Shown: positions 1-64,000 of the stretch, in pieces
How the letters are laid out: every line of letters starts with the position of its first letter
How positions within the stretch are numbered: the stretch's first letter is position 1
The notes under the pieces: generated by a model
Told to the model about the DNA's origin: nothing
Database searches by the model: none
What the model saw: only the letters and a program-made list of their open reading frames with translations
Made by a program: the position numbers and the translations under genes
DNA from: Saccharomycopsis phalli
Lineage: Eukaryota > Ascomycota > Saccharomycetes > Ascoideales > Saccharomycopsidaceae
Direction: 5' to 3'
Assembly (NCBI GenBank): GCA_020342235.1
Contig: CP073217.1
Coordinates: 558,001-622,000 of the forward strand
DNA length: 64,000 nt

Positions 1-1074
1 TCAGAAGTAAAAGAAAACAAAAAAAAAAAAAACATACAAACAAAAAAGCATATAACATACCAAAAAAAGAAAAACATATCAAAAAAAACATACCAAAAAA
101 AAAAAAACATATCAAAAAAAATATACACACCACACATACAAACGTACAAAAACATAGCATAAAAGAGTGTAATGAAATAAAATAAAAAACATAACAAAAA
201 AAACATAACAAAAAAAACATAACAAAAAAAACAAAATAGCGCCAGCACGTTTGGAGTAGGAGGAAACACAAAGTCAAAAACTATAAATGCAAAACTTTAA
301 TCACCAAGCTCCAGTATTCAGTCCCTGGTAGTCGTAAACGATCACGGCCAAGAAAACTTTTTGATCCGATAAATTACCCTACCACCAGTGCCGCCTGATG
401 AGTCACTCAAACGCTGATCGCAATAGATGGCAATTAACCGAGAGAGGCTGATGGACCCTAAGCAGCTCTCTGTCACCTTCTGACTACGAGTGCCAAAGGG
501 GCTGCAAAGGAGGAAAAAAAAAAAAACGTAGTGGGCAGAGAAAAAAAAAAACAAAGTGCCTGCCCACAAACAAACAAAAAAAAAAGTACAAGCGCCCCCA
601 GTTTGTGGCAAGTATTGTGCCATGTCAGGAGGCGTATCGGGCCTGATTTTTAGTGTAGTAGTTCCGTGTGTATTAACTTTTCCAATGACAGCAGAGGGGA
701 AACAGCCGCGGTATTGAGAAGAACCGCCAAAAGAAAAGAGTGCAAAAAAAAAAAAAAAAAAACATTGCACAAAAAACATTGCACAAAAAACAAAAACACA
801 AAAACCAAAACGAAATGTACCTGAACCATAATTGTAATGGTACATGGTGAAACTAGGTGAGTACCTTACGGGCAGGAACAATGCTGGCTCCGATGAAGCA
901 TGAAATGGCACGGGTGTGAGTGGGAAATGGACGACTATATGGCGAATCGATTGAGGTACGAGGCGGTGGCCATCAAGAGATTGGCATTTTTGTACAAAGA
1001 TTTTTTTTTTCCTGAGCCAATACGGAATTCCAGCTTGCGTGCATGAGGCTATCAGCAGTGCTTGGCGCCTGTGT
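1..1074. other. A-rich non-coding stretch
   Basis: Positions 1-240 are an imperfect A-rich array built on units like aacataccaaaaaaa. Further A runs lie at about 518-590 and 743-762. The long reverse-strand reading frame across 342-1127 translates to runs of Phe made from these A tracts and to no recognisable protein, so it is not called. No gene is seen. Confidence 0.7.
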
Positions 1075-1608
1075 CTATTTATTGCCATTCTGGGCTTGTT
1101 TGCTGACAAACTGTGCCTTGTGCCCAATCAAATATTCCGACAACCGAGGCAACCCGCTCATGTTGTTCAACGCCCGGTACATACTGTTAGCCTGGTAGCT
1201 GCCCGGCACCATCATGCCTTCCAGGTCGACCTGGATCCACCCAAAAGTATCGTCGACATCTGCACGGCGGCCATACTCCGGCACCCGCCGAAAGTCGTAT
1301 ACGGGCATGAACGAATCCCCGTATACTGCAGCCTCGAGCACATAGCTATAGTCGCGATGCACGTGCCCCGCAAGAAAGCCCTGCAACCGGCTGACAAACT
1401 CGTCATTGGGCACAAAGTTTGAGTCGGAAATCTCAATGGAGCCGGCGCCAATGGAGCGAGACGCTTGGCTCAACCATCCCAACGGCACGTCGCGGGGATC
1501 TGCGCTGAGTGAGACCAGGGCCCTGTCTTTTGGCAACCGGTGGAGGTGGTACCCTAACGAGGAGATTGAGAGGTGACGCTTTAGTATGTTGTAATTTAAG
1601 AGCGACAT
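1075..1608 (-). CDS. Small conserved fungal protein of unknown function, possibly mitochondrial
   Basis: The frame encodes 177 aa from ATG (CAT at 1606-1608). The first about 18 residues are basic and rich in hydroxylated residues with no acidic residue (NILKRHLSISS), which would suit a mitochondrial presequence. The body has well-conserved-looking patches: PLGW near residue 43, MPVYDFRRVPEYGRR near 100-115, a DDTFGWIQVDLEG stretch and a MYRALNN...LSEYL tail. The YDFR..P.YGR pattern resembles an uncharacterised fungal family I recall only loosely, so no symbol is given. There is no membrane segment and no known catalytic motif. Codon use and composition are like those of the neighbouring genes, and the overlapping forward frames look like shadows. 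It lies alone, with minisatellites just upstream of its start. Confidence 0.72.
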   Translation of the reverse strand: MSLLNYNILKRHLSISSLGYHLHRLPKDRALVSLSADPRDVPLGWLSQASRSIGAGSIEISDSNFVPNDEFVSRLQGFLAGHVHRDYSYVLEAAVYGDSFMPVYDFRRVPEYGRRADVDDTFGWIQVDLEGMMVPGSYQANSMYRALNNMSGLPRLSEYLIGHKAQFVSKQAQNGNK

Positions 1609-1759
1609 GAGGGGAGGAGATGAGTATGGAGAGATTGTTGATGAGTATAAGTGGAGATGAGTAGTGTTGCGTGGAAATGAGTAGTGTTGAGTAGTGTTGA
1701 GTAGCGGCAGGTATAATTAAATGATTAATTGCACTGGTAGCAACGTCGATATTATTTGC

Positions 1760-1886
1760 AATTGCAGTGGTAATATTGGCAAACGTCGGAATTAGCAATT
1801 GCAGTGGTAATATTAGCAATTGCAGTGGCAATATTAGCAATTGCAGTGGCAATATTAGCAATTGCAGTGGCAATATTAGCAATCAC
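1760..1886. repeat. 21-bp minisatellite
   Basis: There are four adjacent copies from 1797 to 1880 and one detached copy at 1760. The period is 21 bp with core aattgcagtgg followed by a (c/t)aatatt(a/g)gc tail. Copies differ at only one or two positions, so the array expanded recently. Confidence 0.9.
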
Positions 1887-2314
1887 AATATAACAATAAT
1901 TAGCAACCTCAGTACACAATCTCAGAATACAATGACCAAGTATTGACAATAACCAGGTATTGACCTGTAATAGGACCTTCGGATCTCAAATGCACCCGAC
2001 GAAAAATAGTCCGATTTCTGAACCCCACTGAATATCCAGTCAGATCCCGTCAGCTGGATTTATTAAAATTTCAATATCCACTCTGAAAATTAATAATGAC
2101 ACGTTCCTTTGGTTGCTATCTACAATTGTCTGTAATCAAGTCAATGTGATGCAACTGGATTGCTTTTGCAACTTGGTCTTTTCTTTTGCCGTTGGAAAAC
2201 TTTGAGTTTATTGTGCACCGCGAAAATTCAGCCGTGCAATTGTTGACAGGTTGGACAAATTTCGTGACAATTGATTGCTCCGTCGGTGAAAATGGTCGGT
2301 GACAAATCAGTGAT

Positions 2315-2383
2315 GATAATCAATGATGATAAGTGATGATAAGTGATGATAAGTGATGATAAGTGATGATAAGTGATGATAAT
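2315..2383 (+). promoter_or_regulatory. Array of five GATAAG sites at exact 10-bp spacing
   Basis: GATAAG occurs at 2328, 2338, 2348, 2358 and 2368, each followed by TGAT, giving a perfect 10-bp period. GATAAT variants flank the array at 2315 and 2378. GATAAG is the canonical (HGATAR) site for fungal nitrogen-type GATA factors. The array lies about 0.85 kb upstream of the ATG of the GATA-factor gene at 3224. Autoregulation is an inference. Confidence 0.6.
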
Positions 2384-2389
2384 CAGTAA

Positions 2390-2525
2390 TAATAATCAGT
2401 GATAATACGTGACAATAATAAGTGACAATAATCAGTCAATAATAAGTGACAATAATCAGTGACAATAATCAGTCAATAATAAGTGACAATAATTAGTGAC
2501 AATCAGTAACAATAATTAGTGATTA
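2390..2525. repeat. Degenerate GACAATAATCAGT tandem repeats
   Basis: The sequence repeats variants of gacaataatcagt and gacaataataagt at 12-14 bp intervals, without a fixed period. It directly follows the GATAAG array and may be derived from it. Confidence 0.7.
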
Positions 2526-2813
2526 TAACAATAACAAGCGTGACAAATAACAAGCCAATGGTGAGAAGTTGGCAAATAGTACAACTAAGCAATGGTCAGT
2601 AAATGTCAAATAAATGTCAAATAGCCAGTGCCTGTGATAAATAACCAGTGTCTCTGACAAATAACCAGTGATTCGTAGACAATATGTCAATAAGATCAAT
2701 AATGACACTAGCAAGTGAGTAAATTGACAAGACTGTAAATCAATGTCAATAATTCAAGACAACAAGAATATCTAATCAAGATAATAAGAATATCTAATCA
2801 AGACAAAAAGACT

Positions 2814-2915
2814 GTCTAATTCAAGAAAATAAGTCTATCTAATTCAAGAAAATAAGTCTATCTAATTCAAGAAAATAAGTCTATCTAATTCAAGAAAATA
2901 AGTCTATCTAATTCA
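2814..2915. repeat. 23-bp minisatellite
   Basis: A little over four near-perfect copies of a 23-bp unit containing tctaattcaagaaaataag. It ends about 310 bp before the GATA-factor ATG. Confidence 0.9.
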
Positions 2916-3223
2916 ATGCCAGTTGTATTGGACTAGTCAACTCAAGATACAAATATCCACAAGATCAATTCACGACCTATATTCTTGTATCAATTCGCAG
3001 CCGACGCTTAATATTTGTCTATCAATTGAAAGACCTATTATCGTATATCAATTCAAAATCCTATTATCGTATATCAACTCAAAGACCTATTATACAATAC
3101 TGATCCTAGTCAATGCTCGTGAATAACGCATCCACTCTTCACCACTCGACTTCTCCTCACGCCGTTACCCGGACCTGCAGTGACTGATTTGCTTCATTGC
3201 AATCCCGTCTTGTGCGACACTCA

Positions 3224-4939
3224 ATGGAAACCAGCGACAAGAACCAGAGTATATGGGAAATATACTCAAACGCAAAAAAATTGCTTCTCTTCAAACCCCG
3301 AATGGATAACCGCTCGCAAAGAGAAGCATGCAAGTCCCTCCAGGCCGCACTCCACCCCGAGAAAACTTTACCGACCAGCAACGTCGACAGCAACATGATC
3401 GTCTCCAACATGATCGCAGACACCACCGACGACTTCGGCGGGATCTTGGACCGCGACAGCTGGCCGATTTTCGATCTAGACGCCGGCAAGAGCCCGTTGG
3501 TGTTGCTTCCCCTGCCTCAGAGCGAGACCCATCACAAGCCACAGATCGTGGCTTCGGCACCGGGTGGCAGCGTGCATATCGCAACCCCCTTGTCCTTGGA
3601 AGAGAGTCCAGGTGCCTCGGAGGGCCGAGCAAGTAGTCTGGAGAACATGCAGATATGTAGCATGAATCCCATGGAGATGGGTCAAACCGGCGATATTGGC
3701 TTTGATATCGATGACATTGAAACCATGAACTTGGATATTGGCTTTGAGGTCTTGAGCTCGGTGAAGAATAGTCTGGACAATGAGAGACTGGTCAATGGGA
3801 GTATTACTGTGACGACTCCAAGCACTACCAATGATGAGTTGGACAAGAGGGTGGTGAAGCGATTGGAAAGGGGGGTTTCCCAGAGAAATGGACTCAAGAG
3901 GAACGATTCCCTTGAAAAGGGTGTCCTTGAAAGAGATGCCCTCAAAAGTGATGCCCTCAAAAGTGATGCCCTCAAAAGTGATGCCCTCAAAAGTGATGCC
4001 CTCAAAAGTGATGCCCTCAAAAGTGATGCCCTCAAAAGTGATACCCTTAAAAAAGACCCCCTCAAAAACGATACCCTCCCGCAAAACCCACCCAGCCCCG
4101 AAAAGAAAAAGCCCCAGACATTCTGCAGCAATTGCAAGACCACAAAAACCCCGCTCTGGCGTCGCAACAGCGAGGGAAACACTCTCTGCAACGCGTGTGG
4201 CTTGTTCCTCAAACTCCACGGAACAATGCGGCCTTTGGCCCTCAAGACTGACGTCATCAAGAAACGGACATCCAAGAAAAACCTCCTCAGCAAGAGCATC
4301 AACAACTCGTCCAGCAACTTGATCAACCTCGGAAGAAGCATCAACAGCCAGCCCAACTTGTACCAGTACCACCAGCAATCGGTCCAAAAGAACTTGTACA
4401 GCCTGCTGCTTCCCCGTGCGGTGGCCCCGATCCAGCCGCAAAACTCCTCCAATCACATTTTGATTCTTCCAAAGCCCCAGCTAAAGGAATCAGACGGTAT
4501 GCATCGTGTCGCCAAGCCCCGGGTCAACTCGTTTTCCTCGAGATCCAGACTCGCTTCCAGCAATTCCTCGAGCCACGGTGGTCTGTCGCCGATAATGATG
4601 TCTCCGATATCGCCAAACGGCTTTGATTTGGGCCAAGACGAGCATTGGGGCTACTTTAAGCAGTCGCCGTACAAAAGCTCGTCTCATTTGACCAGCGACT
4701 TGAACTCAAAGCGGATCCCAGGCAACTCAAAGAGCCCGTCTTTCAGCAACGGCTTTGGCTTCCATCCGCTTCACCAGACGTTCAATCCCGGCCGTTTTGT
4801 CGGCGACATGGAGATGACGGCAAACGATATTCCGCCATTGCCAATGGAAAAGAGCGACGGTGCGATTTATTTTGATGCCGGGATTGACAAGCCCGACGAG
4901 GAATTTAACGTCAAGGATTTGGACTGGCTTCAATTTTGA
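3224..4939 (+). CDS. GATA-type zinc-finger transcription factor (Gat1/Gln3/AreA-like)
   Basis: The protein has 571 aa. The first ATG is 3224; the frame extends further 5' only without an ATG. One GATA finger lies at about residues 301-325 with exact C-x2-C-x17-C-x2-C spacing (CSNC...CNAC), followed by a basic tail (IKKRTSKK). Residues 8-25 ([15 protein letters not shown]) match the N-terminal motif that fungal nitrogen GATA activators carry (DUF1752, usually LW.IY.KAK...). The C-terminus ends in a short acidic/aromatic DLDWLQF. Such factors activate nitrogen-catabolite genes in the nucleus. A run of DALKS repeats (15-bp DNA period, seven DALK units) sits just before the finger. Ser/Asn-rich low-complexity sequence follows it. 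A GATAAG array lies upstream and a large minisatellite downstream. Which paralogue it is cannot be decided by eye. Confidence 0.93.
3940..4065 (+). repeat. Coding 15-bp minisatellite (DALKS repeats)
   Basis: About seven near-identical copies of agtgatgccctcaaa encode DALKS repeats within the GATA-factor gene and keep the reading frame. Degenerate copies ([10 protein letters not shown]) follow. Because 15 bp is a multiple of three, copy number could vary without frameshift. Confidence 0.9.
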
Positions 4940-5187
4940 CGGTATCATGAGATGACGAGGTGAATATGGACTGTCGTGACTGTGAATATGCGATGCTGTG
5001 TGATGTTTGAGTATTTACCAGGCATGATTACGTCATTTCTTGGATGCCTATTGTGCAATGTTGCCGAAGAATGAGTTATTGTGACTTGTCTGGCTTTATG
5101 ATTTCCTACATGATCTTTACGATGGTTTCTGGTTGTGACTTGAGTTTGTCATGTTCATTGAGTATTTCCCATCTGTTAACTGTTAAT

Positions 5188-5676
5188 CTGTGATTATTGT
5201 TAATCTGTGATTATTGTTAATCTGTGATTATTGTTAATCTGTGATTATTGTTAATCTGTGATTATTGTTAATCTGTGATTATTGTTAATCTGTGATTATT
5301 GTTAATCTGTGATTATTGTTAATCTGTGATTATTGTTAATCTGTGATTATTGTTAATCTGTGATTATTGTTAATCTGTGATTATTGTTAATCTGTGATTA
5401 TTGTTAATCTGTGATTATTGTTAATCTGTGATTATTGTTAATCTGTGATTATTGTTAATCTGTGATTATTGTTAATCTGTGATTATTGTTAATCTGTGAT
5501 TATTGTTAATCTGTGATTATTGTTAATCTGTGATTATTGTTAATCTGTGATTATTGTTAATCTGTGATTATTGTTAATCTGTGATTATTGTTAATCTGTG
5601 ATTATTGTTAATCTGTGATTACTGTTAATCTGTGATTATTGTTAATCTGTGATTACTGTTAATCTGTGATTACTGG
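5188..5676. repeat. 17-bp minisatellite, 28 full copies
   Basis: The unit ctgtgattattgttaat is repeated 28 times in perfect register from 5188 to 5663 and ends in a partial copy. Almost every copy is identical. The only variants seen are tatt to tact changes in the last few copies (from about 5615). Such homogeneity over about 490 bp implies very recent expansion or ongoing gene conversion. Confidence 0.97.
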
Positions 5677-5939
5677 TTGTCTCTTGACTGTTTATCTCTT
5701 GACCTATTTAATTTCAATTTGTTGCAGTTGTAAATGGCATTGGTTTGGTATACTCTGGTGCATATACTGTGTTGGCAGTCTGTTATTTAGATACAGTTCC
5801 ACTGGTATTGGAACTGACTGATTGGAATGGGTGATTTATGTTTAATGTGCTTTGATTTTGGAAGGTCTGATTATAATATCCCAGTTTGATTTACCAGTCT
5901 AAGTGATTTACCATGACTGGTTTACAATCTAGTTTACAA

Positions 5940-6031
5940 TGTTTACAATGTTTACAATGTTTACAATGTTTACAATGTTTACAATGTTTACAACAATGTT
6001 TACAATGTTTACAATGTTTACAATGTTTACA
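5940..6031. repeat. 9-bp array of TGTTTACAA (forkhead-like heptamers)
   Basis: TGTTTAC occurs at 5940, 5949, 5958, 5967, 5976, 5985, 5997, 6006, 6015 and 6024, with one more near 6063. The heptamer equals the core consensus of forkhead factors (GTAAACA on the other strand). The array lies between two convergent genes, not in an obvious promoter. Confidence 0.85.
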
Positions 6032-6410
6032 ATCGGTTTACATTTTACAGTCTAGTTCACAATGTTTACAATCAGTTTACATCCGATTCATAATTTCTAA
6101 TATTAGTTAGCTAGAAATCTACAGGTGATTTGGGCCCAAGGTGCGCGCAGTTGACATGAACAACTGAGAATGTGCAATAAATTTCTATAAATTGTCAATA
6201 TTCGTCTAAAAAGCTGATTATATTTCTTGTATAATACGGCTCTGGAGCCTCCTATGTTGAAGCGGACCAATTCAACTCGCAGATGCGCATAAATGACCAC
6301 GTGACCCAGTGGCCTGACACGATCTATCCAGGTCTATCTCATAATACATTATCCTCCTCCTATCCTCACATCTCCACTTGTCTTCTATCCTCCTCCTATC
6401 ATACGTATCC

Positions 6411-7442
6411 TCATCTATCCTCCTCCTCGTCCCTCTCCTTTTCCTTCTTCATCTGAAGCCGCCGCCTGGATCCCATTGAAAGCAACGTGCCGTCGGTATT
6501 TTTCCGCCGCCGGCTTCTGCCAAGATTCGCCAACAGTCCGCTGTCGATTTTCGTCGGATCGTGCTCCTTCTCATGGTGGTTATGGTGCCCGCGCTTATTG
6601 TACCGCCGCGGCTTGTGCTCGGTCTCGGAGTCCGAGTGCAAGCGGTACTCAAAGTTCACCCCTTGCACCCGGTCGTTGGACTCGGCATCATCGTCCACAC
6701 TCGTGAGCACGTGACCTCCGTGGAGAATGGTGTCAACCTCGCGGATGATTCTGAGCACCGAACTGCAAATCATGCGCCGGTCCGTGAAGCCGTCCGGCCC
6801 GTGTTTCCGTCGATCAAAGCACAAGTTTGTGTTCCACACACTGATAATGTCCTCGTCCCGCCGGGTGCTGATCACGAGCCCTGAGATGTCGTCCAACAAC
6901 GCGTCGTTGCCATAGAACGAGCCTCCAAGCACACGGAACACAAGCCGCTCCCAGATCAAGCACGTGCGCCGGCGCGTGACCATCTCCTCGCTGGCGAATT
7001 TGCGTTCGTTCTGGCGTCGCAGGAACTTGAACATCCAGCGGCCGCCCTTTGCATTTAGCGGGTCTTCCCATACAGGCTCGACCCCGGTCTTGAACACAAA
7101 CAACTCGGACCCGATGCTGAGCTCGTAGGTGCGTCGTGTGAGCATCAAATCCTGCCACAACTGCTCGACCGTCAGAATCGTGGTCGTGGTTCCCGAGCCG
7201 TACACCAGCGGGAACGCAATCTCCTTGGTGGTCTGGAGATACGAGTCCGCCGACGGGGTTTCAAGTGTGCTAGGCTCGTCTCGTTGTGGTCGGCTCCGCT
7301 GGTGGAAAAACATGGTCCAGTTGTACGGTAAAACATGGCCTTTTGGTGCGGCCGTCGGGCTCAACTCGTGGTCCTGGAAGAACTTGGATCGCTGCAATCC
7401 CGATGTATCTGTGAGTGAGCTAAGAAGATTGGACTCGAGCAT
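6411..7442 (-). CDS. eIF4E-family cap-binding protein, class II (4EHP)-like
   Basis: The protein has 343 aa from ATG (CAT at 7440-7442). It is an eIF4E fold with an N-terminal extension and a charged C-terminal tail. Recognisable blocks are YNWTMFF near residue 40, VEQLW near 90 (the eIF4G/4E-BP contact Trp), FKTGVEPVWED..N..GGRWMFKF near 112-135 (cap-stacking Trp and cap-binding Glu) and DIISVWNT near 200. The position usually holding the second cap-stacking Trp appears to be Tyr (SYLQTTKEI), as in class II eIF4E/4EHP proteins. S. cerevisiae eIF4E has 213 aa, so this is not the standard CDC33. It probably binds capped mRNA in the cytoplasm and may repress rather than promote translation. The C-terminus (about 265-343) is rich in His, Lys, Arg and Glu and carries no known domain. 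Confidence 0.82.
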   Translation of the reverse strand: MLESNLLSSLTDTSGLQRSKFFQDHELSPTAAPKGHVLPYNWTMFFHQRSRPQRDEPSTLETPSADSYLQTTKEIAFPLVYGSGTTTTILTVEQLWQDLMLTRRTYELSIGSELFVFKTGVEPVWEDPLNAKGGRWMFKFLRRQNERKFASEEMVTRRRTCLIWERLVFRVLGGSFYGNDALLDDISGLVISTRRDEDIISVWNTNLCFDRRKHGPDGFTDRRMICSSVLRIIREVDTILHGGHVLTSVDDDAESNDRVQGVNFEYRLHSDSETEHKPRRYNKRGHHNHHEKEHDPTKIDSGLLANLGRSRRRKNTDGTLLSMGSRRRLQMKKEKERDEEEDR

Positions 7443-8414
7443 GGTTTGCTCATGGTGTGAAAATTTCTAGTATTGCAGGGCGGGTAAGTGGTGATGGACC
7501 CAATATGGTGGGTGTTTGGTGGAGACTGGACAAGACTAGACAAGAATGTTTATTATTTTTATTGCTAGGGGAAGAATGAGAATGTTAATTTTCACTATTC
7601 TGACTGATTCTTCTATGCAAGGTAACTGTCTAGCAAGGTCTTTTTTGTAGAGAATGAGTTTCCTTCACGGTAATATTTATTTTTGTATTTAGAATAGATC
7701 GTCTTTGATGTTGCGATTATTTGTCAAGTATAGTTTTCCTCAAGATGTCCTGAGGTACCATTCCTTTTGTAGTTGGTTGAATAGTCGAGCGAATCCATTT
7801 CATCAACGTTATCTACATCTATTCATAGAGCTTGTAGAATATAACATTTGTGGGTATACAATAGTAAAGATGCGTAATGGTGATTATGGCCGATACAAGT
7901 GATGAAAATAAGTCAAGTGGACATTGATTAATCATGGAATATAATAACTAGGATATGAGTTGGTGAGGTGGCTGAATGTATTCATTTGACTATTCCACTC
8001 TGGCTATATTTGGAGGCTCGTTCTAGGTGAAAGAGACTAGGCAAGACTATTGTAACAGAGATGATCTGAAAGAAGCTGAAAAATGGTATTAAACAGACAA
8101 GGTTGAAAAATGGTATTAAACAGACAAGGTTGAAAGATAGAGTTAAAGACAAAGTTAAAAACAAAGTTAAAAGGCTGTTGAAAACTGTATAATTTACAAA
8201 CTATAAATTGTCAACTATAAACTATAACTGTTAATGACAGCCAACAAGTGAAATCCTCTTGTCATTAAATCGCCAACCGTCAACCAGCTCATCACATTAA
8301 ATACACCGTTTACAGCTCCAACATTCTACAATGTCTCCATAATCTACCCAGCACTCTACAATTACTATGCATCCATATATTCCTACCACTCGTCTTGGAC
8401 AATTACTCATCCTC
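7443..8414. other. Intergenic region with a probable old dispersed-repeat fragment
   Basis: No gene is seen. Positions about 7670-7780 resemble the tail of the dispersed repeat found at 37.5, 41.4, 46.5, 46.9 and 63.8 kb: an atatttatttttgtattta start and a later cctcaagatgtcctgag stretch. About 7935-8010 weakly resembles 48210-48285. A 27-bp unit is duplicated at about 8075-8128. Confidence 0.5.
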
Positions 8415-9302
8415 TTACAACTCATCTCGGACAATTTTCTTTTCCTTCTTCCCACTCTTTCCGCTCTTCCCACTCTTTGCCATCTGCTTCTTGGCCTTTT
8501 TAACCGTCTTGCCCTTTTTAAGCAACTCCCACAACTCGCCTTGGGATGATCCTTTGCCCTGGGACGGAACCACGCCATAGTTCTCATACAAAAACTCGGC
8601 AATCCTATCCTTGGTCAACTCCCCTTGCAACACCTTCTGCTCCCCTTGATGGTAAACTACAAAAAACTGCTTCCCCTCAAGCCCCGGCAACACCTTCTCC
8701 CGCGTGAAATCCGGCTTAAAGTCAAAGTACCCAAACTCAGCCACACCCAAGTAGTCAATGCCCAACGACTTCAAAAACAAGCTCGGCTTGTTCTTGCTGT
8801 CACTCACCAACGCCAACTTCAACGACCCGTCGTCCACCCATTTGCGCAACTTGGCGTCGCTGAAAACCCGCTTGATGTAGCTCTTCACCCGGCCCTGAGC
8901 ATACGAAACAAGTCCCCGTGCACTCCGCTCGCCATTGTACACCTCATTTACATGGATTCCTTGCTTCTTGTTGGCGGAAAACTTGCCAGGACGGAATGCC
9001 ATCACCGTCGGAAAGCCCTGGACTCCGTATTTTCCGCACAACGGCTTGTTGGACTCCACATCGCAGTTCACCGCCCCAACAGTAATCATATCCTTCAACT
9101 GCTTACCGGTTTTTATATATGCCGGCTTCAACGACCGGCAGTGTCCACACCAAGGAGCATAAAACTCCACAAGTGACGTGTAGTTGGACCGCAACACAAT
9201 CTCGTCGAAATTGTCTACATTGAGCTCATACACATCGGTTCCCCGATAAAAAGCACTGGCCACTGCCACAAAATATATCAACCACGGTATAAATGCACCC
9301 AT
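8415..9302 (-). CDS. MPD1: ER protein disulfide isomerase, Mpd1-like
   Basis: The protein has 295 aa from ATG (CAT at 9300-9302). It starts with a hydrophobic signal peptide (about residues 2-17). One thioredoxin domain follows at about 20-135, with active site WCGHC at residues 51-55 and the cis-Pro loop in FPTVMAF. A second, degenerate thioredoxin-like region lacks a CxxC. The Lys/Ser/Gly-rich C-terminus ends in RDEL, an ER-retrieval signal (HDEL in S. cerevisiae Mpd1, which has 318 aa). It would form and rearrange disulfides in the ER lumen. It diverges from MRPL44, only 87 bp separating the two ATGs, with one CACGTG motif between them. Confidence 0.92.
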   Translation of the reverse strand: MGAFIPWLIYFVAVASAFYRGTDVYELNVDNFDEIVLRSNYTSLVEFYAPWCGHCRSLKPAYIKTGKQLKDMITVGAVNCDVESNKPLCGKYGVQGFPTVMAFRPGKFSANKKQGIHVNEVYNGERSARGLVSYAQGRVKSYIKRVFSDAKLRKWVDDGSLKLALVSDSKNKPSLFLKSLGIDYLGVAEFGYFDFKPDFTREKVLPGLEGKQFFVVYHQGEQKVLQGELTKDRIAEFLYENYGVVPSQGKGSSQGELWELLKKGKTVKKAKKQMAKSGKSGKSGKKEKKIVRDEL

Positions 9303-9343
9303 GCCGTTTCCAATCTCCACCCACCCACCTAGTACCGTGTCAT

Positions 9344-9365
9344 CACGTGATTACCGGGTGAAAAA
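9344..9365 (+). promoter_or_regulatory. CACGTGAT...CCGGGTGAAAAA element, MPD1/MRPL44 promoter
   Basis: CACGTG at 9344-9349 lies 41 bp upstream of the MRPL44 ATG and about the same distance from the MPD1 ATG. It continues as AT-TA-CCGG-G-TGAAAAA. The MRPL28 promoter has the same order of blocks at 25443-25463. CACGTG is the core of Cbf1/Pho4-type bHLH sites, and TGAAAAATT resembles the yeast RRPE motif. Confidence 0.55.
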
Positions 9366-9389
9366 TTGTCAAAGCCCAGTGTCGGGGCC

Positions 9390-9677
9390 ATGATTACAAA
9401 ATACTTTACAAAAGTCTCGTTGGTGTACAACCCTTTGACCAAAGACGGTAAAGTTGCGCGTGTTTTCTTGGCGGCAATTCCGCCTTCCATGAAGGGGATG
9501 TGTACCGTCGACAACCAGGTTCTTGCCGCAGGTAGCAACGCACAGCCGTTGATCAGAGTGACGTTCAAGGACAAAAAGGTCATTGATGTTGATCCTCGTA
9601 GCTATAAGGTCGAGGAGGTGTTTAATGTGTTTGACCGGCATTCTAGACTGTTGGCGATCAAGGAGTCTCTTCAGTAG
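9390..9677 (+). CDS. MRPL44: Mitochondrial large-subunit ribosomal protein mL53
   Basis: The protein has 95 aa from ATG 9390; no ATG exists further 5' in frame. The start MITKYFTKVSLVYNP, the central KVARVFLAAIPPSMKG and the end FDRHSRLLAIKESL match yeast Mrpl44 (98 aa, thioredoxin-fold mL53 family) closely in length and pattern. It is an imported structural protein of the mitochondrial ribosome. There is no cleavable presequence apart from the basic N-terminus, as in the family. It shares a very short divergent promoter with MPD1 and a promoter module with the other mitoribosomal gene in this window. Confidence 0.93.
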   Translation: MITKYFTKVSLVYNPLTKDGKVARVFLAAIPPSMKGMCTVDNQVLAAGSNAQPLIRVTFKDKKVIDVDPRSYKVEEVFNVFDRHSRLLAIKESLQ

Positions 9678-9799
9678 TGTATATATCAAGGAGTCTCGTC
9701 AGTCGTGTATATATCAAGGTACGAATATTGTCAAGTGTGTAGAAGGTTTGTAGGCTCGAATGGGGTTTTGAGGTGTTCTATTGCCTGGTGCTGATTGAT

Positions 9800-10150
9800 A
9801 CAAGATGGGTTGTATGGGTTGTAAAATGAGCTGCAAAATGAGTTGCAAAATGAATTGTGATGTGCTTCAGAATGTGCTACGAGCTTCAGTATATGTTGAA
9901 ATGGGCTGTAAAACCAGTTGTAAAATGAGCTGTAAAATGAGCACCATAATGAATTGTGATGTGCTTCAATATGTGTTGCAATGAGCTGTAATATGAATTG
10001 CAAAATGCGCTGCAATGAGCCGTAAAATGAATCGCAAAATAAGCTCCAGATGAGTTGCAATGAGCTGTAAAATGAATCACAAAATAACCTATATTGAGCT
10101 TTAGTATGGGTTTCAATGGACTGTAAAATAAACTCCAAAATGTGTTGCAA
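9800..10150. repeat. Degenerate tandem repeats (TGAGCTGTAAAATGA family)
   Basis: Variants of aatgagctgtaaaatgaattgc and tgatgtgcttcaatatg recur about every 20-22 bp over 350 bp with many substitutions. This is an older version of the sharp arrays seen elsewhere. Confidence 0.75.
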
Positions 10151-11662
10151 TGTGCTCCATTTGTTTAATCACTGCAAACAAATTGCACCGTGCTCAACAA
10201 CGTGTTTCAACTCACTGCAAATAGATTGCAATTAATACAATGGTTCCAACAAGCCCAATAATTGCAAATTGCTCGGCGCATTTCCTTGTAAGTACCATTT
10301 TACTATTGTCCGTGACATTGCTATCACACAATTAGCCAGGGAAATGCCTTGGCACACCTCACCCAGCAACACTCCACGGTTTCACTTTCCTGCAAAGACA
10401 TTTTCAACCTACCCAGAAACAAAATGACCCACAACCATAACCGAATTATTCGTAATTTCATCTAACATCGTTTAGATCAACCATACGTTCTCCACCACCC
10501 GTTACATCAACACGCGGCACAGAAAAGTATACTCGATAGGCTCTAAAGAGAGTCCCAAAGAAGCAATCGCCAGCCAAATCAGCGACCCAAAGGACACTGA
10601 GTATTCAGATGATGGAGTACCATCAAACGGCTCATTGATTAAAGTTACGATGCACTAGCCAGCAGGCATATGTATTATATCAGAGACATGCATCACACAC
10701 AATGCACTACTCCTGCACCCACGTACGTGTCAAGTCGGCTTTCAAATTTGGGTATTTTTTTGACTGGGTACTCACTATATGCGCCAAGAACTGACTGTCA
10801 TTTTTGGTCGGAAAATTCTACAGGACCCAACCGAATCCTGTTGCCAGTCGCTCGCACCCAGGGCCACTAACGTATGGTTTCAGTGAGCAGTCACATAAAA
10901 AATGTCTTGGCAAGTCATCTGACCCCGCATTAGTTTTAAAATCGGTTCAAGTCCAGGGTATGTATTTAGAATTACAAGTGATTTCAGACAAAGGTAGTAA
11001 AGAATAGTCGATTGGAATGTCGTCTCGTAATTATGCAACCAATTTAGTACGTTGGGTGCATCATGCTGTTTATCGTGCTAAGGTGTGGGCTGGCGTCCGC
11101 TAACCGTGGTGATTACTAATGTTAGCCTATGTAGAGAAGCATTCGTAAAGATCTCCTCAGGCGAAAGCCGCACGATCCTTTTTCGCATATTAAGGTCTAT
11201 GCAATTATATAGTGAATTTCAGATCTCCGCCATTGAATTCCAGATCTTGCCTAGTGAATTCCAGATCTCCACCATTGAATTCCACCTCTTGGGTCTGTCT
11301 GTGACTTTCAGATCTTTGCCCAGTGCAAGTTCTTGGTCTGAAATCCGCCGCAAACTTCAGTCGTGACCACAATAGCAATTATGACCAATGCCAAGAACTT
11401 CGATTGTGCCTGCTGCGTCTCACCCATGGGCGTTGCGAATTGGAGCAATTCGCACATTGAATACTCAATTCATGTCTCAGACATTTCTCCGCAATGTATT
11501 CCAGATGACTGTTGTGTTTGCCCACTGATTGTTATCAAACACTCATTTAGTTTATTTGTCAAGTGATAAATGGTTGATTTTATGTTTCCAATATTTCCCC
11601 TGATAAACAGATTGCAATATTGTCTTTCATTGACAACTTGCAAAAATCAAGGTACAGCCTTC

Positions 11663-11667
11663 AAAAA
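11663..11667 (-). terminator. Pol III terminator of tRNA-Ser
   Basis: A run of five T on the minus strand starts four bases after the discriminator base of the tRNA gene. Confidence 0.75.
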
Positions 11668-11670
11668 TAA

Positions 11671-11769
11671 CGACACCAGCAGGATTTGAACCTGCGCGGG
11701 AAATCCCAAAGCATATCTCAAACTTTTAAATATTCGAGTGCTTCGCCTTAACCACTCGGCCATAGTGTC
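11671..11769 (-). tRNA. tRNA-Ser(CGA) with an 18-nt intron
   Basis: On the minus strand the acceptor GACACTA pairs with TGGTGTC. The A box TGGCCGAGTGG and B box GGTTCAAATCC are present, as is a long variable arm. The anticodon stem AAGCA/TGCTT encloses CT-CGA-A, then an 18-nt intron (11715-11732), then the last loop base. Anticodon CGA (11734-11736 on the plus strand) reads UCG. An intron one base 3' of the anticodon is standard, and S. cerevisiae tRNA-Ser(CGA) also has one. The intron contains TTTGAG, able to pair with the anticodon loop. Confidence 0.95.
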
Positions 11770-11936
11770 TGTTGAACAAAATTTTATTTGGCCACAATAT
11801 GACACGACAGTTTGAAAAATTGCCACAGTTAATTATGTATTGCCGACTATTCAACTACAAGAGCCTATAATCTATAATTAACCAATATACACACCAAAAA
11901 CAATAAAACAGGCCCTGAACGTCATCAAAACAAATG

Positions 11937-13601
11937 CTAGTACAGGTTCTCGATTGAACCTTCTTCGTCAGCAGGAGGCATTGAGTCGTGGCCAATGAGA
12001 TTTTCCGCCAGGAAGTTTCTGTGGGGCTCAAGACACTGGTCAATCAGACTAACGTCGTTGCTGGATACTTCTTCATCCGAGTCGTGGTCGTAGAAAAGAA
12101 GTGGGTTGAAATGACTTGAGATGGAGTTGTAGTTTGGCAAAGACCCTGGAGATTGTGAAAAGCGGCGCGATGGAGTTGCAGGAATCACCGAAAGGTTTTC
12201 AGGATGACTAGGCAATGATTCTGGGACAATTTCCCCGCCAATTTCACTTCCAATTCGTCCGCCAATTTCACTTCCCATTTCCCCGCCAATTTCCCCAGTT
12301 GCATCCTCAGAAATTCGCGCAAGATCGTCCGACACAATCTCTGGAGACACATTGGAAAAGGCCTCCATGTCTTGACCAAGACCTTGCGACACAACCTGAG
12401 GACTGTGCATCCAAGAACGAGAGCTGGAAAAAAGCCCGAGGATCCGCGAGACTGCCGAAACGGTCTTTGCCGGCTTTGTCGCGTCGTGTTTGCAGATTGG
12501 GCACGATTTCTTGTACTCACAGAGCCAGGTCAAGCAGCAACGGTAGTGGAAGTAGTGACCACAAGGAAGAAGCACGACCTTCGACTTCAAGCGGCGGAAC
12601 TGGGTGAGGCAAATGGAGCACTGTGAGATCTGGTACTGAGTCCATTCGCCAACTGGAAGCTTGTACCGGAGGGATCTGGAGCGGGGCACAAAGAACCGGG
12701 CGATGCGGACAAAAACTCCAGGAGGACGTTCCTTGACTGGAGACCCGCGGATTTTCTCAAATTCGGCAAGCGGCACGAGGTGGTCTTCATTGTAGACGTA
12801 CACTGGGAGCCGTTGTGCGGCTTTTTTGGAAGCCTTTTTGGAGGCCTTTTCCAAGTTGCGGCGGAGCTTGACAATGAGGTATAGGAGCAGCAACGCGACC
12901 GGCGGAGAGAACACGAGAGCAAGAAGCACGTCCAAGAGCGGGCTTGGGGTCTGGCCGGTATAAAAGGCGATGTTGATCTGTTCATGGAGCAAACTCTCGA
13001 GAATCAGGTCGGCTGTTTCCTTGGTGATAAATATTGACGGCACAGTGATGTCCTGAGGCGTGTTTTTCGCGTACATTGTAAGCAAGCCCTGCCCCAAGAC
13101 GTCGTTGGCAATAAGCACGGCTTTTGCCCCTGCCGACTGGAGTCTGAGGGTTTTTTCGTAGAACGAGCACGTCCCTCTGAAGTTGAGCACCACGGTATCC
13201 GGATGGAGTTTCTGTGTCGTCTTGTTGTAGAGCTCCGTGGTCTCCAAGTAGCGATTTAACCCTTGGTTGCACGCATGGTGATTCACAAAGAGTACTGGTC
13301 CGCTGAACGCGGAAACCGAGCCGTTGTCGGGGAATGGCAAGTCCACGACGGGACCAAACGCAGCGTAACGGCCCATGGCTCTTGTGGTGTTGTGGCGCGA
13401 ACTGTGCCACTCTAAAATTGCAGTGCTGGGAAGGATGCTTGGGGCCCGGGAATCAAGGTCGAGGGAGATGTCAAGCAGGGAACAGAACAACGTAACGAGG
13501 ACATAGAGACTATAAGACACAATAGCAGACGAGATTGCTATTGAGGACACTAGGCCCAAGTGGACGAGTCTCATGGGTAGATTTGTGAGAGGATTGTGCA
13601 T
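11937..13601 (-). CDS. PA-TM-RING E3 ubiquitin ligase
   Basis: The protein has 554 aa from ATG (CAT at 13599-13601). Its order is: N-terminal signal-anchor or signal peptide (about 16-43), a protease-associated (PA) domain (about 75-215, with VVLNFRGTCSFYEKTLRLQSAGAKAV being typical), a transmembrane helix (about 223-245), a basic stop-transfer stretch, and a RING-H2 finger at about 328-371 (C-x2-C...CGH.FH..C...C-x2-C, C3H2C3 ligands all present). The tail holds short Gly-Glu-Ile/Met repeats at about 450-476. This is the RNF13/GRAIL architecture: the lumenal PA domain recruits cargo and the cytosolic RING ubiquitinates it, usually in endosomes or the vacuolar pathway. S. cerevisiae lacks a clear orthologue. 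Function here is inferred from architecture. Confidence 0.9.
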   Translation of the reverse strand: MHNPLTNLPMRLVHLGLVSSIAISSAIVSYSLYVLVTLFCSLLDISLDLDSRAPSILPSTAILEWHSSRHNTTRAMGRYAAFGPVVDLPFPDNGSVSAFSGPVLFVNHHACNQGLNRYLETTELYNKTTQKLHPDTVVLNFRGTCSFYEKTLRLQSAGAKAVLIANDVLGQGLLTMYAKNTPQDITVPSIFITKETADLILESLLHEQINIAFYTGQTPSPLLDVLLALVFSPPVALLLLYLIVKLRRNLEKASKKASKKAAQRLPVYVYNEDHLVPLAEFEKIRGSPVKERPPGVFVRIARFFVPRSRSLRYKLPVGEWTQYQISQCSICLTQFRRLKSKVVLLPCGHYFHYRCCLTWLCEYKKSCPICKHDATKPAKTVSAVSRILGLFSSSRSWMHSPQVVSQGLGQDMEAFSNVSPEIVSDDLARISEDATGEIGGEMGSEIGGRIGSEIGGEIVPESLPSHPENLSVIPATPSRRFSQSPGSLPNYNSISSHFNPLLFYDHDSDEEVSSNDVSLIDQCLEPHRNFLAENLIGHDSMPPADEEGSIENLY

Positions 13602-15034
13602 GTGACTATATAGGAATGAGGAGTGGGCGTGGGTGCCAGTGGAGGGGGGCAGTGAGGAGGCGGATGGATGATTTAATTGAAATGGTTGAAATGAAATGGT
13701 TGAAATGAAATGGTTGAAATGAAATGGTTGAAGTGAAATGGTTAAATTGAAATAATTATAATTAAATTTGTAATAATTCTAATTGCTATGGTTCTACTTC
13801 TAATTCCAATTGTAATTCCAATTGTATTGAAACAGTCAGGTACATGGAAAATAGTACAATGTACGGAAAGAAAATTCACTCAACTCATTCTGCCTAATTC
13901 AATCTTCCACCATACAACAATTCTCTATGCCCATTCCCTTTTACAACTTGTTGCCTTTTCACAACTTGTTTCGGGCCCAAGATTCTGTCACATGGATAAC
14001 GGCCTCGGCCCATTTCCTTCTACAACAAACAAGCCTCCATATCAAGTACATACAGATTTTTTCATTAAATAGATAAACAAATATATTCCAGCCATTTTAC
14101 AAACACGTATCCCCAATTATTTTATTACGCCTGGCGAAATTAATTCCCATTCATAATGGAGCTTAGAGAATGTAGGCTGGGTTTGTGACGCACAGAAAAT
14201 CAAGGTAAAGTCGTGATTTTACGGAAATTGCCAATTGAAAGAAATGCAACGTGGATCAAAGGCCAACGGCCACACCAGTTACAGAAAATAAATCAGGGGA
14301 TGGTACGAATTGAAAATGTCATGATAAAATGGCAGTGAGAAACCTGTAAAAACGTCAATGCAAACCTGTAAAGACGTCAATTTAAACCTGCAAAGACGCC
14401 AACGCAAACCAATAAATAAAATACCAATAACCAAACACCAAATAATCATGACACTTTGCGTTCCTGCAATTGTCTCACGCCTAGTTGAAGCCTGTAAGAG
14501 AATGCGCCCGGCAAAGATACTGCCTCAATTTACAGATGTACATATAAAATTTTACTCGCAAATTCCATAGCCTCAGATACACTAAACTCGCAGATCAAAA
14601 CTGCGGAATCGCAAATCTCAATCCGGATCATACAGCCCTAGAATTTTGTCTCGGTTTGTCCGCTTCCGAGATCTGCTGTCCCAACGTTGTGCCATACATT
14701 TGGGCAATCCCAATATCGGAGCGCAGCGGAGCATTATGGTACACCTCCTACGTTTATCGTACGTCAACCGTACGTTAATGCAGTATTCATCTCAAGTGGT
14801 ATAGCCATCATAAGTTGGTTCGTAGTGTACCCGGTATTCACTGGGTGGTATTGTAGTATACAGTGTTCTCGTGACAATCGTAACATCTACTAAATACATG
14901 TCCTTCTGCTAGTTATCACAGCTCACCAATTGGCGATCTGGTATACATGATCGCCCAAAGCTCAGCCATTTGCAAACCAATCGCTTCAGACTCGTCGGCG
15001 TCGAGCCAGAAACACAATTCTAACTTTCGCTTCA
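13602..15034. other. Intergenic region before tRNA-Arg, no gene seen
   Basis: A 14-bp array lies at 13672-13752 (below). The rest is AT-rich. About 14350-14410 contains three related copies of an aaacctgtaaagacgtcaa unit. No coding frame of convincing composition is seen. Confidence 0.6.
13672..13752. repeat. 14-bp minisatellite
   Basis: About five copies of aaatggttgaaatg lie just upstream of the PA-TM-RING gene start. Confidence 0.88.
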
Positions 15035-15117
15035 TTCCTCATGGCCCAATGGTTAAGGCGCTCGACTACGATAATCGGGGAATCGAGAGATTCCAGGTTC
15101 GAGTCCTGGTGGGGAAG
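15035..15117 (+). tRNA. tRNA-Arg(ACG) with a 10-nt intron
   Basis: The acceptor TTCCTCA pairs with TGGGGAA and the discriminator is G. The A box is TGGCCCAATGG and the B box GGTTCGAGTCC. The anticodon stem CTCGA/TCGAG encloses CT-ACG-A, a 10-nt insertion (15072-15081) and the last loop base. Outside the insertion and the anticodon arm it closely matches S. cerevisiae tRNA-Arg(ACG), which has no intron. A34 is presumably edited to inosine to read CGN. A five-T Pol III terminator lies at 15124-15128. Confidence 0.92.
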
Positions 15118-16279
15118 CTTCTGTTTTTGCTTTAAGGTGCAAGATCTTTGATTTAAATAGTAAAGCTGACTGGAGATTTCAGAACTCAGTTTGTAGATTG
15201 ATCTCGTAAAGACAGATTCTCATATTCAACTGTCGTGGCTACTCTGTGTATTTTCCAAATCTCTTATACTACAAAGTAGTACGAAACACTAACCAACATC
15301 AGAAACTATTGAATTAAAAAAAGTAAGCCACCGCTATCACTTGGCAAAAACTGGATAACATAGTTTAAAATTATCTACAAGTAATGAGCAGATGTTAAAC
15401 TAATAAAGCCAGCTTGCAGAGATTAGTTGGTATTAAAAAACTTCCTGGATTTTCCAAACTATAGGTGATCCTGTAGCCGTTTATAATTCGATATAGAGCT
15501 TACATCCATCTATTCTCGCTACACAATGGATTGCATGTAATACCATTCCTAGATATAAGTCCAAGTGCTTACGCATTTATTTTAAACCTCATTTTAACAA
15601 CATACATTGTATTATACAAAATTTAAACTATAAATTCAGCGGACTACGTAATATGATAAACAGGAATGTCGATCTGTACCCCGTGAAACATGAACCAACA
15701 CCGGTGGCATCAACACGAGAATGCAAAATGTGTAGGTATAAAAAGACATGGATCCGCGTATTAAAATGTTTAGTTTGAATACAATCTTACGTTCGTAACA
15801 TAGCTTGGAATCACTAATACTACCTATGTACACCCTTGAGCTCACGATATTTATTATTCATCAGTACAAGGTCCCCATCTGAAAAGAGACAATACTAGGT
15901 ACGGTACACCTATTCATGTGCCTCGGTACGCAATTAAACGAGCAAGGTATAATGGTAAATCGAATCAAAGCAAGTTGTGAATGAATCTCAATGGCAAATA
16001 GTCCATATTGGCTACATGTATATTAGAATAATGGCGCGTGTCCCATCCGATTCATATATTACCGATTCCACCAAGAAGCACATCAATTGACAGCTCCAGC
16101 ATATTTCTCTTGATGCAAATTTACATTAGATGAGCGATTGCATTATAGCTCTTGAATGAATTAAATCCCATTAAACCGCACAACTCTGGTCGATTCAAAT
16201 CTATTCTGCAATCGATTCAAGCCATTCCATAGCTCTAAAACTCACCCTGATCCGGTCCTCATTTAGCCCGGCTCTTAAA
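15118..16279. other. Intergenic region, no gene or sharp repeat seen
   Basis: AT-rich sequence between tRNA-Arg and RBD2. Only a 69-codon frame occurs (15636-15845, minus), without recognisable features. No tandem array or tRNA-like element was seen. Confidence 0.5.
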
Positions 16280-17128
16280 CTAATTCCCATCAGCTTCAAC
16301 CAGACCAAGCGTATGTCCCTTGCCTTGGAACCCAGTATTCTCAGTTGGTGCCGATGGTGTGTTGATCGGAAGCATCGGCTTCCGGTAAAATGCGTTTCTC
16401 GACTCTACGATACTCACCTCACGAATGAATTTAAACTGACTAGGTATCTTCTGGATCAAGAAATCGAGCTTACTTTCAATAAACGGCACGACTTTTTTAG
16501 TTGGCGGCACAATTAACAACTCCAAGTACCCGTAGGATAACAAGTAGCCGGCACAAATACCAAACAAGTGTCCCCAGAATGAGACGTCGCTGCCCAATAT
16601 AGTGATTAGTACCAAGAATAAAAACGGCTGGTACAAAACCGGGAAGGAGAAGTTGGAATTGATGCGCATCACCGGCAGCACAAGACTTTGCTGATGTGCG
16701 CTCCACGCAAGAAGAGAAAAAACCCAGGCACTAGCGCCGACGGCATTCTGGTTTGGAAACAAGAGCATCCCAAAGATACAGTAAGGGATTGCGGTGACGA
16801 GCGCAAGAATGTTCAACGAGATGCCGGTATAAACTGTGCCATGAACCTGTTCAAAACGAGACAATGGCCCATAAAGACAGCAAATATTGAGAAGAAGATG
16901 GAGCAATGAGTTGTGCGCAAGCGGATAATTCGTCAATCTGTTCAAATCCAAATGGATAAGTGCCCAAGGGTTGAGGGCAACCGCTTGTGCCAAAGGAAAT
17001 ACTTTGCTAACAAGGTAGAACAAGACAAAGAACACTGAAAGACCACTGGTCAATCCAAGGTACTTGTCATCCAGCCCAGCGGGGAAAACCCAGTTTATAA
17101 TGTCCTTGAACGAAGTCTTGTTGTCCAT
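16280..17128 (-). CDS. RBD2: Rhomboid intramembrane serine protease Rbd2, with SHP box
   Basis: The protein has 282 aa from ATG (CAT at 17126-17128), with about six membrane segments. Rhomboid signatures are all visible: HN in AHNSLLHLLLN (residues 72-73), the catalytic Ser in GASAW (Ser133) and the catalytic His in FWGHLFGICAGY (His187). Length matches yeast Rbd2 (262 aa). The cytosolic C-terminus contains FQGKGHTLG (267-275), a good SHP box (F-x-G-x-G-x-x-L), the Cdc48-binding motif described for S. pombe Rbd2. It probably cleaves membrane proteins in the Golgi with Cdc48 help. It diverges from STE24, with 198 bp between ATGs. Confidence 0.93.
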   Translation of the reverse strand: MDNKTSFKDIINWVFPAGLDDKYLGLTSGLSVFFVLFYLVSKVFPLAQAVALNPWALIHLDLNRLTNYPLAHNSLLHLLLNICCLYGPLSRFEQVHGTVYTGISLNILALVTAIPYCIFGMLLFPNQNAVGASAWVFSLLAWSAHQQSLVLPVMRINSNFSFPVLYQPFLFLVLITILGSDVSFWGHLFGICAGYLLSYGYLELLIVPPTKKVVPFIESKLDFLIQKIPSQFKFIREVSIVESRNAFYRKPMLPINTPSAPTENTGFQGKGHTLGLVEADGN

Positions 17129-17274
17129 GTAGAAAAAAAAGCTAGGGCGATTTCAAAAACAAACCAACACCCATTGCCTTGGTACATGTGCTTCTTTTTT
17201 TTTTATTTTGTTTTTTTTTTTTTCTTTTTGGCTTTGTACCCTCATTTGGTTTTTGTACCCTATGACCCGCCGGA

Positions 17275-17295
17275 TTGGTATACTTCTCATACCAA
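17275..17295. promoter_or_regulatory. Inverted repeat TTGGTAT-N7-ATACCAA in the RBD2/STE24 promoter
   Basis: Perfect 7-bp arms (17275-17281 and 17289-17295) with a 7-bp spacer lie 31 bp upstream of the STE24 ATG. The same half-site forms the TTGGTATACCAA palindromes in the ERG20 promoter. A dimeric transcription factor site is an inference. Confidence 0.45.
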
Positions 17296-17326
17296 GCGGC
17301 GAAAACCTAAACTTGTCCTCACCGTC

Positions 17327-18746
17327 ATGTTCTCAATATTCAAAGTAAGTACGCTTTACCAGCGATTTCCTTCACTTTTTAAGCTAACCGCAGACATTGA
17401 GTTCTAGTCTCGACATTCCAGGGTTCAATTTCAAGAGCCTCATCTTATGCTTCACGTTCTCTCAGTATGTCTTCGAGACGTACTTGACACTTCGCCAGTT
17501 CAAGGTCTTGGACAAACCTTCACCTCCAGAAACCCTCCGCTTCGACATTAATACCGAAACTTTCAAGAAGTCCCAGTCCTATTCCAAGGCCAAAGGGTAC
17601 TTTTCAATTTTCACCGATACCTACTCATTGCTCCAAAACGTCCTCATCTTCAATTATGACATCTTGCCATTGCTCTGGCGCAAAGCCGGAGTTGCGTTGA
17701 CCGCATTGTCTCCTTATATCCCTGGTTTTATTGGCCTTGGCGAGATTCCTCAATCTCTTGTGTTTTTGTTGTTTTTGCAAATTGCCCAAACGATTATTTC
17801 GTTGCCTGTTAGCTTCTACCAGCATTTTGTTTTGGAAGAAAAGTTTGGCTTCAACAAATTAACGTTGAAGCTCTTCTTTGTTGATACCATCAAGGTCCTT
17901 GTCTTGAGCTGTGTGTTTGGAGCCCCGCTCATTGGAGCCTTCCTCAAGACCGTCAACTATTTTGGCGAGAACTTTGTCTTGTATGCATGGCTGTTGGTGT
18001 TTGTGTTCCAGTTGGTCTTGCAGACTATTTTCCCAACGGTTATCCAGCCGCTTTTCAACAAGGTTGAGCCGTTGGAGAAAGGCGAGTTGCGTGACTCTAT
18101 CGAGGCATTGGCTTCAAAGAACAAGTTCCCATTGACCAAATTGTACGTTATTGATGGATCAAAGCGCTCGGCACATTCCAATGCGTACTTCATGGGTCTT
18201 CCATGGTCCAAGCAAATCGTCTTGTATGATACCTTGATCAAATCGGCCACCATTAAAGAGACTACTGCTGTTTTGGCACACGAGATTGGCCATTGGGCGC
18301 TTTCACACAATTTGCGCATGATCATTACCCACAACATTTATATTTTTGCAGTGTTTGGTATGTTTTCGTTGTTCATCAACAACAACGCCTTGTTCCAGTC
18401 GTTTGGCTTCCATCACTCCAAGCCGGTGTTGATTGGATTTTTGCTCTTTAACGATATTTTGAAGCCACTTGATTGCGTGTTTACATTTTTCACAAATATT
18501 TTGTCGCGGAAACACGAGTACGAGGCCGACAACTATGCCTTGAAGCAGGGCTACTCCAAGGAATTGTCCCGTTCGCTCATCAAGTTGCAAATTGAAAACT
18601 TGTCGGCTATGGATGCCGACTGGTTGTACAGTGCGTACCATTATTCGCACCCAATCTTGAGTGAGAGATTGAAGGCCATTGGATATGTTCCAAGCGAGAA
18701 GGTGGCTACCGAGAAGAAGGAGGAAAAGGAGGAAAAGCAAGATTAG
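17327..18746 (+). CDS. STE24: CAAX prenyl protease 1 (Ste24), two exons
   Basis: Exon 1 is 17327-17344 and exon 2 is 17394-18746, giving 456 aa. The large frame has no usable ATG. Upstream, ATG + five codons reaches GTAAGT (17345). A GCTAAC branch site and CAG end the 49-nt intron at 17393. Splicing restores MFSIFK-TLSSSLDIP, which matches the S. cerevisiae Ste24 start (MFDLKTIL..). The zinc metalloprotease motif HEIGH lies at about 302-306, with the third ligand in KHEYEADNYA. Multiple membrane helices and FVLEEKFGFNK are typical. Ste24 trims prenylated CAAX proteins such as a-factor in the ER membrane and clears clogged translocons. Length equals the yeast protein (453 aa). Its farnesyl substrate pathway begins with ERG20, 4 kb away. 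Confidence 0.95.
17345..17393 (+). other. Spliceosomal intron of STE24 (49 nt)
   Basis: 5' splice site GTAAGT, branch site GCTAAC and 3' CAG, with only four bases between the branch hexamer and CAG. The intron interrupts the gene after codon 6. Such a short branch-to-acceptor distance is known from Yarrowia-type yeasts and differs from Saccharomyces. Confidence 0.9.
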
Positions 18747-18998
18747 GATTCGCATAGAATGCATGCTATTTCATATAAATGTAGTGGTGTTGCTAGAGAA
18801 GATTTGGATGGAGCAGGTTGCTCTGTTTTTGATTAGCCGTGTAGTTTTTTGATTGGCTATATAGTTGTTTACTATAGATTGTTGGCAAAGTATCTGGTTG
18901 CTCATTGTTTCTCATGGCCATACCAGGACACTACAGTTTTTGTGAAAATCAGGCAGTCTGAATATCCAATTGAATATTAAAATCTTAAATTCTCAATT

Positions 18999-19138
18999 TA
19001 ATCGCCAGTCTTGTATATTTCAGCAGTCCTGTATATTTTGCCAGTGCAGTATATTTCACCAGTCTTGTATACTTTACCAGTCCTGTATTTTTCACCAGTC
19101 TTGAATATTCCACCAGTCTTGTATATTTCACCATTGTA
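18999..19138. repeat. About 18-bp minisatellite (CCAGTCTTGTATATTTCA)
   Basis: About seven to eight copies of ccagtcttgtatatttca with small length and base differences lie downstream of STE24. Confidence 0.85.
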
Positions 19139-19314
19139 ATGGATTGCGCAATGCTAGATTTTAAAACAAATGCCATTCTAACGATAAACTGTGCTGTCGC
19201 CATTGATGCTCAAGTGATTATACTAAGATTACTATTTAACTGAGTAGAAATGGGCTTTGACTGAATTGTCAGTGGCTGATGTGAAAAGATTGACTGGCAT
19301 TGTTTAAATTCTCT

Positions 19315-19565
19315 GGATTACAGGGGCTAACATGTTGATTGCTCCAGTGTTTACATTACTGGACTAAACAACATGTTGATTAGTGCTGTATTTACATTCT
19401 GACTGGGACTACAATACGTTAATTACTCCTGTATTTAATTCTGGCTGGGACTAAACACGATAATTGCTCCTGTATTTAATTCTGGCTGGGACTAAACATG
19501 ATAATTGCTCCTGTATTTAATTCTGGTCGGGACTAAACACGATAATTACTCCTGTATTTACACTA
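19315..19565. repeat. About 41-bp minisatellite, six copies
   Basis: Six units of about 41 bp share gggactaaacacgataatt and gctcctgtatttaattctgg. Copies become more alike toward the right end, so expansion seems directional. Confidence 0.88.
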
Positions 19566-19662
19566 CTTACACATATTCTCAATCTTCCGTCATCCTTGGC
19601 ACAATTACAACTACTCTATATCATTACTATCAACACTACCCCATCATCATTGCTATTACCAG

Positions 19663-21348
19663 TTATTTATCCACACTGGCATCCACATCGTATGACCCAT
19701 GCCCCAACTCAGCATCCACGTCGTACGACCCATATCCCTCCTTGAATATCAAGTGAGGTTTCCGCAGCGCAAGATCAAGAATCGTGCGGCCAAACTCCGA
19801 GTTGCACCACGCAAACCACGGCCGTGTGTAGTCAATTCCCCTTGGAGAGTTTACATTTACGCCCTCGTGCATCAAACCTAGTCCCCCCGTGCTTCGTAGC
19901 ACCATTGAAAGATCCGCGGCAATCTCCTTATCGTCGTTGCTTGTGCGGATCTTCATCAATGTGCTCATAGGCCACGCAAACTTGTACCCAACATGGGGTC
20001 CGCCAATTCCCTTGTAGTTGCTGCCAATGAGGAAGTAAGGATTCCCCCGCTTGCTGAGCACCATTCTGCGGGTGTTCTGGTACAAAGGATGCTCTCTGTC
20101 GATGAAGCCCAAGTCAGGAAGCGAGAGAAGCAGGGGAATGTTTGCGTCGTCCATGAACAACGCACTGCCGTATCCATCGACCTCATAGGCAAATACTTGG
20201 CCAAACTCGGGATGATCAAACACCCCATGACTGAATATACTCTCATTCACCCGCTGGTAGTGTTTCTGGAGGTTCTGCTTGAACTTTTCGCCGACAATGC
20301 TCGTCGGCACGTGCTGATGCAACCGGTGCAATTCCGCCACCAAGTAGGCGTTTGCAGGGATAAAATACTGAAACACACACGCGTCGTCGGACGGCCGGAA
20401 CGCCGAGCGGATCAAGTGGGTGTTGAAGTTCACTGGATTGCCGCTTCCGGTGAGCGGAAGTGTCTCGGAGCCAATGTTTGTGTTCCGCTGGAACGTGTAC
20501 GGAAAGCTGTTCAAGCGGCCCGAGCGGTCAAACGTCGGCATCGACTCGCGCTCCAAGACCACCATGACAATCTCCATGGCTAGAACCCAGAGCGGACTGA
20601 AAATCGACTCGTCCTGGGTGTTGGTGTAGTACTGGTTGGTGATTGCAATAAACGATGCTAGCGAGTCCAACTCCCACTTGCACTCAAAGACATTGTCCCA
20701 ATCTGGCACCGGGAACACGTCGTCCACTGCTGATTCTCCCGGCTTGACTTTGCTCTCCTTTGGAGGGTGGAACGCATTGCAGTACGGGTCATTCATAATG
20801 TACCGGGCCTGGAGGTTGATGGCACCCTCAATGAGCCGTTTGAGCGCAGGGTCGTGCTTTGCCAACTTCTGGTACACGCTCAATTGCCAAGTCGAGTCGC
20901 GAAGCCACTCGGCATGGATGTCACCGGTGACGACAAAGGTCTGGGAGTAGTGGTCGAAGTTCTGGTTGTTGGACGATATACTTTCGTTTCTGTGCCACAA
21001 GATCGTGGTGTCAAGCGTATTCGGGAGACAGTTTTCAAACAACCGTGCCAAGTCTGGGTCCCGGAGCCGGGTCTTAAAGTCTGAAATAAGCTTCTCCACT
21101 GCACCAGACCGGAACGTCCGGCAATTTTCCTCGGGTCGCTGGTATGGGAGGACCAATTTTCCTCGGGAAAACGGCTGGTGGCGTATTTTGGAGTACTCCA
21201 AGTAATTTGGACATTGCTCCTGAGCCAGCCTGGACTCCAGCGAAAAATAGCCAATTAACAGTCCAGAGCCTATGTATATGAACAACATGACACATAGCAA
21301 AACAGCGTACCGGAGGTACCTTGCTGTTTTGTGATTAAGAAGAAACAT
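19663..21348 (-). CDS. GH125 exo-alpha-1,6-mannosidase, Mug157-like
   Basis: The protein has 561 aa from ATG (CAT at 21346-21348). The frame is open for a further 69 codons 5', but that part is repeat-like promoter sequence and the chosen start puts a signal-anchor (about residues 9-32) at the N-terminus. The rest matches the GH125/DUF1237 family (S. pombe meiotically up-regulated gene 157): VVTGDIHAEWLRDSTWQLSVY, CKWELDSLASFIAI, FRPSDDACVFQYFIPANAYL, ALFMDDANIPLLLSLP and GPHVGYKFAWPMS are conserved blocks. Family members hydrolyse alpha-1,6-mannose linkages. Topology suggests a type II Golgi or ER enzyme of glycan processing. It diverges from ERG20. Confidence 0.92.
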   Translation of the reverse strand: MFLLNHKTARYLRYAVLLCVMLFIYIGSGLLIGYFSLESRLAQEQCPNYLEYSKIRHQPFSRGKLVLPYQRPEENCRTFRSGAVEKLISDFKTRLRDPDLARLFENCLPNTLDTTILWHRNESISSNNQNFDHYSQTFVVTGDIHAEWLRDSTWQLSVYQKLAKHDPALKRLIEGAINLQARYIMNDPYCNAFHPPKESKVKPGESAVDDVFPVPDWDNVFECKWELDSLASFIAITNQYYTNTQDESIFSPLWVLAMEIVMVVLERESMPTFDRSGRLNSFPYTFQRNTNIGSETLPLTGSGNPVNFNTHLIRSAFRPSDDACVFQYFIPANAYLVAELHRLHQHVPTSIVGEKFKQNLQKHYQRVNESIFSHGVFDHPEFGQVFAYEVDGYGSALFMDDANIPLLLSLPDLGFIDREHPLYQNTRRMVLSKRGNPYFLIGSNYKGIGGPHVGYKFAWPMSTLMKIRTSNDDKEIAADLSMVLRSTGGLGLMHEGVNVNSPRGIDYTRPWFAWCNSEFGRTILDLALRKPHLIFKEGYGSYDVDAELGHGSYDVDASVDK

Positions 21349-21447
21349 GGTACACTGGCAAAGGCAATTGTAGTGGTGATGCGTTGAACTAGTGCTAATG
21401 TCGCACCAGGACCCGCTACATTGGTGTAGTACAAGGGATCCACTCCA

Positions 21448-21513
21448 TTGGTATACCAAATTGCACCCATAGCACTGGTATATCATCACATACCCACTCC
21501 ATTGGTATACCAA
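21448..21513. promoter_or_regulatory. Two TTGGTATACCAA palindromes in the ERG20 promoter
   Basis: The 12-bp perfect palindrome TTGGTATACCAA occurs at 21448-21459 and 21502-21513, each within actccattggtataccaaat, 54 bp apart. The same half-sites form the inverted repeat before STE24. The element lies between the GH125 gene and ERG20 and could serve either. Confidence 0.5.
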
Positions 21514-21545
21514 ATCCATCCACCTCGCTACATCTCGTTTTTTTC

Positions 21546-21552
21546 TATACGA
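21546..21552 (-). promoter_or_regulatory. Sterol-regulatory-like TCGTATA site before ERG20
   Basis: TATACGA on the plus strand is TCGTATA on the minus strand, the core of the Upc2/Ecm22 sterol response element. It lies only 12 bp upstream of the ERG20 ATG. Being a single 7-mer, it could be chance. Confidence 0.3.
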
Positions 21553-21564
21553 CACTCGTACCTC

Positions 21565-22620
21565 ATGGACAAGACAGCAGTAAGAGCAAAGTTTGTTTCA
21601 GTTTTCGCGGAAATCGTCGACGAGCTCGTCGCAATTCTCAAGGGCTATGGTATCTCCAAAGATGCCATCGAATGGTTCACTCGTAATCTCGAATACAACA
21701 CTCCAGGTGGAAAGCTCAACAGAGGATTGTCTGTGGTCGATACCTACGTCATCTTAAAGGGCCACAAGTCTATTGAGGACTTGTCTGCCTCAGAGTACAA
21801 GAAAGCCGCGGTATTGGGATGGTGTATTGAGTTGTTACAGGCATATTTTCTCGTTGCCGACGACATGATGGACCAATCCATCACCAGAAGAGGCCATCCG
21901 TGCTGGTACAAAGTGGAGGGTGTCGCAGACATTGCCATCAACGACTCCTTCATGTTGGAGGGCGCAATCTACATGTTGTTGAAGAAGTATTTCCGTCAGG
22001 AAAAGTACTACGTCGACCTCATGGATCTTTTCCACGAGGTCACGTTCCAGACCGAGTGTGGACAATTGCTTGACTTGATAACTGCTCCAGAGGACCACGT
22101 CGACTTGGACAAGTTCTCGCTTGAAAAGCACTCCTTCATTGTCATTTTCAAAACCGCTTACTACTCGTTTTACTTGCCTGTCGCCTTGGCAATGTACATG
22201 GCTGGAGTTGCAGATGAAAAGGACTTGAAGCAGGCCCAGGATGTTTTGATTCCGCTTGGTGAGTACTTCCAGATCCAAGACGATTACTTGGACTGTTTTG
22301 GAAAGCCAGAGGACATTGGGAAGATTGGAACCGACATTCAAGATAACAAGTGCTCGTGGGTCGTCAACACCGCCTTGAAGTTGGTTAACAAGGAGCAACG
22401 TGCCTTGTTGGACGCAAACTACGGGGTAAAAGACTCTGCCAAGGAAGCTGTGTGCAAGAAGTTGTTTTCCGAGTTGAAGATCGACGAGCTCTATCATCAA
22501 TATGAGGAGAAAATTGTCACGGAGTTGAAGGCTAAAATCGCAAAGGTCGATGAAAGCAGAGGATTCAAGGGCGAGGTCTTGAGTATCTTCTTGGGGAAGA
22601 TTTATGGTAGAAAGAAGTAG
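21565..22620 (+). CDS. ERG20: Farnesyl pyrophosphate synthase
   Basis: The protein has 351 aa (S. cerevisiae Erg20: 352) from ATG 21565. It condenses DMAPP and GPP with IPP to make farnesyl-PP for sterols, dolichol, ubiquinone and protein prenylation, in the cytosol. The first Asp-rich motif DDMMD is at residues 99-103 and the second, DDYLD, at 239-243. The chain-length pocket residues before the first motif ([14 protein letters not shown]) equal those of Erg20. The C-terminus ends GKIYGRKK, a basic tail as in the family. The sequence uses many TTG and AAG codons, consistent with high expression. Its promoter carries two 12-bp palindromes and a possible sterol response element. Confidence 0.97.
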
Positions 22621-23037
22621 GTCATTGTATGTGTGGCAGTGTATTCATGTGTACCTGAATATTGGACATGTTCGTTCACACTGGCATGGACTGAAATCTC
22701 TTAATATATGGTCTCTAATACAAATGTTTGTATTTTAAAGTATAACAGTGATGCACCAACGGACTCTTGTGTTGTAAAATTTCTGGTTGTCTTACGCTAG
22801 TGATTATTCAATCAGGTCAATGACACTGTCTACTGTTGGTGGATTTAATAAGCTGGGGATTTAACATGTATTTTTCTTTTCATCTACTTTCTTTATTATT
22901 CCTTTCCTCTCCTTTATCTTTTCTTTCCTTTATCTTTTCTTTCTTTTCTTCTTTTTTCTATTCTGTTGTAATTCCCTTCGCCTCCAGATTCATGCATGCT
23001 GAGAAATACATTTTTGTCCAACGGCCAGAAGTAGATA
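22621..23037. other. Intergenic region with pyrimidine-rich 3' part
   Basis: Positions 22865-22985 are a T/C-rich tract (tttatcttttctttc repeats) just upstream of the next ATG, typical of a yeast promoter or 5' leader. Nothing else is recognised. Confidence 0.6.
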
Positions 23038-25449
23038 ATGAACACAACTGAATCGTCAACGGGATGGGATGACACCCACCAACAGGACTCCATATGGGCA
23101 TCAAACAGTCCTGTAGAGTATTCTCAAAACGTGTGGCTGTCTCCGAGTGCTGGAGGCGATGCGAAACTTGAGATCATGACACCTCTGTTGAATATGATTG
23201 GAAGGGTAGAAAAGAACAAGAACGTATGGGGGGATATACCAACAGAGGGGCATGTGGATGATTTGGAATTTAATGAGTGGAAAAATAGACTGGAAGAGGG
23301 AGTATCTGGGTTTCTAGGTGGAATGGTGCGGGATGAGGATTTGATAGAGAATAGGTTGGAAGGAGGCGATTTGGAGAAGGAAGAGGGAGTAATAAAAGAG
23401 GGAGTAATAAGAGATGAGGAAGTAATTAAACAGGGAGTAATAAAAGATGAAGAAGTAATAAATGGCAAGGGAAAAGTAAAAAAAGGGGGATTAATAGAAG
23501 AGGGAGAATTAAAAAAAGAGAGTATAAAAGAGACCGAATCAAACGAGAGAATTAAAGAGAGAGAATTAAACAACAAAAGTACAAACCAGAGCATCCAGAA
23601 GCACGATACCAAACTTGGACCAACAATCACTTTGATCGAGACCCAGATATTTCCCGAGGGATTGGACGTCTTGATGAATTCGATATACCAGAAGAATGCT
23701 CCAAACTTAGGTAATCAAACTGCCCCAGTTGTGCAAATACAGAGAGACCGACCACTTTTGGATCTCGGGGCACACAGCAGGAAATATTTCAACCAGTTTC
23801 TACGGCCCACTAGACAGTTTTGCACGGAAAAACCAGAGACTAGCCGATGGAACAACAGCGAGACGGAGTTGCAGCTACAGAAGATTCTCAATACATGGGA
23901 AGGTGACAGTGAAAGTGGGGTTGAGGTGAAGCAGCGTGATTCCAGACAGGAAATTGCAATGTTTGGGTGGTCAACCAACCTCAACCAAGCCAATAACCAG
24001 CAAAAGGTTAATCAGAAAGTGTCATTGCGGGACAAATTGACAAAGAAAGCTGCGGCTGCAGCAGATAAGTTGGTGGACGAGCGGAAAAAGCAGGAGCGGA
24101 TTGATGAGCTTGAACGAAGGAATCAAGCGAAAATACAAGCAGTCGAAGAGGAAAAGAGCAACGGACGAGAGGAACAAAACAAGGAGGAAGAAATGCACGT
24201 GGAAAAGCCGAGGGAGAAACTGGCAGAGAGTGACAAGGGGACTGGAAACGGGGATTCGTTGACGTCGATTTTTACACCATTTAGTAATATGTTCAAGCGG
24301 CAGTCGCGAGTCAAGTCGAAATCAGGAGACAGGAGCTTGATACTGCAAGAGGAGGAGTTTGGAGAGTTTATGTATGAGGGAAGTGAAGATGAGATGAGCG
24401 AAGGGAATTTGGATGGAGGAGAGAAGTTGGATGGAGGAGAGAAGCTGAATGGAGGAGAAAATTTAAATGGAGGAGAGAATTTAAATGGAAAAGGCAATTT
24501 TGATGGAGGAGAGAAGATCAATGGTCAAGAGACTTTGGGTGGAGGAGAGAAGTTAAATGGCCAAGAGACTTTGAGTGGGCAAGAGAATCCTCTTGACAAG
24601 GAAAAAAAGCGGGCAAGTTTCAATGGAGGATGGTTTGGGTTTGGCAAGAAAAAGGAGGCGAAGCGGGAAAAGAAGGACAAGGCAGAAGATGCAATTAGAG
24701 AGGGAAAAGGATACACGGAGAAAGAGGAGACGGGCAAAGAGAGTGACGAGGCGAAAAAGCAACTGGGAAAAACAGAAACTGGACACCGGCAAAGAGCCAG
24801 CTATGCGGGTGATGGAGAGTGGGTGAATGTGGAAAACCGAGCAACCAAAGAGAAAAAAGAAACGATGCTGACCAAGTCTAGGCCGGTATCCATGAATCAG
24901 TCAACGTCGCTTGCGAATATTGAGATTCTTCAACCTATGCAAAAGACCCAGCGGGGGACTATTGTTCAGCCGATACGAAATGTCGGAAAAACCCCGAGTG
25001 TCAATGTTCAGGTTAATATTCCGCATGTCAATACCCATGTCAATACCCATGTCAATACCCAGGTCAATACCCAGGTCAATACCCTAAACATCAGTAATAT
25101 TACAAATACTCACACTATTGAAAATACCCACGCCAAGATCAATACCAATATCCTCGCAGCCACTCCTCGGACAGATGGAGCCCATGACATTATGGGACAT
25201 TTGCACACCCCATCAAGCCCAAATTTTGCGGGAAATTTACACACCCCATCAAGCCCAAACTTTGTGGGGCATTTGCACACCCCATTAAGCCCAAACTTTG
25301 CCCAGACCCCACTCTCGGGCGGATCCCCGCATCCGATGGCATTTTCATTCAACATCGAGCCGCTTGCGCCTACAAAGAAAAAGCAAACCCCGCCGGAACC
25401 CGTCCACGAGCCGCCCGAGGAGGAGTTTGGCGAGTTCGCGAGCACGTGA
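23038..25449 (+). CDS. Large low-complexity protein with two EEEFGEF motifs, function unknown
   Basis: The protein has 803 aa from ATG 23038. There is no folded domain I recognise. It is strongly charged and repetitive: GVI(K/R)DEEVI repeats (about 115-145), a coiled-coil-like KKAAAAADKLVDERKKQERIDEL region (about 340-400), LNGGE repeats (about 458-520), VNTH/Q repeats (about 660-680) and three LHTPxSPNF repeats (about 720-755). EEEFGEF occurs at about 437-443 and again at the very C-terminus. Acidic FGxF motifs of this kind bind the ear domains of AP-1 gamma-adaptin and GGAs in known trafficking adaptors (for example Laa2, aftiphilin), so a clathrin-coat accessory role is possible but unproven. 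Its stop codon overlaps the CACGTG box of MRPL28, 45 bp before that gene. Confidence 0.8.
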   Translation: MNTTESSTGWDDTHQQDSIWASNSPVEYSQNVWLSPSAGGDAKLEIMTPLLNMIGRVEKNKNVWGDIPTEGHVDDLEFNEWKNRLEEGVSGFLGGMVRDEDLIENRLEGGDLEKEEGVIKEGVIRDEEVIKQGVIKDEEVINGKGKVKKGGLIEEGELKKESIKETESNERIKERELNNKSTNQSIQKHDTKLGPTITLIETQIFPEGLDVLMNSIYQKNAPNLGNQTAPVVQIQRDRPLLDLGAHSRKYFNQFLRPTRQFCTEKPETSRWNNSETELQLQKILNTWEGDSESGVEVKQRDSRQEIAMFGWSTNLNQANNQQKVNQKVSLRDKLTKKAAAAADKLVDERKKQERIDELERRNQAKIQAVEEEKSNGREEQNKEEEMHVEKPREKLAESDKGTGNGDSLTSIFTPFSNMFKRQSRVKSKSGDRSLILQEEEFGEFMYEGSEDEMSEGNLDGGEKLDGGEKLNGGENLNGGENLNGKGNFDGGEKINGQETLGGGEKLNGQETLSGQENPLDKEKKRASFNGGWFGFGKKKEAKREKKDKAEDAIREGKGYTEKEETGKESDEAKKQLGKTETGHRQRASYAGDGEWVNVENRATKEKKETMLTKSRPVSMNQSTSLANIEILQPMQKTQRGTIVQPIRNVGKTPSVNVQVNIPHVNTHVNTHVNTQVNTQVNTLNISNITNTHTIENTHAKINTNILAATPRTDGAHDIMGHLHTPSSPNFAGNLHTPSSPNFVGHLHTPLSPNFAQTPLSGGSPHPMAFSFNIEPLAPTKKKQTPPEPVHEPPEEEFGEFAST

Positions 25450-25463
25450 TCCGGTTGAAAAAA
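25443..25463 (+). promoter_or_regulatory. CACGTGAT-CCGGTTGAAAAA element before MRPL28
   Basis: CACGTG (25443-25448) overlaps the last two codons of the upstream gene and lies 46 bp before the MRPL28 ATG. It is followed by AT-CCGG-T-TGAAAAA, the same succession of blocks as in the MRPL44 promoter, where two extra bases separate AT and CCGG. Confidence 0.55.
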
Positions 25464-25494
25464 GTTTCAAGTTTTTGTCCAGCAACGAGTGGAA

Positions 25495-25902
25495 ATGCAG
25501 AGCTTGAGACGATACGGGGCCACGGTGTTTGTGCGGGGAAAGAAAACCAAGGCTGCGGCGAGCGCAGGAACAAAGCGAGTGGTGACACAGCTCTCTGTGT
25601 TGGCGGCTTCCAAGAAGCAGCCACGGATGTTGAAGTTGAGTTCCTCGGACATTGTCCGGCACCAGACGGTGAGCAATGCGTGGGCGTTGTACCAGCGACA
25701 AAACCGTGATGCGCTTAGTCAGAAGATGGAAAAGCAGCACGATGCGTTGGTGAATGCGTTGGAGGACTTGAAGCAGAGTTTTCCGGAATTGTACCAGGGG
25801 ACGCGGTCCGAGGCCGGACAGAGGGTGTCTTTGGAGTTGCGAGTTCCTACGGAGTATCCGGCGGATGTAGTTTGGAACAAGGAGTATCATGAGGAGAAGT
25901 AG
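25495..25902 (+). CDS. MRPL28: Mitochondrial large-subunit ribosomal protein mL40
   Basis: The protein has 135 aa from ATG 25495 (the frame opens at GTG two codons earlier). The central TKRVVTQLSVLAASKKQPRMLKLSSSDIVRHQTVSNAWALYQ block and the tail LRVPTEYPADVVWN.EY match yeast Mrpl28 (147 aa, mL40). The N-terminus is basic (RRYGATVFVRGKKTK), as expected for mitochondrial import. It is a structural protein of the mitochondrial large ribosomal subunit. The 45-bp gap to the previous same-strand gene must contain its promoter or part of it. Confidence 0.92.
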   Translation: MQSLRRYGATVFVRGKKTKAAASAGTKRVVTQLSVLAASKKQPRMLKLSSSDIVRHQTVSNAWALYQRQNRDALSQKMEKQHDALVNALEDLKQSFPELYQGTRSEAGQRVSLELRVPTEYPADVVWNKEYHEEK

Positions 25903-26183
25903 AGGATATGTGGAAAGAGTGAATGAGATAGAGAGGTGAGATGGAAGTGAAAGAGGTGGAGTGAAACAGATGGCATTGTAAATAGAAAAGAGACGTGTGC
26001 TGAGAATGTGTAGAATAATGAATTGTAGTGATGGGTGTGAATTGTAGTGGTGGATGTGAATTGTGATTTGAGAAGCGAGGCATGATGAATTGCAAGAGGC
26101 TGTAGAAATGGAATGGGGGTAGTGGATGATGAAAAGGCAGGATATTTGGCAACACCGGAAGAGGAAAAGTGCTGGAGAGTGAA

Positions 26184-26255
26184 ATTTGGCAGTGTGGATT
26201 TGGCAGTGTGGATTTGGCAGTGTGGATTTGGCAGTGTGGATTTGGCAGCGTGGAT
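26184..26255. repeat. 14-bp minisatellite
   Basis: Five copies of gcagtgtggatttg, the last with one change, in perfect register. Confidence 0.92.
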
Positions 26256-27877
26256 TGGGGCAATGTGAAATATGATGGTATGAATTATGATAGTATAAAT
26301 TATGATGGTATAATTATGGTTATATGAATTGTAATTTACAAAATATACAAATTTGCAATACGTTATGGCAAGGGCTACTACAAAAAACCATTGCTGCCAG
26401 CCAACCCATTATGAAAATTAAACAAAATCATCAAACGAAAGTCACTGCAACCATAGTCACAGGGTCCTGTTTTTATTGCTCCCCATCTCCACTTGTCTCA
26501 GTCTGTTTAGTTTCTTTTTATTACTCCATTTCCTGCTCCATTGCTTGATTTTATTGCTTTTATTGCTTTTATTACTGTATTTCTTTATTGCTTTATAGTT
26601 TATGCTTTTATTGCTTTTATTGCTTCATGCTTCATATTTCATACTTCATACTTCATACTTCATTGCTTCATACTTCATTGGTCTATTCCAATATTTGCAT
26701 CGTCTGCTGGATCATGTCCGTATCATCCTATATGGTCGACAGATTGCCGCTTATCACCAATCCGTTGCTACGCTTCTATTGCTACGCTTCCATTGCTACG
26801 CTGCTATTGCTACGTTTCCGTACTACTCACTTCCATTGCTATTGCTCGTTATGAAACATGTGTGCAACCAAGCGTGGTAGTACCATTGCCGGATTAATGC
26901 CTCGGAAAACAGCCGAAATTTGCCTACAAAAGCCCATGACCGTTTTCACTACTTTATACACTGCCCTGAAAAGACATTGACAGCTTTTCATCTAATTCCA
27001 CTTGCTTTAGACTCCTCCACCTTCTCCTCCACCTTGCCATGTGACTCGTACGTCAAACTGTATAAACCGACGTATCTCCCGATAAGCCAAACGAATGGCA
27101 ACTTTGATAGCCAATCAATATTGCGCGGAAACAAGACAATGCGATTGTGCCTAGGAAACGATCAAATGTAAAAAGCAAGTTATGATATGGGTGACACGAC
27201 AACTACAAAGCGAGTACTGAAGCACGCAAGACAGATCAAAAGGTCAAGATCAAGATCAAAAGTCAAAGACCAAAGATAAAAAAGAGTTGGCAAATACGCC
27301 ACTTTTGGTGCACCATCTTGGATACGCCACACAGTAAAATACACCAATAAGATACACCCCTCCCTGGATAATGTAAATCTACGGAAATCTACAAGACTAA
27401 CCGTCACAGATAAGCAATCATCAATCCCAGCCTACATCCATGAGGGGAGTATTTACGAGTAGCGTCAAAAGCGTGGGGAGGCTGAGATAAATAAATATAC
27501 TTAGCAAACATTGTGACTTGTCCCCCTCGGGTTACGGGCCCTGGGCGGGGAAGACCAGGAAAAATTTGCAGTTGCACTTTTTGTCTTTAGACTTTCACCA
27601 ACTATCTTTAGGCCGTCGCGCTGACTTTTATAGTAGCAGCGTTAATTGATTGCCTGGATTAATTATAGTAATTAACAGCATAGTTTGGGATATCAAATAC
27701 CTGAAATCGTATCTCCAGATGGCTGGCTCTACCACCACCTGGTCAAATTTCTTTCAGACATGATTGCAATGTAGTCTCATTAGTGCATTTACCCGGTCGC
27801 CACTCCCGGAAATTTCCGCAGTATACATGTGTATTGGAGATAATGGTATTTTTTTTTATGGTATTGTAGCCCTGTGC

Positions 27878-27878
<1 letters not shown>

Positions 27879-27917
<39 letters not shown>
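27879..27917. repeat. Poly(T) run of 39
   Basis: An uninterrupted run of 39 T, about 150 bp upstream of the kinase gene. Such runs exclude nucleosomes. The exact length may be affected by sequencing. Confidence 0.9.
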
Positions 27918-28067
27918 CATGGGTAAACAGCGGGGAATTCAAATGGCGGAGAGGAAAAACATACCAGAAGAGAATTTATGCAGCGTAGAATTATGCACTC
28001 AAGGGTGGGCGGTATATATATAATGCAACTAGTTTCCGTGGGCCAACTGTTTTGATATACTAGGGAA

Positions 28068-29288
28068 ATGGGCCATCTTCTTGTGGTTGGCCAATATAAA
28101 ATCATCAAGAAAATTGGGTGTGGAGCCTATGGAATTGTCTATCTAGCGGAAAGCAAAGGCCGCCAGTATGCCTTGAAGGTAGTATCCAAGAACAGCAATA
28201 ATCGGAATTACAAGGAAAACGGCAAGCCATCAGTGGGAATAGAGAAGCAATTGAACGACTTGGAGCGTATTGAGTACGTCCATCATTTAAATTTGGAAGC
28301 GGTGGCTGCCTATGGCGATAAGTTGCGATACCTCAGAGAGATTAGCATCCACCTCAAGGTGCACCAGCATCCAAACGTGGTAACGATCCACGACGTGATG
28401 AACTTCCAGGACCTCATCTTTGTGGCCATGGACTACTACCCAGCCGGCGATCTCTTCACCACGATTGTCGACAAGAAGGTCTTCTCCAACAACCCGGGGC
28501 TCATCAAGAAGATCTTTGTGCAGCTACTAGACGTGGTGAGCTTCTGCCACAAAAACAAGGTGTACCACTGTGACATCAAGCCGGAAAACATTGTCATTAG
28601 CCAGGATATGCAGCATGTGGCGATTACTGACTTTGGGTTGGCGGTATGCGGAGCTGAGTTTGTGAGTGACTTGTGCTGCGGGTCGAGTTACTACATGGCG
28701 CCGGAGCGACTCGCACGTCACAGCGGCACGCAATGCTTCCCGACAAGCGCCGGCGACATTTGGTCGTTGGGAATAATATTAATCAACTTGTCGTGCATAC
28801 GCAATCCTTGGATGAAGGCCAGCACCAGCGACGAGACGTTTTCAATATACCTCAACAAGGCCAGCATCTTGCTCAAGATCCTCCCAATATCCAAGGAGTT
28901 GGCGTTCATTCTCACAAACTACATGTTGATCAGCAACCCGTTTATGCGCACCACGGGCAATTTGGATCTAATACGTCAGTTGGTCAACAACTGCAAGGGC
29001 TTCATCCGAGTGGAAACCAAGGTGGAGGATACAAGGGTGGAGGACGCTGCTCCGCTGAAAAAACGCCGCGGCAGCGTTTACAGTCCCTTGCCGTATAAAC
29101 GCATTTCGCCCAATTCGTCGTCCTCCTCGCTTTCGTCGTTGGAGTCGTCGTCCTCTGCACATACTGTGGCCAGCACGCCACACTTGTCGCCGGTGTTGGG
29201 CAAGGACAGCCTCAAGCCGGTACAGGACTTGGTGGATTTTGAGTTTACGTTTGATGTGGAGCATTATCAGGGGTTGTTTAAGTCATAG
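28068..29288 (+). CDS. Serine/threonine kinase of the Ran1/Vhs1/Sks1 group
   Basis: The protein has 406 aa from ATG 28068, with a TATA-like stretch about 50 bp upstream. A complete kinase domain covers about residues 8-310: glycine loop IGCGAYGIVYLA, catalytic Lys37 (YALKVV), catalytic loop YHCDIKPENI (Asp near 168), TDFGLA and MAPERL. The HCD instead of HRD and the extra loop after the Lys (residues about 40-80) are typical of Ran1/Pat1 and yeast Vhs1/Sks1/Ksp1-like kinases. The tail (about 320-406) is Ser-rich and low complexity, a likely phosphorylation target. Relatives act in nutrient signalling, glucose sensing and the meiosis/mitosis switch. The exact orthologue cannot be set by eye. 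Confidence 0.9.
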   Translation: MGHLLVVGQYKIIKKIGCGAYGIVYLAESKGRQYALKVVSKNSNNRNYKENGKPSVGIEKQLNDLERIEYVHHLNLEAVAAYGDKLRYLREISIHLKVHQHPNVVTIHDVMNFQDLIFVAMDYYPAGDLFTTIVDKKVFSNNPGLIKKIFVQLLDVVSFCHKNKVYHCDIKPENIVISQDMQHVAITDFGLAVCGAEFVSDLCCGSSYYMAPERLARHSGTQCFPTSAGDIWSLGIILINLSCIRNPWMKASTSDETFSIYLNKASILLKILPISKELAFILTNYMLISNPFMRTTGNLDLIRQLVNNCKGFIRVETKVEDTRVEDAAPLKKRRGSVYSPLPYKRISPNSSSSSLSSLESSSSAHTVASTPHLSPVLGKDSLKPVQDLVDFEFTFDVEHYQGLFKS

Positions 29289-30970
29289 AAACTGTATTAT
29301 AGGATACAATGTATTATATCTGAATAGCATCTAGCCGTGTAATGGAACGCCGGTTCGCAAATTGGGCCATGTCAGGTAACCAATAGCCTATGGACGGTTA
29401 TGCCCCACTTTGTGACAAGCGTGCCGTGGTGGGTGCATATGTGAAACACCCACACTTCGGAGTTTGAGCCGCGTTGGCCGGAATATCCCGGGACGCACAT
29501 GTAGAGTGCACTCACATGATACACAACTGTGGGTATACTCTTGAGATTGAGGGGGAGGCATACGGCGTGGTTTTGCCATGGATCACAATAAAATGTGGCT
29601 GGGGGTCTAGATGAGGGTAGATCTGAAACGGGGGCTTGAATAGGCATGTGGTTGGGATAATTGCGATGCATGTGAGAGGGGACGGTTATGGGTGGCATGT
29701 GCATGGGGAAGAGGTAGTGTCCGGATGAGGAAATGCGGTGCGCAGATGGCTGTCAATCTGACAAAAAATCTCAGCACGTGCCTTGCCAGGGTAACACTGT
29801 GCGCGGGATTTTACTCCCCCCATTCCGAATCTCCACGTGACAGTAACCCGGAGTTGGTCAAGGGGTAAAGTATAGATAAGGCCAAGTCAATTAAAGATTT
29901 AGATGGTGCCTATGTTTTGTAGATTATTTTGTAACATGTGAACACGTATTCACAATGTCTGCCGATGACTTCTCCGCTAAGCACTCCACTCTGCGAACAA
30001 CTGTGTTTTCACTAGGAATTTCTCCGCCAAGGTATTCCATTAATTCTCCGCTTATACTTCTCCACTTTGGCATTACTTGATGACGTTGATATTATAGCTT
30101 AATATACTTTTATAACTTGATATACTTATATAACTTGATATGCTTATATAACTTGATATACTTGATATTATGGGCATTGCATCATGAACCTACTATGTGT
30201 TTATCGTTATTAACATGCCATGACCTTGTCATGAATTTACCATGACCTTATTTATCATTACAAACTGACCATTATAAACGTATTATGAACATATTATGAA
30301 CATCTTATTGACTTATTATGAACATATTATAAACTTTACTGCCATTCACACAACTTGATTACATTCACACGACAAGTAACAATGTCAAAATTTGGTACCA
30401 TATACACCACTTGATCATCATGCAAACTTGTCGCCATATAAAACAATGATAGTTCTTACAACATCATACAACATACAAATTCTACACTAACCGCTTGCCA
30501 GCCAATATATTTCCACAAAAGAATTCTTGCAACTAGATAACCCGTATCCACAAACCATTGTCACCCCAGACAATATCCGATTCTTATCGCACTGTACTTC
30601 CAGAGCTTCTTCTGCATCTTCTGACCATCAATTTCCGGTGCCTTGTAATTCTTTCACTGTATACTCCCATTGTTGCTTCACTTTTAGAAATCGTGGGTTC
30701 CATCTGGTCACCTTTTGATTGAATATTGTACATTTATCTCGTTTCAGCCAGGCTTTTGGTTCCTCATTGGCTCAATTATCATTACATTCGTCCTCCCTCT
30801 TGCCATTTAGTCCATTTACCATTTTCGTTTTGCACAATTCTTGCACCATTTTGCTTCCCTTTACTTTCTCTTCCCTTTCGCTTCCCCTTTCACTTTCCTT
30901 CACTTCTCTTCACCTCCCTTCACTTCTCTTCACTTCTCTTCACTTCTCTTCACCTCCCTCCTCTTCCCTC
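29289..30970. other. Intergenic region, no gene seen
   Basis: Positions 30095-30175 repeat ataacttgatatacttat about four times. 30840-30965 is a pyrimidine tract of cttcacttctcttcacctc repeats next to the 3' end of the following minus-strand gene. CACGTG occurs near 29773 and 29834. A 110-codon reverse frame at 29372-29704 has no homologue I recognise. Confidence 0.6.
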
Positions 30971-31855
30971 CTACTCAAACTTAAAGTCCAATGGCAGACA
31001 CTCAATCTCAGGCAACAAATTATACGCATCATTCTCCCCCGCCACCAAAAGCCGCTCGGGAATCTTCTTGCGGTACAATTTCCGTCCATCGTACGACGAC
31101 CGCAAATTAACCAACGACTTTTGCTTACAGAGCAACTCGTTCTTCCGCCGAATCTCGCTCGTAATCATGTTATACTTTTCCTCTCGCTCTGCAGTGTCAT
31201 TGAATATGTTCATTGTCGAAAACTGGCGAAGAAACGACTCGGAGTCGTCATAGAGAATAAGCCCCTCGCTCTTGGACTTTAAATGCGACTTCCGGACCCC
31301 TCGGTTCCAGACATTGCCCATGGCCGGATCAAGCGTCCGCATGATGCCGGTGCTAAACTGCTCGTTGTCCTTTGACAAACTTGTCCCTCCCGTTTTCGTG
31401 GACATTTTCATGGACATTTCCTCGAGCATTTCCTCGGACGTTTCCTCGGGCACTTCCTCGGGTATTTCCTCGGGCACCTCTCCCTGTTTGTGTTTAAGCA
31501 CATGCTTTCCTCGGCTGCCTAGTCCATCTGGCTTATCCCCGTCGGTTGCTTCCTGGTACAATGCAAACCGCTCGACAAACTCGTTAAAAGGGTCCCTCAT
31601 TTCCTTTGGGGCATCGAGCCTCGGTGGCACGGTATCAAACTTGCGTAACTCCTCCAGCGACGAATTCACATGGACAAAGTTCAATGGTTCTCCAATGCTG
31701 GCCTTTTTCACCAAGCCGTTGCCGGTTTTGAGCTTTTTTCGCTTGACCGAACCGCTTCGGGACGGTAGAAAGTTCCCGAGCGACGAGAGAGACGGCAGGC
31801 GCCGTTCCAACCGCCGCTTATTCTTCTTCCTCTTGCTCTGGAAGAGTCCAAACAT
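30971..31855 (-). CDS. Small basic protein with a CRIB-like motif
   Basis: The protein has 294 aa from ATG (CAT at 31853-31855). The N-terminus is very basic (QSKRKKNKRRLERRL). Residues about 53-64 read ASIGEPLNFVHV, resembling the CRIB core I-S-x-P-x-x-F-x-H, with Gly for Ser at one position. CRIB motifs bind Cdc42/Rac-GTP, and a basic stretch before CRIB is common in Cdc42 effectors such as Gic1/2. A Glu-Val-Pro-Glu-Glu repeat lies at about 126-150, and the C-terminal half (SLVNLRSSYDGRKLYRKKIPERLLVAGENDAYNLLPEIE) looks conserved but is not a domain I know. A role in polarity signalling is a weak inference. Confidence 0.8.
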   Translation of the reverse strand: MFGLFQSKRKKNKRRLERRLPSLSSLGNFLPSRSGSVKRKKLKTGNGLVKKASIGEPLNFVHVNSSLEELRKFDTVPPRLDAPKEMRDPFNEFVERFALYQEATDGDKPDGLGSRGKHVLKHKQGEVPEEIPEEVPEETSEEMLEEMSMKMSTKTGGTSLSKDNEQFSTGIMRTLDPAMGNVWNRGVRKSHLKSKSEGLILYDDSESFLRQFSTMNIFNDTAEREEKYNMITSEIRRKNELLCKQKSLVNLRSSYDGRKLYRKKIPERLLVAGENDAYNLLPEIECLPLDFKFE

Positions 31856-32175
31856 CTAGGGCTGTGTGTATTAGAGACAAGTAGCGGTTTCGAGAAATTG
31901 GTAACGTCTCCTGCGCCCCTGCAAGGCGCTGCACTCTAAGAGCGTGTTCCTGTACCGTAACTAGCACCCTAACTAAAAATCGCTCCTTCTACAAGCACCA
32001 ATGAGCAATGGATTGGGATATTAATTACGCTGTTTGACATTGCTTAATTAGTGCCACTTTTTTTCACCTGAGGCAGACCTAGCCATAATACACTGCGCCA
32101 CGTGCCACTGAGCCAGGGCTCGTGGCACAGTATATTTTTTGGCGAAAACCAAAAGCTACTTGGGGCAAATTAAAC
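31856..32175. other. Short divergent promoter region
   Basis: It separates the CRIB-like and rhodanese genes. CACGTG lies at about 32100. No gene is seen. Confidence 0.6.
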
Positions 32176-32646
32176 ATGCTAAGAGTAATTCGTCCAGCCG
32201 TGGGTTCGTTACGAGTAGCCACTAGATCGTTCCATAGCACTTCTATATATGGCAACCAGAAGAAGCTTGCCTGTGAGGAAATCCCTGCCCAGGTTTATGA
32301 CTTCAAAATGGTCAACCAGTTGGTGGCACAGCCTCGGCAAGATACAGTTTTGATTGATGTCAGAGAGCCCCAAGAGTTGCAGGAGCAGGGGTTTATTCCA
32401 ACGGCAATCAACATTCCATTCAAGTCGACTCCGGGCGCGTTGAACTTGCCTGAGGACGAGTTTGAGGATGCCTTTAAATTTCCAAAGCCGTCGTTGGAAA
32501 ACAAGGTTGTGTTTTATTGTCAGGCCGGGATTCGGTCCGCTGCTGCGGAGGAGTTGGCCAATACGTTTGGGTACTCCAAGCGGGGGAATTATATTGGCTC
32601 GTTTCAAGACTGGGTGGCCAATGGAGGAAAGGTGGAGAGAAAGTAG
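32176..32646 (+). CDS. Mitochondrial single-domain rhodanese (Rdl2-like)
   Basis: The protein has 156 aa from ATG 32176; the frame is open upstream but without good start context. Residues 1-25 (MLRVIRPAVGSLRVATRSFH) form a textbook mitochondrial presequence: basic, amphipathic, no acid. One rhodanese domain follows (about 37-150): LIDVREPQELQEQGFIPTAINIP, then the active-site loop YCQAGIRSA with the catalytic Cys, then GYSKRGNYIGSFQDW. It transfers sulfur from thiosulfate or persulfide to acceptors. Length matches yeast Rdl2/Aim42 (149 aa), a mitochondrial thiosulfate sulfurtransferase. The stop is followed directly by a purine-rich tract. Confidence 0.92.
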   Translation: MLRVIRPAVGSLRVATRSFHSTSIYGNQKKLACEEIPAQVYDFKMVNQLVAQPRQDTVLIDVREPQELQEQGFIPTAINIPFKSTPGALNLPEDEFEDAFKFPKPSLENKVVFYCQAGIRSAAAEELANTFGYSKRGNYIGSFQDWVANGGKVERK

Positions 32647-33898
32647 GGGAGGAGGAAGGAGAAAGGAGGAGGAAGGAGGAAGGAGGAGGAAGTAGAGAAG
32701 AAGTAGAGAAGAAGTAGAGAGGAAGTAGAGAGGAAGTGGAGTGGAAAGTGAAAGGAGAGTAGAGTGGAAATGTGGCTAAAAAGGGCAAAAAGTAAAAAAG
32801 CAAGAAAAGACAGCTAGAAAATGGCCAGAAAAAGATACTCTTGTAAACTTGGCTGGCAGAAAATGGCAATAGCCAATTGTATATAATGGCTCAATGCATT
32901 AGGTTAGAGACAAGAGAGAAAACGGCAAGTGAACAATAGCCCTAAACAATAGTCAGCAGACAATGCGGAAAAAAAAAAAGAAAAAAAAAAAAAATATTCA
33001 AGACTAGTGACGATGGCAAGCAAAAATTTGATAGAAAACACACGTGAGTTCCAAGAACAATAATCATCAAGATGTATCTCGGATGCTACAAATACCTTAT
33101 ACACCCGAAATAAGCCTGCCCCGTCACTGGATCCGGAAATCACCCATCTGTATATAGAGCATTGTCCGGTGCTACGCAAATACTAATTATGCCAAGACGA
33201 TCATTTATTGCAATTGTCGTCTGTTTTTTTTATTTCTTAATACTATTAATCTTTATCCATGTATTTTTTGTCTGGTACTTTTATTCATCCAGTGATTTCC
33301 AGAAGCCGCACACCCCCTCCTCAAATGATTATGTATTTCCGGAACGATCTGCAGTGATTTTCGTGCGACAAGGACACTGCTTTTTGTTAGATAGAAAGGT
33401 GCGTCTCTTGGGAAATCTCCGTGAAGCAGTCCCGCCGAATTTGGAGCATACTACTGACCCAGTTTAGCAAAGATATCCGCACTGAATCCTACCTGGATCC
33501 GAGAAGGTTGATCCCTACCTCTGATAGTTTGTCATCCCATGCACCTTGACGCATCATCACTGAATATTTCAAGACATTTGGCCAAACCACCCAAGCTCGG
33601 ACCTGGGCGCAACCAGCGGTATCTGGACTCAATGTCACGGAAATCGACTCCCAAACTCTAAATATGCCAATCCCGAGCTTACCGCATGTTCCGGAGCCGA
33701 TTTGAGCCCAGGACAAGCCCACACCCCCGCGATCACGTGATGACAGCGTTTTCCTTTTTCCTTTTTTGCGGTTGTTGAATTTTCTACACTTGTTGGATCC
33801 ATCCTTGGTGCTGTTACATGGCTTACAATTATTGGACGTTCGCTTAATTCCATCTTGTTGATTCACACGGGCTTTAAATATCCAGATACCCCCTTGCT
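32647..33898. other. Intergenic region with GGA-rich array
   Basis: Positions 32647-32750 are purine-rich repeats such as gtagagaagaagtagaga. A-rich runs occur at about 32966-32994. One possible small gene is listed separately. CACGTG in gatcacgtgatg (33734-33739) lies 160 bp before the Svl3-like ATG. Confidence 0.55.
33189..33467 (+). CDS. Possible small single-pass membrane protein
   Basis: This is a 92-codon frame from ATG 33189. It begins MPRRSF and then has about 30 strongly hydrophobic aromatic residues (FIAIVVCFFYFLILLIFIHVFF), followed by a soluble tail of about 55 residues. The layout (basic N-end, one helix) is protein-like, but T-rich DNA gives Phe/Leu/Ile runs by chance. There is no homologue I recognise. 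Confidence 0.22.
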   Translation: MPRRSFIAIVVCFFYFLILLIFIHVFFVWYFYSSSDFQKPHTPSSNDYVFPERSAVIFVRQGHCFLLDRKVRLLGNLREAVPPNLEHTTDPV

Positions 33899-36673
33899 AT
33901 GTCAACTCTAACTAGCATTTTGCTCGTTGGCGAAAACCCAAACTTGGCCTACTATGCCTGGAAGCTTCACGACTCCCAAGCTTGCAACATCACAATCATC
34001 AATGTTGCACTCGAGCAGCTGCTGCTTGGAGTCAGCTGGGTGACCAGCGCCGCAAAAAAGGCGCGGTTCAATCCCGAGCGGTGTTTCCGTTCCGTCGGAC
34101 AGCTTCCCCCTGGGTCCCAATACGACTATATTATCATGAGTCTGAGCTCGTTGCACACGTTTTCCTTGTGCAACGAGCTTGCTCCGTTTGTGCACGAAAA
34201 TACCGTGGTTGTGGCCGAAAGCACCGGCTTTCTCCAGTTGGAGACGTACATCCAGCAGCACTTTGAAAAAGTCTTGGGCCGCCGTGTGATGTGCTTGTCG
34301 ATTATGAACGAGGCCGACGTGAAAAAGATTCCAGGAAACCCAGTGTATGTTCTCCAGCACAAGAGCGCAACGGACTGTGTATACATTGGCAATGCAGCCG
34401 CGTCGTACGGCCGGCTGGAGATCATTGCCATTGACGCGTTGAGCCAGTTGTTTGACAAGGCTGGTGTCGAGGTGTTCAAGACGGATAGTCACCGCGAGTT
34501 TTTCAACTACCAGTGGAAGTTTGCGCTTCCACGGATCGTGTTCAACCCACTTTTGCTTGTGTTTGAGTTGGACTTCCCCGTGAAGATCTCCAAGCAGATC
34601 TTGGCCAAGCCGTTGATTTCGGGGCTCTTCAAGGAGTGCATCGAGTTGTTGAAGAAGATGGACTGCAAGTTGATCAAGGGATATGAGAGCGAAAACTCGT
34701 TATTGAACACCTGGTGCAAATTATACCCCGAGTCTCTGGACGAGTCGGTGGTATTGGACATTCTTCGCCTGGACTTTGACTTGAAGGATGTCAAGTACTT
34801 GAGCTCGCCAAACTTCTTTTACGAATTCTACCACCAGTATGTCTTGGACTATGACTTGTTGTTACTCCAGCCTATTCTTGTTGCCGACGACTACTCCATC
34901 AAGACTCCCTACCTCGAGTTCTTGTACACCACCATGTCGCAATACGACAAGTTGAATCGCAGCACCATGCAGCTGCGTTCGTCGCTTTTCTTCCTTCGCG
35001 CAAACCACGAGTTGCAATCAAAATTGCTGCACATGTCCAGCGTCGAGGGCTTGGAGGCCAAAATCATGGAGCTCATCAACAAAAACCGTCTGCTCGAGGA
35101 CTCGAACCAGAACTTGATCAAGCAAATCAACGAACTCTCCTTCCAGTTGAACTCCCAGCGCATGCAACTCTCCAAAATGCCAAAGGACCGTCCTCCACAA
35201 GTCCGCGCCGGATCCCGACGGCAGTCGCTCAACGGCTCAAACACTCCGGTGATGCAGAATGGCGGTTTCCAAAAGTCGCCCTCACGCACCTCGTTCCATC
35301 ATTCCACGGGCCAGTTGAACTTTGATGCCCAGCCTCCACAAAAGCCTCAGGCCCCTAGTAGTGGGAGTAACAGTGCAGAGGATCTTCAAGATTTGGCAGA
35401 CATGGCGATAATTGGTGCGAAATTCCAGGAGGAGTATCGGTCCAGAACCCCATCTCCAAATACCAGAGGTCAGGCGACGCAAGGAAGTCAGGTTCAGGGA
35501 AGTCAGATTCAGGGAAACCAAATCCAGGGAAACCAAATTCAGGGAAACCAAATTCAGGGAAATCAAATTCAGGGAAACCAACCCATGGGCAATCCACCTC
35601 GGTCTAGCTCATTCTCAAACCTCCGCAAGTCCACCACACAGCCTGTCATCAAGCCTTCAAATAAAAATGCCAAGAGAATCACCTCAAACCCATCGACCCT
35701 TCCTAGCTTACAGGCACAAGCAAACTTTGTCGATAAACCTTACGGAAATAGCGGCAGCTCCTTGCCAATAAACGACGTTTCGTCGCGCTTCACTCCACAG
35801 TCGAGGAAAAACCGCAAATCGGGTTTGCCGTTGCTCAATAATCGTGCATCGAGCGGTACAAATCTAGCCCAGATGTTACAGCAGCCTCCTTCCAGCCTGG
35901 GCCATACAAACAGCAGCTCAGTGAGCTCAAAAAGAGACATGGACGACTATTCATTGTATGGCGCAGCACCACCAAACGGGATAAAAAACCACCGCAACCG
36001 GGTCTCCAGCTATAAGAATTTGGCCCACTTGAATCATGGTCCTGGCCAAAATGGGCAATTCCAACAGCAGAATGGACAGCCAAATGGGCAAGTTGGTTAC
36101 CAAAATAATCAAGCTGGTCACCAAAATAATCAAGTTGGTCACCAAAACAATCAAGCTGGTCACCAAAATAATCAAGTTGGTCACCAAAATAATCACGCTG
36201 GCCACCAAAATAATCACGCTGGCCACCAAAATAATCACACTGGCCAACAAAATAATCACACTGGCCAACAAAATAATCACACCGGAAGCTATCCTACTCT
36301 GCCAGTTCAACAAAGCCTCGCGCCAAACGGTCATCAGACCTCCCCCGGATTCAACTTTGCGCCTAAAAACCCGCAGGCGACATCTCCACAATCTCCAGCA
36401 GGAAACACGCAACCAGTTGGTGGCGAAAATAAAGACACATTAGGCTTGCCTACTGCGGACTCGAGCAGATCCAACGACTCCAAGATCCTGTTCAGCGACG
36501 GGGTGTTCTCCAATAATAACAACAGTTCGATTGAAACCCAAAACACTGCCAATGGAAACTCCTTTGCCAAGGACGCGACGCCATCTGTGGAGAAAACTAA
36601 TACCCTTTCTCGGACCAGCACCAACAAGAAGAAGAAGCTGGTGAAGTCGTTTTTTGGAAGAAAAAAGAACTAG
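33899..36673 (+). CDS. Svl3/Pam1-like protein with ketopantoate-reductase-like N-terminus
   Basis: The protein has 924 aa from ATG 33899. Residues 1 to about 330 resemble an ApbA/PanE-type NAD(P)-binding fold (SILLVGENPNLAYYAWKLHDS, later YDYIIMSLSSLHTF and VVAESTGFLQLETYIQQHF), as found in the fungal Svl3/Pam1 family. VLLQPILVADDYSIKTPYLEFLYTTM is a strong family block. A coiled coil follows (about 380-425). The last 480 residues are low complexity, with QGNQI repeats (15-bp period, about 530-562) and HQNNQ(A/V)G repeats (21-bp period, about 730-800). It ends KKKKLVKSFFGRKKN, a basic tail. S. cerevisiae Svl3 (825 aa) sits at sites of polarised growth and its biochemical function is unknown. 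No enzyme activity can be claimed. Confidence 0.87.
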   Translation: MSTLTSILLVGENPNLAYYAWKLHDSQACNITIINVALEQLLLGVSWVTSAAKKARFNPERCFRSVGQLPPGSQYDYIIMSLSSLHTFSLCNELAPFVHENTVVVAESTGFLQLETYIQQHFEKVLGRRVMCLSIMNEADVKKIPGNPVYVLQHKSATDCVYIGNAAASYGRLEIIAIDALSQLFDKAGVEVFKTDSHREFFNYQWKFALPRIVFNPLLLVFELDFPVKISKQILAKPLISGLFKECIELLKKMDCKLIKGYESENSLLNTWCKLYPESLDESVVLDILRLDFDLKDVKYLSSPNFFYEFYHQYVLDYDLLLLQPILVADDYSIKTPYLEFLYTTMSQYDKLNRSTMQLRSSLFFLRANHELQSKLLHMSSVEGLEAKIMELINKNRLLEDSNQNLIKQINELSFQLNSQRMQLSKMPKDRPPQVRAGSRRQSLNGSNTPVMQNGGFQKSPSRTSFHHSTGQLNFDAQPPQKPQAPSSGSNSAEDLQDLADMAIIGAKFQEEYRSRTPSPNTRGQATQGSQVQGSQIQGNQIQGNQIQGNQIQGNQIQGNQPMGNPPRSSSFSNLRKSTTQPVIKPSNKNAKRITSNPSTLPSLQAQANFVDKPYGNSGSSLPINDVSSRFTPQSRKNRKSGLPLLNNRASSGTNLAQMLQQPPSSLGHTNSSSVSSKRDMDDYSLYGAAPPNGIKNHRNRVSSYKNLAHLNHGPGQNGQFQQQNGQPNGQVGYQNNQAGHQNNQVGHQNNQAGHQNNQVGHQNNHAGHQNNHAGHQNNHTGQQNNHTGQQNNHTGSYPTLPVQQSLAPNGHQTSPGFNFAPKNPQATSPQSPAGNTQPVGGENKDTLGLPTADSSRSNDSKILFSDGVFSNNNNSSIETQNTANGNSFAKDATPSVEKTNTLSRTSTNKKKKLVKSFFGRKKN
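36088..36287 (+). repeat. Coding 21-bp minisatellite (HQNNQVG repeats)
   Basis: About nine units of 21 bp encode NNQ/H-A/V/T-GHQ heptapeptides in the Svl3-like gene. A second in-frame 15-bp array encoding GNQIQ lies at about 35480-35585. Both periods preserve frame. Confidence 0.9.
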
Positions 36674-37969
36674 GCCATGTGCATATCGTGGCACTAGCCA
36701 CTAGCCATGGACTTGATTCTCTTGCTCTCGCTGAAGGACTACTAAAGGTCAGTAATATCTTTATTCATCCGTTTATCCATTCATTTATACAGATTATTAT
36801 AATATGCTCATTCATTATCATTACTGATTTGTCGTAGCACTTGCTCAGACTTACCATGATAATCAAACACCTCTGGGAGTTGGCTTGTAATATTTTCAAA
36901 CAATTGTTTTCCTCTTTGTAACTTCTGTAAGAGGCAGAGTGTCCAAAACCGCCAGTGGATTAATGAAAAATGATTTATACTAATGATCCATAATGTCATT
37001 TTAAAGTCTCGGCCATGTTTCCAATTGCAAGTGAAAGTGCAGGCTCATTAAGGTGGCTAATGCCTACAATTTTAAATCTAATGTTGTCATATCCCAGCAT
37101 ACAATTAATCTTCGCTTTAACAATAGATCCGTATATACGTTTAAATCCTACGATAAAGTTTATCTGTACCAGTTGACTTAGCCATGATAAGTTGGACTGA
37201 TAGTTCCCTTGGGATTGAATAACCGAATAGAGAAATCATCTTCTTGACTTTTGGAGAGGAGCTTTGCTTTTTTACCAAGTTTCAATACCATTCAATCTAA
37301 ATATAGATACATGCACCTAGTACAACTATATAAACAATAAACATTATTATTAGGTACCGGTGCCTTCTATTAGTTGTTGAAGATCATACTTAACTCACGT
37401 GCAACAAGGTACCTGTAGAATTGACTGCATCTGCATGATTCTAAACTTCGGTCACGTGATCGAGGCATTAGAGGTATAGGTTGAATTATAACGGACTGCA
37501 TTTACAATTTTAATTCACAATGCAATAATAATATTTTGTATTTATATTTAACTATATATTGTCTCCAGAATTACGGTGATTCGATAGATGTACTTTCACT
37601 GAGGAGGAAATGTAATTAAACCCTTTTAGCATAAACGTAGTTGTCTGGGATTAAAACTTAGATGTGTATTGTGCTTCTGATTCATGATGTTTGATATGAC
37701 TGTGCAAAGCCCAAATACCGGTTTTGAGGCAAGTTTGCAGAACCTCATGATGTATTGGGTACGTCTTGCTCACATTCTAGTAAAACTCAATGAGTAATGG
37801 ACTGGTTTGTGATTAGCAAATAGCTCTCGAGTGGAAAAGCCGCCTATTTTGTCTATTCGCTTTTAAACTTGACAGTAAATTCCAATATACTTTAGTCCTC
37901 ACTTGACAGTGAATTGCAATCTACTTTAATCACCACTTTGGCAGTAAACTCCCACTGTAAATTTCCAGA
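36674..37969. other. Intergenic region containing a dispersed-repeat copy
   Basis: No gene is seen. From about 37530 onward the sequence belongs to the dispersed repeat family described separately. 37390-37460 contains two CACGTG sites, one in ggtcacgtgatc. Confidence 0.6.
37525..37850 (-). mobile_element. Dispersed repeat, tail-bearing copy without tRNA head
   Basis: The left end (tttgtatttatatttaac...tatattgtctcc..acggtgattcgat) matches the 3' tail of the SINE-like element at 46908-47366. The right part (ttctagtaaaactcaatgag...ggtttgtgattagcaaatagc) matches 46670-46740 and 48065-48120 but not the tRNA-headed copies. Orientation is set by the tail being at the left. No target duplication was found. 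It may be the 3' end of a longer partner element. Confidence 0.55.
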
Positions 37970-38452
37970 CTATACCTTTATCGAAAAATTCAACTTAGGC
38001 CCAAAGTTAAACATGCCAAACAACCACCTCAAGTTCCGTTGCCGTAACCTGGTCTTTTCTGCAACATAAAGCGACCTTCTTCCCAGCGGAGTCTTGATCA
38101 CCACCTTTCTGCCGTATTTTCCTACATTGTACCTTACTTTGGTACGTACTTTGATGGTTGATGCCTGTGACGGACGCTCCGTAAAAGTAAAGGCATCGGG
38201 GTCTTCGAAGTAGCCATTGAAGAGATAAAACCAGAGCGATGTGAAGATCCGTTTTATTTTTCGACTTCGTGAAGTCCTTGGAACCGGCAATGAGCGCATA
38301 CAAATGATGATCGGAAGCAAGTACTTGGCCAGTACAAAGATGGTGACACAGAACCAAGGTAATGGGACAATAAATGTATCCAAATGACAGAAGCAGAAGA
38401 TTGATAGAAGCAGGTGGTTAGCAGAAACAGAATATTTCCATACTACCGTCAT
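37970..38452 (-). CDS. Hypothetical small membrane protein
   Basis: This is a 160-codon frame from ATG (CAT at 38450-38452). Residues about 12-52 are hydrophobic and aromatic, enough for one or two membrane helices (LLLSIFCFCHL...FVLAKYLLPIIICM). A very basic cytosolic-like part follows (RTSRSRKIKRIF, then KVRTKVRYNVGKYGRKVVIKTPLGRRSLYVAEKTRLRQRN). There is no family I recognise. The composition of the second half is protein-like (balanced Val/Lys/Arg/Tyr) and not repeat-derived, which argues for a real, lineage-specific gene. It lies next to a dispersed repeat. Confidence 0.4.
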   Translation of the reverse strand: MTVVWKYSVSANHLLLSIFCFCHLDTFIVPLPWFCVTIFVLAKYLLPIIICMRSLPVPRTSRSRKIKRIFTSLWFYLFNGYFEDPDAFTFTERPSQASTIKVRTKVRYNVGKYGRKVVIKTPLGRRSLYVAEKTRLRQRNLRWLFGMFNFGPKLNFSIKV

Positions 38453-39048
38453 TACATGCTACAACTGGACTACAGTGATAACATATCCATTAACTAAGTA
38501 CGTATCGAAGTAATATGATTTGCAGCTAATTCATTACAGAGTTCTATAGCTCGTATTCCAGCTGGACAGTATCGATATCCATTTGCACGTGTTGTTTCAG
38601 CTAACCACCGTGGTAGCAAATACCATTTGATGCCCAAATGTCAAACCAACACATATTAAACTACATAAAAATATCAAGCCACTCGCAAACAACCAATTTC
38701 CAGCATTTTTGAATCAAATCTATATTCAAATCGACTCAGATCTGTAGCATACCCCAACTTTTCACCCACCTGCTCGAGATCTTCACGAGTCTAGTACTGG
38801 AAAACATGTGGGACCCAACATAATCAACAACATACAAGAAGAAATACACAACACCCGGTGTAAATACCCAGCGAATAATCAGCCCGGAAGATACACAAAT
38901 ATCCGCTCGATGCTAAAGCCTCGGAAATATTTCTGCCCTCCACTTTCTCGACTCACGGCCTCGAGTCATGCAATCACATGTAAGCCTGATGTTTTTCTGT
39001 TGAGTGTAAATTTTCAAACTAGTCATCTCCAGTTTACTTCACTCTCCA
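38453..39048. other. MET13 upstream region, no gene seen
   Basis: AT-rich promoter region without tandem arrays. No CACGTG box (a usual Met-gene Cbf1 site) was seen. Confidence 0.5.
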
Positions 39049-40896
39049 ATGCGTGTTACTGAGAAATTAAAACAGGCCCACAAGTCGCCGGATGATAACC
39101 CGACGTACTCATTTGAGTTTTTCCCGCCAAAGACATCCCAGGGTATCCAAAACTTGTACGACCGCATGGATCGCATGTACAACTTGAACCCACTGTTTGT
39201 CGATGTTACTTGGAACGCCGGAGGCAGACTCTCTGACTTATCCACTGAGATAATCAACACCTGTCAGTCCGTGTTGGGCCTCGAGACATGTCTCCATTTG
39301 ACGTGTACAAACATGAGTATCGACGTCATCGACCGAGCACTCAAACAGGCATATGACTCAGGTTGCCAAAACATTTTGGCACTTCGTGGCGACCCTCCTT
39401 TGGATGCAACTACCGAGAATGGGACCTTGGTTCATTCTGGGGAGTTCAACTATGCCAAGGACCTTATTCGGTACATCAAGTCCAAGTACAACGACCATTT
39501 CTGCATTGGTGTCGCTGCTTACCCTGAGGCACATCCTGAGGAGCACGACGTTGAAATTATGATCGATTACTTGAAGGAGAAGATCGATGCTGGGGGTGAT
39601 TTCATCATCACGCAAATGTTCTATGACGTCGATAACTTTATCGAATGGGGGAAAAAGGTTCGGGCCAAGAACATTGACGTTCCGATCTTGCCTGGTATCA
39701 TGCCCATCACCACGTATGCATCGTTCATGCGTCGGGCGAAATGGAGCGAGGTGAAAATTCCAGAGGAATTCTTGGCTGTTCTCGAGCCTCACAAGGACGA
39801 TGACCGTGAAATCAGAGACTTGGGCTGCCAATTGGTCTCTGACATGTGCAAGAAAATCATCCAGTCTGGAATCGCCAACCACCTCCATTTCTATACCATG
39901 AATTTGGAACGGGCCACGGTGTTGATTCTCGAGCAGCTTGGGTTGGTGAAAATATGCAACGAGCATGAGGATATTGGTGTTGCTGACAATGGCAACAACC
40001 CATGCAACGATTTGCTTCCATGGCGTAAAAGTCTCAATCCGCAACGGGTCTCTGAATCCGTGCGCCCAATCTTCTGGAAGAACAAGAAGTTCAACTATAT
40101 CATTCGGACACAGAACTGGGACGAGTTTCCAAACGGACGGTGGGGCGACTCGAATTCTCCTGCATTTGGTGAAATCTCGTTGTTTGATGGCTCGTTACTC
40201 CGTCATTCTTCCAAGAAATTGCTCGAGTTGTGGGGCACCCCTGAGTCCAAGGCTGATCTCTCCAAGTTGTTTATTGATTACTTGGAAGGAAGCTTGGTGA
40301 TGCTTCCTTGGAGCGACCAGTCGATTTCTGCAGAGGTCAACCCGATCAAAGATCAGTTGGTCAAATTGAATGAAAAGGGGATTTTCACAGTCAATTCCCA
40401 GCCTTCGGTAAATGGAGTGAGATCCGACCACCATGTATTTGGATGGGGTCCGAAAAACGGATATGTCTATCAAAAGCAATATCTCGAGTTTTTCTTCCCC
40501 AAGGCCCAGTTGCTGGTGTTGATCAGCAAGATCGAGGCATTTAACGAGTCGAGCTGCTCAAACGACAACATCTTGACGTTCTTTGCTGTTGATAAACTGG
40601 GCCAATTGACCAGCAACCTTGCCAATGATAGTTTTCCAAATGCTGTCACTTGGGGAATCTTTCCGAACACTGAGGTGATCCAACCAACAATTGTCGAGAA
40701 AATCTCGTTCTTGGCTTGGAAAGATGAGGCGTACCGGATCGCCGAGGAGTGGAGATCGATCTTTGATAAGGAGTCGCTGTCACTGAAATTGTTGACCGAT
40801 ATTATTGACAATTACGTCTTGATTAATATCGTCGACAATGACTTCGTCAGCAACAATCATATCTTTGGTCTCTTTTCTGATATCGAATGTATCTAA
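39049..40896 (+). CDS. MET13: Methylenetetrahydrofolate reductase
   Basis: The protein has 615 aa from ATG 39049 (S. cerevisiae Met13: 600). It reduces 5,10-methylene-THF to 5-methyl-THF for methionine synthesis in the cytosol. The N-terminal FAD-binding barrel (about 1-300) shows YSFEFFPPKTSQGIQNLYDRMDRM, VDVTWNAGG, LETCLHLTCTN, NILALRGDPP, GGDFIITQMFYDVD and PGIMPITTY. The C-terminal regulatory domain includes LPWRKSLNP.R, GWGPK.GYVYQKQYLEFF, AVTWGIFP and ILQPTIVEKISFLAWK-like blocks. It is closer to Met13 than to Met12 by these blocks. Codon CTG at 39193-39195 encodes residue 49, where the family has a conserved Leu (PLFVDVTW), supporting the standard code. Confidence 0.97.
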   Translation: MRVTEKLKQAHKSPDDNPTYSFEFFPPKTSQGIQNLYDRMDRMYNLNPLFVDVTWNAGGRLSDLSTEIINTCQSVLGLETCLHLTCTNMSIDVIDRALKQAYDSGCQNILALRGDPPLDATTENGTLVHSGEFNYAKDLIRYIKSKYNDHFCIGVAAYPEAHPEEHDVEIMIDYLKEKIDAGGDFIITQMFYDVDNFIEWGKKVRAKNIDVPILPGIMPITTYASFMRRAKWSEVKIPEEFLAVLEPHKDDDREIRDLGCQLVSDMCKKIIQSGIANHLHFYTMNLERATVLILEQLGLVKICNEHEDIGVADNGNNPCNDLLPWRKSLNPQRVSESVRPIFWKNKKFNYIIRTQNWDEFPNGRWGDSNSPAFGEISLFDGSLLRHSSKKLLELWGTPESKADLSKLFIDYLEGSLVMLPWSDQSISAEVNPIKDQLVKLNEKGIFTVNSQPSVNGVRSDHHVFGWGPKNGYVYQKQYLEFFFPKAQLLVLISKIEAFNESSCSNDNILTFFAVDKLGQLTSNLANDSFPNAVTWGIFPNTEVIQPTIVEKISFLAWKDEAYRIAEEWRSIFDKESLSLKLLTDIIDNYVLINIVDNDFVSNNHIFGLFSDIECI

Positions 40897-42757
40897 TGAG
40901 TTTATGGTTCAACGCATTTATTTATTTATTTTTTAGAGATGGTTCAACGACACAAAAAGTTTGATAGTTTTGTTTTTATAATGTTATGCATGGCATCAAC
41001 TGCCAGGACATCAACTGTCCATAATATATACCGCCAATTGGCTAGTATGATATTGTAATGTTTGATTTTGGCTTGAGAGCTGGAAATTGACAAGTATCGA
41101 CTGACTGAGGAAGCGTGCGACCGTTGTAAACTTTTGAGAGAATCGGGTTTAGTATTACCGTTGGGTTTTTCCAAAGTCATAGCTAGGCCTAATATTAAGT
41201 TTGATAAGTAAAATAGATGGAAACGTCCAGTACCAAGCACCATCAAGCTACAATCTGCTCAATGTCAGGGCCCTTCTCTGATTATCTTCCACGACGTATC
41301 CGTACTTGGAGACATTCCGAACCAGTGAACAACAGGCGAGACTCACAGGTTTGGAAGATTTCTAAAATCTTAATTTAATTTAATAATATTTATTTTTGCA
41401 TTTGGTTATATATTGTCTCTGGGAACACGGTTATTCGATGAGTATATTTTCACTCAGGAACATCCTGAGGCAGAATTTTGTTGAAGAAAACCCTTTATAA
41501 CCCCCAAACTGTTATATGGGCTGAAAAACTTCAATGAGAGTAGTGTTGTCAGTCGTTTAAAGTGGCTGGTTATTGGTTATCCGAGAAGCCTGGCCATCCC
41601 TTGGTAATGCAATTTGGGCCGCTGAATCTCGTGATGATGAACGCAAGACTCGCCGGGATCTATCATTACTCGTTTTCGAGACTTTTGTGTATCGGGATGG
41701 TCGGCAGAGCTTGAATCGGGGCACTGTGCCATGATATGCCCCTCATAAGGCATGAAGCGTTAAGGCATGAGGCGTTCTCCGATTGGCCATCTCCTACCCC
41801 TAGGAATCTTGTTTCAACTCGTTTTGGTAAACTCTACAAGTTTGCAGACTGATTTGCATTTCGGTCTTCATTGCCAAATAATTTGAACAACGCGCTATCA
41901 ATGTAGCTTTTTCCACTGTGTAATTGGGATATTAAACTGAGAATTGCCCTGAATTTGCGAGGGTCTCTATGAAAAGAAGTTTGATTTTGTCTTGGTGCCC
42001 TTTGAGCAGTGTAGAATAGATCTTTTGTGTTTACCTGTAGTGGTCAGGAAGCGAGTCACTATGAGAGGTAGCAGTTTCCCGCCACTCTTTGGTTGCCTAT
42101 TCTGAGGCCATTGAGAATCTGGATGCGGGATCATCGTAGATCCTACATCGATGATGGGAATACCACTTTCAATGTAGGTAATCGAAGTAGATGTAGTCAT
42201 GAATAGCCCCAATGTCAGTCTGAGAATTGAGTTGAATCTTACAATGACCCGACACCATTAGGCTTTGTCATGCTGTTACGTTAAATTTAAAATACTGCTG
42301 CATACACGTTTGATGGCCCAGAACCCCACAATTTTCTTCTCTGAATGTTACAGGACGTGCGATACATCAGACAGCTAAAAATAACTATCAGAAAACAATT
42401 TGCCGTACTGGGATAGACCTTGGCGCATATCAATGTGTCTTGACCATGAGTCGTCAAATGACTACATGTTACGTCAATTTTTGATTCATTTTCTAGTTGC
42501 AATACTGTCCCAATGATACTCATAATTTGAATCAATTAGTATTTTTCTTTCCTTTGTTTGAAATATAAAATATCAGTCTAGGGTGTTCTGACGCAAATCA
42601 TTAGATGCCGTGGAAACCTGAATCTGACGTTAGCTTAAAAATGGCACCGGCATGAGGCATAAATAATATCCAAGGCACAATGCCTAATATAAAATATCCA
42701 AGCCATACTATGAGGTTAATATAAATATTAATCATATCCACTCACTTTTCATTATCA
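40897..42757. other. Intergenic region with an old SINE-like copy
   Basis: No gene is seen. About 41384-41800 is an older copy of the SINE-like element (separate entry). 41801-41890 after it resembles the non-tRNA part of the family (gttttggtaaactct...gactgatttgcatttcgg). The rest shows nothing recognisable. Confidence 0.6.
41384..41800 (-). mobile_element. SINE-like element, older copy
   Basis: It is colinear with the copy at 46908-47366. Shared landmarks are tatatattgtctc, gaacacgg, cactcaggaacatcctgaggcag, gaagaaaacccttta, gggctgaaaaacttcaatg, gagaagcctggccatcc and gccgctgaatctcgtga, and the tRNA-like head at the right end. The A box on the minus strand is TGGCCAATCGG (41779-41789). The B box (GATTCAAGCTC near 41709) has decayed at about three positions. 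A degenerate aatctt match (41366, 41805) may be what remains of a target duplication. It looks older than the 46.9-kb copy. Confidence 0.72.
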
Positions 42758-43744
42758 ATGAACACTTCAGCTATTTTTCACATCCTTTTAGCCATGCTCT
42801 TTATTGAGCCTGGTCTTGCGACTCCAGTCAATGGCACCCTTTTCAATCGTGACATTTCCATTGACGAATTGCTCAAATCTGGGGGTATGACAGGTCTAAA
42901 TGCTCCCGTGGCAATGCGTTCTAGATATGCTGCAAAAACTTGTAAAATGGAACAGGTGCAAGACGTGGTTCTTGCATACAACTTTCTGCCTAAAGACCAA
43001 AAGCTCTTCATTCGTGGATTAGGAAAGAATTCATATGAGGATAGTTATTTTAATTCAAATTATTTGCCTGACCAAAACATCAGGGAGATGTTCCTGGAAC
43101 AATCATCAGCGTGGAACAATTGGTGGATGCGCACGTTCTGGGAATTTCCTAATGAAAACACTCCACTAAAGGAGACTTGGGATCATCTTGATGACTTTAC
43201 ATCATTGAGAACAGAATGCTATAGCACGAGAACCGCATGGGAGGATAATGAATTGTACCAGAAGTTGGTCAGTTTTAAGGGAAATATGACCCTGGAACAG
43301 AACCGAGATTTCTCCAAATTATTTTTCCAAGGGGACAATGATGCAATCCAAAAAAGTATCATCCAAGATTACATTGAAGCCGTCAAGCACCTCTTTGTAA
43401 TCAATGGGAGACTTCGTGACGAAGCTAAACTCCGTGAGACATTTACATTTGGCAAGATTTACAACAAGAAGGACTTTAAGAAAATTTTGAAAGTCTTCAA
43501 AAATCTACAACTTGATGGGAAAATCACCCAAACCTCGGATGGTAAGACTGTTTGTGCAATTGATAAGGCGCTGGTTTTCTACAAGCTCCAAGGTTCTAAT
43601 CCAATAATGCTGGCTCAGATTGATCCCGTAACACGACTGGTTCCAGGTGGTAAACGGCTGAGTGTTGGTATGTGTAATGCCAATTTCGTAAAGATGGATG
43701 ACATGGAATACTGCTTTCAAGACAAGTCTGGCGATTGCAAATAA
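42758..43744 (+). CDS. Secreted protein of unknown function, probably lineage-specific
   Basis: The protein has 328 aa from ATG 42758. Residues 1-21 (MNTSAIFHILLAMLFIEPGLA) form a clear signal peptide, with likely cleavage after GLA. There is no other membrane helix and no GPI-like tail, so it should be secreted. The mature chain has six Cys (about 62, 155, 269, 308, 320, 327), which could form three disulfides, and at least two N-glycosylation sequons (NGT near 25, NMT near 176). The centre is Trp-rich (AWNNWWMRTFWEF). I recognise no family. It has slightly lower GC than neighbouring housekeeping genes and is flanked on both sides by dispersed repeats, which suits an accessory gene. TATA-like ataaatatta lies about 30-40 bp upstream. 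Confidence 0.75.
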   Translation: MNTSAIFHILLAMLFIEPGLATPVNGTLFNRDISIDELLKSGGMTGLNAPVAMRSRYAAKTCKMEQVQDVVLAYNFLPKDQKLFIRGLGKNSYEDSYFNSNYLPDQNIREMFLEQSSAWNNWWMRTFWEFPNENTPLKETWDHLDDFTSLRTECYSTRTAWEDNELYQKLVSFKGNMTLEQNRDFSKLFFQGDNDAIQKSIIQDYIEAVKHLFVINGRLRDEAKLRETFTFGKIYNKKDFKKILKVFKNLQLDGKITQTSDGKTVCAIDKALVFYKLQGSNPIMLAQIDPVTRLVPGGKRLSVGMCNANFVKMDDMEYCFQDKSGDCK

Positions 43745-44194
43745 GACATGTATTTAGCCGGCCTAAAAAAGCATGGAAATAAATAGCTTGTTGAGTTTGA
43801 AAACCACAAGTCACCTATTGCGGAGAAGCAATTCTACATTGGAATGTACTCACGGGACGGCACAATAGGCACAATGTGCAGTTGTGACGTAATTTGAAAC
43901 TCATAACGATAGGCTCTTATAAGGGAATATCTATCCTATAAAGGGGTGATATTTCCGTAGTTAAAAGTATCTAAGAATATCAACTCAATCATGGCTACCG
44001 TTCCGATTATTCAATTACAAAGGAACAAAACTCATCTACAATTAACTAAATATCTGAGCATGAGTTTGTAACAACATCACATTCTCTAGACGATGAAATC
44101 GACATTGACATATTCCTTCCATTGTCTACATCTTTCTCTAACCCGGGCTTTGTGCCGCACCTATTACATGTTGAATCTTGCATGAAAAAAACTC
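43745..44194. other. MOD5 leader region with two short upstream frames
   Basis: No gene is seen. Two short upstream reading frames directly precede MOD5 (separate entry). Confidence 0.6.
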
Positions 44195-44202
44195 ATGCTT
44201 AA
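44168..44202 (+). promoter_or_regulatory. Two uORFs before MOD5, the second overlapping its start
   Basis: uORF1 is ATG at 44168 with five codons and TGA at 44183-44185, in frame with MOD5. uORF2 is ATG at 44182 with six codons and TAA at 44200-44202, in another frame, so it runs across the MOD5 ATG (44195). If the mRNA begins upstream of 44168, scanning ribosomes would meet both first, which would lower MOD5 translation. Confidence 0.45.
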
Positions 44203-45445
44203 ATACAAACCATTGGTGGTTATCATAGGAACCACAGGCGTTGGCAAATCGCAGTTTTCCATTGAGCTCGCCAAGGAAATTGGCGGCGAAATCATCAATG
44301 CGGACTCGATGCAAATGTACAAAGGATGTGATATCATCACCAACAAACACCCAATGAATGAGCGCGCAGGGATTCCCCACCATGTGATGAGCCATGTGGA
44401 CTGGCAAGAAGAATACTTCATCCACCGGTTTCAAAAAGAAGCGAGCGATGCGATCCTGAAGATTCGCGAAATGGGAAAAGTGCCCATTGTCGTTGGTGGT
44501 ACCAGTTATTACTTGCAAAGTCTTCTTTTCAAGAATCGCACAGTGGGCTCGACTACATTTGCGAATCGCAACGAAAAGCTCCAGGCATTGACCGAGGAGC
44601 AGCAGCAAATTCTAAACGACCCGGCCAAGGCATATGAGCGTCTAGTTTCTATAGACCCTACCATTGGGCAGAAGTACCATCCAAATGATACTCGCCGCAT
44701 TAAGCGGCTACTTGAAATTTACTTTCAGTCGGGAAACAAGCCAAGTGAGATTTTCACCCAGCAAGGCGCCAGTACTGAGTTGGTTGATGATACTTTGGTC
44801 TACTGGCTCTGGCTGAAACAAGGGGTGTTGAACCGGCGGTTGGATGACAGAGTGGACCTGATGATCGAGCAAGGGGCGATCAAGGAAATCCGGGAGCTCT
44901 ATGATACTTTTAAAGCACGGAATTTGTCTGATTTCCAAAATGGAATCTGGCAAGTAATTGGATTCAAGGAATTCTTCCCCTGGATCGAGGGAGCAGAGAC
45001 CCAGGCAGAGAGCATTGAGAAGATGAAGCAAAAGACCCGCAAATACTCAAAGAGTCAGATCAAGTGGATAAGAAACGTCCTTGTGAAGGAATTGCAGACT
45101 GTCACCAACAAAAGATGCGAGATGCATTTGCTTGATGCCACGGACTTGCGCCATTGGCACGAGAATGTACTGGTAAAGGGCATAGATATATACAAGAGAT
45201 TTGGCACGCGCGATTTGAACATTGGCGAAAACCTCAGTGATAAAATTGCGGTTCAGGAGCCGAGAAAACGACCAGCGGACTGGAGGCAATATACCTGTGA
45301 TATTTGCGGTACTGATGCGGATCCGCTAATCTTGATTGGCGAGGGTCAGATGAACGACCACATGGGAAGTCGACGGCATAAGAATAATGTAAAAAGGCAA
45401 CGGAACCGCGAGGATTATGAGTCATGGAAGGAGAAGCAGAAATGA
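44195..45445 (+). CDS. MOD5: tRNA dimethylallyltransferase (i6A37 synthase)
   Basis: The protein has 416 aa (S. cerevisiae Mod5: 428) from ATG 44195. It transfers the isopentenyl group of DMAPP to A37 of tRNAs that read UNN codons. The P-loop GTTGVGKS is at residues about 12-19, followed by NADSMQMYKGCDIITNKHP, VPIVVGGTSYYLQSLLF and DTRRIKRLLEIYFQSG. The C-terminus has a C2H2 finger (CDICGTDADP...DHMGSRRHKNN) as in eukaryotic members. An in-frame stop 10 bp upstream rules out a simple N-terminal mitochondrial extension. S. cerevisiae Mod5 uses two starts for dual targeting, so mitochondrial supply here must arise another way or be absent. It competes with Erg20 for DMAPP. Confidence 0.96.
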   Translation: MLKYKPLVVIIGTTGVGKSQFSIELAKEIGGEIINADSMQMYKGCDIITNKHPMNERAGIPHHVMSHVDWQEEYFIHRFQKEASDAILKIREMGKVPIVVGGTSYYLQSLLFKNRTVGSTTFANRNEKLQALTEEQQQILNDPAKAYERLVSIDPTIGQKYHPNDTRRIKRLLEIYFQSGNKPSEIFTQQGASTELVDDTLVYWLWLKQGVLNRRLDDRVDLMIEQGAIKEIRELYDTFKARNLSDFQNGIWQVIGFKEFFPWIEGAETQAESIEKMKQKTRKYSKSQIKWIRNVLVKELQTVTNKRCEMHLLDATDLRHWHENVLVKGIDIYKRFGTRDLNIGENLSDKIAVQEPRKRPADWRQYTCDICGTDADPLILIGEGQMNDHMGSRRHKNNVKRQRNREDYESWKEKQK

Positions 45446-45487
45446 CTGCTAAACGATGGCGAAGGTGAAGATGCCACGGCAAATTAA

Positions 45488-45606
45488 GAAGCACTGAAAA
45501 TTACAAAGTACTGAAAATTACGAAGCACTGAAAATTACGAAGCACTGAAAATTACGAAGCACTGAAAATTAAGAAGCACTGAAAATTAAGAAGCACTGAA
45601 AATTAA
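45488..45606. repeat. 17-bp minisatellite after MOD5
   Basis: Seven copies of gaagcactgaaaattac with c/a alternation at the last base, starting about 40 bp after the MOD5 stop. Confidence 0.93.
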
Positions 45607-45890
45607 GACAGTACGGCTATATTTAGACTTTTGCACATGAATTTTGGCTATCCTACCGACATGCGTGTTGCTAATGAGGGGAATTGGTGCTTTGTTCTGG
45701 TTCTAGACCTTTTCTGACAGTCCAAAATACAAGTATAGCAGAAACCTTAACCAACTGGGTTAATAACAACTTGAGTGTCACATCAGACAGATTGAGTTGG
45801 CTTTGAACTCGGAAAAATGCTAGATCATGAGTTACGGAGTTTTATACTCCGGAGCAGTGCTGCCGTGGTTAAAAGAAATTGAGTTGCTTT

Positions 45891-46010
45891 AAATAGAAAT
45901 GGAAGGCCAAATAGAAATGGAAGTCCAAATAGAAATGGAAGGTCAGATGGAAATGGAAGGCCAGATAGAAATGGCAGAACAAATAGAAATAGCAGGGCAA
46001 ATATAAATAT
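45891..46010. repeat. 18-bp minisatellite
   Basis: Six to seven copies of aaatagaaatggaaggcc with small variants. Confidence 0.9.
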
Positions 46011-46552
46011 TATAGAGGGTGTATTCATTACAATAAAATCCAACAACTAGGTAAGATCCATGTGATTTGCAGTCCGAATGACATGATACTTAAAAGGGAT
46101 GAGGCGAAGCCATGAAACCGCCACTGAGCAAAAATAGATGGATAACTTTAAATATGCAGACGACGTATGACGAGTAAAAATAGATATTTTTAGATGAAAC
46201 AAGTAGATGGATCCCAGAAAGTATAAATAATGACGTCAAAGGTATATTTGCAATGAAGCATGTATTACCATACAATGCGGCTGTTTATAGTACAAGAAGC
46301 AGACCCAAATTGCGGATACAAATTCCACAATTTGTAGAGAGAGGATATCACGGAAAAGATGTGATGCGGCAATGTATGACTGAGGATGAGACTAATGAAT
46401 TTCAGGAAAGGATAACGAGGGTCATGACACAATGATCATGAGAAAATGACCATGAGAAGCATGTTGAATGTCATGTGGGTAAAGTGTTGGATATTGGTCA
46501 TGTTATGCCTTGTATGAATTATAATATCTTAGATTATATGCTTGGATTATAC

Positions 46553-46745
46553 TATAATATTTATTTCTGTATTTAGCTATATACTGTCACCGAAAATACC
46601 GTGATTCGACGAATATACTTTCACTTTGTAAAAACCTGGCCACTGAATCTCATTTGGTGGAGGCATCCTGCTGCGTTCTGGTAAAACTCAATTTGGATGG
46701 ATTGTCTTGAGATTAGAAAGACTTTCTAGGGTATTGCCGATTCCA
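46553..46745 (-). mobile_element. Dispersed repeat, short copy
   Basis: The left end atatttatttctgtattt, then agctatatactgtcacc and ccgtgattcgacgaatat match the tail of the 46908-47366 element almost base for base. It then jumps to aaacctggccactgaatct and gttctggtaaaactcaat, which match the non-tRNA variant seen at 37.5 and 48.0 kb. It has an internal deletion relative to other copies. Confidence 0.6.
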
Positions 46746-46894
46746 TTTGAGAATTCAGTACATTAGGTTCGAAAGAATTCAGGTTCCTACTAGTTCTTGC
46801 ACTGAGGTCATGTATGATGGAGAAACTTTGTCTTGTCTCTATACTATGAGGGCTTAAAGGTTAATTTTCGTGCTCTTGAAAGTGTCTTGAGTGG

Positions 46895-47379
46895 TTGTCG
46901 TTTATAAGTATATTTAGTTCTGTATTTAGCTATATATTGTCTCCGGAAACACGGTGATTCGACAGATATATTTTCACTCAGGAACATCCTGAGGCAGCAT
47001 TCTATTGAAGAAAACCCTTTATAACCCTAAACGGTTATATGGGCTGAAAAACTTCAATGGGAGCAGTGTTGTTAGTGGTTTAACGTGACTGGCTATTGGT
47101 TATGCGAGAAGCCTGGCCATCCTTCGGCTAAATGCCGGCGCTATCCGGCCGCTGAATCTCGTGACGATGGGCGCACGACTCGTCGGGGTCGTTCATTGCT
47201 CGTTTGCGAGACTTCCTTGTATTGCCCTTCTGAGGCGTAGTGTGCTCTTTCTGGAGACTTTCTTGAGTATTGGGGCGGTTTGGTGGGGCTCGAACCCGGT
47301 AACTACCTCATGATGCGCCCTCCATAAGGCATGAGGTGTTTTCCATTCGGCCAAACCTCCTGCCCCTTGTCGTTTATAA
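46895..47379 (-). mobile_element. SINE-like retroelement with tRNA head and 13-bp target duplication
   Basis: The element proper is 46908-47366 (459 bp, minus strand). It is flanked by perfect 13-bp direct repeats TTGTCGTTTATAA at 46895-46907 and 47367-47379. At its 5' end is a tRNA-like head: A box TGGCCGAATGG (47343-47353) and a perfect B box GGTTCGAGCCC (47286-47296), 46 bp apart, with tRNA-Leu/Ser-like GGAGG at the start. The tRNA fold is degenerate, so it is not a functional tRNA. An about 360-bp body follows, ending in an AT-rich tail (CAGAACTAAATATAC on the minus strand). There is no coding frame. A Pol III promoter head, unrelated body and target duplication define a SINE, which would need reverse transcriptase from a LINE elsewhere. 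Confidence 0.82.
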
Positions 47380-47944
47380 AATAGCCGTTTTCTGACATTC
47401 TTGAATGCTTGCTCCGAACCAATTCGTTTAGCACCTGGAAACGGGATTGATGTAGCTGTTTTATTTGAGGAGGGGTATCTTGAGTTTTTGTTTTAATAAT
47501 CTAGAGTCTGTAGAGCTGTTGCGACTGCAAAATCTACATATTTACAAATCTACATATCTACAATTTTTTGCAATCATCTACAATCATCCACAATTTATAT
47601 ATTAACGTATTAACTAATTTCTATAATGAGTTTTCTGTAGGAATCTCCCATATGATCTTCATGGTTCTGTACCTTACTTTGTCCTATAATGGCCCTGTAG
47701 TAAAATGCGAAATTTCAGCTGTTTACTCTCTCAATATTCTTTTGGATTCTTTTCGTCCTTTCATGTCTTGTGACCCCATGACCAAAGGCAAAGAACTAAC
47801 GAGGTCCATTTACATTCTACAAGAAACCAGTCTCCATGTCAAGTATAGTCAGATTTTCAAGCAATACTTTGACCATTTTTCAAGTTTTTTGGCCATTTAC
47901 AAGGCTGATTACTTGGAGATTTGCACAGCCGTTTGAGATTAATA

Positions 47945-48290
47945 ATTTGATTTAAGCAGTTGTATTGTTGATATATGGTGCTTGTAGTAGCCTTGTGAAA
48001 AGCCTGGTTGGCGTTGATACCAAGTTTGACGCTGAATCTTCATCATATGCTGGATAAATCATGTTCCAACACGCTCTGGTAAAACTCTAGAGTTTATGTA
48101 CTGATTTTTGATTGGCAAACACTTTTTCATTGTGTTGCGTATTCCATGGGTATAGTCTAGTATTTATCAATGTGCGATAGAATTGGAACACTGGGTATGT
48201 TTGGATTATACCATGTGTGATATTGTGACTGGGATACGAGTTGGGAAATGGCTAAATTGCTCGCTATTCACAGTTTGACTATTTATACTT
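47945..48290 (-). mobile_element. Dispersed repeat, degenerate copy lacking the tail
   Basis: gtgaaaagcctggttggcg and gacgctgaatct align with gagaagcctggccatcc and gccgctgaatct of the SINE-like body. Then gctctggtaaaactctagag and tactgatttttgattggcaaac align with 37.5- and 46.6-kb copies. 48210-48285 (gggatacgagttgggaaatggct) weakly matches 7945-7985. The ends are not defined. Confidence 0.45.
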
Positions 48291-48881
48291 GAAATGAAAT
48301 GAATTGAGATTTTGATGAAAAGAGCAAAGACTTGTAGGGATTGGATTTATCATGCAATGTGATAGTTCAGTGAGTAATAAGCAGATTGGCAGAGCAGATT
48401 GATAAAAGATGAATACAATTACCAGAAGATGGGGAATTGTAAGTAGCCAAGGAGAATGTGAGGAGGTAACAAATTAATGTATCTTCTGAGAAGAAGTGAT
48501 CCCTTTAATGCACTATGGTTGGATTTATAATTGGATTTATAATTGGATTTATGGTTGAATCTATGGTTGGATACGATGCGTGGATTATCCTTTGACATAT
48601 TATACCTCGTAGTTGCCTTTTAGTTTATGTCCCTTGAACATTGTATTTATTTCCGCTTTCAAGTATATCTACCATGTGTTATCCACCATATGTTATCTAC
48701 CATATGTTATCTACCATATGTTATCCAGTTATATGTTATCTACCATATTCTATCCACCGTATTCTATCACCATATTTTATCATCATATTTTATCATCATA
48801 TTTTATCACCATATTCTCACATATCTCCCATATCTCCCATATCCCCACTACAACCATCTCCAATTCCATACATCCACCCAA

Positions 48882-49688
48882 TCAAAAACCATCCATGGTA
48901 TAATCATAATTAATCCCCGGAGTCACACTGGCGATAAACTTCAAGAAAATCACCAAGTATTGGTCCACACGAAGCACCTCTTGGTCCTCATCAATCGTCT
49001 CCCACTCGTCATCCAGTTTGCGACTCTGCTGGGCGGCTTCTGCCCGAGTCATGAGCACTTTCATGACGGTGGCATGGCGACAGGGATGGATCAGAACCGC
49101 GGTTGTGTTGGAGAGAAACGGCGCCTTTTCAATGGTGGCGGTTTTGTCTCTGTACTCACTGGAAATGTCCTCAAACATCTGCTGGGGCGAGATCGGAATG
49201 CCGTTGGCGTCAAACCCCACCAAATACATCTTCGGCACGCGGTACGAGGTGGAGTAGGTGATGTACAAGTCGTAGTGGCGTTTCAGCGAAAGCTCCTCTG
49301 GATCCTCCTCAAACTCGTCCGAGTCAATGTCCTGGATCTCCTGGACTTCTTGCGGTGGCGCTGGGTGGCGGTGGAGATGCGTGGCGGTCCATCCGTCCTC
49401 ATCGGCCTCGGTGTCGTCATTGCCGGCATTCAAGTACGCAAACGCGCGCTGGAACGACGGGACTTTGCGGGTGACGAGAAACTGCTTGTCGTGCGGCAAG
49501 AAGGACTTTTCTAGCGCCTTGTCGCCGACAGGCGCCCAGTCCCAGGTCGGGAACTTGTAGGCAAGATAGTCACCAGCGGCGACAAACTCTTCTGGGGTGA
49601 TTTCCCCCGTGTCCTTGAACGTGGAGCTGTGGCTGATTGGCGTGAGGTACTCTCTGAGCGAGGAAAACGTCGAGCGGAGGTTGTTCAT
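48882..49688 (-). CDS. ATG3: Autophagy E2-like conjugating enzyme Atg3
   Basis: The protein has 268 aa from ATG (CAT at 49686-49688). The frame is open further 5' across the promoter, but MNNLRSTFSSLREYLTPISHSSTFKDTGEITPEEFVAAGDYLAYKFPTWDW is the standard Atg3 start. The catalytic Cys203 lies in VLIHPCRHATVM (HPC motif). The central handle region (about 90-130) is acidic and shorter than in S. cerevisiae Atg3 (310 aa). The end ...GINYDYTMDGF is typical. It transfers Atg8 to phosphatidylethanolamine during autophagosome formation. It diverges from CGI121 with only 91 bp between ATGs, so both must share a promoter. Confidence 0.95.
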   Translation of the reverse strand: MNNLRSTFSSLREYLTPISHSSTFKDTGEITPEEFVAAGDYLAYKFPTWDWAPVGDKALEKSFLPHDKQFLVTRKVPSFQRAFAYLNAGNDDTEADEDGWTATHLHRHPAPPQEVQEIQDIDSDEFEEDPEELSLKRHYDLYITYSTSYRVPKMYLVGFDANGIPISPQQMFEDISSEYRDKTATIEKAPFLSNTTAVLIHPCRHATVMKVLMTRAEAAQQSRKLDDEWETIDEDQEVLRVDQYLVIFLKFIASVTPGINYDYTMDGF

Positions 49689-49779
49689 GGGGAAGATGAG
49701 CAAGATGAGCTGGGAAAAAATATCCGTGACCCCATGTGACCCAGGGCACGGAAAAAAATCGCATCTCAACGGTACCCCA

Positions 49780-50343
49780 ATGACGGTGTATCGGGTAGCC
49801 CAGTTTCCCCGCGAGGTGTTTGCGTGTTTATTTTTGAACGTCGCCAACGCCGACGAAATCAAGCGGCAGGTGGTGCTGCAGAACCCCGAGTACGACTACG
49901 GGTTTGTGGACGCAGGCAACATTTGTTCGATGGAGCAGCTCAATTGTGCGATTGTCAAGACCTTGAGTCTGGCCAAATATGGATCGGGGTGGAAGTCCAA
50001 CGGGATGTATTCGGAGGTGTTGCTCAATTTGTCGCCAAATGATAATATCAGCGATTCGTTGACTCGGTTTGGGCTCGGCAAGACGTTGAAGCATGTGATT
50101 GTGTTGAAGATTGGGCTGGAAGAGGTGGAACAGGAGAAAAAGATGGAGAAACAGATGGAGGAGGTGGAAGAAAAGGTGCGACAGTTGGTCAAGGGAGAAT
50201 ATGTGGGGGAGTTGGACAACAGTCGGTTGGTTCCGGATTATAAGCAGATAAAAAAGAATTACAAGCTTGGGGAGTTGATGGTGGAGGATGAGAGGTTGAG
50301 TGATTTGCTTGTTGGCATGATTCAATTGAGTGATTTCAAGTAG
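49780..50343 (+). CDS. CGI121: KEOPS/EKC complex subunit Cgi121
   Basis: The protein has 187 aa (S. cerevisiae Cgi121: 181) from ATG 49780, the first Met whose downstream sequence matches the family (MTVYRVAQFPREVFACLFLNVANADEI). Other family blocks are GFVDAGNICSMEQLNCAIVKTL, SEVLLNLSPNDNISDSLTRFG and the end LLVGMIQLSDFK. A charged EQEKKMEKQMEEVEEK insertion lies at about 120-140. Cgi121 (human TPRKB) binds tRNA and Bud32 in the KEOPS complex that makes t6A37 on ANN-decoding tRNAs, and it also affects telomeres. Its S. cerevisiae gene has an intron; this one has none. Confidence 0.93.
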   Translation: MTVYRVAQFPREVFACLFLNVANADEIKRQVVLQNPEYDYGFVDAGNICSMEQLNCAIVKTLSLAKYGSGWKSNGMYSEVLLNLSPNDNISDSLTRFGLGKTLKHVIVLKIGLEEVEQEKKMEKQMEEVEEKVRQLVKGEYVGELDNSRLVPDYKQIKKNYKLGELMVEDERLSDLLVGMIQLSDFK

Positions 50344-50369
50344 GGAAGAGGAATGAAAAGTGAAATGAG

Positions 50370-50530
50370 GGAGGAGGAATTAAAAGTAAAATGAGGAGGA
50401 ATTAAAAGTAAAATGAGGAGGAATTAAAAGTGAAATGAGGAGGAATTAAAAGTAAAATGAGGAGGAATTAAAAGTAAAATGAGGAGGAATTAAAAGTGAA
50501 ATGAGGAGGAATTAAAAGTAAAATGAGTAA
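50370..50530. repeat. 22-bp minisatellite after CGI121
   Basis: About seven copies of a 22-bp unit containing gaggaattaaaagtaaaatg, alternating gtaaaa and gtgaaa, starting about 30 bp after the CGI121 stop. Confidence 0.93.
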
Positions 50531-51439
50531 CGGTGAGTAACGGTGAGTGAATGAATAAATAAAAAGTATAAAGTAGGACCTACAAAAAAAGCGATGCAAT
50601 ATACATGTCATTTCAACTAATCATCTAGATTCAATTGTCGTGGAAATTCCACTCTTGTTCTCATTGCACATTCCCACTGCCCAAGCCCAATCCTATATTA
50701 CCGTAAATCAAATGTACATAAAATGCCCTATAATCTTGTACAATTCTCTGTCTCGTTGTAAGCCTATCGCATTGTAATTCTCTCGTCGTAATTCTCGCAT
50801 CGTAATTCTCCAATCGTAATCTCTCACCGTAATCTCTCACCGTAATCTCTCACAGCAATCTCTCATCGTAATTCTGTCTCATCGTCCCCTCTTCTCAGTA
50901 CACCCAGGCATGTCTAAGAGTAAATCACCGCACAGTACATCCCAAGTGGCTTCGTAATCAAGTATATGCAATCAAATGACTAAGTAATTTAGCGAGACTT
51001 TTCATCATCTATTCAATGTCTATTCAACATGTACTCAACGTGTATTAATGTGGATTTCATTCTGTAAGTCGAACATGCTTTAAATTATCCTACAGTAAAT
51101 AGACATGGACAGCACACTGGTCCATGGTCAAATACCACAATAATTGCCAATCTAATCAAGAGCATAGCCATTTTGTATCACATTCCTTGCACTGTATACA
51201 TCAAAAGCAATTTTACAGTGACGCAATGACGTAGCTCGTTAATTAGCTCTGTTTGCATCTCTAGAGGCATGGCGAAAATGATGATGTGCCATTTGGCAAA
51301 CTCAAACCCAAACTTTGTTAAAACGACGGGAACGACGCCAAGAGACAATCTATTAGCGAGAATTTATGAGCATGGAAAGAGAATGGAAAACTAGCAAGAC
51401 TGTTTGTAAACACCAGGTATTGTTGGTGGACAGCTAGGA

Positions 51440-52250
51440 TTATACCACTAAGATGGCAATCAAAATAGGTGGGTGGATAATTATACCAGATGGAAAAATA
51501 CGATATTCAATTGTACAGTTGAGATGGACAAACATGATATTCAATTGTACAGTTACGATGAATAATTATACAACTAAGATGGCCATTATAATATCAGATA
51601 GTCAGTCATGACTGCTGGGATGGATGACTATACAGGTAATATGGGATCATACCAGATGTGGATTAAAACAGCAAGAATAGATAACATACAGATGAGATAG
51701 GGATTAAACCAGATGGACATTAGAATGGCAAGAATAGATAACTATACAGATAAAATAGGGATTATACCAGATAGAAATTATCATAGCAAGGATAGATAAC
51801 TATACAGATAAGATAGGAATTATACCAGATAGAAATTATAATAGCAAGGAGAACTGCAAAGATAAGATAGGCAATTACACCAGATAGGCAATTAAACCAG
51901 ATAGGAATTACACCAGATAGGCAATTACACCAGATATGAATTACACCAGATAGGCATTATACCAGATAGGCATTACATCAGATAGATATTCTACCAGATA
52001 AGCATTACTCCAGATAAGCATTATACCAGATACCATAGACAACTACAACAGATACGATAAACAATCACAATAGCTATGATAGTCAATTATACAGTAAGAT
52101 AGCCCTTTATAACACCAGACAATTATAGCACAAGGTGGTATTTCTAATACCAGATCTCCGATTATACAACCAAATCTCCGATACACAGCCAAAATGTCTG
52201 AGTATACAGCCAAGATATCTGAGCATACAACCAAGATAGTCTTCAACGCT
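51440..52250. repeat. Degenerate array of ATACCAGATAGGAATTA-type units
   Basis: Over about 800 bp, variants of ataccagatag, gcattacaccagata and gaatagataactatacag recur at 13-60 bp intervals, on several scales. It looks like a higher-order array that has decayed. The right end reads into the 3' side of the cyclin gene. Confidence 0.75.
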
Positions 52251-52301
52251 AATATCCACATGAAAACTACATTTGCAACCCCATCTATTCCCACCTATAC
52301 A

Positions 52302-53033
52302 CTAAATCACACCTCGAATCACCCCGCGCACCAAATGAGACAAATCACGCTTGTACTTTGAAAACTCGCCCGCCTCGATGCGTAAATTATAATCAATGTA
52401 CTGGTTGAAGCCCACCTCCAACCGATTCAACTCCGTACGCTTCAATCCGCTCACAGCCGACCACACCAGACTGTTGAGATTCTGCCGGCGAATGCTGTCG
52501 CCAATCGTGTTGCCCGGCTTGGAACGCACGTGATCGTTGTAGAACTTGCTGCTCACCACAAAGCTGGTGACGATTAGCCGCCTAAGGCATACCCGGCTGC
52601 CGTTGTTTTTGAACTCGGGCTTGGCGGCATACACCTTGAGAAACCGAAACAAGTAGAAGATCGCCACAAGAAACTGGTTGACGCCGACACGCGACCGCGT
52701 AAGAAGCGTCTTCAAAAACTGCATCAAGCTGCTGACAGTGGTGGTGCTTTTACCGTTACAGCACACGTCCTCAGGGAAGTTTGTGGTTAGCAGGTCGGCG
52801 ACAATCCTCACAAGAACCTTCATCACGTACTGCCGCCCAAGACCAGCTCTGGGCGGCTCTTTGGAAGGTTCCTGTGGCGACTCGTCGTCGGTGCTGCTGA
52901 CCTCTGAGTCGGTGAGTTCCGGCGTGACGTCGAGCTTCAACAGATTCATGGGCAAGGAAGTTGGTTCGCACTTGAAATGGGACTCGATGGCCAGGTCATA
53001 GCTGGATAACATGGGCAAATGGTGAATAGCCAT
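52302..53033 (-). CDS. Pho80/Pcl-type cyclin
   Basis: The protein has 243 aa from ATG (CAT at 53031-53033); the frame is open upstream but that part lies in the promoter. A PHO80-type cyclin box (PF08613-like) covers about residues 65-225: VLVRIVADLLTTNF, FLKTLLTRSRVGVNQFLVAIFYLFRF, CLRRLIVTSFVVSSKFYNDH and LNRLEVGFNQYIDYNLRI. The N-terminus (30-60) is acidic, with SSTDDESPQEPSKEP, a possible phosphodegron. Such cyclins partner Pho85 in phosphate, glycogen, cell-cycle or amino-acid control. Without alignment the Pcl subfamily cannot be chosen. Three CACGTG boxes lie in its promoter region. Confidence 0.9.
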   Translation of the reverse strand: MAIHHLPMLSSYDLAIESHFKCEPTSLPMNLLKLDVTPELTDSEVSSTDDESPQEPSKEPPRAGLGRQYVMKVLVRIVADLLTTNFPEDVCCNGKSTTTVSSLMQFLKTLLTRSRVGVNQFLVAIFYLFRFLKVYAAKPEFKNNGSRVCLRRLIVTSFVVSSKFYNDHVRSKPGNTIGDSIRRQNLNSLVWSAVSGLKRTELNRLEVGFNQYIDYNLRIEAGEFSKYKRDLSHLVRGVIRGVI

Positions 53034-53694
53034 GGTTAATTCATTGAAAGAAAACAGAAAAGCCGATAGAAGAAAGAAGAAGAAAAAAAAACCCTTTGTT
53101 GAAAAGAAGAAGCGCCAAACACAAAATATCACAATCTCTTCAGAGACACTTTTAATATTTTGACAAATGTGTCGTGCAAAGTGACTCATGCGAAAAATAT
53201 CCCTGATGTCACGTGACACGCCCCCTGGAATACCAGTAGTCACGTGGGTGTGGATGTGATTTTTGACATGTGCCTCATCGCACGTGAGTTGACAGAAATT
53301 CATCCATCTTGTTTTATACCTTGGCCTTTAGCTTGGTAAATCTCGTTTACTAATATTACAGACACTATCGGCAACTTCGCGTGGTGCTTGTTTTCCGCTT
53401 ACTTTCTGGTATATCTACTTCCGTCTCGCGCCTTTTCTCGCCTGGTTTTTTTTTTTGCCCAAGGCCCATGCCGGTTAATTGCGCCGGATAGTTTTTTCAC
53501 TTACTCGACACGGTTCTTTTCTGAATTAGATACACTTGTGCGGAATTTCGAAAATATCCTTCTCTTCCACCACGACTGCTGATTCCCTTGATCCTGATCC
53601 TGATCCCGATCCCGATCCGCTTGCCTGTGCCTGATCCCGGCTCTTATCTTGATCCTTATCTTTCTTGGCCCCTTTTTGCGCCTATCACATTCCC
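53034..53694. promoter_or_regulatory. Divergent promoter with three CACGTG boxes
   Basis: CACGTG lies at 53210-53215 (TCACGTGA context), 53241-53246 (CACGTGGG) and 53281-53286, between the cyclin and C2H2 genes. CACGTGGG is the high-affinity form for Pho4 and TCACGTGA for Cbf1. A short cctgatcc/cccgatcc repeat at about 53590-53640 precedes the C2H2 gene. No gene is seen. Confidence 0.55.
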
Positions 53695-55167
53695 ATGGAC
53701 ACCAACATCGACGCTTCCTTGGAAATAAACTCCCAGTCCTATGCTCAGATGCTCAGGTCGCTTGTCGACGTGCTTTCGAGCGTAGGGACCGACGAGTCTC
53801 CCGACGACATGCAGTTCTTTGAAACGGCCACCGAGGCTCTATTGACCGACTACTGGAATAAAGTCGACGCCTACAAGGGCCGTGTGTTCCATAATAGACT
53901 CACCAACAAGCTCAAGGAGTTGCGGCCCGACGATTCTCTTGCTCGAGTCACATACTTGCGGCTGGCCTTGGAGGAGGCCATTGGCCATCAGACGAGCCAC
54001 AACACAAGCCCGATGTCGCAGAGCAGCAACGAGATCCCAGGGCCGGGTCCCGAGCCTGGGATTGGCAGCTCGTCGACCTCGCGATTCAACTCTGTGTCGA
54101 GCTTCAACTCGTACAGTTCGGCCGACACTGCGCTCAATAGCAAGTACTCTGGGCGAAAACAGGACTATTTGTTTGGTCTGGGCGACTTGGTGTACAGTAG
54201 GACGAAACAGGACGAAAAAATGCCTTTGGAGCCCAACAAACGGCCGCGTTTTGACGACATGTCGTTTCCTCGGATAGGCACGGATATCTTCACCAACGAC
54301 TTGCTCATGGACTCGCAGCATAAGCTGCCGGTGCTGAAGCTCTTGAACTACCCGAATTTCAATCCCAAAGTGCGCCGGTTCAACTACGATGTGAGCAAGC
54401 CGGAGTTGCCTGGGGTTTTTGAAAACGGTCTCAAGCAGAATGGTAGTGGATTGATAAAGAACAATGGCAGTGATTTGATAAAGAACAATGGCAGTAATTT
54501 GATAAAGAACAATGGCAGTGATTTGCTCAAGCACAATGGCAGTGATTTGTACAAGAACAATGGAAATGATTTGTACAAGAACAATGGAAATGACTTGGAC
54601 GCAAACCACTTGAGCCACTTGAACAACTTAAACAACCTTAATGCCAATGACAACTACCCCTCGTCAGACGTCTACGAATTTGTATCGGCGCTCAACACCC
54701 TCAAACTAGGCGTCAACCAGGAAAAACAGTTCCGCAGTCCAGAATACATTCTGTCGCTACGCGAAAGCTTGGAATTTCTACCAGACAAACCAGCCAGCTA
54801 CTATGAGGACTCCAACTTCGACCAGCTGGGCCTGGAAATATACCAAAAGACCAGTGAGAGCGAGTTCAAGGCCCTCAAATGTAAGGACTGCAACTTGTCC
54901 TTCAAGCGGAACTCCGACTTGAAACGACACATCAACATCCATCTCACCGTCTTGCCGCACATTTGCAACAATTGTGGCAAGTCTTTTGCCCGGAAGGACG
55001 CGTTGAAGCGACACTATGGCACCCAGACTTGTCACCGGAACAAACTGAATCAGACGTATATTGGCAACTTGAAATACTTGTCTGAGGAAGAGAAAACCCG
55101 AGACATGTCGAAATCCATGCGGAAAAAAAAACAGCCCGGCATGTTTCCTGACGAACTGCCCACCTAA
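53695..55167 (+). CDS. C2H2 zinc-finger transcription factor
   Basis: The protein has 490 aa from ATG 53695. Two fingers lie near the C-terminus (about 397-455). The first is C-x2-C-x12-H-x3-H (CKDCNLSFKRNSDLKRHINIH). The second is CNNCGKSFARKDALKRHYGTQTCH, where the last ligand is a Cys or a shifted His, so it is atypical. The helix residues (RNSDLKRH, RKDALKRH) suggest G-rich DNA contacts. The N-terminal half has Ser/Thr-rich stretches and a possible structured MLRSLVDVLSS...LLTDYWNKVDAYKGRVF segment (about 18-75). The middle holds KNNGSDLI repeats (24-bp DNA period, about 250-300) and Asn-rich sequence. A nuclear regulator is likely; the target genes and orthologue are unknown. Confidence 0.88.
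   Translation: MDTNIDASLEINSQSYAQMLRSLVDVLSSVGTDESPDDMQFFETATEALLTDYWNKVDAYKGRVFHNRLTNKLKELRPDDSLARVTYLRLALEEAIGHQTSHNTSPMSQSSNEIPGPGPEPGIGSSSTSRFNSVSSFNSYSSADTALNSKYSGRKQDYLFGLGDLVYSRTKQDEKMPLEPNKRPRFDDMSFPRIGTDIFTNDLLMDSQHKLPVLKLLNYPNFNPKVRRFNYDVSKPELPGVFENGLKQNGSGLIKNNGSDLIKNNGSNLIKNNGSDLLKHNGSDLYKNNGNDLYKNNGNDLDANHLSHLNNLNNLNANDNYPSSDVYEFVSALNTLKLGVNQEKQFRSPEYILSLRESLEFLPDKPASYYEDSNFDQLGLEIYQKTSESEFKALKCKDCNLSFKRNSDLKRHINIHLTVLPHICNNCGKSFARKDALKRHYGTQTCHRNKLNQTYIGNLKYLSEEEKTRDMSKSMRKKKQPGMFPDELPT
54438..54600 (+). repeat. Coding 24-bp minisatellite (KNNGSDLI repeats)
   Basis: About seven 24-bp units encode KNNG(S/N)DL(I/Y/L) octapeptides inside the C2H2 gene, in frame. Confidence 0.9.
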
Positions 55168-55506
55168 ATCCGCACCAGGGCCCATGACCATCGATCCCTC
55201 CCAGGGCACGCAACCGGCCGAGACTTGCAGGACAAGAGTGGAGATTTGAATACACCATGCGACGCATCTGGGACACCGATGGTTTAGGACATGCATTCAG
55301 GGGTACGCGAATACGCCCCATGCTTGCGGATTGAACTTAATGGCTCGTATCTATCAACAAAACATGTGTGGTATTGTAACTAGTTTTTTTGTAGCCTGGG
55401 GCCCATTACCACCCTGTGCGGTGCCCGGAGTGCGTATAGTATCACGTGGGACATATCGCATCACGTGTATCGAGTGCGTGTAGCATCCGCAATTTCACTC
55501 TTCATC
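55168..55506. promoter_or_regulatory. RAD1 upstream region with two CACGTG boxes
   Basis: CACGTG lies at 55443-55448 and 55462-55467, 59 and 40 bp upstream of the RAD1 ATG. No gene lies in this 339-bp gap. Confidence 0.5.
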
Positions 55507-58500
55507 ATGTCAGAACCATTATTCGTTCATGATTCCGACCCAGAAGACGAAATCCCACGGGTCCTGAAGCCCCCGGAATCCAGAGAACACGATTCCACGG
55601 CAATTGTCACAATTGACGAGCCGGAAAAACCCACAACGTACGTCGGGTCCGTGGACGTAAACCTGACACTCTCGTTGAAATTCCAGCAGACAATCCTCGA
55701 GGAATTGCTTCTGGAAGACGCATTGCTTGTCTTGGCCAAGGGTCTTGGCCTTGAGTCGGTGGTGGCAAACTTTCTCCATGTGGTGAGCACTCCTTCCACG
55801 AAATATGTACGGCGGAGTTTGGTGATTCTATTGAACGCCAGCGAGCAGGAGAGTTTCCGGATAGGTGAGGAGTTGAACGAGTTGTCGTGGACGGACGATT
55901 CTGGCGACGTTTTTGGTTCCAATGAGCAGCTTGTGCGCCGGTTTGCCGTGATCAAGGGCGAGTCGGTCATTGGCAAAAAACGTCGCGACTTGTACCTCAA
56001 GGGCGGGGTGATCAGCATTAGCCTGCGGATTTTCATTGTAGATCTTCTTTCGGGCATTGTCGACGCGTCGCTTGTCACCGGATTGGTGTTTTTGAACGCC
56101 GATCGGATCTCGGAAACGTCCTCGGAATCGTTTATCATCAACTTTTACCGAAAACACAACTCCTGGGGATTTGTCAAGTGTGTCACCGACGACCCGCAGT
56201 CGCTCATCAACACCGCAAATTCGGATTCAGGTGGCTCCACATTGAGTCCGCTCCGGATCGTGCTCGGAAATATGCGGCTCCACCAGTGCTTGTTGTGGCC
56301 CCGGTTCCACATCAACGTGATTACCTCGTTGAATTCGCAGGCCGAACTAGGCAAGGTCATTGAGATCAAGGTCGCCATGTCGGACTCGATGCAGAAACTC
56401 CAGATTGCCATCTTGTCGTGCCTCAAGGCGCTCTTGTACGAAATCAAGCGACACAACCCGGAACTCACAAAAGAGCTGGCATTGTTTGTCGACATGGAAC
56501 GCGGCGGTGCCCACATGCGGGTCGGAACCGATATTTCCAACGAGGACGACTACTCAAAGTTTCTCGACGACTACTTCCTACCCTCGGTGATGGGCCTCTT
56601 CCACCGGTCGTGGCACCGGATCTCGTGGACCACTAAGCAGTTACTCAGCGACTTGAACATGCTTCGGCGCATGCTCGGTGACTTGGTGACGGCAGACGCG
56701 GTCTCATTCTATGCGTCGGTCGAGCAGGCATTGCACGAGCATCGCAGCGGCATGGACCGCACCAGCAGCCCCTGGCTTATGTTGGACGAGGCAAGTACGA
56801 TTATTTCTTACGCTAAGAAGCGCGTGTTTGCCGTGGAAAAGCGCCTGTATTTGCTCGAGGAGCTTCCAAAATGGGAGCAGCTCGCGCTTCTTCTTGACGA
56901 CATCTTGTCCGACAACCAGGGCAAAGGACCGGTGTTGGTAATGTGCTCACTGGCAGCCACTGTGTCTCAAATCCGCCAATACTTGTCGACTGTGGTTTCC
57001 ACAAAACTGGCGCAGCTTGACCAGCAGCAGTACTCGGGGCGTCGCATGATGCGACGCAAATTTCGCGATTACCGGGCGTGGAAAGACTGCAGTATAAATG
57101 TTTCAAGGGGCATTGGTGAGTCCATTGAGAAACATGAGGCTACGCAGCAGGCACAGGTGCGCGAGCTTTTGCATACCGATGGCGAGTCGGCGCCGGGAAT
57201 AAATGTCTCCAAGACGTTCAGCAAGGAGCCGCTGCAAAGCAAGCGCCGACGCACCCGAGGCGCGGCGTTTGTGGCACAATTGAGCCAAGTCCATACTGCG
57301 GACTTTAACCGGGACGTGGACGCCAAGGTGGAGAGCGAGATTGCAGATGGGATTGTGGCGGAAGCGGATGGGGACTTTAGCGAACAAGAGGAGAGCAGTA
57401 GCGAGGAATATGAGTTGTTGCTGCGGGCGGACGAGATTGTGGTCGAGAAATATGACGCGAAGCACGATGCACAGGTGCTTGACGAGATTGTTCCAGCGCA
57501 CATTGTGATGTACGAACCCAATCTTGCGTTTGTCAGACGCATCGAGGTTTACCAGGCCGAAAACCGGATGGTGGGTCTGAAGACATATGTAATGTTCTAC
57601 GGGTCATCGGTTGAGGAGCAAGGGTATCTCACGCGGATCCGCAAGGAAAAGCAGGGCTTCACGCGTCTTGTCAAGGAAAAGGGTGACATGGCCAAGGAGT
57701 TTCGGCACGAATCCGGAGGCGACTGGACCAGCACAAAAGGAAATACGAGGATTGCCGGTGGACACAGCATTGTCGAAAACCGGAAGGTAATTGTGGACAC
57801 TCGGGAGTTCCGATCAGCATTACCAAGCATATTGTTTCGCGAAGGCTTTGACGTGGTGCCGTGTGTACTTACCGTAGGGGATTACATTTTGTCTCCAAAA
57901 GTGTGCGTGGAGCGCAAGTCAGTTCCGGACTTGATTGGGTCGTTTGAAAAGGGCAATCTCTTTAGCCAGTGCACACGAATGTTCCGGTACTACGAGACGG
58001 TGATTCTTCTAATTGAGTTTGACCAGGGTAAGTCGTTTGCATTGAACCCGTTTGTGGAGTTTCGGAACCGCTATGAGTCTCGGCTATTAAAGGGTCGTAT
58101 GAAGGATACACATTCGGCCAAGAAGTCGCTAGAGGACGTGCGGCTCAAGCTCGCCATGCTTTTGCTTGCGTTTCCAAGTCTCAGGGTTATTTGGTCCCCA
58201 TCTCCGTACCGGACCGCCGAGATGTACCGGGCGTTGAAGGCCGGGCAAGATGAACCGGATACGGCAGTGGCGATAGCTGCAGGGTCGGAATACGAGCCGG
58301 GCAGCTTTCCGGTAGGTGAGATCCAGCACAATGACCCCGCAATTGACATGTTGAAGAGCATTCCGGGGATAAACGATGCGAATATCGGCGAGGTTGTACG
58401 GCACGTGAGGTCGATACGAGAGCTTGTGGATTTGCAAGAGTGGGAATTGGCGTTGCTAATTGGCGATGAAAATGCAAACAAGGCGTACAGATTTATAAAT

Positions 58501-58515
58501 CAAAATATTATATAA
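55507..58515 (+). CDS. RAD1: XPF/Rad1 structure-specific DNA endonuclease subunit
   Basis: The protein has 1002 aa (S. cerevisiae Rad1: 1100) from ATG 55507. The N-terminal two-thirds is the degenerate helicase-like region of XPF (LKFQQTILEELLLEDALLVLAKGLGLESVVANFLH, later LLDDILSDNQGKGPVLVMCS). The ERCC4 nuclease domain (about 755-900) has GDYILSPKVCVERKSVPDLIGSF, with the catalytic VERKxxxD at about residues 800-806 intact. C-terminal HhH motifs (about 945-1000: MLKSIPGINDANIGEVVRHVRSIRELVDL) dimerise with Rad10. The enzyme cuts 5' of lesions in nucleotide-excision repair and removes 3' flaps in recombination. It is convergent with a velvet-domain gene 213 bp away. Confidence 0.97.
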   Translation: MSEPLFVHDSDPEDEIPRVLKPPESREHDSTAIVTIDEPEKPTTYVGSVDVNLTLSLKFQQTILEELLLEDALLVLAKGLGLESVVANFLHVVSTPSTKYVRRSLVILLNASEQESFRIGEELNELSWTDDSGDVFGSNEQLVRRFAVIKGESVIGKKRRDLYLKGGVISISLRIFIVDLLSGIVDASLVTGLVFLNADRISETSSESFIINFYRKHNSWGFVKCVTDDPQSLINTANSDSGGSTLSPLRIVLGNMRLHQCLLWPRFHINVITSLNSQAELGKVIEIKVAMSDSMQKLQIAILSCLKALLYEIKRHNPELTKELALFVDMERGGAHMRVGTDISNEDDYSKFLDDYFLPSVMGLFHRSWHRISWTTKQLLSDLNMLRRMLGDLVTADAVSFYASVEQALHEHRSGMDRTSSPWLMLDEASTIISYAKKRVFAVEKRLYLLEELPKWEQLALLLDDILSDNQGKGPVLVMCSLAATVSQIRQYLSTVVSTKLAQLDQQQYSGRRMMRRKFRDYRAWKDCSINVSRGIGESIEKHEATQQAQVRELLHTDGESAPGINVSKTFSKEPLQSKRRRTRGAAFVAQLSQVHTADFNRDVDAKVESEIADGIVAEADGDFSEQEESSSEEYELLLRADEIVVEKYDAKHDAQVLDEIVPAHIVMYEPNLAFVRRIEVYQAENRMVGLKTYVMFYGSSVEEQGYLTRIRKEKQGFTRLVKEKGDMAKEFRHESGGDWTSTKGNTRIAGGHSIVENRKVIVDTREFRSALPSILFREGFDVVPCVLTVGDYILSPKVCVERKSVPDLIGSFEKGNLFSQCTRMFRYYETVILLIEFDQGKSFALNPFVEFRNRYESRLLKGRMKDTHSAKKSLEDVRLKLAMLLLAFPSLRVIWSPSPYRTAEMYRALKAGQDEPDTAVAIAAGSEYEPGSFPVGEIQHNDPAIDMLKSIPGINDANIGEVVRHVRSIRELVDLQEWELALLIGDENANKAYRFINQNII

Positions 58516-58728
58516 TCGTGTGCTATAAATTTGGCGGGTATTTTGTAGTCGGATTAGGGCTGGCGATTTAAAAAATCCTCTACTCACGCACTGGCTAATT
58601 TTTCTCCTCATTTTAGCTATTCTTCTCCTCTTGACTTGTTTACCTATATTCTTTACCTCACTTGCTCACAGTCATAATCACGCAATCTTTGTCTTTCTCT
58701 CCCTTTCTCCTTCTCTCCCTTCACTTTC

Positions 58729-60012
58729 CTAATACTCATTCGAAATCTCCAAGAGCCTCAGGTCAAAATTTAAAGTCTCTGCAGATTCAAAGTAGCGAAA
58801 CACCTCGTCATAATCAGAAGTCTGTGCTTGATCGAAAAAATGAGTCAAAGCATCATCCGACGGCGCTATTGTAGGAAGATATGTGAATTGTGGCACAGTC
58901 TCGTATTTCTCACGCTTCATCCTAGCTTGGGACTCCATGTAGAAATTTGCCAGGACACTGGGCTGAAAAGGCTGAAAATTCGTGTACTCAGATACTTGTA
59001 ATTCACAAGGCTTTTCCAGAGTATCCAGACTTGCAGGACTCTTTGTACAAGTGTCTTGGAGATGGAACTCTGATTTTAAATTTGGCAACTCGGGCTTCAA
59101 TGAAAAGTCGGGCTTCAAAGTATACGCGGGCTTCAAAGTATACTCTGCCTTCAAATTAACCTCTGTCTTTGTAGGAACACATTTGCTTTCCCTACGCCGT
59201 TTGTGCATCCGATCTTGTGGTTTCTTCCACTGGTTTTCCATCACCCGTTGGTTTTCCCTTTCCGCCTCCCTTTCCGTCTCCCTCACCCTTTCATCATCCC
59301 TTGGTTGTACCCTTTCTTGTACCCTTTCCCGCTCCAATTCGCCTCTTCCAGGAGATTCTTTGCTAACTTTCAACTTCTTCCGCACAGGACTCTGGGCTAC
59401 CTCGTCGTTTTTCACCAATCCAATCACACTCAAGTGCTTCACGACCCGGTTCCCAGAAGCTCGCCGTAACTCGTTTGAAACCTCATTGAGAATTATCCGC
59501 TGTGTCTCAGCCTTGTAGTAGTCTCTTGCCTTATATACGGTGATGCGATACAGTCTGGTCTCCGTGACCTTGGTCAAGGACGTAATAGAATGCAAATGGC
59601 TGAACCCTTCGAATTTGAAAAGCTCAAACTTGAGCAAGCAACCACCGTCCTCAAGAAGCCCAAGATTATCGATTTTAAACACAATCACCGGCTCCTTGTC
59701 TGGGAGATTGTAAAAACTGCCACTCACTACCCGAGTACCCACAAGCACCGAGTCCTTATTGGAACGTACACGGAGAAAAAACAGACTGAGAACCCGTCCA
59801 GTAATGTCAAGAGACCCACAGAATATCTTGAGCACCACAATGGCATGAGGATTGACCAAACGTTTGTGGACTTTGGTGTAGCTGGTATAATCGTCCCGTC
59901 GAAGAGTGGACTCAAGGGTGTTTTTAGGCTCCTGAACAACAGACAAGTCATAGCGAAGCAGTTTTGCCGTGTCTACACGAAGAATTGGCACGGTGAACTT
60001 GGGTGACCTCAT
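58729..60012 (-). CDS. Velvet-domain protein 1, with long charged C-terminus
   Basis: The protein has 427 aa from the ATG at CAT 60010-60012 (MRSPKFTV). An ATG ten codons further 5' (60042) is possible, but the neighbour also starts MRSP. Residues about 18-190 fit a velvet domain: LRYDLSVVQEPKNTLE, NPHAIVVLKI, DITGRVLSLFF, LVGTRVVSGSFYNL, FKIDNLGLLEDGGCLLKFELF and ITVYKARDYYKAE parallel the velvet YxLxVxQxP, PPxxVxL, LxGxxVxSxxxL, FxxxDLSVRxxGxYRLxF and FxVYxAKxF blocks. The rest has RERVQERVQPRDDERV repeats and TLKPxF repeats. Velvet proteins are NF-kB-like DNA-binding dimers that govern development and secondary metabolism in filamentous fungi. The assignment is by pattern only. Confidence 0.72.
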   Translation of the reverse strand: MRSPKFTVPILRVDTAKLLRYDLSVVQEPKNTLESTLRRDDYTSYTKVHKRLVNPHAIVVLKIFCGSLDITGRVLSLFFLRVRSNKDSVLVGTRVVSGSFYNLPDKEPVIVFKIDNLGLLEDGGCLLKFELFKFEGFSHLHSITSLTKVTETRLYRITVYKARDYYKAETQRIILNEVSNELRRASGNRVVKHLSVIGLVKNDEVAQSPVRKKLKVSKESPGRGELERERVQERVQPRDDERVRETEREAERENQRVMENQWKKPQDRMHKRRRESKCVPTKTEVNLKAEYTLKPAYTLKPDFSLKPELPNLKSEFHLQDTCTKSPASLDTLEKPCELQVSEYTNFQPFQPSVLANFYMESQARMKREKYETVPQFTYLPTIAPSDDALTHFFDQAQTSDYDEVFRYFESAETLNFDLRLLEISNEY

Positions 60013-60181
60013 TGTTGAAAAATGAAAAAAAAAATTGGACATAGCCAAGATGCTCAGATGTTATATCACTCCCGCACGTTGAGTGCTGCACTCAGCGGCA
60101 CATGCATGCGATGTGCCAGGAATCTTAACTTACCTCTTGCCATCAAGGTTTTTTAGCAGGCTCGCCTATACGGCATACTTC

Positions 60182-61003
60182 TTAGAAAAAATCGGATGTT
60201 ACACCATGTGTCAAGAACTCAAAACTTAGTAACTGTGACATGATATCGTCCTTTTCCTCCTCAATCAACGGCCACCACTCTTGCCCAAGCAAATTTTCAT
60301 TGTCACATGACCACTCCGTATCGATGTACGTCATCTGCTTACTAAGCTTCGGGCGTGCATAATCACGTGGTTTTGATTTTTTGGCAACCGTACCCTTGAC
60401 TAAGTTGAGAGACTTCAAGTGACGGAATATTGGGCTCAGGGCAGCGCGTTTCATTTCCTTGAGTTGATTGTCCTTGATTTGTTGTTTGTTGCTCACTTCG
60501 TAGTATTCTCGCTGGGTGTAGACATGTATCAGGGCCACAAGCAGGGTAATGTGCTGGACCATGGGCAAGTGCGCTGCAGCCAAACCACCATAACATTCGG
60601 TTTTGAAGAGATCAAAGCAAATCTGTTGTTTTCCTCGCGATGTGACAGCAAGATACTTAAACTGGAAAGCAAAGAAGCCCTGAGGCTCGTTTGCGGTGCC
60701 CATGTTGTAGTAGTTTCCGCTGACGACCGTGTTGCCCGTCAACTTATCCGGTTGGTGGGCCAACGTGGCGCGAATATGAAAGAACGAGAGCACTTGGCTG
60801 GTGATGTCCATTCCATGGTCAAGAATCTGGAGCGAGAGAATTGGCTGGGGATGCACAAGAGCCTTGTGTTTCAGTGCGGTGGTCCCTGTTCTCAGCGACT
60901 CCTTGGCGCTGCGGGGTGCCTGTACAAGCCTTAGATGGTATGTGATGTGAGGCGAGGAGAGCTCTGCAGTCGCTAGAGCGTTCATTTTTGTTGGCGAGCG
61001 CAT
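60182..61003 (-). CDS. Velvet-domain protein 2, compact paralogue
   Basis: The protein has 273 aa from ATG (CAT at 61001-61003); a second ATG is six codons on. It is a diverged paralogue of the gene 169 bp downstream: both begin MRSP and share the order ITYHLRLVQAPRSAKES, ILSLQILDHGMDITSQVLSFFHIRA, LTGNTVVSGNYYNMG, FQFKYLAVTSRGKQQICFDLFK, then VYTQREYYE and FRHLKSLNLVKG. The paralogue has KHLSVIGLVKN at the last block. Residues about 19-205 would be the velvet domain. The C-terminus is acidic and aromatic (WWPLIEEEKDDIMSQLLSFEFL), possibly an activation or dimer-contact region. Tandem, same-strand placement points to local duplication followed by long divergence. Confidence 0.72.
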   Translation of the reverse strand: MRSPTKMNALATAELSSPHITYHLRLVQAPRSAKESLRTGTTALKHKALVHPQPILSLQILDHGMDITSQVLSFFHIRATLAHQPDKLTGNTVVSGNYYNMGTANEPQGFFAFQFKYLAVTSRGKQQICFDLFKTECYGGLAAAHLPMVQHITLLVALIHVYTQREYYEVSNKQQIKDNQLKEMKRAALSPIFRHLKSLNLVKGTVAKKSKPRDYARPKLSKQMTYIDTEWSCDNENLLGQEWWPLIEEEKDDIMSQLLSFEFLTHGVTSDFF

Positions 61004-64000
61004 TGGCCAAGAGTCTTGGCAGAGACGATAATATATAGTCTAGACCCAGAGACATGTCTTATACTGGGCAGGATAAAACAATCAGTGATCAACTTGGCGT
61101 CATTACAAAAAGGGTCTGAGGTGAAGCCAGGAGGAGTATGCAGGAGGAGTCTGTCTGGATTTGGTAGCTGTCCGCTGATCTGAGATGTGTGTATGCCACT
61201 GCGTGAGGTAATAGATACTGTGGCATGGATTGAGCGTCCACGCACCAGAAGCTAATGGCGGGTTGCTGGCTTGCATTAATTGCCTGATTATGCGATTTTT
61301 TTTCAGATGAGGCTGCTATTAGTCTGGCGTTTGTGCATGTTTTTGTTTCTTGGCAAGGACTATTTAGCAACATTGGGGTGATCTTTGATTGGGTTCGGTG
61401 AGGTTGCTTTGCGGATCGCCTAATCCAGTTGGTATGGGTTTATTTGAGGCAGTCGGCGATAGCAATGTAGTCTCGGGTGATGGTTAATGTCGTGAATGTA
61501 GATCAGTAAGCTGGCTAATATCATCAATTTAGATTGGTGCGTTGAGTCTACTTGTTTTAATATGCAGTGACTGCTATTTGATACTATTGTGACTGTTTAC
61601 TGTGTTGCATTATCTTATTGAATTATCCATATAATCATATTATCGTAGTATTACCATATCATCCTATTTCCCGTTGTCTTATTGTCATGTTGTCGAATTA
61701 TCCATATAATCAAACTATCCATTATCGAGCTATCCATTATCGAATTATCCATATCATCGTATTATCCATATCATCCTATTTCTCGTCATCTCATTGTCAT
61801 ATTATCAAATCTTAATATGAAATTATCCCATTACCCATCGTATATCCTACCCATCACTCACATTCACCTTCATCGATATCATACCCTCACAAATTTCACT
61901 CTCGTTACTCAGATTTCAAAGCTCATACCTGTTTCATAAATCACCTCATTCCAATAAAAACCTTTGATCCATTGCAAAATCCAACCCTAAATCTTCAGCC
62001 ACTTTAAAACGTGCTACAGCCGTAACGACACAAACTATACCCTTTTACATTTCCTGGACTTTTGAAGCAAAGTTCCGTTTTAGCATTGTTGCCATTATTG
62101 CCAAATCACACATTTGACCGAATCTTGTACCTGAATAGAAAAACCATATCACCCATCAAAAAATCCTATTGTTTAGACATAGTTTTCAGCAAGGATTACC
62201 TTTTTAAAAAAAGTGCATCCAATCTTTGCTCCTAATTGAAAGCCACTGTCGTATTTGCAAATGGGAGTTGTAACAATGGTTCAAGTAGGATTTTCACATT
62301 CTTAGGAATCCTAATCCCTGTTGTAGCTTGTTATCTATAATCCGTGAGTTCTTCAATTATTAAGAAACGGACTAAAGGTCCATTTCAAGTTAATCATGTA
62401 TCAGTCATTTTGCTTCTCTATCCGAAATTTTCTCTATACCATGTTTAGATTATGCCTAGAGGTTACATCATGTGAACAGGTGACGGCTACCAGTGTACAA
62501 TACAACCGGAATGGGCTGGAAACTGTAATAGGTGGTCAGAATTATTTCTTTATCATGAAACTTTGGAACATCGGATTGTTAAATTCCGGAATCAGGCCCT
62601 ATGATTTCACACCAGAGGCTTAAAGGATGGTCGACTTGCTGGCACATTCTACAAGCCAACTAACTTGTGAAGAATCCATTAACTTAGTCTGACATTTGAA
62701 CGCGCTGTAATAGGTATTGGGTCGGATTTCTAATTTTGAAGCGGTTTGTTTCTACTGTTGTTGTCTTCTTGAACTGTGCCATTTATTTGAAAAGTCTTCC
62801 ACACACGCTACAGCGCCGCTAAAAGGTATGAAACCAATGGAAAAGAGAGAAATTCACCAGTTTCGACAACTGACATAAATTTCAATACGGCTGGTTTTCC
62901 CAAACATTCATCGTATGCCTAAATGTGTTTCCAGACACTTTCCTCTCAGAACTCTCAGAAGGAGGACAAAAGATGGAAACAAGTGAAGTCAAACTATTGG
63001 GTATTACCATTGATTGGAAACTTAGCTTATGGGGTCACTTTAGATAAACTTTGTCATAGATGCGCCAAACAGCAAAACAAGTCAGGTACCTCAGCCGAAT
63101 TACCCGAGGTACAACAAGCTGCACCACAATAGCATCGTTCAAGACGTGTGTGATTCTAATCACATAATACGAAATAAAACTATTCTATAACAGCCTGAAA
63201 AGAGGCCAGTGGGGCCATGTGAGTGATATCCTCAACACAGTCTTGCGACTGGCTATAGGTTTGTTCATGCCAACCTCTACACAAACCATCTATATTGAAT
63301 GTCGTACCACCGTCTCATATTTTCCTCAAATTATTAACCAGATGAAATTCATGTGATGGTTCATGGATATGTTCGGCCAAACTCCAATTCGGACCATCTT
63401 GTTTCCAACAATACGCACCAATAGAATCATTGTGTCAGTTCCCAAACGCTCTATTATCCAGGACATGTCAAATGCAACAGGTCAACAGGTTTGATATACT
63501 AGAACCTTTGATTCTATCACCAAACTACTTGGAAAGCGAGCGAACTACGCAATAGAACAAACTCTGCTCAAAGAGAAACTCCTCAAATACAACAGGTACA
63601 ACAATTCCATATCTAGGTGCTTAAGAAATGGAAATAAGCAGATTCATAGTGTGTAATGACCACCCAAGGCACTATCAAAGAGCACAACAATTAAACTTCA
63701 AGCCCCTCATTGTGCACACGAACAAAACAAAGCTTCTTCTATCAGAGATGCTTGCGGCGCAATGGCGATTCTAAGCAAAATCTCACAGAGGTAAGTTGGT
63801 AAAACTCTTTGGCAATAATACTAATAATAATATTTATTTTTATATTTAACTAAGTATTGTCTCCGGATACACGGTTGTTCGACGATTATATTTACACTCA
63901 TGAAAATCTTGAGGCAGCATTGTTGTTGTAGAAAACGCTTTACCAGTCCTCATTCGGCTCCTTGGGATTAAAAACGTTAATTTGAGTAGTTTGATTGTGG
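61004..64000. other. Three-kb terminal region without a recognisable gene
   Basis: Positions 61620-61810 are ttatccatatcatcgta-type degenerate repeats. A dispersed-repeat copy starts at about 63823. Frames of 65-95 codons (for example 62396-62623, 62923-63132) lack any feature of real proteins. Confidence 0.6.
63823..64000 (-). mobile_element. Dispersed repeat, copy cut by the window end
   Basis: The left end (aatatttatttttatattta, then actaagtattgtctccgga, acacggttgttcgac, ctcatgaaaatcttgaggcagcatt, gtagaaaacgcttta, aaaacgttaatttgagtagt) follows the tail and body of the 46908-47366 element in order. Whether it carries the tRNA head lies beyond the window. Confidence 0.65.

Follow-up and report, generated by a model that had tools for sequence, protein, structure and literature searches.

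The closest described elements are the tRNA-related SINEs of filamentous fungi, among them MgSINE (472 bp), Foxy, nrs1, SINE2-1_BG and AfuSINE2 (140-493 bp). The available passages of PMC5063351 list such elements from filamentous fungi and from an oomycete, and none from a budding yeast. For Yarrowia, the accessible part of PMC5014426 describes LINEs and only speculates on SINEs; Ylli is there associated with poly(A) tracts and with no identified target duplications. A further related group is Helenus (tRNA-headed TRIMs), whose fungal members are reported from Pucciniales and some Agaricomycetes in the excerpted text of PMC10886601. The first-pass annotation of the DNA considered here held that SINEs are essentially undescribed in Saccharomycotina. 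This agrees with the open-licence literature in PubMed Central, where none is described among the matches listed (including the available parts of PMC6416283 and PMC5499181), and no yeast SINE is described in the excerpts of PMC8307478 and PMC3510499. SINEs as such are already known from filamentous fungi, plants and animals; what is unexpected is the budding-yeast host group. Saccharomycotina are an unlikely home for SINEs because their genomes are small and their LINEs few.

The window, i.e. the whole 64-kb stretch of DNA that was analysed, contains a 459-bp element at 46908-47366 on the minus strand, running from 47366 to 46908 (copy c1). Sequence and coordinates were re-read from the window. 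In minus-strand sense the element starts with GGGGCAGGAGGTTTGGCCGAATGG, and its two ends are GGGG...TATAC. GC content, determined in 200-base windows, rises to 57.5% in the GC-rich 5' half, and the 3' end is AT-rich. The sense strand contains no stop-free stretch of more than 60 codons, and the only such stretch in the element (74 codons) lies on the opposite strand. Identical 13-bp repeats (TTGTCGTTTATAA) were found at 46895-46907 and 47367-47379, with 459 bp between them. The first-pass annotation had proposed a 459-bp non-coding minus-strand element with an AT-rich end, bordered by identical 13-bp repeats; coordinates, letters and composition of the element agree with this, and the two repeats match letter for letter. 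Within c1, at 47177-47272, the start of an imperfect repeat occurs twice, 48 bp apart (CAATACTCAAGAAAGTCTCC and CAATACAAGGAAGTCTCG); it occurs once in the second copy, c2, described below.

The flanking repeats are the target-site duplication of c1. Its 5' copy (47367-47379, minus strand) reads TTATAAACGACAA in element sense, and its 3' copy (46895-46907, minus strand) is identical. When random 33-base stretches were drawn from the window in pairs, a shared word of at least 13 bases turned up in 1 pair out of 5000. The relatives of c1 end in TTA, and the start of the 3' copy (its first three bases) could just as well be this element end, so the duplication may be 10-13 bp long.

An older repeat of about 200 bp, repeat B, has two copies in the window, each near a copy of the element. 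One is interrupted by c1 and lies in a left part (46809-46894) and a right part (47395-47495), both on the plus strand. Both parts align to the uninterrupted second copy (63553-63750, minus strand), which is a paralogous empty site without the element. When the c1 flanks were joined with one copy of the duplication and aligned to 63553-63750, a score of 127 was obtained, against 43 for the best of 300 shuffles. Taken singly, the left flank scored 83 (best shuffle 37) and the right flank 69 (best shuffle 44). To the right of the insertion, some 15 bases pass before the match restarts; the joined alignment is gapped there, and the site is not base-exact. Because both flanks align to one intact copy of repeat B, c1 came as a discrete insertion. 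Repeat B has the opposite orientation to the element copies at 46-47 kb and the same orientation as the copy at 64 kb; the pair is therefore not a joint duplication.

Six recognisable members of the family, c1 included, were found in the window. All six share the minus-strand orientation, a uniformity that has a chance of 1 in 32 and that the SINE-like reading does not account for. Copy c2 (41381-41800) is near full length; it matches c1 over 314 bp (83%) and has, in addition, a degraded head. Relative to c1 it has 47-49 bp missing after the head, and the head itself carries a 15-bp imperfect tandem duplication (41745-41774). Copy c3 (63825-64000) is a 3' part cut by the window end (75% over 178 bp). 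Copies c4 (46554-46764) and c5 (37526-37881) are diverged and have uncertain 5' ends; c5 consists of tail and body, and c4 of the tail and a 5' body in common with c5. Copy c6 (7671-7772) is a tail relic. A profile built from c1-c3 only detected c4, c5 and c6 in the window at E values of 2e-15, 4.1e-14 and 2.4e-6, respectively; with the reversed window as control it returned nothing at E values of up to 5. Profile matches at 48039-47925 (E 0.24) and 39546-39519 (E 2.1) were too weak to be counted as members. Three matches to a tail profile (E 0.91 to 3.3) were likewise left uncounted; here the reversed-window control yields one match at E 4.2.

Self-comparison of the window at E 1e-3, run with 5921 bases of tandem repeats masked, gave 15 matches. 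Thirteen were within the family, one was the repeat B pair and one a local array at about 10 kb. The family matches end at the element ends and do not extend into flanking DNA; homology between c1 and c2 starts at GGGG and ends where the c1 duplication begins. None of the members overlaps any of the 40 open reading frames of at least 150 codons in the window. Together, the six stretches sum to 1727 bases (2.7% of the window). If the window is typical, extrapolation from it to a 12-Mb genome (an assumed size) gives about a thousand copies. A target duplication of about 7-20 bp is convincing in one of the two copies with a known 5' end, namely c1; the best candidate at c2 is 6 bp long and at chance level (793/5000; gapped 380/3000). 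At c4, where the 5' end had to be guessed, an 8-bp candidate (116/5000) falls within repeat B and was discarded for that reason.

The sequence thus shows an inserted unit that is discrete, repeated and non-coding, has defined ends, is flanked by a 13-bp target duplication and has a 3' tail of about 75 bases in common with its relatives. Among the properties by which SINEs are recognised, the family is short, non-coding, interspersed and multi-copy with defined ends, and c1 has Pol III boxes near its 5' end. We consider it very probable that the nuclear genome contains a real, multi-copy family of SINE-like retroposons, of which c1, a fresh-looking insertion, is the best preserved of the copies seen. 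The first-pass annotation had read c1 as a SINE inserted by target-primed reverse transcription, and had named a single copy, or copies with shared flanks, as observations that would speak against it. With six members in the window the element is not single-copy, the matches between members stop short of the flanks, and there is a paralogous empty site besides; together with the duplication, these results support that reading.

The last ~75 bases of the element (46905-46979 in c1, minus strand; AT-rich, defined by alignment, with an approximate upstream boundary) are the sole part common to all six members, with pairwise identities of 63-84% over the 15 pairs. Even members that no longer align upstream retain the tail. 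Upstream of the tail, no shuffle of 300 was as good as the alignment of c3 to c1 or to c2. The body of c4 aligned to that of c5 with a score of 62 (best of 300 shuffles 41; 0/300 as good). For c5 against c1 the score was 39 (best of 300 shuffles 38), and for c5 against c2 3/300 shuffles were as good. The upstream part of c4 had no above-chance match to c1 (44/300 shuffles as good) or c2 (22/300), and neither had that of c6 (138/300 and 293/300, respectively).

Stringent-type SINEs share their tails with their LINE. The tail might belong to a LINE, with some of c3-c6 being 5'-truncated LINE ends and c1 and c2 being either SINEs built on that tail or LINE-derived sequences with a chance tRNA-like head. 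Such tail sharing would suit c6, which matches in the tail only, and c4, which matches c1 there only. We nevertheless hold this explanation to be unlikely: similarity upstream of the tail links c3 and c5 to c1, and c4 to c5 (0/300 shuffles as good in each case), and no coding remnant was noticed, an observation made without a six-frame scan upstream of c3-c6.

Just before the tail lies a 6-bp stem (CTCAGG/CCTGAG). It pairs fully in c1 and c2, includes a single mismatch in c3 and a single G-U pair in c6, and is broken in c4 and c5. None of its six pairs was changed on both sides (0/6), and the covariation term was unfavourable; a conserved stem-loop at this position was rejected for want of covariation support. 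The exact tail-core pattern had 0 matches in viral contigs and 0 in prokaryote genome contigs, a result with no bearing on yeasts.

Known signatures of other mobile elements were compared with the family. LTRs end in TG...CA, and Mutator-like elements leave duplications of about 9-11 bp. On a second explanation, which we regard as very unlikely, c1 is a solo LTR, or a TRIM with a tRNA-like promoter of the Helenus type, moved by the integrase of an LTR retrotransposon. According to the accessible part of PMC10886601, Helenus has tRNA-like LTRs and is present in fungi, and it resembles c1 in its tRNA-like promoter and non-autonomous nature; it differs in its LTR structure and in the 5-bp duplications of its fungal members, against 13 bp in c1. 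A distance of 143 bp separates c1 from c4, and the two share one orientation, which at first sight makes them a possible terminal-repeat pair. The two are not an LTR pair, since c1 has its own duplication and the bodies match at chance level only. No other LTR-like repeat pair appeared in the self-comparison of the window, and the c1 ends are GGGG...TATAC rather than TG...CA. That c1 is a non-autonomous DNA transposon (a MITE, e.g. a Mutator-like one with long duplications) with chance A/B-like words is highly improbable, for although a yeast DNA element, Mutyl, is named in the available text of PMC5014426, c1 has no terminal inverted repeat (25 bases compared per end; best score 4) and the family is asymmetric, with the 3' tail in all members and the upstream parts variable or lost.

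For the SINE-like reading of c1, the head was analysed by pattern matching and by alignment. An A box (TGGCCGAATGG; 47343-47353, minus strand) and a B box (GTTCGAGCC; 47287-47295, minus strand) were found near the 5' end of the element by matching to consensus patterns; counted from the first base of the A box, the B box follows after 58 bases. The B box called exact in the first-pass annotation is so for the short consensus GWTCRANNC. At four sites in the window, the starts of an A box and a B box are separated by 25-80 bases: in each of two tRNA genes, in c1 and at 4776/4705 (minus strand). The mere occurrence of such a pair in the window is unremarkable, because shuffled windows (40 shuffles) average 1.6 pairs. 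A pair was present in 25/5000 shuffles of c1 and in 4/5000 shuffles of its first 120 bases. Copy c2 keeps the A box pattern and has lost the B box pattern. Neither pattern was found in c3-c5, where heads are missing or unrecognised.

The two tRNA genes were identified with Rfam. The one at 15035-15118 (plus strand) was called by ARAGORN as Ser(cga), or as Pro when introns were allowed. The one at 11671-11769 (minus strand) was called by ARAGORN only with introns, as Stop. Judged by eye, we take them to be tRNA-Arg(ACG) and tRNA-Ser(CGA), respectively, both with introns. The c1 head aligned to the gene at 15035 across both boxes (score 32; 8/2000 shuffles as good). To the gene at 11671 it aligned in the A box only (717/2000 shuffles as good). 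The Rfam tRNA model did not report the c1 head at E 5 (6151 bases searched) or at E 10 (115 bases). On these sequence comparisons, a tRNA origin of the c1 head is likely, if unproved. The tRNA derivation given in the first-pass annotation is supported by the boxes and by the alignment to the tRNA gene at 15035, and not by the Rfam model or the tRNA gene at 11671. Between c1 and c2, conservation is lowest in the head (72%, vs 82-88% elsewhere). This is compatible with decay of a dead copy; it gives no sign of promoter constraint and is not the pattern that such constraint would produce.

By the proposed mechanism, the A and B boxes of the tRNA-like head would recruit RNA polymerase III, and a LINE at some other place in the genome would supply a reverse transcriptase that recognises the 3' tail of the transcript. 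Target-primed reverse transcription at a staggered nick would then copy the RNA, which would account for the long target duplication and for AT-rich 3' ends that differ slightly in length. Pol III transcription of the whole unit is fairly likely. A T5 run at 47047-47051 (minus strand; element position 316 of c1) is a possible Pol III terminator upstream of the tail, and is conserved at the same place in c2 and c3; it could stop a Pol III transcript short of the tail. Five T stop yeast Pol III to a context-dependent degree.

Tail-dependent mobilisation by a LINE is our best guess, which we favour slightly by analogy. In other systems, a tail that is kept while upstream parts diverge reflects LINE recognition of the SINE 3' end, and recognition of the tail by a LINE is proposed here because tail-only conservation has that meaning there. 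A tail shared by members with unalignable upstream parts fits tail-dependent ('stringent') recognition. No reverse transcriptase or LINE was found among the 17 of 40 open reading frames (at least 150 codons) that were scanned with Pfam.

In the same scan, all of the 17 proteins were matched but one, at 42758. Matches comprised farnesyl diphosphate synthase (polyprenyl_synt), MTHFR, tRNA isopentenyltransferase and an ERCC4-domain (RAD1-like) protein, as well as GATA and C2H2 factors, rhomboid, Autophagy_act_C, CGI-121, GH125, a kinase and rhodanese. The matched genes are ordinary eukaryotic genes. The best solved relative of the tRNA isopentenyltransferase was 3eph, which is the yeast enzyme. 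Many short tandem arrays with units of roughly 10 to 22 bp lie outside the main genes (5038-5784, 50349-50549, 45458-45625, 51646-52048 and 2296-2525; 17-bp unit at 5.0-5.8 kb).

For the genetic code, four genes were aligned with solved homologues (21565-22620, 39049-40896, 44195-45445 and 55507-58515; part of the RAD1-like gene was left out). Of the 14 aligned CTG positions, 1 was opposite leucine and 4 were opposite serine. In the same alignments, TTG faced leucine at 61 of 104 positions and CTC at 26 of 45. CTG thus seldom faces leucine and is therefore probably read as serine. This reading is a mark of the CUG-Ser yeasts (order Serinales, NCBI taxonomy), to which Candida albicans also belongs. 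From the codon counts, the host is probably a CUG-Ser budding yeast, which upholds the 'budding yeast' of the first-pass annotation and narrows it.

A larger proposal builds on these results: that this is the first SINE family of CUG-Ser yeasts, of sufficient age for its 5' bodies to have diverged into different forms on one 3' tail, yet with activity so recent that a perfect target duplication is left, and that it forms with its LINE, in a tractable group of budding yeasts, a natural pair with tail-dependent recognition. To this proposal as a whole we give even weight. If true, the SINE/LINE partnership would reach into a further group of hosts, the CUG-Ser yeasts. Such a SINE would also provide a small, possibly genetically tractable system for the recognition of a SINE tail by a LINE enzyme, and the same system would bear on Pol III read-through of an internal T5.

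Among the described elements, the LINEs Ylli of Yarrowia and Zorro3 of Candida albicans represent a possible kind of partner enzyme; they are autonomous and coding, unlike c1. At c1, both the element end and the target lack poly(A), so that a LINE of another habit than Ylli would be needed. From the SINEs of filamentous fungi the c1 family differs in its host, probably a CUG-Ser budding yeast, and in its TTA-like end. By description only, as given in the available passages of PMC5063351, c1 resembles these SINEs in its length and in the combination of a Pol III head with an unrelated body, and its 13-bp target duplication is like those of AfuSINE2 (4-14 bp).
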